A DNA stretch of 64,000 bases. It comes from Comamonadaceae bacterium (lineage in GTDB: Bacteria; Pseudomonadota; Gammaproteobacteria; Burkholderiales; Burkholderiaceae_C). Each line of letters opens with the position of its first letter. The stretch's first letter is position 1. The translations under genes and the position numbers were made by a program. Positions 1-64,000 of the stretch are shown here, in pieces. The stretch lies in contig JAJTEW010000009.1 of assembly GCA_021299875.1 (NCBI GenBank), positions 62,001 to 126,000 on the forward strand, given 5' to 3'. The notes beneath the pieces were generated by a model. The model saw only the letters and a program-made list of their open reading frames with translations. It made no database searches and was not told the DNA's origin.

Positions 1-66
1 TGCCGCGACGGAATCCTTAAAGCCAATGCTCGTTTTGGCTAGCGCCATGCACTGGACGAACCACAC

Positions 67-969
67 ATGAATTTCATTTGGCTGGAAGACTTTTTGGCCC
101 TGGCCCAAACGGGTCATTTCTCGCGCGCTGCCGAAGACCGGTGCAGCTCTCAACCGGCCTTCAGCAGAAGGATACGTTCGCTGGAAGAATGGCTCGGCAC
201 CGACTTGGTGGACCGCAGCTCCCAACCCGCCCGTTTGACAGCCGCTGGCGAATGGTTCAAGGGCGTGGCAGAAAACTTGGTGGGCCAAATCGCGCGACTG
301 CCGGACGAGGCCAAGCAGGTCGCGGAAACACAGGCGGTCACCCTCCGAATGGCGAGCACCCACGGACTTTCCTTTGTTTTCTTGCCCCGCTGGTTGCGCC
401 AAATCGAGTCATCGTTCGCCCTAGAGCGCGTGGAGTTGTTGTCGGATGTGTTGTCGCGCTGCGAAATCCTGATGCAACAAGGCAAAGTGCACTTTGTGCT
501 GACCCATGCGCATCCCCTCGCCCCCAGCCCACTGGATGCCGAACATTACAGGGCCCTGAAAATTGGGTCGGATGAATTGATGGCCGTGTGCCGGCCCAAT
601 GACCGGGGTCAGCCTCTGCACGCCCTGGCGGCTGATAACAAATTACCCACATCGGTACTGGGCTACACCGAGGCATCGGGACTGGGCCGAATTTTTGAGG
701 CGGTCTTGGGCCAGCGGCTCAAAACGGTGCCGACCCAACTGGTGTTCAAGGCCCATTTGGCTTCGGTTCTGCGCACCATGGCGCTCGATGGCCGAGGCCT
801 GGCCTGGCTGCCCAAGACCTTGGTCGAGGAAGACCTGGCCGCGGGCAGGCTGGTCAGCGCCTGCCCCGGTGAGTGGCACGTGCCGCTGGACATTCGCCTC
901 TACCGCGAGAAAAACATGACCGGTCAAGCGCCACTGGCCTTGTGGAGCGCCGCCGCATCAGAACCGTGA
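67..969 (+). CDS. LysR-family transcriptional regulator
   Basis: ORF 300 aa; N-terminal wHTH 'FLALAQTGHFSRAAEDRCSSQPAFSRRIRSLEEWLGTDLVDRS' typical of LysR. Confidence 0.93.
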   Translation: MNFIWLEDFLALAQTGHFSRAAEDRCSSQPAFSRRIRSLEEWLGTDLVDRSSQPARLTAAGEWFKGVAENLVGQIARLPDEAKQVAETQAVTLRMASTHGLSFVFLPRWLRQIESSFALERVELLSDVLSRCEILMQQGKVHFVLTHAHPLAPSPLDAEHYRALKIGSDELMAVCRPNDRGQPLHALAADNKLPTSVLGYTEASGLGRIFEAVLGQRLKTVPTQLVFKAHLASVLRTMALDGRGLAWLPKTLVEEDLAAGRLVSACPGEWHVPLDIRLYREKNMTGQAPLALWSAAASEP

Positions 970-981
970 ACGCGCAGGGCT

Positions 982-1518
982 TCAGCTGTGGCGCTCGGGC
1001 TCGTGCATCCAGGCCGCGTGTTTGGGGGCACGCTTGGTTTGCGACCATTCGTTGAGCATGTCCCATTTGCATGCGTCGAGCTTGGCGTACATGTCTGGTG
1101 TGCCCACGTCGGTGGCCAGTTCCAGGCGGTGGCCGTTGGGATCGAAGAAGTAAATGCTCTTGAAGATGGCGTGGTTGGTCGGGCCCAGCACCTCCACGCC
1201 GTTGGCTTGCAGGCGGGCTTTGGCATCCTCCAGGGCTTGCAGGCTGTCCACCTTGAAGGCGATGTGCTGCACCCACTCTGGGGTGTTGGTGTCCCGCCCC
1301 ATCTCGGGTGAGTTGGGGAGTTCAAAAAAAGCCAGCACGTTGCCGCCACCTGCGTCCAGAAACACATGCATGTAGGGGTCGGGGGCCTTGGTGGAGGGCA
1401 CCAAGTCTTCAGCGATGGCCAACACGAAATCCATGTTCAGGTTTTTCACATACCACTCGACGGTGGCTTTGGCATCTTTGCAGCGGTAGGCGGCGTGGTG
1501 GATGCGGTCGATTTTCAT
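982..1518 (-). CDS. VOC/glyoxalase-fold protein (putative dioxygenase or lyase)
   Basis: 'MKIDRIHHAAYRCKDAKATVEWYVKNLNMDFV ... YFFDPNGHRLELA' VOC signature. Confidence 0.85.
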   Translation of the reverse strand: MKIDRIHHAAYRCKDAKATVEWYVKNLNMDFVLAIAEDLVPSTKAPDPYMHVFLDAGGGNVLAFFELPNSPEMGRDTNTPEWVQHIAFKVDSLQALEDAKARLQANGVEVLGPTNHAIFKSIYFFDPNGHRLELATDVGTPDMYAKLDACKWDMLNEWSQTKRAPKHAAWMHEPERHS

Positions 1519-1536
1519 GGCGGGTCTCCTGGGGGT

Positions 1537-1779
1537 TCAGTCGGTTTGGTGGGCGGCCTGCAGTGCTTCACGCAACACACGCAAGTCGCCAATGTGGTTG
1601 GCCAGCAGCAAAATCAGGCGGGCGTTGAGCGCCTCACTTTGTTCGTCGCTCAGGCCGTTGTGCGCGTCGATCAGCTGTTCATAAAACTCGTCAGCTGGTG
1701 AAAAGTCACGGAAGAACCGGCGACCGGCTTCATGGAAGTTGGGGTCGGTTTTGAGGGCGGTGTGCATGTCCATGCTCAT
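1537..1779 (-). CDS. small DUF2783-like protein
   Basis: 80 aa, between VOC gene and FAD monooxygenase on the same strand; family assigned from memory of this gene context. Confidence 0.6.
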   Translation of the reverse strand: MSMDMHTALKTDPNFHEAGRRFFRDFSPADEFYEQLIDAHNGLSDEQSEALNARLILLLANHIGDLRVLREALQAAHQTD

Positions 1780-1797
1780 ATCGGTCTTGGGTGCGGT

Positions 1798-3411
1798 TCA
1801 GGCCGTGCCGATGTGGGCACCGGTGGCGCGGGCCAGGGCGGCTTGCAGCTTGGCAGCGTCCAGCGTGCGCCAGCGGGCCGCCACATGCTGGTCGGGGCGC
1901 AGCAAATAGGTGGTGCCGGGTGTGGCGTCGTAGCGCTTGGCCATCCAGCCTTGTGCGTCTACCAACACTCGAAAGCCGGGCACTTGCAGGGCCTGACGGG
2001 ACACGATCAGGCTGTCCACCTGCACGGCGCTTTGCTTCAAGGCCTGCAGTGCGGCCAGCGTCTGGGCATCGGGCGCAGCATCGACAAAGTGCAAGACCGC
2101 AAAGCCCCTCCCCACCTGGTCGAGCAGCCAGGCGTCTTGACCATCCAACTGCACGGGCGCATCGTCCATCGGTGCGCCAGGCACCATGTTGCCTTCAAAC
2201 GCTTGAGCGTCGGGTGTGTTGAGCACCGAGCCGGTCAGGAAAGATGGCACCGACAAACGGCCCGAATTGACCAGCTTGCGGGCAAAGGGGTGGTGCTTGG
2301 CCAGCGCCAGCACCTGGTTGCGAAAGGTCTTGCTGGTGCGGCTCTTGGGCGTGATGAAGTCGGTCGAGCGCGTCGAATTCATGATGTTCTCGTCGGCGGC
2401 GAACTGGCGGTCGATCGCGTAGGTGTCGAGCAGCCGCTCGGGTGCTCGCCCCTTCATCACCAGCGCCAACTTCCACATCAAATCGTCGACATCCTGAAAG
2501 CCCGAGTTGGCACCGCGCGCGCCAAAGGGCGAGACCTGGTGCGCCGCGTCGCCGACAAACAGCACGGGCCCATGGCGAAAGTCCGTCATGCGGCGGCACT
2601 GGAAGGTGTAGATGCTCACCCACTCCAGCTCAAACGGGCGCTCATCGCCCAGCATGGCCTGAAGGCGTGGGATGACTTTTTCGGGCTTCTTTTCTTCTTC
2701 GGGGTCGGCGTCCCAGCCGAGCTGAAAGTCGATGCGCCAGACGTTGTTGCTCTGCTTGTGCAAAAGCACGCTTTGCTTGGGGTGAAACGGCGGGTCGAAC
2801 CAGAACCAGCGCTCAGCGGGGTAGTCGGCCTTCATGATCACGTCGGCGATCAGGAAGCGGTCCTGAAACACGCGGCCTTCGATGTCCAGGCCCAGGTGGC
2901 GGCGGATCGGGCTACGCGCGCCATCGGCCACCACCAGCCAGTCGGCTTCGATGTCGAAGCTGCCGTCGGGCGTTTCCACCGTGAGCGCTGCGTGCTTGTC
3001 GTGACGCGTGACCGCGGTGACCTTGTGCTGCCAACGAATATCCGCGCCCAGTTCGAGGGCACGGGCGATCAGCATTTCTTCGATGTGGTACTGCTGCAGA
3101 TTGATCATGCCGGGGCGCTTGTGGCCGGGCTCGGGCACCAGGTTGAACTGGTACACCTCGTCTTCTTCCAGGAAGGTGCGGCCGATGTTCCAGCTCACGC
3201 CCAGATTGCAGGCCTGATCGGCAATGCCAAGGCGGTCGAGAATTTCGAGCGAGCGTTTGGCGTAACACACCGCGCGTGAGCCGACGGAGACGGTTTTGTC
3301 GTCGTCCAGCACCAGCACATCCAAACCCTGCAAGCGGGCGTCGATGGCAGCGGCCAGTCCCACCGGCCCTGCGCCAATGACGATCAAAATAAATCGGGTT
3401 GACGTAAGCAC
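1798..3411 (-). CDS. FAD-dependent aromatic hydroxylase/monooxygenase (MhpA-like)
   Basis: Rossmann 'VIGAGPVGLAAAIDARLQGLDVLVLDDD' and 'GPVLFVGDAAHQVSPFGARGANSGFQDVDDL' FAD-binding motifs. Confidence 0.9.
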   Translation of the reverse strand: MLTSTRFILIVIGAGPVGLAAAIDARLQGLDVLVLDDDKTVSVGSRAVCYAKRSLEILDRLGIADQACNLGVSWNIGRTFLEEDEVYQFNLVPEPGHKRPGMINLQQYHIEEMLIARALELGADIRWQHKVTAVTRHDKHAALTVETPDGSFDIEADWLVVADGARSPIRRHLGLDIEGRVFQDRFLIADVIMKADYPAERWFWFDPPFHPKQSVLLHKQSNNVWRIDFQLGWDADPEEEKKPEKVIPRLQAMLGDERPFELEWVSIYTFQCRRMTDFRHGPVLFVGDAAHQVSPFGARGANSGFQDVDDLMWKLALVMKGRAPERLLDTYAIDRQFAADENIMNSTRSTDFITPKSRTSKTFRNQVLALAKHHPFARKLVNSGRLSVPSFLTGSVLNTPDAQAFEGNMVPGAPMDDAPVQLDGQDAWLLDQVGRGFAVLHFVDAAPDAQTLAALQALKQSAVQVDSLIVSRQALQVPGFRVLVDAQGWMAKRYDATPGTTYLLRPDQHVAARWRTLDAAKLQAALARATGAHIGTA

Positions 3412-3604
3412 CCATTTGACGAGCTCCAGAACGGTCTAAATGCACCCTGCGGTGCCCAAGGCATAATTTACCATTGTTAAATCGGTTTACCTAAACGTAA
3501 TTATGAGGCATGTATGGGCCGTGCAAACGCCCCATCGTGCGGGATGGTCATCGCCTCCCAGTGAAGCTCTGTATGCTGGAGCTTGTTTTTTGTATGACAA
3601 GTCC

Positions 3605-4378
3605 ATGAGCCAACATTTCACTCCTGTCTCCAGTGGCGCACGTCTTTCGGACCAAGTGGCCGCACAACTGATGGCCGAGATCGAACAGGGTCGATTGGCA
3701 CCGGGCGCCAAGTTGCCCACTGAAGCCAATTTGGCCGAACAGTTTCGGGTCAGCCGCACCGTGGTCCGAGAGGCGGTGTCTCGCCTCAAGTCGGTGGGCT
3801 TGGTGGATTCGCGCCAAGGCAGTGGGGTGTTTGTCAAACTGGAATTGCCCCTTCCCGCTTTGCATTTCGAAGCCCAACATGCCGCTTCGCAAGATGCGGT
3901 GGTCCAGATGGTGGAGGTGCGCCGCGCTCTGGAGGCCGAAGTGGCCGCTTTGGCCGCCGAGCGGCGCAGCCCCCAGGATATTTTGGACATTGAGCAAGCG
4001 GTCAATGCCCTGAACGAGGCGGTCTTGGCCGGTGGCAATGGGGTGACCGAAGACGTGAACTTTCACCGAGCGATTGCACAGGCCACACGCAACCCCTTTT
4101 TGATTCAGACTCTGCAGTACCTGAGCCAATTTCTCCATGGTGCCACCCAAGTGACACGGGCCAACGAGGCGCGCAGGTTCGATTTTGCGGCCGAGGTGCA
4201 GGCCGAACACCAAGCCATCTTGTCGGCCATCGTGGCCGGCAACGCCAACCAAGCCAGGCAGGCTGCAGCGGCCCACATGGGTAACGCAATAGGCCGCATC
4301 CGGCAAGCCGATCCTTCGTTTTGGGAGCAAGAAGGCGCGCGGTTGGCACAGCCTTTGGTCAAGGGCCTGAAGAGCTAA
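3605..4378 (+). CDS. GntR/FadR-family transcriptional regulator
   Basis: 'LSDQVAAQLMAEIEQGRLAPGAKLPTEANLAEQFRVSRTVVREAVSRLKSVGLV' wHTH plus FCD domain; start taken at MSQHFTPVS within ORF 3503..4378. Confidence 0.92.
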   Translation: MSQHFTPVSSGARLSDQVAAQLMAEIEQGRLAPGAKLPTEANLAEQFRVSRTVVREAVSRLKSVGLVDSRQGSGVFVKLELPLPALHFEAQHAASQDAVVQMVEVRRALEAEVAALAAERRSPQDILDIEQAVNALNEAVLAGGNGVTEDVNFHRAIAQATRNPFLIQTLQYLSQFLHGATQVTRANEARRFDFAAEVQAEHQAILSAIVAGNANQARQAAAAHMGNAIGRIRQADPSFWEQEGARLAQPLVKGLKS

Positions 4379-4403
4379 AACGCGACCACAGCCGCAGCCA
4401 CGC

Positions 4404-5318
4404 TCAAGGCTTGGGCTTGCGCAAACCCAACCACATCACCGTGGACACCACCACCGCCGCCCCCACCAATTGCATCGGCGCAATGGCCTGACCCAGCAAG
4501 CCCCAGGCCAGCACCAATGCAAAAATGGGCTCCACATTCATGATGGCCGAGTTGCCCACCACGCCCAGCTTGGGCAGCACGGTGAACATGATGGTGAAGG
4601 CCGTGCCGTACAGGAAAGTCAACCAGGCCAAGCCCCACCAACCCGGTTCGGCCTGGGGCCACTGAAATCCACCTTGCGTGCTGGCCACCAAGGCGGCCAG
4701 AACACCGACCGTGGTCAGCGAGGTAAAGGTGCGCAAGCGCCCATCCACACCCACCGTTTCGTGCTGTGTCAACACCAAGGCCAAACCAAATGTCACCGAC
4801 GCGATCAAAGCAAAGCCTACACCCGCGCCAATTTCACCCCAATGCCGCGCAGCACCCAAGCCAGACGCCGCGCCCAGCACATCCAATGCCAAGGCCAATC
4901 CGAACATCATCACCGGCATGGCCCACAAAAGGGCGCGCTCGGGCTTGTGGCCGTACAAAATACGGGCCCACAAGGCGGTGGTCAGTGGGTAGGTGTTGAA
5001 CGCCAGCAAAGCCAGCGCCACCGGCAAACGCGCCACTGCCGAATACAGGCACACGCTTTGCACCGCGATCAGCACCCCGACGGTCGCCAGGTATTTGCGC
5101 TGTGGCGGCAGCACGCTGAAGGCCACCTTTTGGTGCCACAAGATCAAGGCAACAACGATGGCGGTGAGGACACTGCGCACCGTGACCGCCGTCACCACAT
5201 CCAAGCCATGGTTGAACGCGGTTCGGGCCGCCACGTGGTTGGCGCCCATCATGAAGGCGGTCAACAACAAGGTGGCAAAAGCGGCCCCTGTCAAGCGGGA
5301 TGAGGCTGGGTTGCTCAT
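4404..5318 (-). CDS. EamA/DMT-family transporter
   Basis: multi-TM protein 'FMMGANHVAARTAFNHGLDVVTAVTVRSVLTAIVVALI'. Confidence 0.88.
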   Translation of the reverse strand: MSNPASSRLTGAAFATLLLTAFMMGANHVAARTAFNHGLDVVTAVTVRSVLTAIVVALILWHQKVAFSVLPPQRKYLATVGVLIAVQSVCLYSAVARLPVALALLAFNTYPLTTALWARILYGHKPERALLWAMPVMMFGLALALDVLGAASGLGAARHWGEIGAGVGFALIASVTFGLALVLTQHETVGVDGRLRTFTSLTTVGVLAALVASTQGGFQWPQAEPGWWGLAWLTFLYGTAFTIMFTVLPKLGVVGNSAIMNVEPIFALVLAWGLLGQAIAPMQLVGAAVVVSTVMWLGLRKPKP

Positions 5319-5351
5319 GCGTTCAAGGCCTTGGAGGTCGGTCGGACGTGG

Positions 5352-6335
5352 TCATGGTTGAGGATAAAGCCCCAAGCCCCGCGCATGCAGGCGACTCAAA
5401 CCCAGCAAGGCGTCGGTGAAGGGTGTGGCCACACCGGTCAAGCCGCCCAGCTCGCGCACGGACGAGACCAAGGCATCGAGCTCAACCGGCTTGCCTGCGT
5501 CCACGTCTTGCAGCATCGACGTGCGGAAGGCCCCGAGCTTGCGCGTGACGGCGTGGCGGTCTTCGGGGGTTTGCGCGATCGGGATGCCCATGCGCTCGCC
5601 GATCGCCTTGGCTTCGAGCATGACGCTGGAGACAAAGCCGCACACCAGCGGATCGTCCAGAATCACATCAGTGGTGGCCCCGGTGAAGGCACTGATGGGG
5701 TTGATGGTCATGTTGCCCCACAGCTTGTACCAAACGTCTTTCTGGATTTGCGGTGACGCCGTGGCGTTGAACCCCGCTTGCTCCAAAAGCGCCACCAGCT
5801 CGCGCAGGCGCGGAGTGTCGGCCCCACTGGGTTCGCCCAAGATCAAGCCGTTGCCAAAGTGGTGACGAATCACGCCGGGCATGTCGACCGAGCAGCTCGC
5901 GTGCACCACACCGCCGATCACGCGGTCTGCCGGGATGTGCCGTGCAATCACGCCCGACGGGTCCACCGATTGCAAAGTGGTGCCCGAAAGCGACCCGCCA
6001 AAGCCTTGCAAAAACCACCAGGGCACGCCGTTCATGGCCGTCAGCACCACCGTCTGCGGCCCCAGCAGCGGCGCGATGTGACGTGCCACATCGGCCATGG
6101 CTGGGGCTTTCACGGCCACGATCACCAAATCTTGCGCACCCAACTCGGCCGCATCGGCGCGGGCTTTCAAAGAAACCACCATCTCCTGATCACCTTGGCG
6201 CAACACCAAGCCCACTTGCTGCAAAGCCTCTAAGGTGGCCCCGCGTGCCACCGCGCTGAGCGTGTTGCCTTGGCGCGCCAAATGCACGCCCATCCAACCG
6301 CCAATGGCGCCTGCACCGTAAATACAGACTTTCAT
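5352..6335 (-). CDS. 2-dehydropantoate 2-reductase-like (ApbA/PanE family)
   Basis: 'MKVCIYGAGAIGGWMGVHLARQGN' and C-terminal 'SSVMLEAKAIGERMG ... TSMLQDVDAGKPVELDAL'. Confidence 0.88.
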   Translation of the reverse strand: MKVCIYGAGAIGGWMGVHLARQGNTLSAVARGATLEALQQVGLVLRQGDQEMVVSLKARADAAELGAQDLVIVAVKAPAMADVARHIAPLLGPQTVVLTAMNGVPWWFLQGFGGSLSGTTLQSVDPSGVIARHIPADRVIGGVVHASCSVDMPGVIRHHFGNGLILGEPSGADTPRLRELVALLEQAGFNATASPQIQKDVWYKLWGNMTINPISAFTGATTDVILDDPLVCGFVSSVMLEAKAIGERMGIPIAQTPEDRHAVTRKLGAFRTSMLQDVDAGKPVELDALVSSVRELGGLTGVATPFTDALLGLSRLHARGLGLYPQP

Positions 6336-7120
6336 GCGCGCCACCCTTTGTCTTGCCGGTCGACTTGGCGCACCAGCGATTGGAAAACGTCTTGGCCCGC
6401 GCCATGGTTCGGGTTGAACTGCAGGGCGTCGCGGGTGCATTGGTCGGCAACGGCCTCGGACACGGCAATGGGCTGGCCCATGCTGAAAGTGGCCAGCTGG
6501 ATTTCGCAGGCGCGCTGCAAAGTCCAGAGCACCGCAAAGGTTTGGGGCAAGGTGTGGCCCCAGGCCAAAAGGCCGTGGTTGCGCAAGATGACGGCTTGTT
6601 TGTGGCCGATGCTGCGCAGCAGGCGTGGCGCTTCGTCGGCGTGGATGGTGATGCCCTCAAAGTCATGGTAAGCCACCATGTTGTGCAACTGGGCGCTGTA
6701 AAAATTGGTCTGCTGCAAACCGCCTTGCACACAAGCCACGGCCACGCCCGCCGTGGTGTGGGTGTGCATCACACAATGCGCCGCGGCCAAGCCTTCGTGC
6801 ACGGCAGCATGCACCGTGAATCCTGCCGGGTTGACGGGGTAAGGCGAGCCATCCTGCACCCGGCCTTGCACGTCGATCTTGACCAGGTTGCTGGCCGTGA
6901 CCTCGCTGTAGTGCAGGCCAAAGGGGTTGATCAAAAAGTGTTTATCGCCCCCGGTGACGCTGTCGGGCAATCGCAGCGTGATGTGGTTGTAAATCATCTC
7001 GGTCCAGCCGAGCAGGGCAAACACGCGGTAACTGGCCGCCAGCTGCAATCGCGCTTGCCATTCATCGGGGTGCACCCGCGCTTGCAGCGATGGCACGACC
7101 GGTTGGGGGGTAGGGAACAT
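6332..7120 (-). CDS. class II aldolase/adducin-family protein
   Basis: 'GWTEMIYNHITLRLPD', 'AAHCVMHTHTTAGVAVA', 'AVILRNHGLLAWG'; start at MFPTPQPV. Confidence 0.9.
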   Translation of the reverse strand: MFPTPQPVVPSLQARVHPDEWQARLQLAASYRVFALLGWTEMIYNHITLRLPDSVTGGDKHFLINPFGLHYSEVTASNLVKIDVQGRVQDGSPYPVNPAGFTVHAAVHEGLAAAHCVMHTHTTAGVAVACVQGGLQQTNFYSAQLHNMVAYHDFEGITIHADEAPRLLRSIGHKQAVILRNHGLLAWGHTLPQTFAVLWTLQRACEIQLATFSMGQPIAVSEAVADQCTRDALQFNPNHGAGQDVFQSLVRQVDRQDKGWRA

Positions 7121-7168
7121 CGACGTCTCCTTGATCAATGAATTAGGGACATGAATTGGGGTTGCATG

Positions 7169-7189
7169 AATTGGGGTCAGACCCCAATT
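7169..7189. repeat. perfect 10-bp inverted repeat AATTGGGGTC-A-GACCCCAATT
   Basis: read directly; overlaps the stop codon region of hpaI; a further direct copy of ATGAATTGGGGT lies just upstream (7151-7162). Confidence 0.85.
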
Positions 7190-8003
7190 AGTAAGTCGCA
7201 CCTTTGGCGGGTGCGGCAACGGGGGCGGCTGATTTGAAATGCGCCGCCAGATCGGTGGTGTGGCGCATCAAGAGTTGGGTGTCCAGGCCCACAGCGACAA
7301 ACAAAGCGCCCAGCGACAAATAATGCGCGGCCTGTTGGCGGTCGGGCGTGAGGATGCCGGGGGCTTTGCCTGCCTTCAGGATGCGGGCGATGGCGTCCTC
7401 AATGGCCGCTTGCACTTCGGGGTGCGCGGCATTGCCCACATGGCCCATGCTGGCCGACAAATCGGCCGGGCCAATGAAGACACCGTCCACACCGGGCGTG
7501 GCGGCAATCGCATCCAGGTTCTTCAGCGCTTGCCGTGACTCGACCTGAACCAGCAGGCAGACCTCTTGGTTGGCCCGCTTGAAGTAATCCGAGAAATGCC
7601 CCCAGCGCGAAGCCCGCGCCCCGGCCATGCCCCGCACGCCGCCCAGACCATCGTCTTGCGGGTAGCGCATGGCCTGCACCAATTGCGCGGCTTGCTCGGC
7701 CGTATCGACCATGGGCACCAAAATGTTTTGCGCACCCAAGTCCAGGTATTGCTTGATGAGCGCCGTCTCGCCCAGGGGCACTCGGCACACCGGGTGGCTG
7801 GCGGGGTAAGCGGCTAGGGTCTGCAACTGCGCCTGGATGCTGCGCAGGTCGTTCGGCGCGTGTTCGCCGTCGATCACCAGCCAGTCAAACCCGGCCAAGG
7901 CGCAGATTTCGGCGGTGTAGGCGCTGGCCAAACCCATCCACAGGCCGATCTGGGGCTGTTGGTTTTGCAGGGCTTGTTTGAATAAGTTCACAGGGGTGTT
8001 CAT
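7188..8003 (-). CDS. hpaI: 4-hydroxy-2-oxo-heptane-1,7-dioate aldolase (HpcH/HpaI family)
   Basis: '[52 protein letters not shown]'; position in hpa cluster. Confidence 0.93.
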
Positions 8004-8046
8004 GGTGAAGTTCCTCTCGTTAAAGGCCAAACGGCTTATAGGATGT

Positions 8047-8120
8047 TGGGGCCGGGGTGGCGGCTCGGGCGATGTGGCAAAGCGAAGCGCCTCTGAGCTC
8101 GGGCCGCCACCCCGGCCCCA
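8047..8120. repeat. long GC-rich inverted repeat (18-bp perfect arms)
   Basis: TGGGGCCGGGGTGGCGGC (8047-8064) and GCCGCCACCCCGGCCCCA (8103-8120) in the hpaI/hpaH gap. Confidence 0.9.
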
Positions 8121-8170
8121 GCAGCCTCCCGCTATCGCAAGACGAAGCCGCTGCAGACGCATCCAAACGC

Positions 8171-8992
8171 TCAAACAAACCGAAACTCCAGCTTGCCCAG
8201 CGGCCCGTAGTCCGCCTCAAACACATCGCCCACTTTGGCCAGCGCCGGTTTGGTGAACGAACCAGCCAACACGATCTCTCCGGCTTGCAGGTGTTCACCC
8301 CAAGGTGCCAGCTTGTTGGCCAACCAAGCGATGCCAACGGCCGGGTGACCTTGCACGCCCGCTGCCAAACCGGTTTCTTCGACCACACCGTTTTGCCTCA
8401 GCACAGCCCCGCACCAAGGTAAGTCGGTGGTCAGCGGATCGACCCGCTTGGCACCGAGCACGATGCCCGCATTGGCCGCGTTGTCGCTGATGGTGTCGTA
8501 GACCTTGCGCATCACCTTGGTGTGGCGATCGAACTGCTCGATGCGCGAGTCGATGATCTCAATCGCCGGCGTCACATACTCAGTCGCCTCCAAGACTTGC
8601 TGGACCGTCACGTTGGGGCCACGCAGTTCTTTCTTGAGGATGAAGGCCAACTCGACCTCGACACGCGGGGCGATGAAATCGGTGAACGGGATGTCCAGCA
8701 CCTGACCGGGGGTGCAGGTGTAGCGCATGTCGTCCAGCAGCGTGCCGTAGTCGGGCTCGTCGATCTGGCTTGAGACCTGCATGGCGCGGCTGGTGAGGCC
8801 AATCTTGTGTCCGATCATTTGTCGCCCTTCGGCAAACCTGAGTTGCATCCAGGCGCGGTTGATGCGGTAACCGTCTTCGATGCTCATACCCGGGAATCGC
8901 TTGGAAAAGTGTTCGATCTGCACGCGTGATTTTTGGGACTGGTTCAACTCTTGGGCAAGCTGATGAATTTGGTCTTCGGTCAAGACGGACAT
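8171..8992 (-). CDS. hpaH: 2-oxo-hepta-3-ene-1,7-dioate hydratase
   Basis: '[29 protein letters not shown]', FAH/hydratase family; cluster context. Confidence 0.93.
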
Positions 8993-8995
8993 GGT

Positions 8996-9433
8996 TCACA
9001 CCTTGTTGAAAAGAGGATGCAGGTTGCTGTGTTTGGCGTCAAACACCTCGGGGCCGACGTCGATCTGCAGGGTGATGCCAATGTGGCGCTGCGCCATGAC
9101 CGGCGCAAAAAAAGTCTTGGCCACATCCAGCAGCGTCTGGCCAGCGCGTTGCTGCGTGGCCTCGGTGCGGCCACGGCCCATGCGCACATTCAGGTAAACA
9201 AAGGCGTAGTCACCCGTGCCACCCACTTCGCGCCCCGCTGCCCCGCCATCGGCCACCGCGTAATGCGGCGCGGGGTAAGCCAGTACACGGGTGCCGCCGG
9301 TGGGAAACACTTGCTTGGCTTCTTCGTCCTGGACGGTGAGCATGGCGTCGGCCATCTGACGGCACAAAGCGGTCATGCTGACCTCGTGGTCAAGTTGGCC
9401 GGTGTAGAGAATAACGAGATGGGGCATGGTCAC
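8996..9433 (-). CDS. hpaF: 5-carboxymethyl-2-hydroxymuconate isomerase
   Basis: 'MPHLVILYTGQLDHEVSMTALCRQMADAML'; cluster context. Confidence 0.88.
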   Translation of the reverse strand: MTMPHLVILYTGQLDHEVSMTALCRQMADAMLTVQDEEAKQVFPTGGTRVLAYPAPHYAVADGGAAGREVGGTGDYAFVYLNVRMGRGRTEATQQRAGQTLLDVAKTFFAPVMAQRHIGITLQIDVGPEVFDAKHSNLHPLFNKV

Positions 9434-10255
9434 ACCCTTGTGCTTACGGCGGTGTAGCCTTCGGCGCTGCTGGCCACGGCTGCGGGAATGTGTTCGCCCT
9501 TTTGCGGCGTCACTTCGAAAATGGCATTGAGCTGGCCCGTGCCGCTGGCGCCAAAGTACGGTGTGACCATGTCCACGCCGCCGTCATACCCCGTCCAGCC
9601 CAAAGCGCCCATCAGCATGGCGGTGTCGTGCATGAAGCCTTCGCCGTGACCTTTGCTCGCATACTCGGGCAGCATCTCGCAAAAGGCTTTCCATTCGCGG
9701 TTGCCCCACATCTGCAAAACTTGCTTGTCAAGTTGCTCCAAAAACGGGCTCCAGATCTTGTGGGCAAACTCAGGGGCCAAGCCATTTTGGGCAAAACGGT
9801 GTGAGAGCGAGCCACTGGCCAAAAACGCCACCTTGCCGTCGTAATGCTTTTCCACCGCCTCGCGCATGGCCCAGCCCAAGCGGGCACTGTCGTTGAGGTA
9901 ATGCACCATGCACAGGGCCGAGACCGAAATCACTTTGAAGTGCTGGTCTTCGTTCATGTAGCGCAGCGGCACCAGCGTGCCGTATTCGGGGTCCAAGGTG
10001 GTGCTGTCGTGCGCCAGCGTTTCCACGCCGTGTTCATTGGCCACTTGGGCCAGCAGGTGGCCCGTAATTCGCATTGACCAGCCAGTGCGTGTCGAACACC
10101 ACCAAGGTGTCCACCCCCAGAGCGCGGCAGCGCCGGCTGATTTCTTTGTGGCCATCGATGGCGCTTTGGCGCGTGCCAAAGCGCGGCCCGGGGATCTCAC
10201 TCAAGTACATGCTGGGCACGTGGGTGATTTTGGCGGCGAGTGCGAGTTGGCCCAT
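9430..10255 (-). pseudogene. hpaD: 3,4-dihydroxyphenylacetate 2,3-dioxygenase, disrupted by internal deletion with frameshift
   Basis: N-terminal part in one frame (10034..10255: MGQLALAAKITHVPSMYLSEIPGPRFGTRQSAIDGHKEISRRCRALGVDTLVVFDTHWLVNANYG) and C-terminal part in another (within 9430..10200: HLLAQVANEHGVETL...LEYGTLVP-like...). The segment normally between them is missing. Confidence 0.85.
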
Positions 10256-10285
10256 GGGGATGTCCTGTTGATGCGTGTGTGAGGG

Positions 10286-10681
10286 TCAGGGACTGATCAG
10301 CTCAATGTCCGGGAAGTAGCGGCGGTAGCGCCCCGCATCGCGGGTGAGCAGTTTGTAGCCATCGGCTTGCGCATGGGCGCCAATGAAGAAGTCGGGCAGT
10401 ACGCCGGTTTTGGTGCCCCCGCGTTGGCGGTATTGCCTGAAGGCCATACCTGCCAGGCGGGCTGCAGGGCGTGAGAGGTCGCGCATTTGCATACCGAGCA
10501 TGTCCACAAACTGGTCCAGGTGCGCCGGTTCGGCAGGGTGTCCGGCCAACTCGGCATAGACCACCATGTTGATGGCCAGTTGGCCGGGCTTGGCACTGCG
10601 CAGGTGATTCAGCGACCAGGGCATCCAGATCGGATCGGCCTTGTAAACGTCCAGCAGCACATTGGTGTCCACCAGGATCAT
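10286..10681 (-). CDS. PIN-domain toxin (VapC-like)
   Basis: 'MILVDTNVLLDVYKADP', 'LPDFFIGAHAQADGYKLLTRDAGRYRRYFPDIELI'; start inside ORF 10286..10720. Confidence 0.9.
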   Translation of the reverse strand: MILVDTNVLLDVYKADPIWMPWSLNHLRSAKPGQLAINMVVYAELAGHPAEPAHLDQFVDMLGMQMRDLSRPAARLAGMAFRQYRQRGGTKTGVLPDFFIGAHAQADGYKLLTRDAGRYRRYFPDIELISP

Positions 10682-10950
10682 GGCTTGTTCCAATCTTCGC
10701 CACGCGTGATGGCCATCCACTCATCGGTACTGGGGCCGTCTTTGGCCATGCCAATGAACTGGCGGATCGGATCGTCTGGGGCCAGAAACGACAGATCGGG
10801 CTCGGGTAGTGGCTTGGCGGACGACGATTTGGCCAAGACCATGTACTCGGCCAAGGCTTCTTGCACGACATGTGATTTGGTCAATTTGCGCGAAGCACAA
10901 AACTGCGTCAAATCACGTTCAATGGCTTCAGGCAGGCGAACAGACAGCAT
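10678..10950 (-). CDS. ribbon-helix-helix antitoxin
   Basis: 'MLSVRLPEAIERDLTQFCASRKLTKSHVVQEALAEYM' RHH motif; 4-bp overlap with the PIN gene. Confidence 0.85.
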   Translation of the reverse strand: MLSVRLPEAIERDLTQFCASRKLTKSHVVQEALAEYMVLAKSSSAKPLPEPDLSFLAPDDPIRQFIGMAKDGPSTDEWMAITRGEDWNKP

Positions 10951-10960
10951 GATGGCTCCT

Positions 10961-11024
10961 TGTCATACATCAATTGAAAATTTGCACGACACAAAGTATG
11001 ACATGGATTAAATTTTTGTCATAC
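10961..11024. promoter_or_regulatory. three TGTCATAC boxes (+,-,+) upstream of antitoxin, candidate autoregulatory operators
   Basis: TGTCATAC 10961-10968, GTATGACA 10996-11003, TGTCATAC 11017-11024. Confidence 0.55.
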
Positions 11025-12488
11025 ACCCCAATGCGGGATGTGGTGACCGCCCAGACTCACGGCCACGTTTTTGGGCTCACAGAACACTTCGTAACTCCAG
11101 GTTCCGCCTTCGCGTCCGGTACCGCTGGCCTTGGTGCCGCCAAAGGGTTGGCGCAGGTCGCGCACGTTCTGGCTGTTGACGAAGCACATGCCCGCCTCGA
11201 CCGCAGCGGCCACGCGGTGGGCTCGGCCGAGGTTCTCGGTCCAAACGTAACTGGACAGGCCATATTCGATGTCGTTGGCTTTTTCAATCGCATCCTGCTC
11301 GTCCTTGAAGGGGATCAGGCAAGCCACCGGGCCGAAAATTTCTTCTTGCGCGATGCGCATGCGGTTGTCGACATCGGCAAATACGGTGGGCCAAACGAAG
11401 TTACCGTGCTGCACATGCGCAGGCAGATCGGCCGCGTAGCCGGGCTGGACCAGACCGCCGCACAGCATCGTGGCGCCCTCTTTGGGGCCGAGTTCGATGT
11501 AACTGCGCACCTTGGCCAGGTGGGCTTTGGAGATCATCGGGCCGACGATGGTTTTCTCGTCGAGCGGGTCGCCCACGGTGATGCGTTTGGCACGTTCGGC
11601 AAACTTGGCGGCAAAGTCGGCATAGATGCTTTGCTGCACCAGGATGCGACTGCCTGCGGTGCAGCGCTCGCCGTTGTTGCTGAAGATCATGAAAATAGCG
11701 GCGTCAAGTGCACGATCTAAATCAGCGTCTTCAAAAATCACGAACGGGCTTTTCCCACCCAGTTCCATGCTGAATTTTTTCAGACCCGCGCTTTGTACGA
11801 TGCGGTTGCCGGTGACGGTGGAGCCGGTGAAGCTGATGGCGCGCACATCGCGGTGCGAGACCAGCGGCTCGCCCGCTTCTTTACCGTAACCATGCACCAG
11901 GTTCAGCACGCCAGCGGGCACGCCCGCTTCCAGCGCCAGCTCGCCCAAACGCGCAGCGCTCATGGGCGAAAGCTCGCTCATCTTGAGCACCGCGGTGTTG
12001 CCAAAGGCCAGGCACGGTGCGACTTTCCAGGTGGCGGTCATGAAAGGCACGTTCCAGGGGCTGATGAGGGCGCACACGCCCACCGGGTGAAACAGCGTGT
12101 AGTTCAGGTGCGTGGGGGTGGGGTAGGTGTGGCCGTCCACACGGGTGCACATCTCGGCAAAGTAGTGGAAGTTGTCGGCCGCACGCGGCACCAACTGCTT
12201 GCCGGTTTGGCTGATGGTCTGGCCGCAGTCTTTCGTCTCGGTCTCTGAAATTTCAGGCACGTGTTTCGTGATCAGGTCACCCAGCTTGCGCATGATCTTG
12301 GCGCGCTCGGTGGCGGGTGTGTTGGCCCACTTGGGGAAAGCGGCCTTGGCGGCGGCCACCGCGGCGTTCACTTCTGCCTCGCCCCCCGAGGCGACTTCGG
12401 CCAGCACTTCTTGGGTGGCCGGGTTGACGGTTTCAAAGTATTCGCGGCCTGCGACTTGGGTGCCATTGATGAGGTGGTCAATTTTCAT
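11019..12488 (-). CDS. hpaE: 5-carboxymethyl-2-hydroxymuconate semialdehyde dehydrogenase
   Basis: aldehyde dehydrogenase: 'FTGSTVTGNRIVQSAGLKKFSMELGGKSPFVIFEDADLD', 'NNGERCTAGSRILVQ'; cluster context. Confidence 0.93.
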   Translation of the reverse strand: MKIDHLINGTQVAGREYFETVNPATQEVLAEVASGGEAEVNAAVAAAKAAFPKWANTPATERAKIMRKLGDLITKHVPEISETETKDCGQTISQTGKQLVPRAADNFHYFAEMCTRVDGHTYPTPTHLNYTLFHPVGVCALISPWNVPFMTATWKVAPCLAFGNTAVLKMSELSPMSAARLGELALEAGVPAGVLNLVHGYGKEAGEPLVSHRDVRAISFTGSTVTGNRIVQSAGLKKFSMELGGKSPFVIFEDADLDRALDAAIFMIFSNNGERCTAGSRILVQQSIYADFAAKFAERAKRITVGDPLDEKTIVGPMISKAHLAKVRSYIELGPKEGATMLCGGLVQPGYAADLPAHVQHGNFVWPTVFADVDNRMRIAQEEIFGPVACLIPFKDEQDAIEKANDIEYGLSSYVWTENLGRAHRVAAAVEAGMCFVNSQNVRDLRQPFGGTKASGTGREGGTWSYEVFCEPKNVAVSLGGHHIPHWGV

Positions 12489-12496
12489 GGTGTTGC

Positions 12497-13255
12497 TTAG
12501 ACAAGGGTGTTGGTGAGCGCCCCGATGCTGTCGATCTCGGTCACGACCACATCGCCCGGGTTCACGTTCACGATGCCGTCGGGTGTGCCCGTGAGGATCA
12601 GGTCGCCGGGTTGAAGCGTCATGAAGCTGCTGAAGTATTCGATCAAGGTGGGCACGTCGAACACCATGTCGGCGGTGTTGCCACGTTGTGTGACTTGGCC
12701 ATTCACGGTGGTCTGCAGCTTGAGTGCCATGGGGTTGGGGACATCTGCGGCATCGACCAGCCAGGGGCCAATGGGCGTGCAGGTGTCGCGGTTTTTCACG
12801 CGCAGGTTGGGGCGGTACCAGTTTTCCAGGTAGTCGCGGATGGCGTAGTCGTTGGCCACGGTGTAGCCACCGACAAAGTCATAAGCATCGGCTTTCTTCA
12901 CGCGCCGCGCGGTGCGGCCGATCACCACGGCCAGCTCACATTCGTAATGCATGTATCTCACGTCTGCAGGTCGCCGGGTCAGCGCTCTGTGCCCGATCAG
13001 CGAGGCCTCGCCCTTCATGAAGGCCAGCGGCTCTTCGGGCGCCTTGAAGGCGAGTTCTTTGGCGTGGTCGGCGTAGTTCAGGCCCAGCGCGATCACGGTG
13101 CGCGGCTGCTTCACAGGCATGAGCGGGGGCAACCAGACGACGTCGTCAAAACCCACAAGCTGGCCCTTGTGCGGGCCTTGGGTGATGCGCAACTGACCTT
13201 CTGACTCGACGGCTTGCTGGATGGCGCCGGACCAGGCGATGCGTGCGTGCTTCAT
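12497..13255 (-). CDS. hpaG2: fumarylacetoacetate hydrolase family, HpaG C-terminal-type subunit
   Basis: 'GLNYADHAKELAFKAPEEPLAFMKGEASL ... MHYECELAVVIGRTAR ... ILTGTPDGI'; start at MKHARIAW. Confidence 0.88.
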   Translation of the reverse strand: MKHARIAWSGAIQQAVESEGQLRITQGPHKGQLVGFDDVVWLPPLMPVKQPRTVIALGLNYADHAKELAFKAPEEPLAFMKGEASLIGHRALTRRPADVRYMHYECELAVVIGRTARRVKKADAYDFVGGYTVANDYAIRDYLENWYRPNLRVKNRDTCTPIGPWLVDAADVPNPMALKLQTTVNGQVTQRGNTADMVFDVPTLIEYFSSFMTLQPGDLILTGTPDGIVNVNPGDVVVTEIDSIGALTNTLV

Positions 13256-13914
13256 GCGGCACCTCCAACTTGCACCGACACTGACGAAAAGCCCGGCGCA
13301 GAAATTTCCACCCGATCCCCGGCTTTGGCGCGAGGGCGCGAACCATCGGCCAAGCAATCGGTGCCCACCATCAACACGTCGCCGGCTTGCAGCGTCATGA
13401 ATTCGCCGACATCGGTCAGCAGCGCAGGCAAGTCCCGCATCAATTCGCGCAAATCCACGGTTTGCACACGTTCGCCATTACAACTTACTTCGATCTGCAG
13501 CGCGACCCAATCCGTCACATGGCCCGTTGTGGCCTGCTGCGGCAAAGCCAGAAAACCATCACGGCAACGGAACTTGACCGGCGGACGGAAGTAGCTCGCG
13601 TGCGGCACCGACCAGTCACACAGCAGCACGGCGCCCGCCACTTGGCCATCGTCACCGATCACCAGGCCCAACGTGGCGCCGATGTCGACTTCGGTCACGC
13701 CGTCTTGCAGCAGCAGGCCTTGCCCGACGGGGCTGAAGGTGTTGGCGCTTTTCACATAAAGGATGGGCGCTTGGGGTGCGGCCTTGTGCGGGTCTTGTGT
13801 CATGCGCGGGGCCCACAGGTTCCACTCGCGGCGAAAGTTCAGCAAAGTGCCGTACACCGTGCCTTGGGGCTGCCAAAGCCGATGAAGCAGGGGGTTTGGG
13901 GGGATCTTGGGCAT
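13252..13914 (-). CDS. hpaG1: fumarylacetoacetate hydrolase family, HpaG N-terminal-type subunit
   Basis: 'VYGTLLNFRREWNLWAPRMTQDPHKAAPQAPILYVKSANTFS'; ATGA overlap with hpaG2. Confidence 0.88.
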   Translation of the reverse strand: MPKIPPNPLLHRLWQPQGTVYGTLLNFRREWNLWAPRMTQDPHKAAPQAPILYVKSANTFSPVGQGLLLQDGVTEVDIGATLGLVIGDDGQVAGAVLLCDWSVPHASYFRPPVKFRCRDGFLALPQQATTGHVTDWVALQIEVSCNGERVQTVDLRELMRDLPALLTDVGEFMTLQAGDVLMVGTDCLADGSRPRAKAGDRVEISAPGFSSVSVQVGGAA

Positions 13915-13917
13915 CGC

Positions 13918-14409
13918 TTATTCCTTGGACGTCGCGTTATCGGATTTTTGGGACTGACCGCCGGGCACTTCCAGGGCAATCAACTGGTCCAGCAAGTTGT
14001 ACAAAGCCGTCAGTTGCGAGGGCCCCAAATGCTGCGCCATCCAGCTGTAATGCGCCTCGATGGTTTGCGACAAGGCCTGCACTTTGGCCAGTCCTGCTGC
14101 CGTCGCGCGCACCACCGTGCGGCGGGCGTCTTGCGGGCAACGCTGGCGCTCAATCAGGCCATCGCGTTCCATCCGGGCCAGCACACCCGTCAAGCTGGGG
14201 CCCAACAAAAAGGCTTCGGTGGCCACACGGCCGGTTTCAACCCCGCTGGGCTCGTGCGCATGCTCACCCAACACACGCAAAACGCGCCATTGTTGGTCTG
14301 ACAGTCCGTGTTCTCGCAAACTCGGCCGAGTGTGCAGCATCACCGCCTCACGGGCTTCGAGCAAAAGCCGGGGCAGGTTACGGTGGACAAAAGAAGGCTT
14401 GGCAGTCAT
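13918..14409 (-). CDS. hpaR: MarR-family regulator of homoprotocatechuate degradation
   Basis: 'LLLEAREAVMLHTRPSLREHGLSDQQWRVLRVLGEH ... LTGVLARMERDGLIERQRCPQDARRTVVRAT'; heads the hpa cluster. Confidence 0.88.
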   Translation of the reverse strand: MTAKPSFVHRNLPRLLLEAREAVMLHTRPSLREHGLSDQQWRVLRVLGEHAHEPSGVETGRVATEAFLLGPSLTGVLARMERDGLIERQRCPQDARRTVVRATAAGLAKVQALSQTIEAHYSWMAQHLGPSQLTALYNLLDQLIALEVPGGQSQKSDNATSKE

Positions 14410-14537
14410 TTATTTAACATGTTAAATGAATGCACGGTCTTTGACAACAGGGTTTGTTCTCTCCTGGACTCCTGGAGGCATCGCCTGTGTCTTTTGGGTT
14501 TCACCTAAGATGAGGTCTCCCTATTTCTGTTTGTCCC

Positions 14538-15581
14538 ATGTCTGCACTTGATTTGTTCCAACAGCTGGCCGCGCCCATCATCCAAGCCCCCATGGCGGGC
14601 TCACAAAACCACCGCTTGTCCTTGGCCGTGTGTGCCGCCGGCGGGCTGGGCTCACTGCCCGCCGCCATGCTGGGCCCGGAAGCTTTGCAGGCCGAATTGC
14701 AAGCCCTGCAAGCGGCCACTGCAGCCCCTTACAACGTCAACTTTTTTTGCCACACCCCGCCGCCAGATGATGCGGCGCGCCAAGCCCAATGGCATGCGGC
14801 CTTGGCGCCCTATTACCGCGAGTTCGACCTTGACCCGACCAACATCCCCTCAGGCCCTGGGCGGGTGCCTTTTAACCACGACAGTGCGGATGTGCTGGAA
14901 GCCTTTCGCCCAGCGGTGGTGAGCTTTCACTTTGGCCTGCCTGCGCCCGACTTGTTGGCGCGTGTCAAAAGCTGGGGCAGTTGGGTGCTGTCGTCGGCCA
15001 CCACGGTGCGAGAGGCGCTGTGGTTGCAAGCCCATGGCGCAGACGCCGTGATCGCGCAAGGTCTGGAGGCAGGCGGGCACCGGGGCATGTTCTTGACCGA
15101 CGACCTGAGCACCCAAATGGGCACCTTCGCGCTCTTGCCCCAAATCGTTCAGGCGGTGCAACTGCCCGTGATCGCCGCCGGGGGCATTGGCTCTGCCCAA
15201 GGCGTGGTTGCGGCCCAAGCCCTGGGCGCATCAGGTGTGCAAGTTGGCACGGCCTATTTATGCAGCCACGAGGCCACCACCAACGCCCTGCACCGTGCAG
15301 CCTTGCAGTCACCCGCGGGCCAGCACACGGCCCTGACCCGCTTGTTCAGTGGGCGCCCAGCGCGCGGCATCGTCAACCGCTTGATGCGCGAGCTCGGCCC
15401 ATTGAACCCTGCAGCACCGGCTTTTCCCTTGGCCACGGCGGGCATCGCCCCTTTGCGTGCCGCTGCGGAAGCTCAGGGCTTGAGCGATTTCACGCCCCTG
15501 TGGTCGGGCCAGAACGCCGCCACCGCACGCAGCCTGAGCGCGGCGGACATCACCCGGAACTTGGTGAACGCTTGGCGTTGA
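14538..15581 (+). CDS. nitronate monooxygenase family protein
   Basis: 'LAAPIIQAPMAGSQNHRLSLAVCAAGGLGSLPAAML', 'VIAQGLEAGGHRGMF'. Confidence 0.9.
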   Translation: MSALDLFQQLAAPIIQAPMAGSQNHRLSLAVCAAGGLGSLPAAMLGPEALQAELQALQAATAAPYNVNFFCHTPPPDDAARQAQWHAALAPYYREFDLDPTNIPSGPGRVPFNHDSADVLEAFRPAVVSFHFGLPAPDLLARVKSWGSWVLSSATTVREALWLQAHGADAVIAQGLEAGGHRGMFLTDDLSTQMGTFALLPQIVQAVQLPVIAAGGIGSAQGVVAAQALGASGVQVGTAYLCSHEATTNALHRAALQSPAGQHTALTRLFSGRPARGIVNRLMRELGPLNPAAPAFPLATAGIAPLRAAAEAQGLSDFTPLWSGQNAATARSLSAADITRNLVNAWR

Positions 15582-15611
15582 GCGGCGCGACCTGAAAGGC
15601 ACAATCGCCCC

Positions 15612-16997
15612 ATGGCCAAAGACAAATCGATATTCACCTGCACCGAATGCGGTGGCACCAGCGCCCGCTGGATGGGCAAGTGCCCCAGCTGCAACGCCTG
15701 GAACACCTTGATCGAGGGTTCGAGCGAACCGGTTGCAGCCAAAAACCGCTTTGGTTCGGTCCATGCCTCGCTGGCGCCCACGTCGGAAGTGCTGCCCCTG
15801 GCCCAGATCGAGGCGGCCGACTTTGAACGCCACCCCACCGGCATCGACGAGCTCGACCGGGTGCTCGGCGGTGGCATGGTCGAAGGCGGGGTGGTGCTGA
15901 TCGGCGGCGACCCGGGCATTGGCAAATCCACCTTGCTGCTGCAAGCGGTGGATGCGCTGCAGCGCAGCGGCATGAACACCTTGTATGTGACGGGCGAAGA
16001 AAGTGGCGCGCAAGTGGCCATGCGTTCGCGCCGCTTGGGCCTGCCGGACTCGCAAGTGCCGGTATTGCCCGAGATCCAGCTCGAGAAAATATTGCACACC
16101 CTGCAATCGCGCCAACCGGACATCGCCATCATCGACTCCATCCAGACGGTGTATTCGGACCAACTGACCAGCGCGCCCGGCTCGGTGGCCCAAGTGCGCG
16201 AATGCGCGGCGCACCTGACGCGCACCGCCAAATCCACCGGCACCACCATCGTGCTGGTAGGCCACGTCACCAAAGAAGGGGCCCTGGCTGGCCCCCGTGT
16301 GCTGGAGCACATGGTGGACACGGTGCTGTACTTCGAGGGCGACACGCATTCCAACTTCCGCCTGATCCGCGCCATCAAGAACCGCTTTGGCGCGGTGAAC
16401 GAGATCGGCGTTTTTGCCATGACCGAAAAAGGCCTGAAAGGCGTGAGCAACCCCAGCGCCATCTTTTTAAGTCAGCATGCCGAGCCGGTGCCTGGCAGCT
16501 GTGTGATGGTCACGCTCGAAGGCACCCGCCCGTTGCTGGTCGAGATTCAAGCTTTGGTGGACAGCGGCGGCCCATCGCCTCGCCGCTTGTCTGTGGGCCT
16601 GGACCGCGACCGATTGGCCATGCTGCTGGCCGTGCTGCACCGCCATGCGGGCGTGGCCTGCATGGACCAGGACGTGTTTGTGAACGCGGTGGGCGGCGTG
16701 CGCATCAGCGAACCCGCGGCCGACCTGGCGGTCATGCTGGCCATCACCAGCAGCCTGCGTGGCAAAGCTTTGCCCAAAGGCTTCATCGCTTTTGGCGAGG
16801 TGGGCTTGGCCGGGGAGGTGCGCCCAGCGCCGCGCGGTCAAGACCGATTGAAAGAGGCCGCCAAACTCGGCTTCAAAGTGGCGGTGGTGCCCAAAGCGAA
16901 TGCCCCCAAGAAAAACGACAAGTCCTTTGAAGGCCTGTCGATTTACCCGGTCGAGCGCATCGAAGAAGCCATGCAAGTGGTGCGGGGATTGGATTGA
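15612..16997 (+). CDS. radA: DNA repair protein RadA
   Basis: Zn finger 'FTCTECGGTSARWMGKCPSCNAWNT', Walker A 'GGDPGIGKSTLL', 'KNRFG'. Confidence 0.98.
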   Translation: MAKDKSIFTCTECGGTSARWMGKCPSCNAWNTLIEGSSEPVAAKNRFGSVHASLAPTSEVLPLAQIEAADFERHPTGIDELDRVLGGGMVEGGVVLIGGDPGIGKSTLLLQAVDALQRSGMNTLYVTGEESGAQVAMRSRRLGLPDSQVPVLPEIQLEKILHTLQSRQPDIAIIDSIQTVYSDQLTSAPGSVAQVRECAAHLTRTAKSTGTTIVLVGHVTKEGALAGPRVLEHMVDTVLYFEGDTHSNFRLIRAIKNRFGAVNEIGVFAMTEKGLKGVSNPSAIFLSQHAEPVPGSCVMVTLEGTRPLLVEIQALVDSGGPSPRRLSVGLDRDRLAMLLAVLHRHAGVACMDQDVFVNAVGGVRISEPAADLAVMLAITSSLRGKALPKGFIAFGEVGLAGEVRPAPRGQDRLKEAAKLGFKVAVVPKANAPKKNDKSFEGLSIYPVERIEEAMQVVRGLD

Positions 16998-17042
16998 TCT
17001 GGCATTCGATGCCAATCGGCAATCAAGGCACAATCTGCCCCC

Positions 17043-17444
17043 ATGAATTTCACCAAAATCATCGCGCCTCTGGCCATTGTTGTTTTCACCATTGGGGCCT
17101 GGCAGGCCTTTCAATGGGCCGGCATTGCCCTGGCCTTGGGCGGTGTGGTCATGTGGGTGCTGCTGCACTTCACCCGCATGGTCACCATCCTGAAAAAAGC
17201 GGCCAATCGGCCCATCGGCCATGTGGCCAGCGCCGTCATGCTCAATGCCAAGTTGAAAAAAGGCGTCAATTTGATGCACGTGATCGCCATGACCCGCTCA
17301 TTGGGCAAGCTTTTGACAGAAAAAGACGCCCAACCCGAGATATTCTCCTGGACCGATGCCAGCGAGTCGGTGGTCACCTGTACTTTTGTCGGCGGCAAGT
17401 TGACCGAGTGGGTGCTGGTACGCCCCGAACAGGTCAGCCCTTAA
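17043..17444 (+). CDS. small conserved membrane protein
   Basis: 133 aa with two N-terminal TM segments. Confidence 0.75.
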   Translation: MNFTKIIAPLAIVVFTIGAWQAFQWAGIALALGGVVMWVLLHFTRMVTILKKAANRPIGHVASAVMLNAKLKKGVNLMHVIAMTRSLGKLLTEKDAQPEIFSWTDASESVVTCTFVGGKLTEWVLVRPEQVSP

Positions 17445-17492
17445 AATTGCCGTTTTGCACTGTTTAATGCCCCTTCTTCAAAGGACACTTTC

Positions 17493-18443
17493 ATGAGCGT
17501 TGTCATTCCCTCCATGTCAGACCGTGACGGCAAAATCTGGATGGACGGCCAGATGGTCGATTGGCGCGACGCCAAGATCCATGTGCTGAGCCATACCTTG
17601 CACTACGGCTGCGGCGCTTTTGAGGGCGTGCGTGCCTACAAAACCGGGCAAGGCACCGCCATCTTCCGCCTGCAAGAACACACCGAGCGCCTGTTCAACA
17701 GTGCCAAGATCTTGCGCATGAACATCCCCTTCACACAAGCACAGGTCAACGAAGCCCAGCGCGCCGTGGTGCGTGAGAACCATTTGGAATCGGGCTATAT
17801 CCGCCCTCTGACCTGGATTGGCGACAAAAAGTTGGGCGTCAGCCCCAAGGGCAACACCATCCATGTGATGGTGGCCGCCTGGACCTGGGGTGCTTACCTG
17901 GGTGAAGAGGGCATGAAGCGCGGCATCCGCGTCAAGACCAGCAGCTACACACGCCACCATGTCAACATCACCATGACGCAGGCCAAAGCGGTGAGCAACT
18001 ACACCAACAGCATTTTGGCCAACATGGAAGTGACCGACGAGGGTTACGACGAGGCCCTGTTGCTCGACACTTCGGGCTTTGTTTCTGAAGGCGCGGGCGA
18101 AAACATATTCGTGGTCAAAAACGGTGTGATCTACACGCCCGACTTGTCGGCCGGTGCCCTGAACGGCATCACCCGCAACACGGTGTTCCACATCGCCAAG
18201 GATTTGGGCCTGGAGATCGTGCAAAAGCGCATCACCCGCGACGAGGTCTATATTGCCGACGAGGCTTTCTTCACCGGCACCGCTGCCGAAGTCACGCCGA
18301 TTCGCGAACTCGACCGGATCGAGTTGGGCAAAGAAGGCTATGTGGGCAGCCGCGGCCCGATCACCGAAAAAATCCAGAGCGCCTTCTTTGACATCGTCAA
18401 CGGCCGCAACCCCAAGTACGCCCACTGGCTGACCCCAGTTTGA
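17493..18443 (+). CDS. ilvE: branched-chain amino acid aminotransferase
   Basis: 'HTLHYGCGAFEGVRAYKTGQGTAIFRLQEHTERLFNSAKIL', class IV PLP aminotransferase. Confidence 0.97.
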   Translation: MSVVIPSMSDRDGKIWMDGQMVDWRDAKIHVLSHTLHYGCGAFEGVRAYKTGQGTAIFRLQEHTERLFNSAKILRMNIPFTQAQVNEAQRAVVRENHLESGYIRPLTWIGDKKLGVSPKGNTIHVMVAAWTWGAYLGEEGMKRGIRVKTSSYTRHHVNITMTQAKAVSNYTNSILANMEVTDEGYDEALLLDTSGFVSEGAGENIFVVKNGVIYTPDLSAGALNGITRNTVFHIAKDLGLEIVQKRITRDEVYIADEAFFTGTAAEVTPIRELDRIELGKEGYVGSRGPITEKIQSAFFDIVNGRNPKYAHWLTPV

Positions 18444-18446
18444 ACC

Positions 18447-18653
18447 ATGAGCAACGCATCTGTTGAACTGCTGGCCAACGACCTGAACCCTCAGGGCGGT
18501 GTGTTTTGCCCCAGCCCCAAGGCTGACATGAAAATCTGGAACAGCCACCCCAAGGTGTACCTGGACGTGGCCAAGACCGGCGAAGCCAAATGCCCGTATT
18601 GCGGCACGGTTTACAAATTGAAAGCCGGGGAGGTGGTGGGGCACCACCACTGA
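18447..18653 (+). CDS. zinc-finger domain protein (CHCC type)
   Basis: 'VFCPSPKADMKIWNSHPKVYLDVAKTGEAKCPYCGTVYKL'. Confidence 0.9.
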   Translation: MSNASVELLANDLNPQGGVFCPSPKADMKIWNSHPKVYLDVAKTGEAKCPYCGTVYKLKAGEVVGHHH

Positions 18654-18658
18654 TCAGC

Positions 18659-19543
18659 ATGACAGAGGGCACGGCCACCGTTGCCGATCAGGCCATGCTG
18701 CAAGACGTCACGGTCGTCATCGTCACCTTCAACAGTGCCCATTGCCTGCCCGAATTAGGTCGTCAACTTTCCGCTTGCCCCCATGTCATCATGGTGGACA
18801 ACGGCAGTGACGATGGCTGCGCCAAGGCTGTTGGGCAACACCTGACCAACGCTCAGGTGATCGCGCTGCCCCAAAACCTGGGCTTTGGCGCGGCCAACAA
18901 CCTTGCCTTAGCGCAAGTGCGGACCCCGTTTGCCCTGCTGGTCAACCCTGATTGCGAAATCTCTTTACATGCCATTTCGCAGCTTTTGCACACTGCCCGC
19001 CTGTGGCCAGACGCCGCCATGGTCGCCCCTCAACTGCTGCAAGCCAACGGCGCTCCCGAAATCAATTACCGCTGGCCCCATCTGCTGTGGCACAGCCGTG
19101 GCCCTGCCGTGACAGACGGTCCGGCCTGCGTCGGCTTTGTGTGTGGGGCAGCCATGCTGCTTCGCATGAGCGCCTTTGGTGGTCAATTTTTCGACGAACA
19201 ATTTTTCCTTTATTACGAGGACGATGACTTGTGCACCCGACTGTTCAACCAGCGGCAAGCCATGGTTATAGACCCTGCTGCCACAGCCACCCACCGCTCA
19301 CGCGGCAGCGTGCGTGGCAAGTATCCGCTGCGCAGTGAATACATTCGCGGCTATCACCACGCGCAATCCAAACTGATTTACGCCCACAAATACCAAAGCC
19401 GTCAAATCGCACTTCAGCAACAACGCAAGTTGTTGTGGCAAACCGCCATGACATTGCCCTTGAGAGTTTTGGCCTTCAATCCTCGATTGTTGGCCCGCAT
19501 GTGGGGGCGATTCAAAGGCGTGATGGACTGGAAAAAACCATGA
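18659..19543 (+). CDS. family 2 glycosyltransferase
   Basis: 'VTVVIVTFNSAHCLPELGRQLSACPHVIMVDNGSDDGC', 'LLVNPDCEI'; start MTEGTATV. Confidence 0.9.
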   Translation: MTEGTATVADQAMLQDVTVVIVTFNSAHCLPELGRQLSACPHVIMVDNGSDDGCAKAVGQHLTNAQVIALPQNLGFGAANNLALAQVRTPFALLVNPDCEISLHAISQLLHTARLWPDAAMVAPQLLQANGAPEINYRWPHLLWHSRGPAVTDGPACVGFVCGAAMLLRMSAFGGQFFDEQFFLYYEDDDLCTRLFNQRQAMVIDPAATATHRSRGSVRGKYPLRSEYIRGYHHAQSKLIYAHKYQSRQIALQQQRKLLWQTAMTLPLRVLAFNPRLLARMWGRFKGVMDWKKP

Positions 19544-20319
19544 CCCAACCTACCCTGTGCATCGGCATCCTCACCATGAACGAGGCTCGCCGCATTGAGC
19601 AATGCATGCAAAGCGCCAAATTTGCCAACCAAATTGTGGTGGTGGACAGCGGCAGCACCGACGACACCGTCTCCATCGCTCAAGGCCTGGGTGCCCAAGT
19701 CCATACCCATGCTGATTGGCAAGGTTTTGCCGAACAAAGGAACCGCTTACTGCAATACTGCACTTGTGACTACATTTTCTTTTTGGACGCGGATGAGGTC
19801 ATCACGGCAGAGCTTCAGGGCGAAATACAGGCTGCAGTTTCCAGTGGCAAACAGGCCACATGGGAAGTTTTGTGGAACCAAGTGGCGTACGGAAGACCCT
19901 TGACCTTGATGAAGTCTACTGGTGGCGTGCAACGCATGTTTCCCACTGGCAATTTGGATCGTTTTGCTGGCGTGGTCCATGAGGAAGCAATTGTTCGAAA
20001 TGCCGCCACCCCAGTGATCAAGTTCAAAGGCAGATTGCTGCATTATTCCCGTGAGACGATTTATGGCAGTTTGCAAAAACTGGCGCAATATGCACAACTG
20101 GGTGCCCTCAAGCGTGCAGGAAAAGGTAAAGGCGGTGGCATCCTGCGTGGCTTTGCCTCTGCTTTTGCCAACTTTCTGCAACTGTATATTTTTAGACGCG
20201 GCTTTCTTTGTGGCGCAGAGGGATTTTTATTTTGTTTCTTTATCGCCCTCGAATGCTTTTTCCGCTACACGATGATTAAATATGATGGAAAACTGTTGAA
20301 AAAAACTGCCGCACGCTAA
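19540..20319 (+). CDS. family 2 glycosyltransferase (WaaE/KdtX-like, LPS core)
   Basis: 'TLCIGILTMNEARRIEQCMQSAKFANQIVVVDSGSTDDTVSIAQGLGAQV', 'FFLDADEVI'. Confidence 0.9.
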   Translation: MTQPTLCIGILTMNEARRIEQCMQSAKFANQIVVVDSGSTDDTVSIAQGLGAQVHTHADWQGFAEQRNRLLQYCTCDYIFFLDADEVITAELQGEIQAAVSSGKQATWEVLWNQVAYGRPLTLMKSTGGVQRMFPTGNLDRFAGVVHEEAIVRNAATPVIKFKGRLLHYSRETIYGSLQKLAQYAQLGALKRAGKGKGGGILRGFASAFANFLQLYIFRRGFLCGAEGFLFCFFIALECFFRYTMIKYDGKLLKKTAAR

Positions 20320-20449
20320 TCTTCAATATAAAATCCAATGAAAAATTTTAACCTATAAATATTAAAAATCCTTTCTCTCAACATTGAGATCATGAATTAG
20401 CCCTATATTCGTATCAACATTAAATTTGGCAACTTCTATTTAGACCCGT

Positions 20450-21132
20450 GATGACGCTCAATTTAAATTTAGACGGCTGGCTCGATCGCTGGTTAAATCG
20501 TCAAAAACTCCGCAAAACTCTGGTGCTTCTCCAGAAAAATGGGTTTGCGATTTCGACAGTTTATGACATTGAGGCCAACAAGGGTCGTTGGTCACGGGAT
20601 ATAAAAAGGATCTTACTCAACTCCAACTTCTTTCTTTTTGAGGCCAAAGAGTCGCACCAAAAAAAACCAGTTTCCAGAGGTTTCTCTTTCTTCATTTGTG
20701 TACTTGGCTCGAAAGAGGAAACTCGGCGCTTTTATTCGATCGGCGGTACCGGTGACTCTCTGTATCTTGAAAAAACGAAACACTACGAGGAAGTCAAGTC
20801 TCGAGAAGTGACCACACGAACTTTGAAAGCTATAGTTGAGAAAAAAATTACCTGCACCAAGCTTTATCAAGCTTGATGTGCAGGATGCCGAGCTCGACAT
20901 CCTCAATGGGAGCGATGGACTTCTAGAGCAGTGCCATGTAATATATATGGAATGTCCTGTATTCGAATACAATGCAGGCATATCGACATTCGATGTCTAC
21001 ATTCAGTTCATGCTGAACAAGGGCTAGTTATCTATTCAGGTACTCGAACAACACTTTATCAATGGCGCATTGACACAGTTTGACATATTGTTCATTCGTA
21101 AGTCGTGCATAGATTCTATTTACACATCCTGA
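20450..21132 (+). pseudogene. FkbM-family methyltransferase, frameshifted and with internal stop
   Basis: 'VYDIEANKGRWSRDIKRILLNSNFFLFEAK' ... shift at A7 (about 20841-20847) ... 'KKLPAPSFIKLDVQDAELDILNG' ... TAG 21025-21027 ... in-frame 'LTQFDILFIRKSCIDSIYTS*' ending 21132. Confidence 0.85.
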
Positions 21133-22119
21133 ATGCATATTCTAATCGTCAGTCATACCCAAATTCCCGTCGTTACCTATGGAGGTACTGAACGAGTGAT
21201 CTGGGACTTGGGCCAAGCACTTGTGGAAAACGGCCATCGTGTCACTTATCTTGTCGCAACCGGTTCAGTATGCGCTTTCGCAAGCGTAATTCATATTGAT
21301 AACAGCATAGACCTGCGTCAACAGATTCCTGCGGATGTGGACATCGTACACTTCCACTTCCACCCTAATTTTGATCTTGACCAAGAATTAGGGCGTCCTT
21401 ATATTTTTACCGAACACGGGAATTCTGGAGAAAATCGTAAACTGCCTTTAAATGCCGTTTTCCTTTCTGCGAACCACGCCGAGCGCCACGGCTCAAATCA
21501 GTTTGTCTATAACGGCTTGGACTGGCGACATTATGGGTCCGTCGATTTCAAGCGATCGCGCAACTATTTCCATTTTCTTGGCAAGGCGGCTTGGCGCGTC
21601 AAGAACGTCTCCGGTGCAATTGACGTCGCCCTGATGGCGGGGCAAAGGCTGTCGGTACTGGGTGGAGACAGACTCAATTTCAAGCGAGGATTTCGGTTAA
21701 CGCTTTCGCCAAAAATTAGGTTCCACGGGATGGTGGGGGGCGACACCAAGTTCGACTTACTCAATGGTTCCGCGGGTCTGATTTTTCCTGTTCGTTGGCA
21801 TGAACCTTTCGGGCTCGCAGTGATTGAAAGCATGTATTTTGGTTGCGCAGTATTCGCAACACCCTATGGCGCTCTGCCAGAGATCGTAACTCCCGAGTGC
21901 GGGACGCTTTCTTCATCTGCACGCACCTTGGCTGAGGCAGTTAAGACACAAAACCTGGATCCACATGATTGCCATCAGCGGGCAATCGAATGTTTCAGCG
22001 CACAGACCATGTGCAAAAACTACCTCCTCAAGTACGAGCAAGCATTAACGCTGGATTGGCTCAACCCCTTACCACCTGAACTCCAACCCGGATTCAAAAA
22101 TCTACCTTGGGCCGCATGA
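21133..22119 (+). CDS. family 4 glycosyltransferase
   Basis: 'PVVTYGGTERVIWDLGQALVENGHRVTYLV', 'FPVRWHEPFGLAVIESMYFGCAVFATPYGALPEIV'. Confidence 0.92.
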   Translation: MHILIVSHTQIPVVTYGGTERVIWDLGQALVENGHRVTYLVATGSVCAFASVIHIDNSIDLRQQIPADVDIVHFHFHPNFDLDQELGRPYIFTEHGNSGENRKLPLNAVFLSANHAERHGSNQFVYNGLDWRHYGSVDFKRSRNYFHFLGKAAWRVKNVSGAIDVALMAGQRLSVLGGDRLNFKRGFRLTLSPKIRFHGMVGGDTKFDLLNGSAGLIFPVRWHEPFGLAVIESMYFGCAVFATPYGALPEIVTPECGTLSSSARTLAEAVKTQNLDPHDCHQRAIECFSAQTMCKNYLLKYEQALTLDWLNPLPPELQPGFKNLPWAA

Positions 22120-22195
22120 CTGCATACGAGGTTTTTCACACCGAGTCAAACCGTGCTTTACCTCGTCATTAGATGCGCCGATTGATAACTGAAAT

Positions 22196-23431
22196 TTAAA
22201 TCTCCTGTCTTAATACGGTATTTTGAGAATCGATTTTGTGATTCATTGCGACAAGCAATGCCATCATGAACAAGAAAAAGTGGCTTTCTCTGGAACTGAA
22301 CAAAGGCGAATTGATCATGCTGTCCACCAGCAGGATGCTGGTGAATGAGACCAGCAGCACTTTGCCTTGGGCGTGATCAGATCGCATCGCTACACGGTAA
22401 AGCGATGCCAGTAACGCAATGTACAGCAGCACCCCAATCAACCCATGGCTGGCACCAAAGAGCAAAAACTGATTATGTGGATGCCACCGGAAGATTTCAC
22501 ACCATTCTGGCTTGTCCAAAAATCGACAAATCTCTGTGTGGTACGCACCTGTGCCATGCCCCATGATGGGGCTTTCTGCCATCATCTTGGGTACGGTACG
22601 GTAGTTGTAAGCCCGGTGTCCAACGGACGACATCACATCCACATCGCGCTTACCAAACTCGGCCCAACTCAAGGCCATGCGCTCACGCATCCCGCTGGAC
22701 GATGCCAACACACCAGACACAATCAGCACAAGCACCGACAAACCGATCCACAGCTTCTTACCCTCCCATCGCATCAACATCCAAGACACCAACCCCGCCA
22801 ACAGCAACAACACCCCGGTTCGCCCCGAAGATAAGTGGGTAATGCTGAATCCCCCAAGCACTGCAACAAGCGACCAAAAAAGACTGGTTTGGCCAAGCCA
22901 CGGGCACTGCACTTTCGACAAAGCAAACACGATCAAGAAAGACATCATCACGTTCTGCGTGATGTAGTCCCCAAACACATGATGGGACAGACCCCAACCG
23001 GGCGTCTTGGTCACTGACCAAGGTAACACAAACCAAACATTCAGCCATGTGGAGGCCAAAATAAAAAGCATGGCCGCAACAAAAGCCCAAAGCGCTCTTT
23101 TCTGCCACTGTGGGAATCGCACCAACAAAAGCATCAACACAACTGCGCAACCAAACTTGGCGTATTTGCTCAAATCGACGGAGACCCAATGCCAAGGTGC
23201 AGGGGTGTAAAGCGTGCCGATCAACACCATGCCGAACAGCGCCATCAACCAAATACCCGGCCAACTCCAGACATCGCGCTTTAAATAAGCCGCACTGAGG
23301 GTCAACGCGAACAGCATCAAGACCAAAAGCAAGATGACATTCGATAACGCCATAGCGATCGGAAACAGCAAGAATAGCGCTGGGACCAGCCCACTCAAAG
23401 CGCGAACCATCATTTCCGCAGGAGATATCAT
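22196..23431 (-). CDS. O-antigen ligase/polymerase family membrane protein (WaaL/Wzy_C)
   Basis: multi-TM; 'HLSSGRTGVLLLLAGL', 'GHGTGAYHTEI ... WHPHNQFLLFGASHGLIGVLLYIAL'. Confidence 0.88.
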   Translation of the reverse strand: MISPAEMMVRALSGLVPALFLLFPIAMALSNVILLLVLMLFALTLSAAYLKRDVWSWPGIWLMALFGMVLIGTLYTPAPWHWVSVDLSKYAKFGCAVVLMLLLVRFPQWQKRALWAFVAAMLFILASTWLNVWFVLPWSVTKTPGWGLSHHVFGDYITQNVMMSFLIVFALSKVQCPWLGQTSLFWSLVAVLGGFSITHLSSGRTGVLLLLAGLVSWMLMRWEGKKLWIGLSVLVLIVSGVLASSSGMRERMALSWAEFGKRDVDVMSSVGHRAYNYRTVPKMMAESPIMGHGTGAYHTEICRFLDKPEWCEIFRWHPHNQFLLFGASHGLIGVLLYIALLASLYRVAMRSDHAQGKVLLVSFTSILLVDSMINSPLFSSRESHFFLFMMALLVAMNHKIDSQNTVLRQEI

Positions 23432-23615
23432 TTGGTTATTTTATGATTGATGTTTAATTATTATTTTAAAGCCAGTCTGATCATTAAAATCAACCTGTAT
23501 GCAAAACGAGAGGTTTTCAAAACAACCCGAATGGGGCGACCGAAAAATAAATAAATTTATTTTTTAACTTCAAATTGGCCAGGCCTTGTTGGATTTGCAT
23601 TTCAAAATCTGTGCT

Positions 23616-24190
23616 TTATTGAACAGGCAGTGGATAAACCCCCAAGGTTTTGAATCCCAACAACCCTTCGAGGTCAAATGCAATGTCCCATGCCAGGCGC
23701 ACGGGCAATAGTTTTTTCACCATGCAAGCCTCTGTTTTCCGGTCTACAAGGTAACCGCCTGCGCCTTTTTCGCGGGTCAAGCAAACGGCCAGACTGTGAA
23801 CCCCCATTTTCCTCACAGGCCACCATTTCCCATGGTTCACGCTGCTCAACCGTAGCATGTTCCATGGCCCGCTCCAAAATGCCTTTGATGCCGTCATCGT
23901 GTTTGACATTGTCTTCAAGAATCAGGGCACACCTTGCATCCGTTTCCAAAAAATTGCGCACACACTGAATGCGACTCTTACAACAATCTAACTCTCTGGG
24001 CGCCCAACGCCAATCGTTTAGGCATATGTAAAACCAGTCCGAAAAGTGCCCATTGGGGCAAGGCAATTGCGTGCCCTGCACAGCTGATTGATATAAGGGA
24101 TGGGCACCTGCACCAACTCGCCATCCATGCGTGCCATACGTTCAGTGGCACCGTCCATTTTTATGGCGCATGTGAATAATGCAGAGGCGA
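23616..24190 (-). pseudogene. family 25 glycosyltransferase (LOS biosynthesis) remnant, several frameshifts
   Basis: fragments in different frames: 'FTCAIKMDGATERMARMDGELVQVP', 'FLETDARCALILEDNVKHDDGIKGIL', 'GYLVDRKTEACMVKKLLPVRLAWDIAFDLEGLLGFKTLGVYPLPVQ'. Confidence 0.7.
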
Positions 24191-24288
24191 CTGGACTCAT
24201 GTTGACGGGTATCAATCAGGTATGCGCTGTTGGATTCTAGACGTGGATCAAGCCCAAGTATCACATCCCGAATGATCGTAAGGCCGCT

Positions 24289-24447
24289 CTACAAATAAAT
24301 GCGGATGCAACATTGAGGTGTTTGCAAATTGCTCAAGCCGCTTTGCCCGTCCTGAGCATGTTCTACCTCAAACCCGTTTTGTGTCAGATACTCTGCCACC
24401 AAGTCAACCCCGCTTGCATCGTCCTCGATCAACAATAGTTGTTGCAT
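24289..24447 (-). pseudogene. truncated response-regulator receiver domain
   Basis: 'MQQLLLIEDDASGVDLVAEYLTQNGFEVEHAQDGQSGLSNLQTPQCC*' ends before the phosphoacceptor region. Confidence 0.6.
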
Positions 24448-24507
24448 CTGGACACCATCGCTTGCTGCAAGTGCGCCCTCGTGTGGCAAAAGAAAAGATG
24501 CGTAAAT

Positions 24508-25854
24508 TTACCCGTTTGACCGCGCATGCACCCGCGCCGCCAACGCCACCAACACCAACACCGGCACACCCAACCAAGCCGTGGCTGTGAAAAAATGGGC
24601 ATAACCATAGGCGTCAACAAAGTCGCCCGAAAAGCCTGCGATGAACTTGGGCAAGAGCAGCATCATGGAGCTGAGCAGGGCGTATTGGGTGGCCGAATAG
24701 CTGATGTTGGTGAGCGATGACAAATAAGCGATGAAGGCGGCTGAGGCAATGCCGCTGGCCAGGTTATCGGCCGAGATGACCCAGACCAACGCCTGCACAT
24801 CGTGCCCCACGCCACTGAGCCAAACAAACAACAAGTTGCTGGCCGCACTGAGCACCGCGCCCAGCATGAGCACGCGCATGACCCCGAACCGCGCTGACAG
24901 CAGGCCGCCAACAAAGGCCCCCACCAAGGTCATGATGACGCCGTACACCTTGGTCACGCCGGCCACCTCGCTTTTGGTGAAACCCATGTCCACATAAAAC
25001 GGGTTGGCCATGATGCCCATGACCACATCACTGATGCGGTAGACAGAGATGAGTGCCAGCAGCAGCACCGCCTGCCAGCGGTAACGCAGCCAAAAATCGG
25101 CGAAGGGCTCGAGCACCGCGCCTTTGAGCCACTCCGCGACATTGCGTGCGGGTTTGAAAGGTGCGGGCACCGGTTCGGGCGAGCCCAGCACCACCAGCAT
25201 GCCCGGAATCATGCTCAGCGCCATGACCAAGTAACCCGCTTGCCAAGCCGACTGGGCATAGCCCGTGGTTTCTTCGCCTTGCGCCCAGGCGGCGATCCAC
25301 AACACGCCCGCCCCAGCCCAGATCATGGCCAAGCGGTAACCGGTTTGGTAACTGGCAGCCAAGGCGGCTTGGGCATTCACCTCGGCCGACTCGATGCGGT
25401 AGGCGTCCAGTGCAATGTCTTGGGTGGCCGAGGCGATGGCGACCGCCACAGCGCAAGCCACCAAGGGACCCAGCAACTGAGATGGGTCATTGAGCGCCAT
25501 GCCCACCAAACCGCCAGCAATGACGATTTGCGACAGCAGCAACCAGCTGCGCCTGCGCCCCAACAGCCGCGTGAGCCAAGGAATGGGCATGCGGTCCACC
25601 AGCGGTGCCCACATCCATTTCACCCCATAGGCCAAACCCACCCAACTGAGGTAGCCAATCGTGCTGCGGTCAATGCCCGCCTCGCGCAACCTGAAACTGA
25701 GTGTACCCAGCACCAGCAGCAAAGGCAGGCCGGCAGCAAAGCCCAGCGCCAGCATGCGCAAGCTGGCGGGCTGTAAATACAAGCGCAGCGCCTGTCGCCA
25801 AGTGCGCACAGTGGCGGGCGTGGCGGGCTTGTGTGGGGCAGCAGTTTCAAACAT
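24508..25854 (-). CDS. ampG: AmpG-like MFS muropeptide transporter
   Basis: 'LALGFAAGLPLLLVLGTLSFRLREAGIDRSTIGYLSWVGLAYGVKWMWAPLVDRMP'; start MFETAAP. Confidence 0.92.
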   Translation of the reverse strand: MFETAAPHKPATPATVRTWRQALRLYLQPASLRMLALGFAAGLPLLLVLGTLSFRLREAGIDRSTIGYLSWVGLAYGVKWMWAPLVDRMPIPWLTRLLGRRRSWLLLSQIVIAGGLVGMALNDPSQLLGPLVACAVAVAIASATQDIALDAYRIESAEVNAQAALAASYQTGYRLAMIWAGAGVLWIAAWAQGEETTGYAQSAWQAGYLVMALSMIPGMLVVLGSPEPVPAPFKPARNVAEWLKGAVLEPFADFWLRYRWQAVLLLALISVYRISDVVMGIMANPFYVDMGFTKSEVAGVTKVYGVIMTLVGAFVGGLLSARFGVMRVLMLGAVLSAASNLLFVWLSGVGHDVQALVWVISADNLASGIASAAFIAYLSSLTNISYSATQYALLSSMMLLLPKFIAGFSGDFVDAYGYAHFFTATAWLGVPVLVLVALAARVHARSNG

Positions 25855-25939
25855 GGGCAGATTATCGGTTGCTGCGCAGCACGGCGAAAAGCACCTTGGG
25901 CTGTGGCAAACCCGAAGCATTCGTTATGATTTGCAAACC

Positions 25940-26812
25940 ATGTGCTTTATTTGCGATTTCAAAACCTCGGCAGTCGATGCCACCCCACCCTCGGACTCAC
26001 CTCGTTGGCAAGCCCGCCGTGCCTTCCTGCTGGCCGCTGGCGCCACTGCAGCTGTGGGTACCACAGGCGCCTTGGCCCAGGTGGATGTGGGCTCAGCGTC
26101 TGGCCTTCGCAAATTGGTGCCTGCCGAGACCCTCGAAAACTCGGCGCAGCAACAGTACACGCAGGTCTTGGCCGAAGCCCGCGCCAAAGGCGCTCTGGCA
26201 CCGGACGACCACCCCCAGTTGCAGCGCCTCAGAGCCATTGCCAACAAACTGATTCCGCACTGCACCCCCTGGAACCCCCGTTCGAGGGACTGGCGTTGGC
26301 AAGTCAACTTGATTGGCAGCAAACAAATCAACGCCTGGTGCATGCCCGGCGGCAAGATCGCTTTTTACACCGGCATCTTGGACCAGCTGAAACTGACGGA
26401 CGACGAAGCAGCGATGATCATGGGGCATGAGATGGCGCACGCTTTGCGCGAACATGCCCGCGCGCGACTGGCCAAAAGCCAGGCCACCAGCTTTGGTCTG
26501 TCCATCGCCTCGCAGCTCTTGGGTTTGGGCGCATTGGGCGATGCTGCAGCCAACTTGGGCACGCAGCTGCTCACTCTGAAGTACAGCCGCGATGACGAAA
26601 CCGAATCCGACTTGGTGGGCCTTGAAATTGCCGCACGCGGTGGCTACAAGCCCGAAGCCAGCGTGAGCTTGTGGCAAAAAATGCAATCGGCCAGCGGCAA
26701 TGGCGGGCCATCTTTTTTATCCACGCACCCCAGCGGCAGCAATCGCATCGAAGAGCTTCAGGCCAACCTGCCTAAAGTCCAGCACTTGTACGAGCAAGCC
26801 CGCAAAAGCTGA
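25940..26812 (+). CDS. M48-family metallopeptidase (periplasmic)
   Basis: HExxH 'MIMGHEMAHALREHAR', Tat/Sec-like N-terminus 'ARRAFLLAAGATAAVGTTGALAQ'. Confidence 0.92.
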   Translation: MCFICDFKTSAVDATPPSDSPRWQARRAFLLAAGATAAVGTTGALAQVDVGSASGLRKLVPAETLENSAQQQYTQVLAEARAKGALAPDDHPQLQRLRAIANKLIPHCTPWNPRSRDWRWQVNLIGSKQINAWCMPGGKIAFYTGILDQLKLTDDEAAMIMGHEMAHALREHARARLAKSQATSFGLSIASQLLGLGALGDAAANLGTQLLTLKYSRDDETESDLVGLEIAARGGYKPEASVSLWQKMQSASGNGGPSFLSTHPSGSNRIEELQANLPKVQHLYEQARKS

Positions 26813-26827
26813 GCACCCCGGCGCGCT

Positions 26828-27469
26828 TCAGGTGCCGCCCACATAAGGGTTGCGTTGCCGCTCCCGCCCGAAGGTGCTTTCGGGGCCATGGCCAGGAATG
26901 AACACCGTGTCGTTGCCCATGGGCCACAGGCGCTGTGTGATGCTGGCGATCAAATCATCGTGGTTACCTTGCGGAAAATCTGTGCGGCCAATGCTGCCGG
27001 CAAACAGCACATCGCCCACAAAAGCACGCTTGATTTCTGGCGAATAAAACACCACATGGCCCGGCGTGTGCCCAGGACAATGGCGAACCTGCAGGGTGTG
27101 TGCACCCAGCGTGACGGTGTCACCATCGGCAAGCCACCGGGTGGGCTTGAACACCCGTGCGGGCGGAAAGCCATAAGCGGCTGCAGCCTGAGGCAAACCG
27201 TCAATCCAAAATTGGTCGGCCGGGTGCGGTCCGATGATGGGCAAGCCGCCCAATTGCTCGGCCAAATCGGCCGTACCCGATGCGTGGTCCAGGTGACCAT
27301 GGGTGATCCAGATCTGTTCCAGCTTCAGACGGTGCTCCTGGACGGCGGCCAAAATCAAATCCAAATCACCCCCGGGGTCCACCACCGCCGCTTGGTGGCT
27401 TTGGTCGTCCCACACAAGGGAGCAGTTTTGCTGAAAGGGCGTGACGGGGATGGTTTGGTATTGCAGCAT
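26828..27469 (-). CDS. MBL-fold hydrolase (glyoxalase II-like)
   Basis: 'THGHLDHASGTADLAEQLG', 'HCPGHTPGHVVFYSPEIKRAFVGDVLFAGSIGRTDFPQG'. Confidence 0.93.
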   Translation of the reverse strand: MLQYQTIPVTPFQQNCSLVWDDQSHQAAVVDPGGDLDLILAAVQEHRLKLEQIWITHGHLDHASGTADLAEQLGGLPIIGPHPADQFWIDGLPQAAAAYGFPPARVFKPTRWLADGDTVTLGAHTLQVRHCPGHTPGHVVFYSPEIKRAFVGDVLFAGSIGRTDFPQGNHDDLIASITQRLWPMGNDTVFIPGHGPESTFGRERQRNPYVGGT

Positions 27470-27635
27470 TCTGGAATTATAGGAACGCGTGGCCTTTGCA
27501 TTTGGCGCCCACCCGTGTGCGCCAAGCCACAGACGGTGCGCTGCGCTCTGTTTATCCTGAAACAGCTTGATCGGCCAGCGCCGAGTCGGCGCGGGCAGCG
27601 GTCAAGTCTTCCCATGCTTAACAAGGAGTTCATCT

Positions 27636-27869
27636 ATGCACACCGCTCATCCACTGATTCGCATGGCAGGGACATCCCTGCTCGCCATGACCACGCTGGC
27701 TCTGGCCGCGTGCGCTGGCATGACACAACAAGAAAAAAACACTGCCATTGGGGCGGGGGTGGGGGCCATTGGGGGATCCATCTTGACCGGGGGCAGCACC
27801 ACCGGCACTTTAGGGGGCGCCGCGGTCGGAGGCGTCATTGGCCACGAAATTGAAAAACCCAAAAAGTGA
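27636..27869 (+). CDS. glycine-zipper 2TM-domain lipoprotein
   Basis: lipobox 'LALAACAG', Gly-zipper 'GAGVGAIGGSILTGGSTTGTLGGAAVGGVIGHEI'. Confidence 0.85.
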   Translation: MHTAHPLIRMAGTSLLAMTTLALAACAGMTQQEKNTAIGAGVGAIGGSILTGGSTTGTLGGAAVGGVIGHEIEKPKK

Positions 27870-27878
27870 GGTCTCGCT

Positions 27879-28025
27879 ATGCTTGAAAGTGTGGCGATCG
27901 CGTTGGTGCTTTTGTGGTTGTTGGGCTGGGTTTCATCGGTCACTCTGGGAGGGCTGATCCATTTGTTGCTGGTCATCGCCGTGGTGGTGGTCTTGGTGCG
28001 TGTCATCCAAGGCCGAAGGCCCTGA
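27879..28025 (+). CDS. small (48 aa) membrane protein, Lmo0937-type
   Basis: read directly: MLESVAIALVLLWLLGWVSSVTLGGLIHLLLVIAVVVVLVRVIQGRRP*; not in supplied ORF list. Confidence 0.75.
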   Translation: MLESVAIALVLLWLLGWVSSVTLGGLIHLLLVIAVVVVLVRVIQGRRP

Positions 28026-28054
28026 CTGTCGGCTCACCACAAACATGGCGCTAC

Positions 28055-28093
28055 AAAAAAGCCTGCACCACGCTAGTGATGCAGGCTTTGTGG
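28055..28093. terminator. bidirectional terminator-like hairpin
   Basis: AAAAAAGCCTGCA ... TGCAGGCTTT between convergent genes. Confidence 0.6.
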
Positions 28094-28103
28094 TTTTGAC
28101 CGT

Positions 28104-29327
28104 TCAGCGTTGCGGCTGCGTACCCGTCACTTCCACTTCCACGCGACGATCCAAGCGCAAGCAAGTGATCAGGGCCTGGCTGGCTTTGACGCCTTGGCAC
28201 TGACCGAAGCTGGTTTCGGGCTCGGTGGAGCCCACACCCACAGCCGTCACTTTATTGGATGGCATGCCGCGTACCTGCACCAAATAGTTGCGCACAGCGT
28301 CAGCACGGCGCATTGAAAGCTGGGTGTTGTACGCCTTGGTCCCCAGGCGATCGGTATGGCCCGTGACTTGAACCGCCTCGACATTCACGCCTTGCAATTC
28401 CTCGACCAGTTTGTCCAACGCTTTTTTGCCATCGGCTTGCAAACTGTCTTGGTCGAAACCGAACAAAGAGTCCGCTTGCAGCTTCACCTTCACCCAAGGC
28501 TTAGAGGGCATGGGTACAGGCACAGGGACAACCACGGGCAGCGGAGCGGGGGCTGCCACGATGACGGGAGCAGGTGCGGGTACAGGCTCGGGCGCAGCTT
28601 GCATGACCGGCTCTGGACGATAAAGCGGTGCAGGCGTCACATAGGACGTGCGCATCGGCTGGGCGGCGGGAGCGCCAAAACGGTACACCAAACCAACCGA
28701 GATCAAGTCGACGAAGGCTTTTTGAGCCACCAAATCATTGACTTGATAACGCTCTCCTTCCAGACGGACCGTCAAAGCAGGGGTGAAAGCGTACTGTGTT
28801 CCAAAACCAAACTTGTAATGCGTGTCACGTTTGTTGGTCGAAGTCGCTGCGACCGTACCGGCACCAGTGCCGCCAATGCCACCCTTGGTTTCGGAATAGG
28901 CTGCGCCAACACGGCCCAGCAAAGACCAACGGTCCGTGATAGGCAGGGTACCCACCAAGTCCAAGTTGAGACCTTGAACTTTGGCTGTGCCGCTCACAGT
29001 GCCCGCTGGGGTGGTGCTGCCGTCAAAACCAAAGCGACCCAGATTGAAGTAACCCGCCTCTACTGCCCAATTGGGTGCGATTGGAAAACCCAGGTAGGCC
29101 TTGTATGCATTGCCACTCTGATCCACGGCCAGTGGGCCCGCCGCGACGCCAGCACCCAGTGCATTTTGGACGGCAGCATCGTGGTTGAACTTGGCTTTGG
29201 AATCACCCGCCCCAATGCCCATGTACATGCCCGTGTTGTCGATGCTCGATTGCGCGTAAGCACAAGGCGCAGCCAAAATCAAACAAGCCAAAAGCGAGAG
29301 ACGGGGCTTGAAAGTGTGTTGTGTCAT
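28104..29327 (-). CDS. ompA: OmpA-family outer membrane protein
   Basis: beta-barrel N-terminus plus 'FGFDQDSLQADGKKALDKLVEELQGVNVEAVQVTGHTDRLGTKAYNTQLSMRRADAVRNYLV'. Confidence 0.95.
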   Translation of the reverse strand: MTQHTFKPRLSLLACLILAAPCAYAQSSIDNTGMYMGIGAGDSKAKFNHDAAVQNALGAGVAAGPLAVDQSGNAYKAYLGFPIAPNWAVEAGYFNLGRFGFDGSTTPAGTVSGTAKVQGLNLDLVGTLPITDRWSLLGRVGAAYSETKGGIGGTGAGTVAATSTNKRDTHYKFGFGTQYAFTPALTVRLEGERYQVNDLVAQKAFVDLISVGLVYRFGAPAAQPMRTSYVTPAPLYRPEPVMQAAPEPVPAPAPVIVAAPAPLPVVVPVPVPMPSKPWVKVKLQADSLFGFDQDSLQADGKKALDKLVEELQGVNVEAVQVTGHTDRLGTKAYNTQLSMRRADAVRNYLVQVRGMPSNKVTAVGVGSTEPETSFGQCQGVKASQALITCLRLDRRVEVEVTGTQPQR

Positions 29328-29406
29328 TTGAATTTTCCCGGATCAAAAAGTGAAAGGCGTTGATAAAAAGATAAATGGGGTCCGATGCCCTGGGACCGAC
29401 CTGCAA

Positions 29407-29532
29407 CTAAGAAAGCGGTTTTTCTTTCAAAAAGCGCTGCAGCAGCATCAGCCAAACAGGATCACGCAGAGCGTGCGCCAACTGCCTTCGTGAAATGGCC
29501 AGACGCTGAAGGGGCGTCAACTCGGCACTCAT
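29407..29532 (-). CDS. small YqjK-like protein (41 aa)
   Basis: read directly: MSAELTPLQRLAISRRQLAHALRDPVWLMLLQRFLKEKPLS*; 4-bp overlap with upstream gene. Confidence 0.6.
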   Translation of the reverse strand: MSAELTPLQRLAISRRQLAHALRDPVWLMLLQRFLKEKPLS

Positions 29533-29915
29533 GGCGCGTCAGCCGTTCGAATGACTTCAAGGTCCAATTGCAGCTGTGACTGAATGTCTTGCAACAAAGA
29601 AGGCAGACGCAGGCTTTTTGCGCGCCACCCCAACAGCGCACTGATGACCAAAAAGGTGCTGGGCAAGCCCCACAAAACCGCCGCTTGCGTTGCGTCCAGT
29701 TGAGTCGCTGTGCTCCACAGCATCAAGGCCACGCCGCCGAAGATCAGGGCCAACACCATGGTCAACGCGCTCAGTGCAAACATCACCCATCTGTTTTTCA
29801 GCGTGCACAGGTAGCGCGAACCCACCTCGCTGGCCAAATCCACATAGCCTTGGGCATGCGACTTGATCAACTCCGGCGGCAGCAACATCATTTTCAGCAG
29901 CAGTTTGAGCATCAA
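29529..29915 (-). CDS. YqjE/phage-holin-like membrane protein
   Basis: two TM segments, adjacent to DUF883 gene. Confidence 0.75.
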   Translation of the reverse strand: MMLKLLLKMMLLPPELIKSHAQGYVDLASEVGSRYLCTLKNRWVMFALSALTMVLALIFGGVALMLWSTATQLDATQAAVLWGLPSTFLVISALLGWRAKSLRLPSLLQDIQSQLQLDLEVIRTADAP

Positions 29916-30238
29916 CGTGGGCGTGAGCGCATGAGCCAGAACACCGCCAAGGCCGCGGCAGCACCGGTACCGGCTGCAATCAACACCGAAGTCAGCGGTT
30001 CGTGTTGTATGAAATGCTCGGTTGTGACGCGCACATGACGGGCTTCCTTTTCCAGCTTGTGCTTGGCGTCCGACATGGCTTCTTTGCCGGATTCACCCAG
30101 ATCGTGCAACTCATCTTTGACACGGTGGGTCATGCGGCTCAACACAGGTCGCGCTTCGTTGAGTAATTCATCAACATTGCTGTTGACGCTGGCACCCAGC
30201 GAAGACATTTTTTCGGTTGCAGATTTGAGATCGGACAT
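29912..30238 (-). CDS. DUF883/ElaB-YqjD family protein
   Basis: 'VKDELHDLGESGKEAMSDAKHKLEKEARHVRVTTEHFIQHEPLTSVLIAAGTGAAAAL'. Confidence 0.88.
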   Translation of the reverse strand: MSDLKSATEKMSSLGASVNSNVDELLNEARPVLSRMTHRVKDELHDLGESGKEAMSDAKHKLEKEARHVRVTTEHFIQHEPLTSVLIAAGTGAAAALAVFWLMRSRPR

Positions 30239-30558
30239 ATTGGCCTTGGTGGTGAATGAATAAGAGAGACATTCACTTTAGGAAGCCCAGATCGCTGCGT
30301 CTGTTGGCTGACACACCGAGTCGTCTCATTTTGAGCATCACCCTCATGATCGCCAACAGAAGATCGTTCGTCCGATGACCCATCAGGGTTAAATTGAGCC
30401 AGATCAATGTCAAAGTTGGTGTTTCGGTCATGATGAGTTACCGTTTGTTGTCATTTCATCAAAGCGCAGCACCGGGAACCTGTATGGGATTGAATGGAAC
30501 CGATGGATCTCAAAAGCGCGCGCCCCACGAAAATGGCTACACCCAGTAGGGCCTCGAG

Positions 30559-31281
30559 ATGACGCTCACCAGATTGCTACGACCACGCAACGAATTGCTG
30601 GCTTGCTTGCCAGACCCGGACTGGGAGCGCCTGATGCCCATGATGGAAAAAGTAGAGTTGCCAGCGGGCACGCCTTTGATCGAAGCCGGAACTCATTTTC
30701 ACCACGTGCACTTTCCTTTGAGTGGCTTGGTCGTGCTGCATGGCCAAATTGAAAATGGCAACTCTTCTGTGCTTTCCTTGGTGGGCAAGGAGGGTTTTGT
30801 AGGCGTCTCCAGCTTCATGGGTAGTCAATCCACCACCAGCAATGCCACTGTTTTTGCAACTGGATTTTTCTTGCGCATGCGCGGTGCAGATTTGCTCCGG
30901 GAGTTTGAGCATTCCACGCCGCTTTTGCATTTGCTGCTGCGTTACACGCAAGCACTGATCACCCAAATGGCCCAAACTTCGGTGTGCAACAGGCACCACA
31001 CGCTGGACAATGCGTTCAGCCGATTTTTGTTACTGACCTTGGACAGGACCGTTGGATTTGAACTGCTGTTGACCCACGAAAAAATGGCCCACTTGCTGGG
31101 GGTCAGACGCGAAGGCGTGAGCGAAGCGGCCATGCGACTGCAAAAGCAAGGTTTGATCCGCTATTCGCGCGGTCACATCTCGGTCTTGAATCGCGCGGGC
31201 ATCGAGGCCGGCACCTGCGAATGCTACAAAGTGATCAAAACCGAATACGATCGCTTGCTTCCCATGCAAATGGCCATGTAA
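30559..31281 (+). CDS. Crp/Fnr-family regulator
   Basis: cyclic-nucleotide-like domain plus 'MAHLLGVRREGVSEAAMRLQKQGLIRYSRGHISVLNRAG'. Confidence 0.9.
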   Translation: MTLTRLLRPRNELLACLPDPDWERLMPMMEKVELPAGTPLIEAGTHFHHVHFPLSGLVVLHGQIENGNSSVLSLVGKEGFVGVSSFMGSQSTTSNATVFATGFFLRMRGADLLREFEHSTPLLHLLLRYTQALITQMAQTSVCNRHHTLDNAFSRFLLLTLDRTVGFELLLTHEKMAHLLGVRREGVSEAAMRLQKQGLIRYSRGHISVLNRAGIEAGTCECYKVIKTEYDRLLPMQMAM

Positions 31282-31308
31282 CCCACTTGTCCCACACCCA
31301 AGCCATGA

Positions 31309-33846
31309 ATGCCATGTGTGTCTGATTCACCCTCAGGGTCATCTCCCGTCTTGGGCACGCGCGTGGTCGGCATTGGGGCTTCAGCGGGAGGCTTGGAAGC
31401 GTTAGAACGGTTCTTCAACCATCTGCCTGCAACCACCGACTGGGCTTATGTGGTGGTACAGCACACCCGTTCCGGGCACAAAACATTGCTTGGTGATTTG
31501 CTCCAACGCGTCACTGAAATACCGATTGAAGAGGCCTGCAATGGCGCCGTCATCTTGCCCAACCGCATTTACTTCATGCCCATAGGTGGCACACTCAAAA
31601 TAGCCAGAGGTTGTCTGCATTTTCAAGCGGCCAAACGCTTGAAAAACACACAGGCACCCATTGATATTTTTTTAAGCTCATTGGCCGCTGATCAAGCCCA
31701 TCGCGCTGTGGGCGTGGTGTTATCGGGCATGGGGCATGACGGCACCGAAGGTTTGAAGGCCATTCACCATGCAGGCGGTTTGTGCTTGGCACAACAACCC
31801 GACACCGCAGCCTTTGACTCCATGCCTCAAAGCGCCATTGACGCGTCGTGTGTTCACAGGGTGGCGTTGCCTGAGGACATGCCAGCGTACATTGCACGCT
31901 GGGCGCTTGAACACACCGCACAGACCCACACGCCAGAATCAATTTCCTCAACCGAAGGCCTGCAAGCCATTGTGGATTTGCTGCATCAAAAGCTGCAGCA
32001 CGACTTCTCGCTCTACAAACCCAGCACATTGCTCAGAAGGATTGAGCGGCGCATGCATGTTCACCAGTTGTCCGCCATGGGGGATTACTTGCAATGCCTG
32101 CAACAAAATCCTCGCGAATTGGACTTGCTGTTTTCTGAAATGCTGATTGGCGTCACTTGTTTTTTTCGAGATGAACCAGTTTGGCTGGATCTGTCGGCAC
32201 ACGTTCTGCCCCATCTGGTGATCAAACCGCCCAAAGAAGCGATCAGGGCCTGGGTTTTAGGGTGCTCAACCGGTGAGGAGGCCTACAGCTTGGCCATGCT
32301 GATGCAGGAATCGCTCGACCCTGCGGATCCAAATACAGCACCTGTTCAGATCTACGCCACCGACCTCAACCCAGCAGCCATCGCGGTTGCCCGCAAGGGC
32401 TGGTACAGCGCCCAAGCGTTGGCACATGTTTCCGAAGCCCGTCAAAAAGGGTTTTTCACCCGGCACGAAGGGGGCTTCAGCATCCACCCCACCCTCCGCG
32501 CGATGGTCATATTTGCGCAACATGATGTGATCATTGATCCACCATTCACAAAGTTGGACTTGCTGCTGTGCCGCAATGTGTTGATTTACTTCAATGCCAC
32601 GCTGCAAAAGCGCTTGATCCGCTTGTTTCACTTCAGTTTGCGTGCAGGCGGCACCTTAGTTCTGGGCAGCGCAGAGACGGTAGGGCGAACGCAGCATTTG
32701 TTCAACACCTTGATTTCAAAGTCCCGGATCTACGGACGAGTCTGCCTGACGCCCAAGCCAGAATCGGTGGTATTTCCTGTCCATCGGCGAGCTGACGCTC
32801 GCCCACTCAACTCGGAGTTGCCGGTGACCCCATCCATTGCACACCCATCCCAGAATTTGCAAACGATGGCCGACCATGTCTTGTTGCAAACTTTTTCACC
32901 TGCTGCGGTCTTGGTCAATGCAGATGGTGACATCTTGTACATCAGCGGCAAAACCGGGCAATACCTGGAGCCCGCTGCAGGCAAAGCCAACTGGAACATC
33001 CATGTGATGCTGCGTCCAGAGCTTCGCGCTCAAATTGCCCTGGGCCTGCGCCAAGCGCTGCAAGACCAAAAATCCGTCGTGCTCAATGACCTTTCCTTTG
33101 AAAAAGAAGGGCTGCGACCCCTGCAAGTCACGGTGTATCCGCTGCAAGAGCCCTCAGCTTTGGTGGGAATGGTCATGGTGATCTTCAAGGACCTGCCAGA
33201 CCCTTCAAGCCTGTCAAGCGGCTCGACTGGGGTCCCCGCAACGGCAAATCCGGACATCCAAAGTACCTGGGATGAAATGCAGCCCTTGAGGCAGGAGGTG
33301 CTGCCCTCCCAAGCTCAGATGCATGCCCTCAACAAGTCCTTAAAACAGAACATTGAAGAGCTCCAAGCGGCCAATGAAGAGTTGACCACGGCCAAAGAAG
33401 AAGGGCAGTCCATGAACGAAGAGCTGCAAACCATCAACAGCGAGCTGCAGACCCGACTGGACGATTTGGCTTTAGCGCAAAGCGACATGCAAAACCTGTT
33501 GAACAGCACGGACATCGCCACGCTGTTTTTGGACAACGATCTGAATGTTCGCCGCTACACCGAGCAAGCCGTGGCCATTTTCCATTTGCGCGATGCCGAT
33601 GTGGGCCGCCCCTTGAGTGATTTGGCCAACACCCTGTACTACCCGCTTTTGCTGGACGATGTGAAAGAGACTTTGCGCACACTGGCCCCATGCACCAAGT
33701 CGATCGTGGCCAGCGATGGCCGTTGGTTTTCTGTGCGCATCATGCCCTACCGGACCTTGGCCAATATGGTCAACGGCGCGGTCCTCACTTTTGTAGACAT
33801 CAGCACCGCCAAAGCGCTGGAGTTTCGCCTGCGCGAAGCCAACTGA
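31309..33846 (+). CDS. CheB-CheR-PAS hybrid chemotaxis-type signalling protein
   Basis: CheB 'VVGIGASAGGLEALERFFNHLP', 'VVLSGMGHDGTEGLKAI'; CheR 'WVLGCSTGEEAYSLAMLMQE', 'LLCRNVLIYF'; coiled coil 'NEELTTAKEEGQSMNEELQTINSELQ'; PAS. Confidence 0.95.
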   Translation: MPCVSDSPSGSSPVLGTRVVGIGASAGGLEALERFFNHLPATTDWAYVVVQHTRSGHKTLLGDLLQRVTEIPIEEACNGAVILPNRIYFMPIGGTLKIARGCLHFQAAKRLKNTQAPIDIFLSSLAADQAHRAVGVVLSGMGHDGTEGLKAIHHAGGLCLAQQPDTAAFDSMPQSAIDASCVHRVALPEDMPAYIARWALEHTAQTHTPESISSTEGLQAIVDLLHQKLQHDFSLYKPSTLLRRIERRMHVHQLSAMGDYLQCLQQNPRELDLLFSEMLIGVTCFFRDEPVWLDLSAHVLPHLVIKPPKEAIRAWVLGCSTGEEAYSLAMLMQESLDPADPNTAPVQIYATDLNPAAIAVARKGWYSAQALAHVSEARQKGFFTRHEGGFSIHPTLRAMVIFAQHDVIIDPPFTKLDLLLCRNVLIYFNATLQKRLIRLFHFSLRAGGTLVLGSAETVGRTQHLFNTLISKSRIYGRVCLTPKPESVVFPVHRRADARPLNSELPVTPSIAHPSQNLQTMADHVLLQTFSPAAVLVNADGDILYISGKTGQYLEPAAGKANWNIHVMLRPELRAQIALGLRQALQDQKSVVLNDLSFEKEGLRPLQVTVYPLQEPSALVGMVMVIFKDLPDPSSLSSGSTGVPATANPDIQSTWDEMQPLRQEVLPSQAQMHALNKSLKQNIEELQAANEELTTAKEEGQSMNEELQTINSELQTRLDDLALAQSDMQNLLNSTDIATLFLDNDLNVRRYTEQAVAIFHLRDADVGRPLSDLANTLYYPLLLDDVKETLRTLAPCTKSIVASDGRWFSVRIMPYRTLANMVNGAVLTFVDISTAKALEFRLREAN

Positions 33847-33871
33847 AACGATGGACATACAAGGCCACCCC

Positions 33872-34492
33872 ATGAACGACCCATCCACTTCCCCAACCGC
33901 ACCACGCACCAACTTGCGCGAGCGCGCTAGAACACGCCTCCAGGCCAGTTCGCCCAGCCTTCAAATGGCCAAAGACCCAAGTTCCGCACTGCGTGTGCTC
34001 TTTGATTTGGCCTCAAAACCTGCCACTGCGCATGAGGCATTGGCTTTGCTGCACGAGCTGCAAGTTCACCAGGTTGAGCTCGAACTGCAGCGTGAGGAAC
34101 TTCAATCGTCTCGCAGCGAGCTCGAATCAGCTTGGGACAGGCAATTGAACTTGAATGCCGCTGCGCCCCACGCGCAATTGCTGCTCGATGGAGACGCCTG
34201 TGTGCTGGAGTGCAACACCAAAGCTCTGACATTTTTAAGTCCCATGGGTGCACCTTTCTTGGGCAAGTCCTTGACCTACTGGATAGTCTCTGAAGACTCT
34301 GCGCGGGTTGTGGCATGGCTGCAATTGGCGATGCAAAAGCTTGATGTGCCCTCTCTGTGTTTCACCATCCGATCCAAAGGCATGGCTGATCGGTCCGTTT
34401 GCGCAGCCGCACGCAGCAACCCGACAGCGCCCGGACTTGTTCTGTCTTGGATTGAGGCGCCTGCCCATGTTGTTGCATCTTGTGCGGCCTAG
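33872..34492 (+). CDS. PAS-like domain protein
   Basis: 'ALALLHELQVHQVELELQREELQSSRSELE' then PAS-like segment; directly downstream of the CheB-CheR gene. Confidence 0.75.
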   Translation: MNDPSTSPTAPRTNLRERARTRLQASSPSLQMAKDPSSALRVLFDLASKPATAHEALALLHELQVHQVELELQREELQSSRSELESAWDRQLNLNAAAPHAQLLLDGDACVLECNTKALTFLSPMGAPFLGKSLTYWIVSEDSARVVAWLQLAMQKLDVPSLCFTIRSKGMADRSVCAAARSNPTAPGLVLSWIEAPAHVVASCAA

Positions 34493-34622
34493 CGCACCAA
34501 CTCAGCCCAAGTTCTTGCATACGATGGGTCGTCTTGAATCGCCAACCTGAGGGGTGCGGCTTCAAGTACGGGGTCAAGCCTTGGCTTGGCTGTTTCGACC
34601 AACTGCACGATAGGACTACAAC

Positions 34623-34937
34623 ATGATTCAAAAAACGACTTGGGCCACATTGGCCGCCTCTCTGGTTCTGGTGCTTGCATCTGGTTGCGCGGTCACGCGT
34701 GGACAAGAATCTGTAGGCGCTTACATCGACGACACGGGCATCACCACCTTGGTGAAGTCACGCTTCTTTGAAGACAAAGACGTGGCGGGCTCAGCCATCA
34801 GCGTGGAAACACTGAACGGGACCGTGATGCTTTCTGGTTTTGCCAAAAGCACTTTAGAGCGCAACAAAGCCGAAACCATCGCGCGCGGAGTTCGGGGCGT
34901 CACATCTGTGCGCAACGAGGTCGCGGTGCGTCCTTGA
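34623..34937 (+). CDS. BON-domain lipoprotein (OsmY-like)
   Basis: 'ASGCAVTRG' lipobox; 'GTVMLSGFAKSTLERNKAETIARGVRGVTSVRNEVAV'. Confidence 0.9.
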   Translation: MIQKTTWATLAASLVLVLASGCAVTRGQESVGAYIDDTGITTLVKSRFFEDKDVAGSAISVETLNGTVMLSGFAKSTLERNKAETIARGVRGVTSVRNEVAVRP

Positions 34938-35054
34938 TCCCAGGAGCCCCTGTAGCTGGCCACCTGGCCAGCTCAGGCTCTGGTATCACTGGGTGTACAG
35001 TGACCCCAGCCAGCGCCTTTTGGTTTTTGCATTTGCGCTGCACCGATTGTTTTT

Positions 35055-35771
35055 TTGTACCCTTCATCACCCGGCTACCTGACCCGTCAGGACAGCATCG
35101 CGGTTGCAGGCGTGGACGACTTGGTCATCCGCGCCTTGCTCGACAAACACCAGTTCCATGACCCTTTGGACGAGGCCTTGAATTTGGGCATCTCATCGGC
35201 AACTTGGCCCTTGTTTGGCCTGCTGTGGCCCTCTGGCATGCACCTGGCGGAGCGCATGGCGCGACGCCCCGTCACGGGCGAGCGCATTCTGGAAATTGGC
35301 TGCGGCCTGGGCTTGGCCAGTTTGGTGGCACACCGCCGGGGGGCCAGGGTGACGGCCAGTGACTGCCATCCTTTGGCGCATGCATTTTTGGACGATAACG
35401 CCCGCCTCAATGGCTTGCCGCCCCTGTGCTATCGGCACGGGCTTTGGGGGCGTGCGGCGCTGCGCGAAGACGGATTGCCTGTGCTGACTGCGGCCAAGGA
35501 TGCGCAGCTTGTGGGCCTGTTTGATCTGATTGTGGGCAGCGACATCTTGTACGAACGCGACGACGAAGGCGCATTGGCCAGCTTCATCCATGCACATGCC
35601 GCGGCCCAATCGCAGGTGTGGGTGGTCGACCCCAACCGAGGCAACCGCGCGGCGTTTCACAGGCACATGGTGCTGGCAGGTTTCCGTCTACAAGAGCAGT
35701 TGCTGGACCGCCCAGCCCAATTGGGTGCGCCAGCCTACAAAGGCCGCATGCTGACCTACACCCGCGCTTGA
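35055..35771 (+). CDS. class I SAM methyltransferase
   Basis: 'GERILEIGCGLGLASLVAHRRGARVTASDCHPLA'. Confidence 0.88.
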   Translation: MYPSSPGYLTRQDSIAVAGVDDLVIRALLDKHQFHDPLDEALNLGISSATWPLFGLLWPSGMHLAERMARRPVTGERILEIGCGLGLASLVAHRRGARVTASDCHPLAHAFLDDNARLNGLPPLCYRHGLWGRAALREDGLPVLTAAKDAQLVGLFDLIVGSDILYERDDEGALASFIHAHAAAQSQVWVVDPNRGNRAAFHRHMVLAGFRLQEQLLDRPAQLGAPAYKGRMLTYTRA

Positions 35772-35788
35772 GCCTTCAAGGCCTGTGC

Positions 35789-36592
35789 TTACAGGCTGAA
35801 ATCGTATTCCACCGTGAACGGCGCATGGTCCGAAAACTTCTCGGACTTGTAGATGGACTCCTTGCGTGCCTTTTCGGCCAACGCGGGGGTGGCCAAGTGG
35901 TAGTCCAGACGCCAGCCCACGTTGTTGGCATAAGCTTGGCCCCGGTTGCTCCACCAGGTGTAGCAGTCGTCGGAGGTGTGCGGTTGCAGCTGACGGTACA
36001 CATCCACCACACCGCCTTCTGTGGTGAGACGGGTCATCCAGGCGCGTTCTTCGGGCAAGAAGCCGCTGTTTTTCTGGTTGCTGCGCCAGTTTTTCAGGTC
36101 AGCCTGCTGGTGGGCGATGTTGATGTCGCTGCACACCACAAATTCACGCCCTGCCTTGAGCGCCATCAGGTGCGGGTACATCTTGTCCAAGAAACGAAAC
36201 TTGGCCTCTTGCCGCTCGGGGCCCGATGAGCCACTGGGAAAATAACTGCTGATGATGGACATCTTGCGCGAAGGGGTGTCAAAGCGCAGCTCCACGTAGC
36301 GGCCTTCATTGTCGAACTCGCCACCGTCAAAACCGACCACAACGTCGCTGGGTTCATGGCGGGTGTAAACGGCCACACCCGAATAGCCTTTTTTCTCGGC
36401 AAAGTGAAAATGGCCTTTCAGACCCGCCAGTTCTTCAAACTTGCCTGCCACATCGGGAGCCTGGGCTTTGACTTCCTGCACGCCAATACAATCGGGCTTT
36501 TCTTGCGCCAACCAGGCTTCAACGCCTTTGGTCGTGGCCGAGCGGATGCCGTTGAGGTTGAGGCTGGTGAGTTTGAACAAGGATTTCCCCAT
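35789..36592 (-). CDS. xthA: exodeoxyribonuclease III
   Basis: '[37 protein letters not shown]', '[13 protein letters not shown]', '[12 protein letters not shown]'. Confidence 0.96.
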
Positions 36593-37295
36593 GGTGACAG
36601 GACAGGCAAACAGCGCCGAAATGCAGGCGCTTGCTCAGGAATTTGTACAGTTTTCAGTCGATTCGGGCGTGCTGCGCTTTGGCGAGTTCAAAACCAAGGC
36701 CGGGCGCATGAGCCCTTACTTCTTCAATGCCGGGCTGTTTGACGACGGTGCCAAGCTCAGCCGATTGGCACAATTCTATGCAAAAGCCCTGCTGGCCAGC
36801 GGCATCGAGTTCGACATGATTTTTGGCCCGGCCTACAAGGGTATCCCGCTGGGCGCAGCGGTGGCGGTCGAGTTGGCCCGCCTGGGCAAGAACGTGCCTT
36901 TCGCCTACAACCGCAAAGAAGCCAAAGACCACGGCGAAGGTGGTTCGCTGGTGGGTGCGCCACTCAAGGGCCGGGTACTGATCGTGGATGACGTGATGAG
37001 CGCCGGCACCGCTGCGCGCGAGTCCATCGCGCTGATCCAGGCCGCCGGTGCTGTTCCCCATGCGATTGCCATTGCGCTTGATCGGCAAGAGAGGGCGACC
37101 GAAAAGCAAGTCGACGGCTCGATCAAGGATGTTCCGCACAGCGCTGTTCAATATGTGCGCAACACCCTGGGCATGCAGGTGTGCACCATTGCTCAATTGT
37201 CAGATCTGCTCGATTTTTTAGCTGCCCGCAGTGACAGCCCCATGGGGGAACATTTGGGCTTTGTCAAAAGTTACCGTGACCGCTACGGGGTCTGA
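36591..37295 (+). CDS. pyrE: orotate phosphoribosyltransferase
   Basis: '[25 protein letters not shown]', PRPP motif '[19 protein letters not shown]'. Confidence 0.97.
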
Positions 37296-37534
37296 AATCA
37301 ACAAACGGGTTTTTCAAGATGCCGATATTGGCGATTTCATGACCCACTAATCCTTTTGGGTGATTTCTCATCGTGTGACTTTCTCGATAATGTTGTTTTT
37401 ATAGTTAATGACATTTTCATGCCCATTCTTTTATTTTCAACCCCTCCCTTGCCGCTTGATCGGAGGTCCAGCTTTTATTCTGAGTGCGTGAAGGGCCTTG
37501 CTTGTGCCGTTGTTCCAGCTTTGAGGACAAGCTC

Positions 37535-38167
37535 ATGCTGAATCCGTCGACCTTACAAGAACCGAAAGTCCAACAGGTCCCATCTTCGTTTTTAAGCACT
37601 GCGGCTGCCGCCAAAATGCTGGGGCTTTCGACCACGCTGGTTCAAACGCTGGTGGATCAAGGGGACCTGAAGGGGTGGAAGACGCGCGGCGGCCACCGCC
37701 GCATCTCTGCCGAATCGATCCAGGACTACCAAAGACAGGCGAGTTCCTCCATCACCCGCAAATTAAAAATGGCAAACACACTCAAAATCAGTGTGGTGGT
37801 CGATGACACTGGCTGGGTTGAATCGTTCAAAAGCGACTTGAGCCAGTGGAAGCTGCCCATTGAAGTCGTTTTTTTTGAGTCGGTCACCGAAGCCATATTG
37901 GATTTGTCGGCCCATCGCCCCGACATGGTGGTGATCGAGATGTCGATGCCCCTCGTGCAACAGGAAAAAACACTCAAGGCACTTGAAAACTTCAACAAAC
38001 GCGGAACATCGCCTTTGTCTGTGGTCATCATCACACAAGAGAAGGGCTTGATTTCATCAATTCCCAACGGAGCCGACTCTTCGATACAACTGGTTTCTGG
38101 TCCTATTTCAGCCGTGTGGTTGCATGCTTACCTGATCGGAATCTTGGCTTCGGCCAAGATGCGATGA
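37535..38167 (+). CDS. MerR/excisionase-type HTH protein with C-terminal receiver-like domain
   Basis: 'FLSTAAAAKMLGLSTTLVQTLVDQGDLKGWKTRGGHRRISAESIQDYQR'. Confidence 0.8.
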   Translation: MLNPSTLQEPKVQQVPSSFLSTAAAAKMLGLSTTLVQTLVDQGDLKGWKTRGGHRRISAESIQDYQRQASSSITRKLKMANTLKISVVVDDTGWVESFKSDLSQWKLPIEVVFFESVTEAILDLSAHRPDMVVIEMSMPLVQQEKTLKALENFNKRGTSPLSVVIITQEKGLISSIPNGADSSIQLVSGPISAVWLHAYLIGILASAKMR

Positions 38168-38221
38168 CTGCATCAAGCGCACCGGAGCGCGGGTTGTCTC
38201 GGCCACTCAAGGGCACAAAAT

Positions 38222-38267
38222 TGGTGCGGCTGGCGGGGATCGAACCCACGACCCTTGGCTTCGGAGG
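38222..38267. repeat. attL: 46-bp copy of tRNA-Arg 3' part
   Basis: TGGTGCGGCTGGCGGGGATCGAACCCACGACCCTTGGCTTCGGAGG, identical to 46152-46197. Confidence 0.93.
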
Positions 38268-38411
38268 ATCGGACTTCCCATTGGACTGTGGTGTCAGTCA
38301 CTCTGGATTTCCAATGGTTCTGTGGTGGAGCTGTTGGGTGTCTGAGAACGTTCTAAAACAATAAACAAGGGATTGAACAACAATGCATAGTTTCTTTCCT
38401 ACACATTAAGA

Positions 38412-38441
38412 TTGACATAGATTAGATCCCTCTAGTAAAAT
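38412..38441 (+). promoter_or_regulatory. sigma70-like promoter for element left operon
   Basis: TTGACA - 18 nt - TAAAAT, about 50 nt upstream of CDS at 38491. Confidence 0.5.
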
Positions 38442-38490
38442 ATAAATTTGAATCTAATAATAACTATCGACATACAAAAAAGGTAAATTA

Positions 38491-39273
38491 ATGATTAAAA
38501 TTAGTTATTTAATACTATTTTTTACCCTTTTGTCATTTTCTAATCTCACATTTGCCCAATTCGATAAGGTTGTTGTGAAAATGCAATCTGGAGCAGAGGT
38601 TCGATTGATTGATCTGCCATGGTTTCAATTCGCTTTAAATATAAGCAATGGGCAATGGAAAGATAGGGCAACTACTGCTGATTGGATAGTTGCTGCACCA
38701 CCACCTTTTTGCCCCTATGGAAACTTCTACAAATTAGTTTGGAAGGGTGACGTAAATGCATTTAAGAATGAAAGCGTAGATAAATGCTCTTCATTACAAA
38801 GAGAAAAACTAGCCGGTCTACCTTCTGAAATTAACAACCTGTGCAACTGCAAAATAATACTAGAAACCGTTAGTCGAGTTGAAAATAATAAAACTACTTG
38901 GCGTTCATTAGACGATGAGACTCTCAAATCCGAAGAGTTTAAATTCAGAAGAACACTTATTGGAACAAAAGGAGAACTCCCAGTTCTTTTTTCTGTTGGC
39001 AGTATAAATTCAGGCATTTATAATTTCAGTGGTGAAAAACTATGCTCTTTTAATGGTGTCACTACACAGACTAATAAAGGATCAAGCACATTGGAAAAGA
39101 TGAATTCATTTCTTAAGGTTTCTGGCAGACCCTTCCCAATTATGTGTTTTGAAAATATGCCTGGCGAAATTGATTTTAGTAATTTACATTACAATGCATT
39201 TCGTTCGAAAATTGATGGTGATTTACACTTAAATTTTAATAATGGAGAAAAATATGTCGTTAAACCTCATTAA
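38491..39273 (+). CDS. secreted protein of unknown function (element cargo)
   Basis: signal peptide 'MIKISYLILFFTLLSFSNLTFAQ'; AAAAAAGG RBS-like; AT-rich. Confidence 0.75.
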   Translation: MIKISYLILFFTLLSFSNLTFAQFDKVVVKMQSGAEVRLIDLPWFQFALNISNGQWKDRATTADWIVAAPPPFCPYGNFYKLVWKGDVNAFKNESVDKCSSLQREKLAGLPSEINNLCNCKIILETVSRVENNKTTWRSLDDETLKSEEFKFRRTLIGTKGELPVLFSVGSINSGIYNFSGEKLCSFNGVTTQTNKGSSTLEKMNSFLKVSGRPFPIMCFENMPGEIDFSNLHYNAFRSKIDGDLHLNFNNGEKYVVKPH

Positions 39274-40093
39274 AGTATTTTTTCTTTTTCCACTTTTAGT
39301 TTTTTCTTCTTTACAAGCTCAAGCTCAAACAAATTTTTTTGAATGTGCTACAAATCCATCAAAATGTAGGAATGCAAATAGTCAATTGCCGCCTATGCCC
39401 GCGCCAGTGCCAGCCACTCCAAACCAGCCAGCAAGAAATGCTGCAATAGGTAATGTTCAGCCGACAGTACCCTCAGTTCAGGGACAAAATAATCAAGCTA
39501 CCAAACTAACTACAAATCCAATAGACACGCAGAAAAAAACCAGTGGAAATGAGGTTTGGGTTTCATTTAACCCCTCTATTACGATTCAGGAAAGACAATT
39601 TTGCAGAATCATTGAAAATTTTCGAACTGAAAACGAAATTGCCCAACAATCTAAAAATCAAATTAAAGTTAATGAAACCTTTAGGAATCTAAGTCAATCA
39701 TTAAATTCTCTTTTGCCCGATGGTAAATTTCAAGGTTGGATAATGCGTACTGTTTTTGTATCGCAAGCAATTGATGGCTCCGCAGAAGTTTTAATGGAAC
39801 TACCTTGTAATGTATATGTCGGATCAAATGCTTGTGACGCTAACCCTCAAAATTTTTACGGTACGGCGCCTGAAGGCTCTAGAATTTATACAGAACTTGC
39901 TAAAATGACCGTTGGTGATTTTGCTCTAACCAGTGGTCAATTCGTTTATGTTGACAACAAGGCTTACGATAAAAATCGCAGTGTTGCTTCTTTTAGATTT
40001 CTAAAAACTGCATCGCATTGTAAAGCCAAAGAGATGCCTGCCGATTCTGACTTTTTCGGCATCAACTTGGAAGTTATATCAACAATTAAATAA
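39254..40093 (+). CDS. secreted protein of unknown function (element cargo)
   Basis: signal peptide 'MSLNLIKVFFLFPLLVFSSLQAQAQ'; Pro/Asn/Gln-rich linker then folded region; overlaps 3' end of previous CDS. Confidence 0.75.
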   Translation: MSLNLIKVFFLFPLLVFSSLQAQAQTNFFECATNPSKCRNANSQLPPMPAPVPATPNQPARNAAIGNVQPTVPSVQGQNNQATKLTTNPIDTQKKTSGNEVWVSFNPSITIQERQFCRIIENFRTENEIAQQSKNQIKVNETFRNLSQSLNSLLPDGKFQGWIMRTVFVSQAIDGSAEVLMELPCNVYVGSNACDANPQNFYGTAPEGSRIYTELAKMTVGDFALTSGQFVYVDNKAYDKNRSVASFRFLKTASHCKAKEMPADSDFFGINLEVISTIK

Positions 40094-40503
40094 ATACTAA
40101 AAAGAACATTCTCAAAAGGTTACTTTCCATTTCAGCCAAAACATGGGTAAAACCACGCACATAGGACTTCGGTAAATTGGTTTACCATGAAGTTAACCCA
40201 CTTCTAAACCCAGATCTATGGCTTATAAAGCCAAGGACCCTTGCCCTGAGAGCCCCGTGAATAGTGTCTTCCAAAGGATCCTATATTGGGTCTGGTAGAG
40301 ATTTCGGGTCATGCCAACCGTAAATTTAATTGACGGTATTTCAATATAGGGTGTACTTTAAAGCAATAAGGATTATATGATCCTTCTAACTCTTCTTATT
40401 GTTAAAAGTATCAACTATTTTTTTATAGAACCATCAGCATTAATAGGTCTTCGATTCAAACGGTTTTGTTTTATTACAATCTTTAATTTCAAAAAGGGGT
40501 TAT

Positions 40504-40755
40504 ATGAAAACTAACAAGGTGGAACGCATATTTTTATCAGGTGGTTTAATAGGCATGTTGTTTACGAACCCAAGAAAAGCGCTAGATGAGCTAATGATTG
40601 AAGCAAATGCAGACGGTTGGAGCGCCGTTCAAATTCTTAAACACAGCAACACAAATTTATTGATAACTATTATCCAAATTTTGGTTCTATTACTGACACT
40701 TGGCTTATGGACGTGGGGTGCTGGTTATCTTGTTCTTTTAGAAAAAGATGATTAA
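40504..40755 (+). CDS. small membrane protein (element)
   Basis: 83 aa, 'NLLITIIQILVLLLTLGLWTWGAGYLVLL' TM; AAGGGG RBS-like upstream. Confidence 0.65.
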   Translation: MKTNKVERIFLSGGLIGMLFTNPRKALDELMIEANADGWSAVQILKHSNTNLLITIIQILVLLLTLGLWTWGAGYLVLLEKDD

Positions 40756-40998
40756 TTGACGTTTGTTGAATCTGGGAATCGACCCAAAGACCTTTTTGAT
40801 CATCCATCCGGTCAATCTTAATTACATTACTTGATTATTTAGTATTTATTTATTATTATTTATTTATTTTTTTTTAAGGTTATTTCAAATTCTGGTTCCA
40901 GACCTCTTACAAACAGATCTTGAGGTTTTCTACTGTGACCCTCTGTAACACCTGCCTAAGACCGTTTTACACAGAATTCCAGAGTGTTCCAGAGACTC

Positions 40999-41027
40999 CA
41001 AACGGGGTTGTTTCACAACCCCGTTTG
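40999..41027. repeat. 13-bp perfect hairpin CAAACGGGGTTGT-TTC-ACAACCCCGTTTG
   Basis: read directly. Confidence 0.9.
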
Positions 41028-41125
41028 ACTACGTCCTTTTGGATTTATTCCACATTGTGAAATCATGGGTTTATGGGGTTTCCCCCCATCACCCGACCAA
41101 AACATCCTTCCATACTCTAAATACC

Positions 41126-41234
41126 TACAGTAAATCTTTAACCTCTACTCCCATATACAACTTTTACTGTATTTTTTATCAGAAATACTCCAGTAAATCA
41201 CTCATATGGGAGTAAGAGGTTAACATTTACTGCT
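41126..41234. promoter_or_regulatory. two inverted ~46-bp modules with CAGTAAA boxes upstream of polB (candidate origin/operator)
   Basis: CAGTAAA 41128-41134 and 41191-41197, TTTACTG 41163-41169 and 41226-41232; inner arms AACCTCTACTCCCATAT / ATATGGGAGTAAGAGGTT. Confidence 0.75.
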
Positions 41235-41246
41235 GTAAAACTTGGA

Positions 41247-43922
41247 TTGAAAGTTGGTATGAAGAAAAACTTTTGGATTGGTCCTCCAGAACACAAGAAC
41301 CCCTCTGATCACGTGGAACTTTGGTTGGAGGATGGTGATATTGACCTGAACAAACCTAAAAGGTCCAAAAAGGGTGAGACCAAAAAGGAAGACCAATATT
41401 TGTTGGTTGGTTTTGATACGGAGTTCAAGACCCCAGACAAACCAGTGACCAATGATGAGATCTACGCAGGGATGGCTCGATCATTGATCCTGTCTTATCA
41501 GTTCTACGCAAAGACTCCTGATGGATTTGTTTGGCAAGGACTCTGTTGTCCTGATGGGAACGAGAGGATTACTCTAAGTGAATTCATGATGTTTGTAATT
41601 TCATGTGGCTCAAGGATTCATGGACTGAAATCGATTCCTTCAAAGATTTATTTGGTTGGTCACTTCACACGGGCAGACGTCCCAGCGTTTAAAGATTTTT
41701 CAGACATCAATAGACAGTTCTCGGCAGTTCGAAACACATTTGTTTCGATTGACAACTACACGAAGGTAGTTGTCAACACAATGGATGACGATGGGATTGA
41801 TTTGAAGGTTTATATCCGTGACACGATGTTGTTAACCCCTCAGTCCTCAAGGAGTCTTAAGAAGATTGGTGAACTGGTTGGTGTGGATAAGGTTGAACTT
41901 TCCCCAGACAGATCAACGTATAGACAAATGATAAAGAACATGGACCGTGTTCGGATAGATCAATGGGAACTGTTCAAAAGGTACGCTCTAACTGACGCAG
42001 AAATATGTGTTCGTTACATTGAAGAAGTGATGAGGGAGTACAAGTCAGTTACTGGCAAATCCAAGGTCCCAATTACTTTGACTGGTATTGGTATGGATTT
42101 GTTGGAATTAAAATGGACTGACAGTGGTTACAACAGATTGGATGTTCTGGGTAAGGAGTTGGTTGAGGATAAAAATTACATCAAGTCTAAGGGGTACTAC
42201 GTAAAGAAAAATGTTGAGATTGATAGACCACTTGTAAGGTACAACGAACTGTTTGCAATTGATTGTTATCACGGTGGAAGGAATGAACAGTATTGGTTTG
42301 GTCCTTGTTTCGAAGACTCATGGTCTGACTTTGATTTGTCATCGGCTTATCCCACGGCTATGTCCTTGATTGGCATGCCCAATTGGGAAGAAATTTATAA
42401 AACCGATGATGTTGAACTATTCACTCCTGAAACCCTTGGATTTGCAACAGTTGATTTCGAATTCCCATCTCACATCCGATTTCCAACACTTCCAGTTCGA
42501 ACGGCAAATGGACTTGTGTTTCCATTGAAAGGAAGAAGTGACTGTTGTTCTCCTGAAATTTATTTGGCTCATAAGTTAGGAGCGAAGTTAACAATCAAGT
42601 ACGGGGTCATTGTTAAGACAGACTTAAAGAAACGTGTCTTTGAGGAATTCATTATTCAATGTAATTCCAAAAGGGTCGAGGCTGGTAAGAAAACCTTACG
42701 TGGATTGTTCTGGAAAGAGATCAGTAACTCAACGTATGGAAAGACGGCACAGGGATTAAAGGATCGAAGGGTCTATGACTTAAGAGATCGAGAAACCAAG
42801 TCACTCCCACTCAGTCGAGTAACGAACGCTTACTACGCTGCATATATCACGTCATTTGTAAGGGGTGTATTGGGTGAAATTATGAATTCGATTCCCAAGG
42901 ACAAAATAGTCTTCAGTTGTACGACAGATGGGTTCCTTTCAAACATGACGGATAAAGAGGCAACCAAGACAACATCAGGAGTGTTGTGTGGTTTGTATAA
43001 ACGTCAAAGGAAACTTCTGGCTAATGACGATGAAATCTTAGAGAAGAAACACCAGATACGAAACCCACTTGGATGGAGAACCCGAGGTCAAGCAACACTA
43101 ATCCCAGGTGAAGATAAAGGTAAGGGTGACAGCTCGCACATCCTGTTGGCAAAGGGAGGACTTTGGATAAGACCAGAGTTTGAAGAAACTCAAGAACAGA
43201 ACGATGAAATCCTGAGACACTTCTTTGAAAGAACTCCTGATACGGCAATAGATATTGAAGGTAAAACAGGTTTAAGGGACGTGGTTGAAAGAGGGGCTGA
43301 CTTTGTTGAAAAGATTGTTACGAAACGACTCAACATGGAATTTGACTGGAAGAGAAGACCTCTTGGTGTGACTTACTCAAACACTTATGACCATGTGGCA
43401 TTCAGTACTGAACCATGGAACACTGTTGAACAATTTAACTTGATGCGTGAGAAGTTTGATGACTACCAAAGAAACAGTCCAAGGTGTATTAAGACTGTGG
43501 AGGATTTCCAAAACTTGTCCACATACATTGAAACTATTACAGCGGCATCTTCAAGTAATTTGAGTTACATCCGTAAACAAGATGGTGACATCAAACGATT
43601 ACGTCAAATGTTGTGTGCGGCTTTCAAACAACGTAAGGCTGGATTTAAATTTGTTTCAATGACGAACCAAGACTTTGCAACTTGTTTAACTCAGTCTGGA
43701 ATTAAATGTACGAAGGCTGATGTAGAAAATGGATTGAAGAAGGACTTCATTCCCCATCAAGTTCCACCTACTGACAGGGTCAAACGTGTTTTGGCTGATT
43801 TTGTAAACAACGTATTTCCTAAACTTCAAGTCGATCAGTTATTTGTAAAAGTTGACAAGGAAGGTCTTGTGATTAGATTGTCCAACGATCAGGAGTGTGA
43901 GTTCATTTCCAAGGTTGTTTGA
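41247..43922 (+). CDS. family-B DNA polymerase, candidate primer-independent piPolB (TTG start in ORF track; ATG alternative at 41259)
   Basis: ExoI 'GFDTEF', ExoIII-like 'YALTDAE', motif A 'DLSSAYP', motif B 'KEISNSTYG', motif C 'TTDG', YxGG-like 'YHGGR'. Confidence 0.9.
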   Translation: MKVGMKKNFWIGPPEHKNPSDHVELWLEDGDIDLNKPKRSKKGETKKEDQYLLVGFDTEFKTPDKPVTNDEIYAGMARSLILSYQFYAKTPDGFVWQGLCCPDGNERITLSEFMMFVISCGSRIHGLKSIPSKIYLVGHFTRADVPAFKDFSDINRQFSAVRNTFVSIDNYTKVVVNTMDDDGIDLKVYIRDTMLLTPQSSRSLKKIGELVGVDKVELSPDRSTYRQMIKNMDRVRIDQWELFKRYALTDAEICVRYIEEVMREYKSVTGKSKVPITLTGIGMDLLELKWTDSGYNRLDVLGKELVEDKNYIKSKGYYVKKNVEIDRPLVRYNELFAIDCYHGGRNEQYWFGPCFEDSWSDFDLSSAYPTAMSLIGMPNWEEIYKTDDVELFTPETLGFATVDFEFPSHIRFPTLPVRTANGLVFPLKGRSDCCSPEIYLAHKLGAKLTIKYGVIVKTDLKKRVFEEFIIQCNSKRVEAGKKTLRGLFWKEISNSTYGKTAQGLKDRRVYDLRDRETKSLPLSRVTNAYYAAYITSFVRGVLGEIMNSIPKDKIVFSCTTDGFLSNMTDKEATKTTSGVLCGLYKRQRKLLANDDEILEKKHQIRNPLGWRTRGQATLIPGEDKGKGDSSHILLAKGGLWIRPEFEETQEQNDEILRHFFERTPDTAIDIEGKTGLRDVVERGADFVEKIVTKRLNMEFDWKRRPLGVTYSNTYDHVAFSTEPWNTVEQFNLMREKFDDYQRNSPRCIKTVEDFQNLSTYIETITAASSSNLSYIRKQDGDIKRLRQMLCAAFKQRKAGFKFVSMTNQDFATCLTQSGIKCTKADVENGLKKDFIPHQVPPTDRVKRVLADFVNNVFPKLQVDQLFVKVDKEGLVIRLSNDQECEFISKVV

Positions 43923-43954
43923 CTTGGATATATAGATCAGGAGGATGAATTTCC

Positions 43955-44119
43955 ATGCTTACAGACCCAAAGAACAAAGCTGAATTGATTGACTGTTTAC
44001 GTCAAGCGAAGGACTTCAAAGTACTCAAGGTGATCAGAGGCAAGGCATCTGACATGTCTAAATCCATCTCCGTATTGGGTGGAAAGACAGTGGCTGTCAT
44101 TGTGATTGAGAGTCGTTGA
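43955..44119 (+). CDS. 54-aa protein of unknown function (element)
   Basis: read directly: MLTDPKNKAELIDCLRQAKDFKVLKVIRGKASDMSKSISVLGGKTVAVIVIESR*; strong RBS CAGGAGG 43938-43944; not in ORF list. Confidence 0.65.
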   Translation: MLTDPKNKAELIDCLRQAKDFKVLKVIRGKASDMSKSISVLGGKTVAVIVIESR

Positions 44120-45215
44120 GTGCAGAGATGTTCAGTTTGTTGATCACGTTCATAGCCCTTTGAGTGATCTTGGACTGTTCGATGTGGGCATACCGCATCG
44201 TGGTCTTGATGTCTGAGTGTCCAAGGATTTCTTTGACCTCATAGAGGTTCATTCCGTTTTGAATCAACCGAGTGGCATGAGTGTGACGCAATGTGTGGGC
44301 TGAACACCCTTCGATTCCGGCTCGATCAAACGTCTTTTTGAAGATCTTGGTAAGGCTACCCCTCGCAAGCCCCTTCTTGTTCGTAAAGATGAACTGGTTG
44401 ATTTTTGTTTCACACCTTCTGGTCAGTACTTCATGTACTCTGTCTGTCATGTACAGAACTGATTCATTGTTGACCTTGGACCTCCACAACTGAATGGTCC
44501 TTTGTTCTAGGTCGATTTTGGACCACTCAAGCGAACAGATCTCCCCGTGTCTGGCTCCTGTGTCCAGAAGAAGGATTAACAGGTCATAGAAGTCTTGCAT
44601 CTGATTCCTGATGTCGACCCTTCTTGTGTCATACGGAGCTACGTATTTGATTTCACGGATCGGATCAGCTGCTCTAAGTAGTCTTTGCTCCTCCTCAGTC
44701 GACAGGTACCTCAGGCGCCCCTTAGGTAACTTGATCGATGGCATTTCTACTTCAGACACTTGGTACCCAAGCTTCCGCATGTACTTGATCATCCCTCCCA
44801 CCTGATTCATCACATGTTTGATGGTCTGGTTGGAGTAGTTGTTTGACTGCAGAAGTTGGCGGAACCTGTCGATTTCAATGGTCGTGATCTGATGGACGTA
44901 TAGAACGTGTTTAAAGTGGTTGGAAGCCTTTTCACACCAGTGGACTGTGTACTTGATACTCTTGATGTGGGACTTGGACTTGATGAATAACTGGAACCCC
45001 TTGGTGATTTCTATGGGGGACTTAAGACCCAACTGGCTTTGTTCAATCAGTTGTTTGCGCCACTGGGCTTCAATGTTTAGAGCAAGTTGCTTGTCAGTGG
45101 TCTTGGAGGACTTGATATAGGTCTTTCCGTTGTACTGGAACTGGATGTAGAAGTACTTGGAACCATTGCGTTTGGAGACAGACATTTGGAGGGGTTTGGG
45201 TTGTTTAAACTCCAC
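44097..45215 (-). CDS. int: tyrosine recombinase/integrase
   Basis: 'LLLDTGARHGEICSLEWSKID', 'SAHTLRHTHATRLIQNGMNLYEVKEILGHSDIKTTMRYAHIEQ'. Confidence 0.96.
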   Translation of the reverse strand: MEFKQPKPLQMSVSKRNGSKYFYIQFQYNGKTYIKSSKTTDKQLALNIEAQWRKQLIEQSQLGLKSPIEITKGFQLFIKSKSHIKSIKYTVHWCEKASNHFKHVLYVHQITTIEIDRFRQLLQSNNYSNQTIKHVMNQVGGMIKYMRKLGYQVSEVEMPSIKLPKGRLRYLSTEEEQRLLRAADPIREIKYVAPYDTRRVDIRNQMQDFYDLLILLLDTGARHGEICSLEWSKIDLEQRTIQLWRSKVNNESVLYMTDRVHEVLTRRCETKINQFIFTNKKGLARGSLTKIFKKTFDRAGIEGCSAHTLRHTHATRLIQNGMNLYEVKEILGHSDIKTTMRYAHIEQSKITQRAMNVINKLNISALNDSQSQ

Positions 45216-45258
45216 GATCCCCTAGATTTCAGGGGTAGACAACGATTGATTCCAAGTC

Positions 45259-45285
45259 CCAACCGTCAATTTGATTGACGGTTGG
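45259..45285. repeat. 12-bp perfect hairpin CCAACCGTCAAT-TTG-ATTGACGGTTGG
   Basis: read directly. Confidence 0.9.
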
Positions 45286-45306
45286 AGTGGGTGGAAACAC
45301 CCACTC
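45285..45306. repeat. 9-bp hairpin GAGTGGGTG-GAAA-CACCCACTC
   Basis: read directly. Confidence 0.88.
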
Positions 45307-45322
45307 AGTCCAGAAGTATTGT

Positions 45323-45381
45323 TTGGGATAACGAACCGGATTTTTCTGTATTCTTTAAAGAAACCCAACCCGTTATCCCAA
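45323..45381. repeat. 11-bp inverted repeat TTGGGATAACG...CGTTATCCCAA
   Basis: read directly, 37-nt spacer. Confidence 0.85.
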
Positions 45382-45396
45382 CTGATTGATCAGGGT

Positions 45397-45663
45397 TCAA
45401 ACCACCACTTTTTGTCTCCTTAGTTTCCGTGTGACGTTGTAGAAGTATGTTGGACTTCCCTTTGGTGTGATGTTTGCGCCTTCAATGAACGCTTGAAGGA
45501 CCACTTCCCTTGATTCATCCTTCAGGATCTTGAAGATTTCCATTGCAGCCGCAGCTTTCGATCCTTGTTCAACTAGCACCTGTTGACCAATCCTGATGGC
45601 ATCCTTGTACAAAGATGGATTGACAGGGGATGGGATCAGTTGGGTTTCAATGTTTGTATTCAC
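45397..45663 (-). CDS. hypothetical protein (element), GTG start proposed
   Basis: 'VNTNIETQLIPSPVNPSLYKDAIRIGQQVLVEQGSKAAAAMEIFKILKDESREVVLQAFIEGANITPKGSPTYFYNVTRKLRRQKVVV'; overlaps end of upstream ORF. Confidence 0.6.
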   Translation of the reverse strand: MNTNIETQLIPSPVNPSLYKDAIRIGQQVLVEQGSKAAAAMEIFKILKDESREVVLQAFIEGANITPKGSPTYFYNVTRKLRRQKVVV

Positions 45664-45859
45664 AGTAGACGCTCCACAGAGTGTTGATGATTTCCATGGC
45701 TTGTTCAGGATGTAGTCCCTCCAAGCCAGAGATGTCCTCAAAGAGATCGAATGAGATGCCTGTGAACTGATGACGGGTCAATGTGAGTCCGTGTTGATCT
45801 CGAATGATTGATATCAACGACTGGAGTTCATCTGGGCTGAAATATTTCACTGGCGCCAC
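45647..45859 (-). CDS. hypothetical protein (element)
   Basis: 70 aa 'MAPVKYFSPDELQSLISIIRDQHGLTLTRHQFTGISFDLFEDISGLEGLHPEQAMEIINTLWSVYCEYKH'. Confidence 0.6.
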   Translation of the reverse strand: MAPVKYFSPDELQSLISIIRDQHGLTLTRHQFTGISFDLFEDISGLEGLHPEQAMEIINTLWSVYCEYKH

Positions 45860-46151
45860 CTAGATCAAATGAGGTGCTGTGAGGGTCCATTGGAATTAGG
45901 GAATGGACAACGAGGTTGTTGCCCTACTTCTGAGAGGGATGACTGACGAGTCTTTAGATCTTGGCTCTGGTCTGTTGACTTGAGACCATAAATTGTTGAG
46001 CACCCTTAAGCGGGCATCCAAAACTGGTCGAGAATGTGTCGACCCAATCCAACCCCAGTCTGGATCAACTCACTGGTTAAACTCTGCCTAAATCCAAGGC
46101 ATCCAGCAGACTTTGAAGGTCGTCAAGGTCGGTACCCTTGCCGGGTTCAAA

Positions 46152-46227
46152 TGGTGCGGCTGGCGGGGATCGAACCCACGACCCTTGGCTTCGGAGGCCA
46201 ATACTCTATCCACTGAGCTACAGCCGC
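46152..46227 (-). tRNA. tRNA-Arg(CCG)
   Basis: GCGGCTGTAGCTCAGTGGATAGAGTATTGGCCTCCGAAGCCAAGGGTCGTGGGTTCGATCCCCGCCAGCCGCACCA; cloverleaf by eye, anticodon CCG, encoded CCA. Confidence 0.95.
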
Positions 46228-46367
46228 ACATTGGAGTTGCTGATTATCACACGGCTTGTTCCTTGACTTGTCCGTTTTGAAAGATCGGTGAAGGGTGGGA
46301 CGCTATAATCGCAGGTTGATTTTGATCACCAACACAGCCCTTGCGGCCATCCCCCAAAGAGGATTTC

Positions 46368-46889
46368 ATGAGCGACAACAGCCACGATCAACACGAAGCC
46401 CACACAGGCCCCGTTAAAACGCCCATGCAGATGCTGATGCTGAGTTTTGCCTCGTTTGTTATCCCCGTGTTCATCATCATCGGCTTGGTGTTTTATGTGA
46501 CCTCGGAGAACAAGCCGGCCGCTGGCGCTGTAGACGTCGAGAAGGCCACCGCACTTCGCATCCAAAAAGTGGGCACCGTTGAAGTACGTGATGCCAATCG
46601 CCCTCTCAAAAATGGCGATGAGGTTTACAAAGCACAGTGTGCCGCTTGCCATGAAGCAGGGGCTGCTGGCGCGCCCAAGTTCGCAGTGGCGAGCGCATGG
46701 AGTGGTCGCTTGGGCCAAGGCCTGGATGGCTTGGTCAATTCTGCCTTGAAGGGCAAGGGCGCCATGGGGGCGCAAGCCGGCGGTGACTTCAACGATACCG
46801 AAATTGCTCGCGCCGTGGTTTATTTGGTCAACAGCGCTGGCGGTAAATTTGAAGTGCCCAAAGCACCTGCTGCAGAAGCCGCCAAATAA
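46368..46889 (+). CDS. c-type cytochrome (cytochrome c5 family)
   Basis: N-terminal TM; heme motif 'CAACHEAG'. Confidence 0.93.
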   Translation: MSDNSHDQHEAHTGPVKTPMQMLMLSFASFVIPVFIIIGLVFYVTSENKPAAGAVDVEKATALRIQKVGTVEVRDANRPLKNGDEVYKAQCAACHEAGAAGAPKFAVASAWSGRLGQGLDGLVNSALKGKGAMGAQAGGDFNDTEIARAVVYLVNSAGGKFEVPKAPAAEAAK

Positions 46890-46904
46890 TCATCAATTTT
46901 TTTC

Positions 46905-46935
46905 AAAAAACCGACGCTTTGCCGTCGGTTTTTTT
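46905..46935. terminator. Rho-independent bidirectional terminator
   Basis: AAAAAACCGAC...GTCGGTTTTTTT. Confidence 0.8.
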
Positions 46936-47488
46936 ATGCCTTGTCCGTTGGTTGGGCTTGCGCCCGTTGGGGGCTGCGCTCGTACCCAAAGAGTTCCGGC
47001 AATTCACGGGACTGACACGCCTGACACGCCCAAATCCCTTGCTCCAAGGCCGATGCAAGTCTGGGAACATCCATGGTGTGCACGAGTCCAAAACCCAAGT
47101 CGGTTTGCAGATAGGCTCGGCCCGTTTCGTCGAGCCAACACGCTTGGGGATGTGCCGAAGCCCCCGTGTGTGCATTCACCTCAAATGCGTCGTTCATGCG
47201 CCAGATGAAGGGGGTCACTGCCAGTTCAATGAAGACCCGTTGGGGTCCATTTTGAAAAAACCACCAGCCTTTCTCATTGCACGCGTAATTGCGCTCGATG
47301 AATGCAATGAGCTTTTCGTGTTGCAACACCGCGCCCTTTGCAGCGCTCGGGCCCTCTTGAAATGACCCCCAAGCCTGCACCCGATCATCGCGCATCAGCC
47401 ATTGGCCACGGGCATCGAGCCCAAGCCACCCATAGCAATCGGGCACATGGGGCCACTTGGCCATGGCTTGTCGAACAATGTCATCCAT
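46934..47488 (-). CDS. conserved protein of unknown function
   Basis: 184 aa ORF, chromosomal composition. Confidence 0.7.
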   Translation of the reverse strand: MDDIVRQAMAKWPHVPDCYGWLGLDARGQWLMRDDRVQAWGSFQEGPSAAKGAVLQHEKLIAFIERNYACNEKGWWFFQNGPQRVFIELAVTPFIWRMNDAFEVNAHTGASAHPQACWLDETGRAYLQTDLGFGLVHTMDVPRLASALEQGIWACQACQSRELPELFGYERSPQRAQAQPTDKA

Positions 47489-47491
47489 TCT

Positions 47492-48553
47492 TCAATCCTC
47501 TCGCTGCTTTATGCCTACGATAGGCTGTCCTGCTGCTGCCATGAGCCAGCGGCCCACGGCCTCGGGCATGTGCAACACATGCCCAGGCCATGCTCCTGAA
47601 GCGAACCCCACGTGGCCGCCATGTTGGGGTTGCCACAAGGTGACACTGCTCGACACATCGCACTTTTGCGGCAAGCTCTGAGCCGGTACAAACGGATCGT
47701 TGCAGGCATTCAAGGCCAATGCGGGCAACCGGATGTCGCGCATCAGCGGCTTGGCCGAAGCTCTCGCCCAGTAATCTGGGGTGTCTTTGAAGCCATGCAA
47801 TGGCGCCGTAAAGGCATTGTCAAACGCATACAAATCTGAGGCGTTCAACATGGCTTTTTTATCGAACAAACCCGGAAACTGCGCCCATTTGGCCAATGCT
47901 TTGGGTTTCATGCTCTTCAGAAACATCGGGGTGTAGAGGTACCGGTTCAGCCCTTTGCCTATGGCTGCACCACTGAGGGCCAAGTCTAAGGGTGAACAGA
48001 TGGCGGCAATGGCTTGGGCAGATTGGCTGGCTTGATGTCCATGCTCTGCGGCCCATCGCATCAAAGCATTGCCGCCCAATGAGACTCCAGCGGCCAGCAG
48101 AACACTGCCGCCCCGCTGCTGGTGCTCTTGTTTCAAGCGTTTGAGGACCCAATCGATCTCTGCATGGTCGCCTGAATGGTAAGCCCGCGGTGCAAGGTTG
48201 ATCTGACCACTGCAGCCCCGGAAATGGGGCATGGCCAGATGGATATCCTGCTCTGCCGACCAATCGGCGAAGGCCTGTGCGTAATGGCTGGCCGATGAGC
48301 CTTCGAGGCCATGAAACAACACCAACATCGGCCTGCTGCCACAACTGGCATTTTGGTGATCGACATCCACAAAGTCGCCATCTGGCGCATTCCAGCGCGT
48401 ACGCTGCAGTGGCAATGCTGTTCGGCTTCTTTTCTTGGCATACAGCGCAGACCATATGGTTTGGGCATGCCCCCCAGGCAGCCAAACGGGTGCAGCATAC
48501 TTCATCGGATCAGTGCAACACGGTGGGTTTTGCGCCGGTATCGGCGGAGTCAT
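47492..48553 (-). CDS. alpha/beta-fold hydrolase (YheT-like)
   Basis: 'PVWLPGGHAQTIWSALY', 'VLFHGLEGSSASHYAQAF', 'GVSLGGNALMRW'. Confidence 0.9.
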   Translation of the reverse strand: MTPPIPAQNPPCCTDPMKYAAPVWLPGGHAQTIWSALYAKKRSRTALPLQRTRWNAPDGDFVDVDHQNASCGSRPMLVLFHGLEGSSASHYAQAFADWSAEQDIHLAMPHFRGCSGQINLAPRAYHSGDHAEIDWVLKRLKQEHQQRGGSVLLAAGVSLGGNALMRWAAEHGHQASQSAQAIAAICSPLDLALSGAAIGKGLNRYLYTPMFLKSMKPKALAKWAQFPGLFDKKAMLNASDLYAFDNAFTAPLHGFKDTPDYWARASAKPLMRDIRLPALALNACNDPFVPAQSLPQKCDVSSSVTLWQPQHGGHVGFASGAWPGHVLHMPEAVGRWLMAAAGQPIVGIKQRED

Positions 48554-48959
48554 TGGCTGTTCCCGGGCTGGTATGGTGCGCCACCATGCGCCAGCCCTGA
48601 GCCGTCTTGTGGTAAACGTTGGTGGCAATCACATAGGCCTGCTTGGGGCCTTGAGGGGTAATGACCTCGACACGCTCGACAAGGTGGTGAACCGATGAGG
48701 CCAAAGATTCAATTTTGTACACCCGCTCTGGATAGGCCTGCACGCTCCCATTGCTGAACATGCTTTCAAATGTTGCCCTGATGGCGCCTGCACCGATCAT
48801 GCGTCCACCTCCCGGGTGGACACACACAATCTCATCTTCTTCGGCCCAACACGCCATGAGCTTTTCCAGATCGGCGTTGTGCAGGGCTTCGTAAAAAGCC
48901 TGCTCCACGTCATCGGGTGTTCCTCCCAACAATGCAGCATTCATCTTTGCGCGTTTCAT
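48510..48959 (-). CDS. SnoaL/NTF2-like protein
   Basis: 'VEQAFYEALHNADLEKLMACWAEEDEIVCVHPGGGRMIGAGAIRATFESMF'. Confidence 0.85.
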   Translation of the reverse strand: MKRAKMNAALLGGTPDDVEQAFYEALHNADLEKLMACWAEEDEIVCVHPGGGRMIGAGAIRATFESMFSNGSVQAYPERVYKIESLASSVHHLVERVEVITPQGPKQAYVIATNVYHKTAQGWRMVAHHTSPGTANDSADTGAKPTVLH

Positions 48960-48997
48960 GTGTATTTTTACCTGTGGATTGGCTGTCATTTTGCCAA

Positions 48998-49029
48998 CAA
49001 AAAACCCGGTTGCATTGCTGCACCGGGTT
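48998..49029 (-). terminator. terminator downstream of atpC
   Basis: AACCCGGT/ACCGGGTT stem followed on minus strand by T-run. Confidence 0.75.
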
Positions 49030-49076
49030 GTGTGTGTTGCCGTACCCAAAGGGACAGCCGTGGTCGATCGCGTGAA

Positions 49077-49490
49077 TTACTTTTTGCGGTATTTGCGCAG
49101 TGCAGACAACTGAGCGGCCAAAACCGCCAATTCAGACTGAGCCACTGCCAAATCAATTTCACTTTTCGCGTTGCGCAGGGCCTCTTCTGCCAATTGCTTG
49201 GCTGCGTTGGCTTTTTCTTCGTCGAGGTCTTTGCCGCGGATCGCCGTGTCGGACAGCACGGTCACGCAGTCAGGCTGCACTTCCAAAATGCCACCGGCCA
49301 CGAAAACGAATTCCTCGCCACCGTCTGCTTTTTCGATGCGAACCGAGCCGGCTTTGATGCGGGTGATCAGGGGGGTGTGGCGTGGGTAAATGCCCAATTC
49401 GCCAGACTCACCCGGCAAAGCCACAAATCGGGCTTTGCCCGACCAGATGGTCTCTTCGGCACTGACCACGTCAACGTGGATGGTGTTCAT
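49077..49490 (-). CDS. atpC: ATP synthase epsilon subunit
   Basis: '[20 protein letters not shown]'; operon position. Confidence 0.97.
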
Positions 49491-49559
49491 GTTTACTCCT
49501 TAAAAAGGTGCTTTCAAGCGGGCATTGGGGAAGCTGAACCAGCCAGCCCCAACGCGTGC

Positions 49560-51886
<2,327 letters not shown>

Positions 51887-51913
51887 CAGAGGCTCCTTTT
51901 GATCAGGTGGAAA

Positions 51914-53467
51914 TTAAGCAAAGCTTTTCTTGAACGCTGTGACAGCCGTGGTCAATTCGGCTTCCGCCTCTTTGTCCAAAGCTTTGGAGCTTTCAATTTT
52001 GGCCAACAATGCTGCGCACGAGTCTTTGAGGTAAGCATGCAAGCCGTGTTCGAATGCCAAGACTTTCTTGACATCGATGTCATCCATGAAACCTTTGTTG
52101 ACCGCAAACAGGCTGGCACCCATCAAGCTGATCGACAGAGGGCTGTACTGGGCTTGCTTGAGCAATTCGGTCACGCGGGCACCACGGTCGAGTTGTTTGC
52201 GTGTGGACTCGTCCAGATCGGAAGCGAACTGAGCGAAAGCCGCCAATTCACGGTACTGGGCCAAGTCGGTACGGATACCGCCGGACTGACCTTTGATGAT
52301 CTTGGTTTGCGCCGAACTACCGACGCGAGACACCGAAATACCGGCGTTGATCGCAGGGCGGATACCGGCGTTGAACAACGAGGTTTCCAAGAAAATCTGA
52401 CCGTCGGTGATCGAAATCACGTTGGTCGGCACGAAGGCAGACACGTCACCGGCTTGGGTTTCGATGATGGGCAGCGCCGTCAAAGAACCTGTCTTGCCCG
52501 TCACAGCACCTTTGGTGAAGGCTTCGACGTAATCGGCGTTCACGCGGGCTGCACGCTCGAGCAAGCGGCTGTGCAAATAGAACACGTCACCAGGGTAGGC
52601 TTCGCGGCCTGGTGGGCGGCGCAAGAGCAAGGACACTTGACGGTAGGCCACAGCTTGCTTGGACAGATCGTCATAGACGATCAAAGCATCTTCGCCGCGG
52701 TCACGGAAGTATTCGCCCATGGTGCAGCCGGAGTAAGCCGACACGTACTGCATGGCAGCGGATTCGGAGGCGGAAGCTGCCACAACGATGGTGTACTCCA
52801 TCGCGCCAGCTTGTTCCAGAGCACGCACCACGTTTTTGATCGACGAGGCTTTTTGGCCAATCGCGACATAAACGCAGGTCATGTTCTGACCTTTTTGGTT
52901 GATGATGGCGTCGATCGCGACGGCAGTTTTGCCGGTCTGACGGTCACCGATGATCAATTCGCGCTGACCACGGCCCACAGGCACCATGGAGTCAATCGAC
53001 TTCAGGCCGGTTTGCATGGGCTGGTCCACCGATTTACGTGCGATCACGCCAGGGGCGACTTTTTCGATCACGTCGGTCATCTTGGCGTTGATCGGGCCTT
53101 TGCCGTCAATCGGCTGGCCCAAGGCGTTCACCACGCGGCCAATCAATTCAGGGCCGACGGGGACTTCCAAAATGCGGCCGGTGCACTTGACCGTGTCGCC
53201 TTCGGAGATGTGCTCGTACTCACCCAAGATCACGGCGCCCACCGAGTCACGCTCGAGGTTCAGGGCCAGACCAAAAGTGGCAGCACCATCGGCGGTAGAC
53301 GGGAATTCGAGCATTTCGCCCTGCATCACATCAGACAAGCCATGCACGCGAACGATACCGTCGGTCACAGACACCACGGTGCCTTGGTTGCGGATATCGG
53401 CGCTGGCGGACAGCCCTTCAATGCGGCTCTTGATCAGTTCAGAAATTTCTGCGGGATTGAGTTGCAT
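51914..53467 (-). CDS. atpA: ATP synthase alpha subunit
   Basis: '[24 protein letters not shown]'. Confidence 0.99.
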
Positions 53468-53511
53468 GACTCTTTCCTTCTTTCTTTAAATATGTCCGGT
53501 CTCAATCCGCA

Positions 53512-54042
53512 TCAAGCGGTGAGGGCCGATTTCATTTGTTCCAGTCGGGCCTTGACAGAGGTATCGAGCACCTCGTCACCCACCACCACACGAATGCCGC
53601 CAATCAAGTCGGCATCCAATTCAACGCTCACGTTGAGCTTGCGCGCAAAGCGTTTTTCGAGCGTGGACGACAAATCAGCCAAGGCCGAAGCGTCGATGGG
53701 AAATGCGCTACAAACCACCGCGTCAGCGGTGCCACTTTGCGCATTCATGAGGGCCCGGTACTGCTGTGCAACGACAGGCAGTGCACTGAGACGGCGGTTT
53801 TCGATCACCAGGCGCAGGAAGTTTTTGCCAGCCTCTGGCAGTGCTGTGCGCACCACGCCGGAGATCAGGTCAAACGCCTGCTCGTCGGACACTTTGGGGC
53901 TGTCGACAAACTGTTGCAATTGCGCGTTATCGGCAACTGCAGCCAGTTCGTCCAGCCAAGCGGCCGTGCCAGCAAGATCGGATGCCTGCGCTTTGAAAAG
54001 CGCTTCGGCATAAGGGCGGGCGATGGTAGCAAGTTCTGCCAT
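53512..54042 (-). CDS. atpH: ATP synthase delta subunit
   Basis: '[15 protein letters not shown]'; operon position. Confidence 0.97.
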
Positions 54043-54064
54043 GGTCTTCTCTGGCTGGAGCTTC

Positions 54065-54535
54065 TTACAGCTCGGTCTTGAGGCGGCTCAGCAGATCAGC
54101 GTGGACACCGGCATTGACTTCCTTGCGGAGAATCTGCTCGGCGCCTTTGACGGCCAAAGCTGCGACCTGCTCACGCAGAGCTTCGCGGGCTTTGACAGCC
54201 TGCTGCTCGGCTTCAGCCTTTGCAGCGGCAATGATCTTATTGCCTTCTTCGGTGGCACGAACTTTGGCTTCTTCAACGATGCCATTGGCACGGCGCTCGG
54301 CATCAGCCAAACGCGAAGCCGTCTCGTTGCGCGACTGGGCCAACTCGGCCTCAACACGCGCATTGGCGCTGGAGAGTTCGGCTTTGGCTTTGTCGGCTGC
54401 AGCGAGGCCGTCAGCGATTTTCAGTGCCCGTTCGTCGAGCGCTTTTGTGATCGGGGGCCACACGAATTTCATCGTGAACCACACCAGAATCGCAAAAACG
54501 ATCATCTGAATGAACAGAGTAGCGTTAATGTTCAC
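54065..54535 (-). CDS. atpF: ATP synthase subunit b
   Basis: '[29 protein letters not shown]'. Confidence 0.98.
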
Positions 54536-54571
54536 GGTTCAGTCCTTCTTCTGTTGGAAGAGGTACGTGGA

Positions 54572-54829
<258 letters not shown>

Positions 54830-54876
54830 CTAAAATTGAGTGGAAAAAGAAAGAAAAAACAAGGGAAAAAGTGTCA

Positions 54877-55758
<882 letters not shown>

Positions 55759-55773
55759 TCAACAATCCGTTCA

Positions 55774-56289
55774 TTAAATGTTCGACTTCGATTTGGGCTT
55801 CATCCAACCCAGCCACATGGCGAGCCAGTAAACCTTCATCGTCACCACAAAACCGGCCACCAAGGCAAACCAGTTCAATTCCGAAATCACAATGGGCGCC
55901 ACCAAAAGCATCGCCACGGTCAAGATGATCTTGACCAACTCCCAAACAAAAAACCCAACCAATGCAGAAGCCGATGGCGTACGTCGCATTTGCCTGCTCA
56001 TGGCCCGAACAAACACGACGGCCGGCAAAACCACCGCCAAAGTACCCCATGCCGCGGACAACGCCAGTCGAAACTGCCCCCCAATCAACCCGATCAGGAC
56101 TGCCGCCAGGACACCCACAACCACCTGCAAAGCCAACACATGCCAAGGCGAGACCGCTTGGTTTTGTTGCCTCCAAACTTGCGCCTGTTCCGCGGTCAAG
56201 GGCTTGAATTCAGTGTCAAAACCGTCTTGCGCAGGATCTGCCATCTTGGCCGACGTGCCTTTTTCCGACAATGCGCCGATTTTGACCAT
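55774..56289 (-). CDS. atpI: ATP synthase protein I
   Basis: multi-TM, first gene of atp operon. Confidence 0.85.
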   Translation of the reverse strand: MVKIGALSEKGTSAKMADPAQDGFDTEFKPLTAEQAQVWRQQNQAVSPWHVLALQVVVGVLAAVLIGLIGGQFRLALSAAWGTLAVVLPAVVFVRAMSRQMRRTPSASALVGFFVWELVKIILTVAMLLVAPIVISELNWFALVAGFVVTMKVYWLAMWLGWMKPKSKSNI

Positions 56290-56486
56290 TTCAAATTACA
56301 CCGAAGTTACGGACAACACGGCAATAACTGTAAAGCCTCAGATTATACGTAGAAACCAGTGCCTAACCAACAAAAACAGGTCGACAATCCCCTTCAGACT
56401 GTAAGTTTCTGATGCCAAGAGCGACAATGTCAGCTGGTTTTTGCTGGGTCAATCGTTCACTTGGCAAGAAATCGTCGGGGGTTTTC

Positions 56487-56933
56487 ATGTACGAATGGAT
56501 TGGATTGATTCACTTGAGCGCAGGCATCGTGTGGCTTGGCGGAATGGCCTTGGTTATTTTCGCTTTGCGGCCAGTGGCCATTGTCCAAATGGCAGCGCCT
56601 GAGCGTTTAACGTTGATGACCGCCGTCTTGTCCCGTTTTTTTCTGATGGTCTGGGTCTCGATCGCCCTTTTGCTGAGCTCGGGCCTCTGGATGTTGTCCA
56701 TGACCGACGTCCATTTGGCGCCAAAAGGTTGGTACGCCATGTCGGGTTTGGGTCTGTTGATGTGCCTGATCTTTGCGCACATCTGGTTTGCGCCATTTCG
56801 CAGACTCAAAGCCGCTGTGCACGCTTGTGACTGGCCCAAGGCAGGCAAAGCCCTCGGGCAAATCCATCCCCTGGTGCTCACCAACTTTGTACTGGGGTGG
56901 CTGGCGATTCTGGCGGTGGCGGTCTGGCGTTAA
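56487..56933 (+). CDS. CopD-like integral membrane protein
   Basis: 'MYEWIGLIHLSAGIVWLGGMALVIFALRP'. Confidence 0.8.
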   Translation: MYEWIGLIHLSAGIVWLGGMALVIFALRPVAIVQMAAPERLTLMTAVLSRFFLMVWVSIALLLSSGLWMLSMTDVHLAPKGWYAMSGLGLLMCLIFAHIWFAPFRRLKAAVHACDWPKAGKALGQIHPLVLTNFVLGWLAILAVAVWR

Positions 56934-56960
56934 GCTTGCAGTACTAAGTCAATATCCTCC

Positions 56961-57260
56961 ATGAGCGCCTCCAACACCCCGCCCGCTGGCACCGACCCCC
57001 GCAAAGACAGCCTGATCGAATACCCCTCGGTCTTTCCCATCAAAGTCATGGGGGCCATGGTCGACGGCTTCGCCGAAGCCATGTGCCAAGTGGCACTGAT
57101 ATTTGACCCGGACTTTGACGCCCGCACCATCGAGTTACGCCCCAGCAAAGGCGGCAACTACCTGGGTGTGACGCTCAACATCAACGCCACCAGCCGTGAG
57201 CAACTGGATGACCTGTACCGCGCGCTGACCTCGCACCCGATGGTCAAAATTGTGTTGTGA
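56961..57260 (+). CDS. YbeD/DUF493 family protein
   Basis: '[14 protein letters not shown] ... [33 protein letters not shown]'; adjacent to lipB. Confidence 0.92.
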
Positions 57261-57925
57261 GCATGGACGTTCGGCTTCTTGGGCGGGTGGACTATTTGCC
57301 AACCTACGAAGCCATGCAGGCTTTCACGGCCAATCGCGCGCCCAGCAGCCCCGATGAACTTTGGCTGTGCGAACACCCGCCTGTGTTCACCCAAGGGCTG
57401 GCGGGCTTGGCCTCTCACCTGTTGGTGCCCGGCGACATTCCGGTGGTGCAGACCAACCGGGGCGGTCAAGTCACCTTTCATGGCCCCGGCCAAATCATGG
57501 CCTATCCCATGATCAACCTGCAGCGAGCCGGTTACTACGTCAAGGAATACGTTTTCAAACTCGAAGAATCGGTCATCCGCACCCTGGCGCATTTCGGCGT
57601 CACGGGCCACCGCGTGGCCGGCGCACCCGGCATTTATGTGCGCTTGGACGACCCGTCCAGCCATGCCGCACTGGTGGGGCCCGCCCCAGCCCATGACCCC
57701 TTCAAGGGGCTGGGCAAGATCTGCGCGCTGGGCATCAAGGTCAGCCGACATTGCACTTACCACGGCGCGGCGCTGAATGTGGCGATGGACCTGGAACCGT
57801 TTGACCGCATCAACCCGTGTGGTTATGCGGGCCTGAAAACCGTGGACCTTTCTACAATCGGTGTAGAAACCACCTGGGACGACGCCGCCCGCGTGCTGGC
57901 TCACCAATTGGCCACCCGTTTATGA
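57257..57925 (+). CDS. lipB: lipoyl(octanoyl) transferase
   Basis: '[26 protein letters not shown]'. Confidence 0.97.
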
Positions 57926-57971
57926 AACCCTGCCTGCACACCCACGCAGCCGCAGCGACTGAAAGATCTGA

Positions 57972-58985
57972 ATGAGCAACACCCCCACCGAACGCAACGT
58001 GGTTCGCGAAGTACAAAGCGTTGAAAACTACGACCCGATGGCCAAGCAAAAAGCGGCGGCCAAACTCTCGCGCATCCCGGTCAAGGTCGAGCAGGGCGAG
58101 GTGCTGAAAAAGCCCGAATGGATCCGCGTCAAGGCGGGCAGCCCCAGCACGCGCTTCTACGAGATCAAGGACATTTTGCGCGCCAACAAACTGGTCACCG
58201 TCTGCGAAGAGGCCAGCTGCCCCAACATCGGCGAGTGCTTTGGCAAAGGCACGGCCACCTTCATGATCATGGGCGACAAGTGCACCCGCCGCTGCCCATT
58301 TTGTGACGTGGGCCACGGCCGCCCCGACCCGCTGGATGTGAACGAACCGGACAACCTGGCCAAAACCATCGCCCAGCTCAAGCTGCAATACGTCGTCATC
58401 ACCAGCGTAGACCGAGACGATTTGCGCGATGGCGGCGCGGGCCACTTTGTGGAATGCATCCGCAAAACACGCGAGCTGTCACCCACCACCCAAATCGAGG
58501 TGCTGGTGCCCGACTTCCGGGGACGCGATGACCGCGCCCTCGAAATCCTGAAGGCGGCACCGCCTGATGTGATGAACCACAACATGGAAACCGTGCCGCG
58601 CCTGTACAAAGAAGCGCGCCCCGGCTCGGACTACCAGTTCTCATTGAGCTTGCTGAAAAAATTCAAAGCGCTCTTTCCGAACGTGCCCACCAAGAGCGGC
58701 TTGATGGTTGGCTTGGGTGAAACCGACGATGAAATTTTAGAGGTCATGCGCGACATGCGTGCCCATGACATAGAAATGCTGACCATCGGGCAATACCTGG
58801 CCCCCAGCAACAGCCACTTGCCGGTGCGCCGCTACGTGCACCCCGACACCTTCAAGATGTTCGAAGCCAAAGCCTACGAAATGGGCTTTTCTCATGCCGC
58901 CGTGGGCGCCATGGTGCGATCGAGCTACCACGCTGATCAACAAGCGCATTCCGCCAGCCAAAACCTGGCCGACAGCCGCGCCTAA
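57972..58985 (+). CDS. lipA: lipoyl synthase
   Basis: '[41 protein letters not shown]'. Confidence 0.98.
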
Positions 58986-59018
58986 AGCCTTTCAACCGCC
59001 ACACACTGCCAAACCGCC

Positions 59019-59891
59019 ATGACCGATTCCAGCCCCTACACGCCGCCCAAAATCTGGACCTGGAACAAGGCCAATGGCGGGCGTTTTGCCAACATCAACC
59101 GGCCCGTGGCAGGGGCCACACACGAGCAGGAACTGCCACGCGGCCAACACCCGCTGCAGCTGTACTCGCTGGGCACACCCAACGGTGTCAAAGTCACCGT
59201 CATGCTCGAAGAGTTGTTGGCTCTGGGGCATACCGGCGCCGAATACGATGCCTGGCTGATCCGCATCAACGAAGGCCAACAGTTCGGCAGTGGCTTTGTG
59301 GGCGTCAACCCCAACTCCAAGATTCCGGCCCTGCTCGACTGCAGCGGCCCCCAGCCGGTGCGGGTGTTCGAGTCGGGTGCCATCTTGCTGTACTTGGCCG
59401 AAAAGTTTGGCGCCCTGGTGCCCACCGAGCCTGGCCAACGTGCCGAATGCCTGTCATGGCTGTTCTGGCAAATGGGCAGCGCCCCCTATTTAGGCGGCGG
59501 TTTTGGCCATTTTTATGCCTATGCCCCGATCAAGATCGAATACGCCATCGACCGCTTTGCCATGGAAGTCAAACGCGAAATGGACGTGCTCAACCAGCGC
59601 TTGGCCAACAGCCGCTTCATTGCGGGCGACGACTACACCATCGCCGACATCGCCATCTGGCCTTGGTACGGCGCACTGGCCAAAGGCCTGCTGTACGAAG
59701 CGGGTGAGTTTTTGCAGGTACATGAATACACCCATGTGCAGCGCTGGGCCGAAGAACTGGCCGCGCGCCCGGCTGTGCAGCGCGGGCGCATGGTCAACCG
59801 CGTGATGGGCGCGCCCGAATCTCAACTGCATGAGCGGCACGACGCCAGCGACTTTGACACCCGCACGCAGGACAAACTCAAGCCGGCATAA
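59019..59891 (+). CDS. yghU: glutathione-dependent disulfide-bond oxidoreductase (YghU-like GST)
   Basis: 'PLQLYSLGTPNGVKVTVMLEELLALGHTGAEYDAWLI'. Confidence 0.93.
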   Translation: MTDSSPYTPPKIWTWNKANGGRFANINRPVAGATHEQELPRGQHPLQLYSLGTPNGVKVTVMLEELLALGHTGAEYDAWLIRINEGQQFGSGFVGVNPNSKIPALLDCSGPQPVRVFESGAILLYLAEKFGALVPTEPGQRAECLSWLFWQMGSAPYLGGGFGHFYAYAPIKIEYAIDRFAMEVKREMDVLNQRLANSRFIAGDDYTIADIAIWPWYGALAKGLLYEAGEFLQVHEYTHVQRWAEELAARPAVQRGRMVNRVMGAPESQLHERHDASDFDTRTQDKLKPA

Positions 59892-59933
59892 GGCCGGCTC
59901 AAGTTGAGCCCGGTTCGCTGGGTGTTTTTTTCG

Positions 59934-61682
59934 CTAGGGGCTCATGTGAACAGCGGGATCGTCGCTGTCCAACACCTGCTTGGCCCACAGCGCCAGCTTG
60001 GTCGCATCCGAACGCAACACCTGTTGCTTGACCGACAGAATTTGCGAGGGGTGCATAGAAAAGCTGCGCAGACCCAAACCCAGCAGCAAACGGGTCATGG
60101 CCACATCGCCCGCCATTTCACCGCACACCGACACGCCCTTGCCTTGGGCTTGGCATTCGGCGATGGTGTCGGCAATCAAACGCAGCACCGCCGGGTGCAG
60201 CGGGTCGTACAGGTGCGCCACCGACTCGTCGGCCCGATCGATGGCCAGGGTGTACTGGATCAGGTCGTTGGTGCCGATGGACAAAAAGTCAAAATATTTG
60301 AGGAACAGGCGCAAGGACAAGGCGGCGGCCGGGATCTCGATCATCGCGCCCAGTTTGACCGGGCCATGGGCCGCGCCACGACGGTCCAACTCGTGCCTGG
60401 CCTGGTCGATCAAGGCCAGGGTCTGACGGATCTCGCTGCCATGCGCCAGCATGGGAATCAGCAGGTGCACTTGCCCATGCGCTGCAGCGCGCAAGATGGC
60501 ACGCAGCTGGGTGAGGAACATGGCCGGGTCGGCCAGACTCCAACGGATGGCGCGCAAGCCCAGTGCCGGATTCAGGTGCGCCGCGTCATGGCGAGTCTCA
60601 TCGAGCGGCTTGTCGGCCCCCACATCCACGGTGCGGATGGTCACCGGCAAACCATTCATGCCATCGACCGCACGGCGGTAAGCCAAGTATTGTTCATCCT
60701 CGTCTGGCAGGCGCCCCTGGCGTCCCATGAATAAGAATTCGCTGCGAAACAGCCCCACCCCCACAGCCCCGGCCGTGATGGCCGCTTGGGTGTCTTCGGG
60801 CATTTCGATGTTGGCCAAGAGCTCGATTTTTTGACTGTCCAAGGTGACCGAGGGGGTGTGTCGCAGGCGGGCCAAGCGCTCGCGCTCCAAGTCGCCTTGG
60901 CGTTGCTTGAAGCCATAATCGGCCAAGATGATGGGGGAGGGGTCCACGATGACCACGCCTGCATCCCCGTCGATGATGACCCAGTCGTCTTGCTTGACCA
61001 ACTGACTGGCCGTGCGCGCACCCACCACCGCCGGAATGTCCAAACTGCGGGCCACGATGGCGGTGTGCGAAGTTTTGCCCCCCACATCGGTCACAAAGCC
61101 GGTGAAAACACTTTGCTTGAACTGCAGCATGTCGGCAGGCGAGAGGTCGTGCGCCACCAGCACCAAGGGCACGTCGGTGTCGTCCAACTGGAGTTCTTGT
61201 TGCGGGCGCTGTGGGCGCTTGGCTTGCGCCACCATGGACCCTGTACCTTTGAGGCAATGCAACACCCGCTCGCCCACTTGCTCCATGTCGGCTTTGCGTT
61301 CACGCAGATAGGGGTCTTCCATTTCCTCGAACTGGCGAACGATGATTTCCAGCTGGCTGGTCAGCGCCCATTCGGCGTTGTACAAACGGGTTTTGATCCA
61401 CTGCACCACACCCGAGGTCAATTCTTCGTCTTGCAACAGCATCAGGTGCACGTCAAGCAGCGCCACGAGTTCGTGCGGTGCGTCTTTGGGCATGGCTTTT
61501 TGCAGACGTTGCAGCTCATCGACCACCGCATCGCGGGCTACACGCAAGCGCATGATTTCGGCGCCGACTTGCTCAGGGCTCACAAAATAGTGCGCCACAT
61601 CGACCCGACTGGACGCCACCAGAACCGCGCGGCCAATGGCGATGCCGCGCGCCACCGCCAAACCATGGATGCTGAAGGTCAT
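59934..61682 (-). CDS. ptsI: PTS enzyme I (phosphoenolpyruvate-protein phosphotransferase)
   Basis: 'GFVTDVGGKTSHTAIVARSLDIPAVVGA', 'GVGLFRSEFLFMGR'. Confidence 0.96.
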   Translation of the reverse strand: MTFSIHGLAVARGIAIGRAVLVASSRVDVAHYFVSPEQVGAEIMRLRVARDAVVDELQRLQKAMPKDAPHELVALLDVHLMLLQDEELTSGVVQWIKTRLYNAEWALTSQLEIIVRQFEEMEDPYLRERKADMEQVGERVLHCLKGTGSMVAQAKRPQRPQQELQLDDTDVPLVLVAHDLSPADMLQFKQSVFTGFVTDVGGKTSHTAIVARSLDIPAVVGARTASQLVKQDDWVIIDGDAGVVIVDPSPIILADYGFKQRQGDLERERLARLRHTPSVTLDSQKIELLANIEMPEDTQAAITAGAVGVGLFRSEFLFMGRQGRLPDEDEQYLAYRRAVDGMNGLPVTIRTVDVGADKPLDETRHDAAHLNPALGLRAIRWSLADPAMFLTQLRAILRAAAHGQVHLLIPMLAHGSEIRQTLALIDQARHELDRRGAAHGPVKLGAMIEIPAAALSLRLFLKYFDFLSIGTNDLIQYTLAIDRADESVAHLYDPLHPAVLRLIADTIAECQAQGKGVSVCGEMAGDVAMTRLLLGLGLRSFSMHPSQILSVKQQVLRSDATKLALWAKQVLDSDDPAVHMSP

Positions 61683-61685
61683 GGC

Positions 61686-61955
61686 TTACTCGCCTTCGCC
61701 GAATTTGTCGTTGATCAAGGCCAGCAAAGCGGACAAGGCTGCGTCGGCTTGCTCGCCAATCGTCTCGACCACCACTTCGCTGCCCAGGCCGGCAGCCAGC
61801 ATCATGACGCCCATGATGCTTTTGGCATTGATGCGGCGCTCACCTTTGCTGAGCCAAACTTCGCACGGAAAACTGCCTGCCAATTTGGTCAGTTTGGCGG
61901 AGGCTCGGGCGTGCAAGCCCAATTTATTGCTGATGGTCACGGTGGCTTGGGGCAT
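61686..61955 (-). CDS. ptsH: HPr phosphocarrier
   Basis: 'NKLGLHARASAKLTKLAGSF', 'INAKSIMGVMMLAA'. Confidence 0.96.
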   Translation of the reverse strand: MPQATVTISNKLGLHARASAKLTKLAGSFPCEVWLSKGERRINAKSIMGVMMLAAGLGSEVVVETIGEQADAALSALLALINDKFGEGE

Positions 61956-62367
61956 GTCTCTGTCCAGTTTGATTTTGGGGTGCGGTGCTGCCCACGGGCA
62001 TCACACCTTGGGTGCCGCCCGCTTGCGCGCGTGCGGCCAAGGATTCAAGGCTTTCGTGTCGGTAACACACGCTGCGCAGCAACATGGGCAAGTTCACGCC
62101 CGCCACCAAACGGGTGTTCAGGCCATCGCCCAGTTGTTGGGCCATGTTGCAGGGTGTGGCGCCAAAGACATCACTGAGCAACAGGACTTCTGGGGTGCCC
62201 AATGCGGCCATGGCCGCGTGGGCACGCCGCAAACTGTCCTCGGGCGGGTCTTGGGGGCCAATGTCCAGGGCCAGCACGCCTTCCACACAATCGGGAAAGA
62301 CGTGCAGCGCGCATTCGCGCAAAGCGCTGGCCAATGGGGCGTGGGCGATGATGAGGATGCCAATCAT
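61924..62367 (-). CDS. PTS EIIA, mannose/fructose family
   Basis: 'MIGILIIAHAPLASALRECALHVF', 'VLLLSDVFGATPCNMAQQL'. Confidence 0.93.
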   Translation of the reverse strand: MIGILIIAHAPLASALRECALHVFPDCVEGVLALDIGPQDPPEDSLRRAHAAMAALGTPEVLLLSDVFGATPCNMAQQLGDGLNTRLVAGVNLPMLLRSVCYRHESLESLAARAQAGGTQGVMPVGSTAPQNQTGQRHAPSHRDHQQ

Positions 62368-62379
62368 GATGGAGACAGA

Positions 62380-63660
62380 TTATCGACCTTGGGACGGATT
62401 TTTGAGGATGAAGAACATCCATGAGGCGAGGGAGGTCAGGCCAAAGCAGCCCAAGGCCATTTGGTAAGCCTGCACGTTGGGCAGACCCAAGCCACGCCCA
62501 GCGTCCACCAACAAACCTATGCCCCACTGCACCACAAAGATGCCCGCAAAAATCACCAGGTTGTAAGCCGACAAAGCACGCCCCGCCAAATGGGAGGGAA
62601 AAGCCATGCCCACCGCCGGCTGCGCCAGGGCCACAAAGGTGCTGCTGACGCACAGCAAAGCCATGCCCACGGCGGCGGCCGACCCAATGGTGGACCCCTT
62701 CCAAACCAAAATGCCGATCACACCAAAACTGAGCGGCAAGCCCCAAGCAATCAGGCGCTCAACCGGGATACCGCGGCGGGCCAATCCCGGGGTGATCAGG
62801 CCCCACAACCAAAAAGTCACCAACATGGCCAAGTTGATCAGGAACAACCCTGACGCCGCCTCGGGCGCGCTCCAGCCGGCCACCTGGGTCATCCACGGAC
62901 CCGCCCACAGGGTTTGAATGGCCACCATGCCTCCGTAGCTGAAAAACCCGATGGGCGCCATGCGCCAAAAATAGGCACTGCGCCAGATCTCCCGGTAGCT
63001 GCCGTCGTCATCGGCGGGGGCTTTCGAGGTGTCGGCTGAGGGGGTGGCCTTTTGCCAAACCGGCACCAGCAGCACAATCAGCAGCATGGCGATGGCAATC
63101 ATCACGCCCAGCATGACAAACAGCGCACGCCAGCCCCAGATGGGCATGAGCCACTGCACTGGCAAAGTGGCAGCCAGCATGCCCAAAGAACCCGTCATCA
63201 GCATCCAGGAGTTGGTGCGCAGTTGGGTGTTGGCGTCAAACCAACGGCGGTAACCGGTCAAGGGCGCCATCAGGCATGCACTCACACCCATGCCGCACAA
63301 CACGCGCGCGGCCAACAAGCCATGAAAACTGTCGGCCCAAGAAAACGCCAAGCAGCCCAGCACCGCAAAGCTCAAGAAGGCCAGAATGACTTTTTTAGGG
63401 CCATGCCGATCCAGCCAACGCCCTAAGGGCAGCTGTGTCAACGAAAACCCCAGAAAGTAACCGCCAGCCAACAGGCCCAAGTCTTGCGCACTCAGACTGA
63501 ATTCGGCGGTGAGGGTGGGCGACAAGGTGGCGGTGATGGCCCGCACCAAGGCCGAAAAAAAGTAAGCCAAGGCAAAAGCCAGAAACACCACCACCGCCAT
63601 GCGGCGTGGCAAATGGTCGGGGTGCGGCATTGGGGGTGTCGTCAAAGTGGCAGCGCTCAT
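62380..63660 (-). CDS. MFS transporter
   Basis: 12-TM MFS 'LGLLAGGYFLGFSLTQLPLGRWLDRHGPKKVILAFL'. Confidence 0.92.
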   Translation of the reverse strand: MSAATLTTPPMPHPDHLPRRMAVVVFLAFALAYFFSALVRAITATLSPTLTAEFSLSAQDLGLLAGGYFLGFSLTQLPLGRWLDRHGPKKVILAFLSFAVLGCLAFSWADSFHGLLAARVLCGMGVSACLMAPLTGYRRWFDANTQLRTNSWMLMTGSLGMLAATLPVQWLMPIWGWRALFVMLGVMIAIAMLLIVLLVPVWQKATPSADTSKAPADDDGSYREIWRSAYFWRMAPIGFFSYGGMVAIQTLWAGPWMTQVAGWSAPEAASGLFLINLAMLVTFWLWGLITPGLARRGIPVERLIAWGLPLSFGVIGILVWKGSTIGSAAAVGMALLCVSSTFVALAQPAVGMAFPSHLAGRALSAYNLVIFAGIFVVQWGIGLLVDAGRGLGLPNVQAYQMALGCFGLTSLASWMFFILKNPSQGR

Positions 63661-63992
63661 GGCTTGATGCTTTCAAACAAGGTGTTGGCCATCTCGGGCT
63701 GGATTTTGCGGTCGTACACCACGGCATGGACCACACGGACCCGTTCGCCCTCGGTCACAGCGCCCCACACGGCATCCATCGCCACAGGCTCGCCACTGCT
63801 TTTGAGTCCCCTGGCGTGCACCCGTTGTGACGATGTGAGCGGCAGATGGCCTGGCCGGTGCCAGGTTTGTGGCAGGCGGTCTGTGCCTGTTGAGGGCACT
63901 CGGGCGTTGTCCAGCGTGGCCTTTTGCCAGCCTGACAACACGGCCGTGGCATCGGAGCCGACGGGCAAGGACGCGGTCATGACGGCCACCAT
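63657..63992 (-). CDS. hypothetical protein, possibly continuing beyond window
   Basis: ORF at window edge, ATGA-type overlap with MFS gene. Confidence 0.5.
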   Translation of the reverse strand: MVAVMTASLPVGSDATAVLSGWQKATLDNARVPSTGTDRLPQTWHRPGHLPLTSSQRVHARGLKSSGEPVAMDAVWGAVTEGERVRVVHAVVYDRKIQPEMANTLFESIKP

Positions 63993-64000
63993 GGCGGTCT

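Follow-up and report, generated by a model that had tools for sequence, protein, structure and literature searches.

The question raised by this locus is which kind of mobile element entered a tRNA-Arg(CCG) gene, and whether the family B DNA polymerase that it carries belongs with the primer-independent enzymes (piPolBs) of pipolins or with the protein-primed polymerases of viruses. The analysis refers to the window, that is, the whole stretch of 64,000 nucleotides, in which an initial annotation had proposed a minimal pipolin-type element.

Insertion site and integrase

The features of the locus, in map order, are as follows.

38222-38267, plus strand: left 46-bp direct repeat (attL-type), a copy of the tRNA-Arg 3' end, identical to 46152-46197; empty site in four congeners
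38491-39273, plus strand: ORF1, 260 aa, signal-peptide-like N-terminus, no known family
39254-40093, plus strand: ORF2, predicted secreted, overlapping ORF1; listed as an open frame from 39242
40317-40337, no strand: first copy of the element-specific palindrome, ACCGTAAATTTAATTGACGGT
40504-40755, plus strand: ORF3, 83 aa, hydrophobic C-terminal segment, no family match
40999-41027, no strand: GC-rich hairpin CAAACGGGGTTG-TTTC-ACAACCCCGTTTG (DNA fold z -5.0)
41128-41232, no strand: 105-nt nested palindrome (DNA fold z -7.4; none of 200 shuffled sequences reached this stability)
41247-43922, plus strand: piPolB-type family B DNA polymerase (polB), from Pfam DNA_pol_B_2 (E 9e-13), motifs and trees
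43955-44119, plus strand: 54-aa ORF after polB, good ribosome-binding site, no assigned function
44097-45215, minus strand: tyrosine recombinase (integrase), from Pfam PF00589 Phage_integrase (E 3e-32) and phrog_1 (E 8e-60)
45259-45376, no strand: three strong hairpins upstream of the integrase, including the second palindrome copy at 45262-45282 (DNA fold z -6.9)
45397-45662, minus strand: ORF7, likely GTG start near 45660 (88 aa), overlapping the end of ORF8
45647-45859, minus strand: ORF8, 70 aa
46152-46197, plus strand: right 46-bp direct repeat (attR-type), inside the tRNA, from repeat identity and the tRNA call
46152-46227, minus strand: intact tRNA-Arg(CCG), the integration target, from ARAGORN and Rfam tRNA

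The two 46-bp repeats are identical, lie 7,930 bp apart and equal the 3' 46 bases of the tRNA, which was the sole match of the Rfam search; the exact identity proposed in the initial annotation holds over all 46 bp. The element so delimited measures 7,930 bp (38222-46151) and contains 40.6% G+C versus 55.7% across the window, in agreement with the AT-rich element between GC-rich flanks described earlier. A query made of the joined flanks was found uninterrupted in congener G010 (1,476 of 1,477 bases, 88%), and the empty site is also contiguous, over most of the query, in congeners G077, G014 and G027. Because the site is uninterrupted in these four congeners, the insertion is real and its ends are the repeats. 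The tRNA-Arg(CCG) locus thus holds a genuine insertion bounded by the 46-bp repeats, and the earlier association of the repeats with an insertion survived comparison with the empty sites of relatives. A 16S fragment of the host has its best matches in Variovorax, Mitsuaria and Comamonas (92-94%), and on this partial sequence the host is a member of the Burkholderiales, as the betaproteobacterium-like chromosome of the initial annotation implied.

The tyrosine recombinase named in the initial annotation is present, and its catalytic R, K, H-x-x-R, H and Y residues are all conserved, within a family that is very broad. Together with att repeats that overlap a tRNA, it gives the element the feature of integrated pipolins. 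The recombinase does not, as had been stated, directly adjoin the tRNA, from which it is separated by some 0.94 kb that holds ORF7 and ORF8, two small genes that overlap each other. ORF7 has no plasmid relatives and ORF8 no family match in Pfam or PHROGs; since the interval between integrase and tRNA is a frequent place of excisionases and regulators, they could form an excision/regulation pair.

The polymerase and its relatives

The large family B polymerase of the initial annotation was recovered by its Pfam match, and its frame is open, with the exonuclease and palm motifs all present. Its reported length of 891 aa applies if translation starts at TTG 41247, and falls to 887 aa if the start is ATG 41259, the choice being ambiguous. 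The exonuclease motifs read DTE, GHFTRAD and YALTD, and the palm motifs DFDLSSAYP (A), KEISNSTYG (B) and TTDG (C), followed by RTRG. The piPolBs bear a KTRG motif after motif C; at this position the window PolB and most Sphingomonadales have RTRG, Staphylococcus has KTRG, Fusobacterium has KTR, and Limosilactobacillus fermentum and Helicobacter have RTR. Motif C lacks its first Asp (FSCTTDGF in the window PolB versus YCDTDS in phi29), while DTD is retained in all four non-piPolB enzymes compared (phi29, PRD1-like, Cp-1 and T4); the missing residue is a described piPolB trait (PMC7544198).

The closest relatives among some 85,000 species genomes, a scan that reaches close relatives only, are chromosomal Sphingomonadales genes, which are 46-49% identical over the full length. 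Next come PolBs encoded on plasmids, with E 3e-34 in Fusobacterium and E 3e-31 in Staphylococcus and matches spanning E ~1e-34 to 1e-23, and the PRD1-like phage polymerases match over only 18% coverage at E 5e-4. In the trees, the deeper branching order of which is limited by long branches, the window PolB groups with the Sphingomonadales enzymes (support 100/100), and piPolBs separate from protein-primed PolBs with a support of 91/93 when T4 is the outgroup and 100/100 when T4 is omitted. The piPolB reference set was composed of the Sphingomonadales loci and plasmids, E. coli piPolB being outside it. The S. epidermidis and L. fermentum plasmids used here are presumably the pipolins meant in the literature. 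Both species have been named as pipolin hosts (PMC9710591).

An opposing interpretation would be a protein-primed element, either a linear plasmid or a tectivirus-like provirus, one of whose small genes would encode a terminal protein that escaped recognition. The Pfam family of the window PolB also covers protein-primed enzymes, and the phi29 polymerase was the best match in a fold search with the predicted structure, a result that is expected for this PolB branch and comes from a model of moderate quality (pLDDT 63, pTM 0.53), obtained with a trimmed, deeper alignment after a first model had proved too weak (pTM 0.39). A sequence search of solved structures gave no real match. Family searches recognised no terminal-protein gene, although such proteins diverge strongly and could escape detection. 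A tree that forces the window PolB among protein-primed PolBs, on the other hand, is worse by 13 log units (p-AU 0.019). Motif C reads TTDG, terminal inverted repeats are absent, the att sites lie in a tRNA and are accompanied by a recombinase, and there is no capsid or packaging gene. A terminal-protein mechanism was rejected on the tree and AU test, motif C, the att sites and the lack of terminal inverted repeats, and the protein-primed alternative as a whole is extremely unlikely. The tree grouping, the AU test and the TTDG motif place the window PolB with the piPolB set, apart from the phi29, PRD1 and Cp-1 polymerases and not inside the viral branch, and the original proposal withstood this test.

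In a protein search that covered 60 relatives, 369 genomes from the class and 399 from the order, all of them genome samples given a heuristic first look, the host alone gave a convincing polB match; its assembly has one copy of the gene, and no free circle was seen in it. A piPolB-like match in G669 (E 3e-4) received no confirmation from tblastn and was treated as chance. The gene can safely be called rare among sampled Burkholderiales; "unique" is not supported. A limited literature search found no pipolin paired with Betaproteobacteria. With a broader profile, a distant relative was seen on an IMG/VR contig, where a piPolB-like gene lies beside tailed-phage head genes.

Single copy and rarity would suit a decayed, immobile pipolin remnant whose polB persists only because it serves the host, for example in damage tolerance, the more so as the ExplorePipolin authors describe the role of piPolB as unclear, with a putative function in damage tolerance (PMC9710591). 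This is nevertheless unlikely, given that both att repeats are still identical, that the integrase and polymerase frames are intact with all their catalytic motifs and that congeners lack the element. A phage satellite, excised and packaged by a helper phage, would share the size, the tRNA site and the integrase, and could have secreted or membrane cargo; however, no packaging, capsid-size or phage-derived regulator gene was found in the element, no capsid, packaging or redirecting gene having a family match in it, and IMG/VR holds no close relative of PolB or integrase, only one distant relative, so that a satellite is very improbable. The locus is instead very probably an integrated pipolin, a 7.9-kb element put into tRNA-Arg(CCG) by its own tyrosine recombinase and carrying a piPolB-type polymerase and an acquired cassette of secreted-protein genes. 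As judged by its sequence, it is a new, small and divergent pipolin with the defining features that such tests can address, and the pipolin-type assignment of the initial annotation stands on the polymerase trees, motif C, the tRNA att repeats and the empty sites.

Palindromes, cargo and a possible cycle

The palindromes, together with the cargo relatives described below, add to what the initial annotation contained. Every one of the element's four CAGTAAA/TTTACTG motifs lies within the 105-nt palindrome, which ends 15 nt upstream of the first possible polB start; no comparable palindrome or conserved hairpin precedes the Sphingomonadales polB genes. It is the best candidate for a replication origin or a polB operator. 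To our knowledge, no pipolin replication origin is known. Across the 3.1-Mb genome, the palindrome ACCGTNAATTTNATTGACGGT is confined to the element, where its two copies (40317 and 45262) flank the polymerase-integrase core. Roles of the palindromes and hairpins in replication or control would be conjectural.

The overlapping genes ORF1 and ORF2 each encode a signal-peptide-like segment at the N-terminus, and the start of ORF2 is more likely 39254, with GGAG upstream, than 39242. Neither matches Pfam, PHROGs, NCBIfam or PADLOC, nothing convincing among defence families was seen in the element, and the cargo has no relatives in plasmids, phages or viral contigs. The earlier statement that the remaining genes are only unknown ones is correct for family searches but overlooked relatives of the cargo pair in two genomes, congener G025 and G052. 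G025 has the arrangement of ORF1/ORF2: a homologue of ORF1 (37-38% identity, E 1e-51) is followed by a gene that it overlaps. The product of this second gene shares with ORF2 the N-terminal stretch NFFECA-NP-KCR (52% over 31 residues, E 8.5e-4) and has a caspase-like Peptidase_C14 domain at its C-terminal end (E 7e-32). In G052, the end of a 471-aa protein adjoining a tyrosine integrase is 50% identical to the C-terminal domain of ORF2. From these two relatives the cargo is read here as a two-gene cassette in which the first gene stays constant and the second can be exchanged. The G+C content falls from the integrase (46%) through polB (41%) to the cargo (34-37%), a gradient that fits a mosaic origin.

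The repeats, the intact tRNA and the empty sites show that the element was inserted site-specifically at the 3' end of tRNA-Arg(CCG) and that it provides the tRNA with the end lost on insertion. The recombinase would excise it to a circle, probably under the control of the two small genes upstream of the integrase. The polymerase, judged by its family, would be primer independent and most likely copies the circle by self-starting synthesis that dispenses with terminal protein and primase, the 105-nt palindrome serving as start site or as polB control site; the element would then be self-replicating. On the left, the element carries its AT-rich cargo, an acquired cassette in which two genes for secreted proteins overlap. 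Since no transfer gene is present, spread would be by borrowed means, via another element or natural uptake. A more specific proposal is of a near-minimal pipolin in which the divergent RTRG-type piPolB alone starts replication of the 7.9-kb circle at the 105-nt palindrome, the two element-specific palindromes mark a replication-integration core that takes cargo, and the secreted cassette is exchangeable, its second gene swapping its C-terminal domain (caspase-like in a congener). As a whole this proposal is doubtful.

Comparison with known systems

Pipolins are an already known kind of mobile element, to which this locus adds a small new member with an unusual secreted-protein gene pair as cargo, and a Burkholderiales lineage to a polymerase class used for primer-free whole-genome amplification (PMC10253169). 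Searches with Pfam, PHROGs, NCBIfam and PADLOC revealed no recognisable gene for a Rep, primase, relaxase, terminal protein or phage structural protein in the element, as the initial annotation had reported. For this reason the 7.9-kb element, which has only one large gene for replication and one conspicuous palindrome, in front of polB, is a convenient test bed for piPolB sufficiency.

The protein-primed phages phi29, PRD1 and Cp-1 have the family B core fold in common with the window PolB and differ in motif C (DTDS), in their terminal-protein gene, in their linear virus genomes and in forming a separate clade. The plasmids with related PolBs (Staphylococcus epidermidis pSE-12228-03, S. warneri p3GD01, L. 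fermentum pLME300 and Fusobacterium plasmids) encode piPolB-type polymerases with TTDG or VTDG that are about 25% identical to the window PolB. They are mostly small (7.8-19 kb) and, unlike the element, circular, with a serine resolvase and/or relaxase. The E. coli pipolins, in tRNA-Leu, combine PolB, tyrosine recombinases and tRNA-overlapping att repeats (PMC7385651); by description, they resemble the element in these traits and differ from it in the tRNA used and in often having uracil-DNA glycosylase and restriction-modification genes, which it lacks.

The Sphingomonadales elements have full-length PolBs with the same motifs (TTDG, and RTRG in most) and tyrosine recombinases nearby. Besides PolB, only distant integrases are common to them and the window element; their cargo differs, serine recombinases occur in part of those examined, and a PF23343 (G2P-like) gene, absent here, is present in six of eight. 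One lies near tRNA-Gly (L002), and another (L008) in tRNA-Thr, with a 49-bp tRNA att repeat and a length of 11.1 kb. The description "minimal" or "stripped-down" is accordingly justified against integrated pipolins such as the latter and fails against plasmids with related PolBs of 7.2-8.0 kb, whose existence makes small size alone unremarkable.

Loci related to the insertion site and the cargo genes

In the congener G078, the tRNA-Arg(CCG) site that holds the 7.9-kb pipolin in the window seems to be taken by a different insert of about 5 kb, which has its own integrase-like gene (locus L048, about 5029-10231), and the site may therefore be a reused integration hotspot. Relatives of the overlapping secreted-protein cargo genes, ORF1 and ORF2, were located elsewhere. 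At L046 8266-10051, in the congener G025, a gene for a secreted caspase-like protein (Peptidase_C14) is overlapped by one for an ORF1-like secreted protein; the pair possibly forms a system of two genes in which the effector domain can be exchanged. At L047 6707-8950 (genome G052) a tyrosine integrase gene adjoins that of a 471-aa secreted repeat protein, whose C-terminal end is the C-terminal domain of ORF2.

Sphingomonadales and plasmid relatives of the polymerase

Among the Sphingomonadales chromosomal elements holding the nearest relatives of the window polymerase, that of L008 (7159-18355) spans 11.1 kb and is flanked by 49-bp repeats that correspond to the 3' end of tRNA-Thr. Six of the eight piPolB loci carry a gene for a protein of ~165 aa with PF23343 (G2P/ORF2 replication-protein-like) and an HYH motif.

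Carriers of the PF23343 gene
L002, 4653-5147
L003, 12640-13152
L006, 12724-13224
L004, L005 and L009, other carriers

The gene lies directly 3' of piPolB in at least three loci and is possibly a second replication component of these elements.

Plasmid locus
L036, 7608-13152, Pseudosulfitobacter pseudonitzschiae plasmid P1, apparently interrupted piPolB-like gene

An IS66-type insertion appears to split this gene in two, N- and C-terminal halves of piPolB being matched on its opposite sides. An integrase and a MobC/relaxase pair are encoded nearby.

A piPolB-like gene in a viral contig

Viral contig
L062 (IMGVR_UViG_3300006674_000090), 1-10584, piPolB-like gene and tailed-phage head genes

Terminase, portal, MuF, prohead protease and major capsid genes share this contig with the polymerase gene, of which no close relative was found among the isolated phages of the collection. 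With this gene content, L062 represents a tailed phage or a prophage that encodes a polymerase of the piPolB type. The protein matches the window polymerase with 29% identity (E 1e-78) and contains TTRG and, as motif C, VTTDGF. When it was forced into the protein-primed polymerases (phi29, PRD1-like and Cp-1) the grouping was not rejected (p-AU 0.16); in the tree it falls on the piPolB side.
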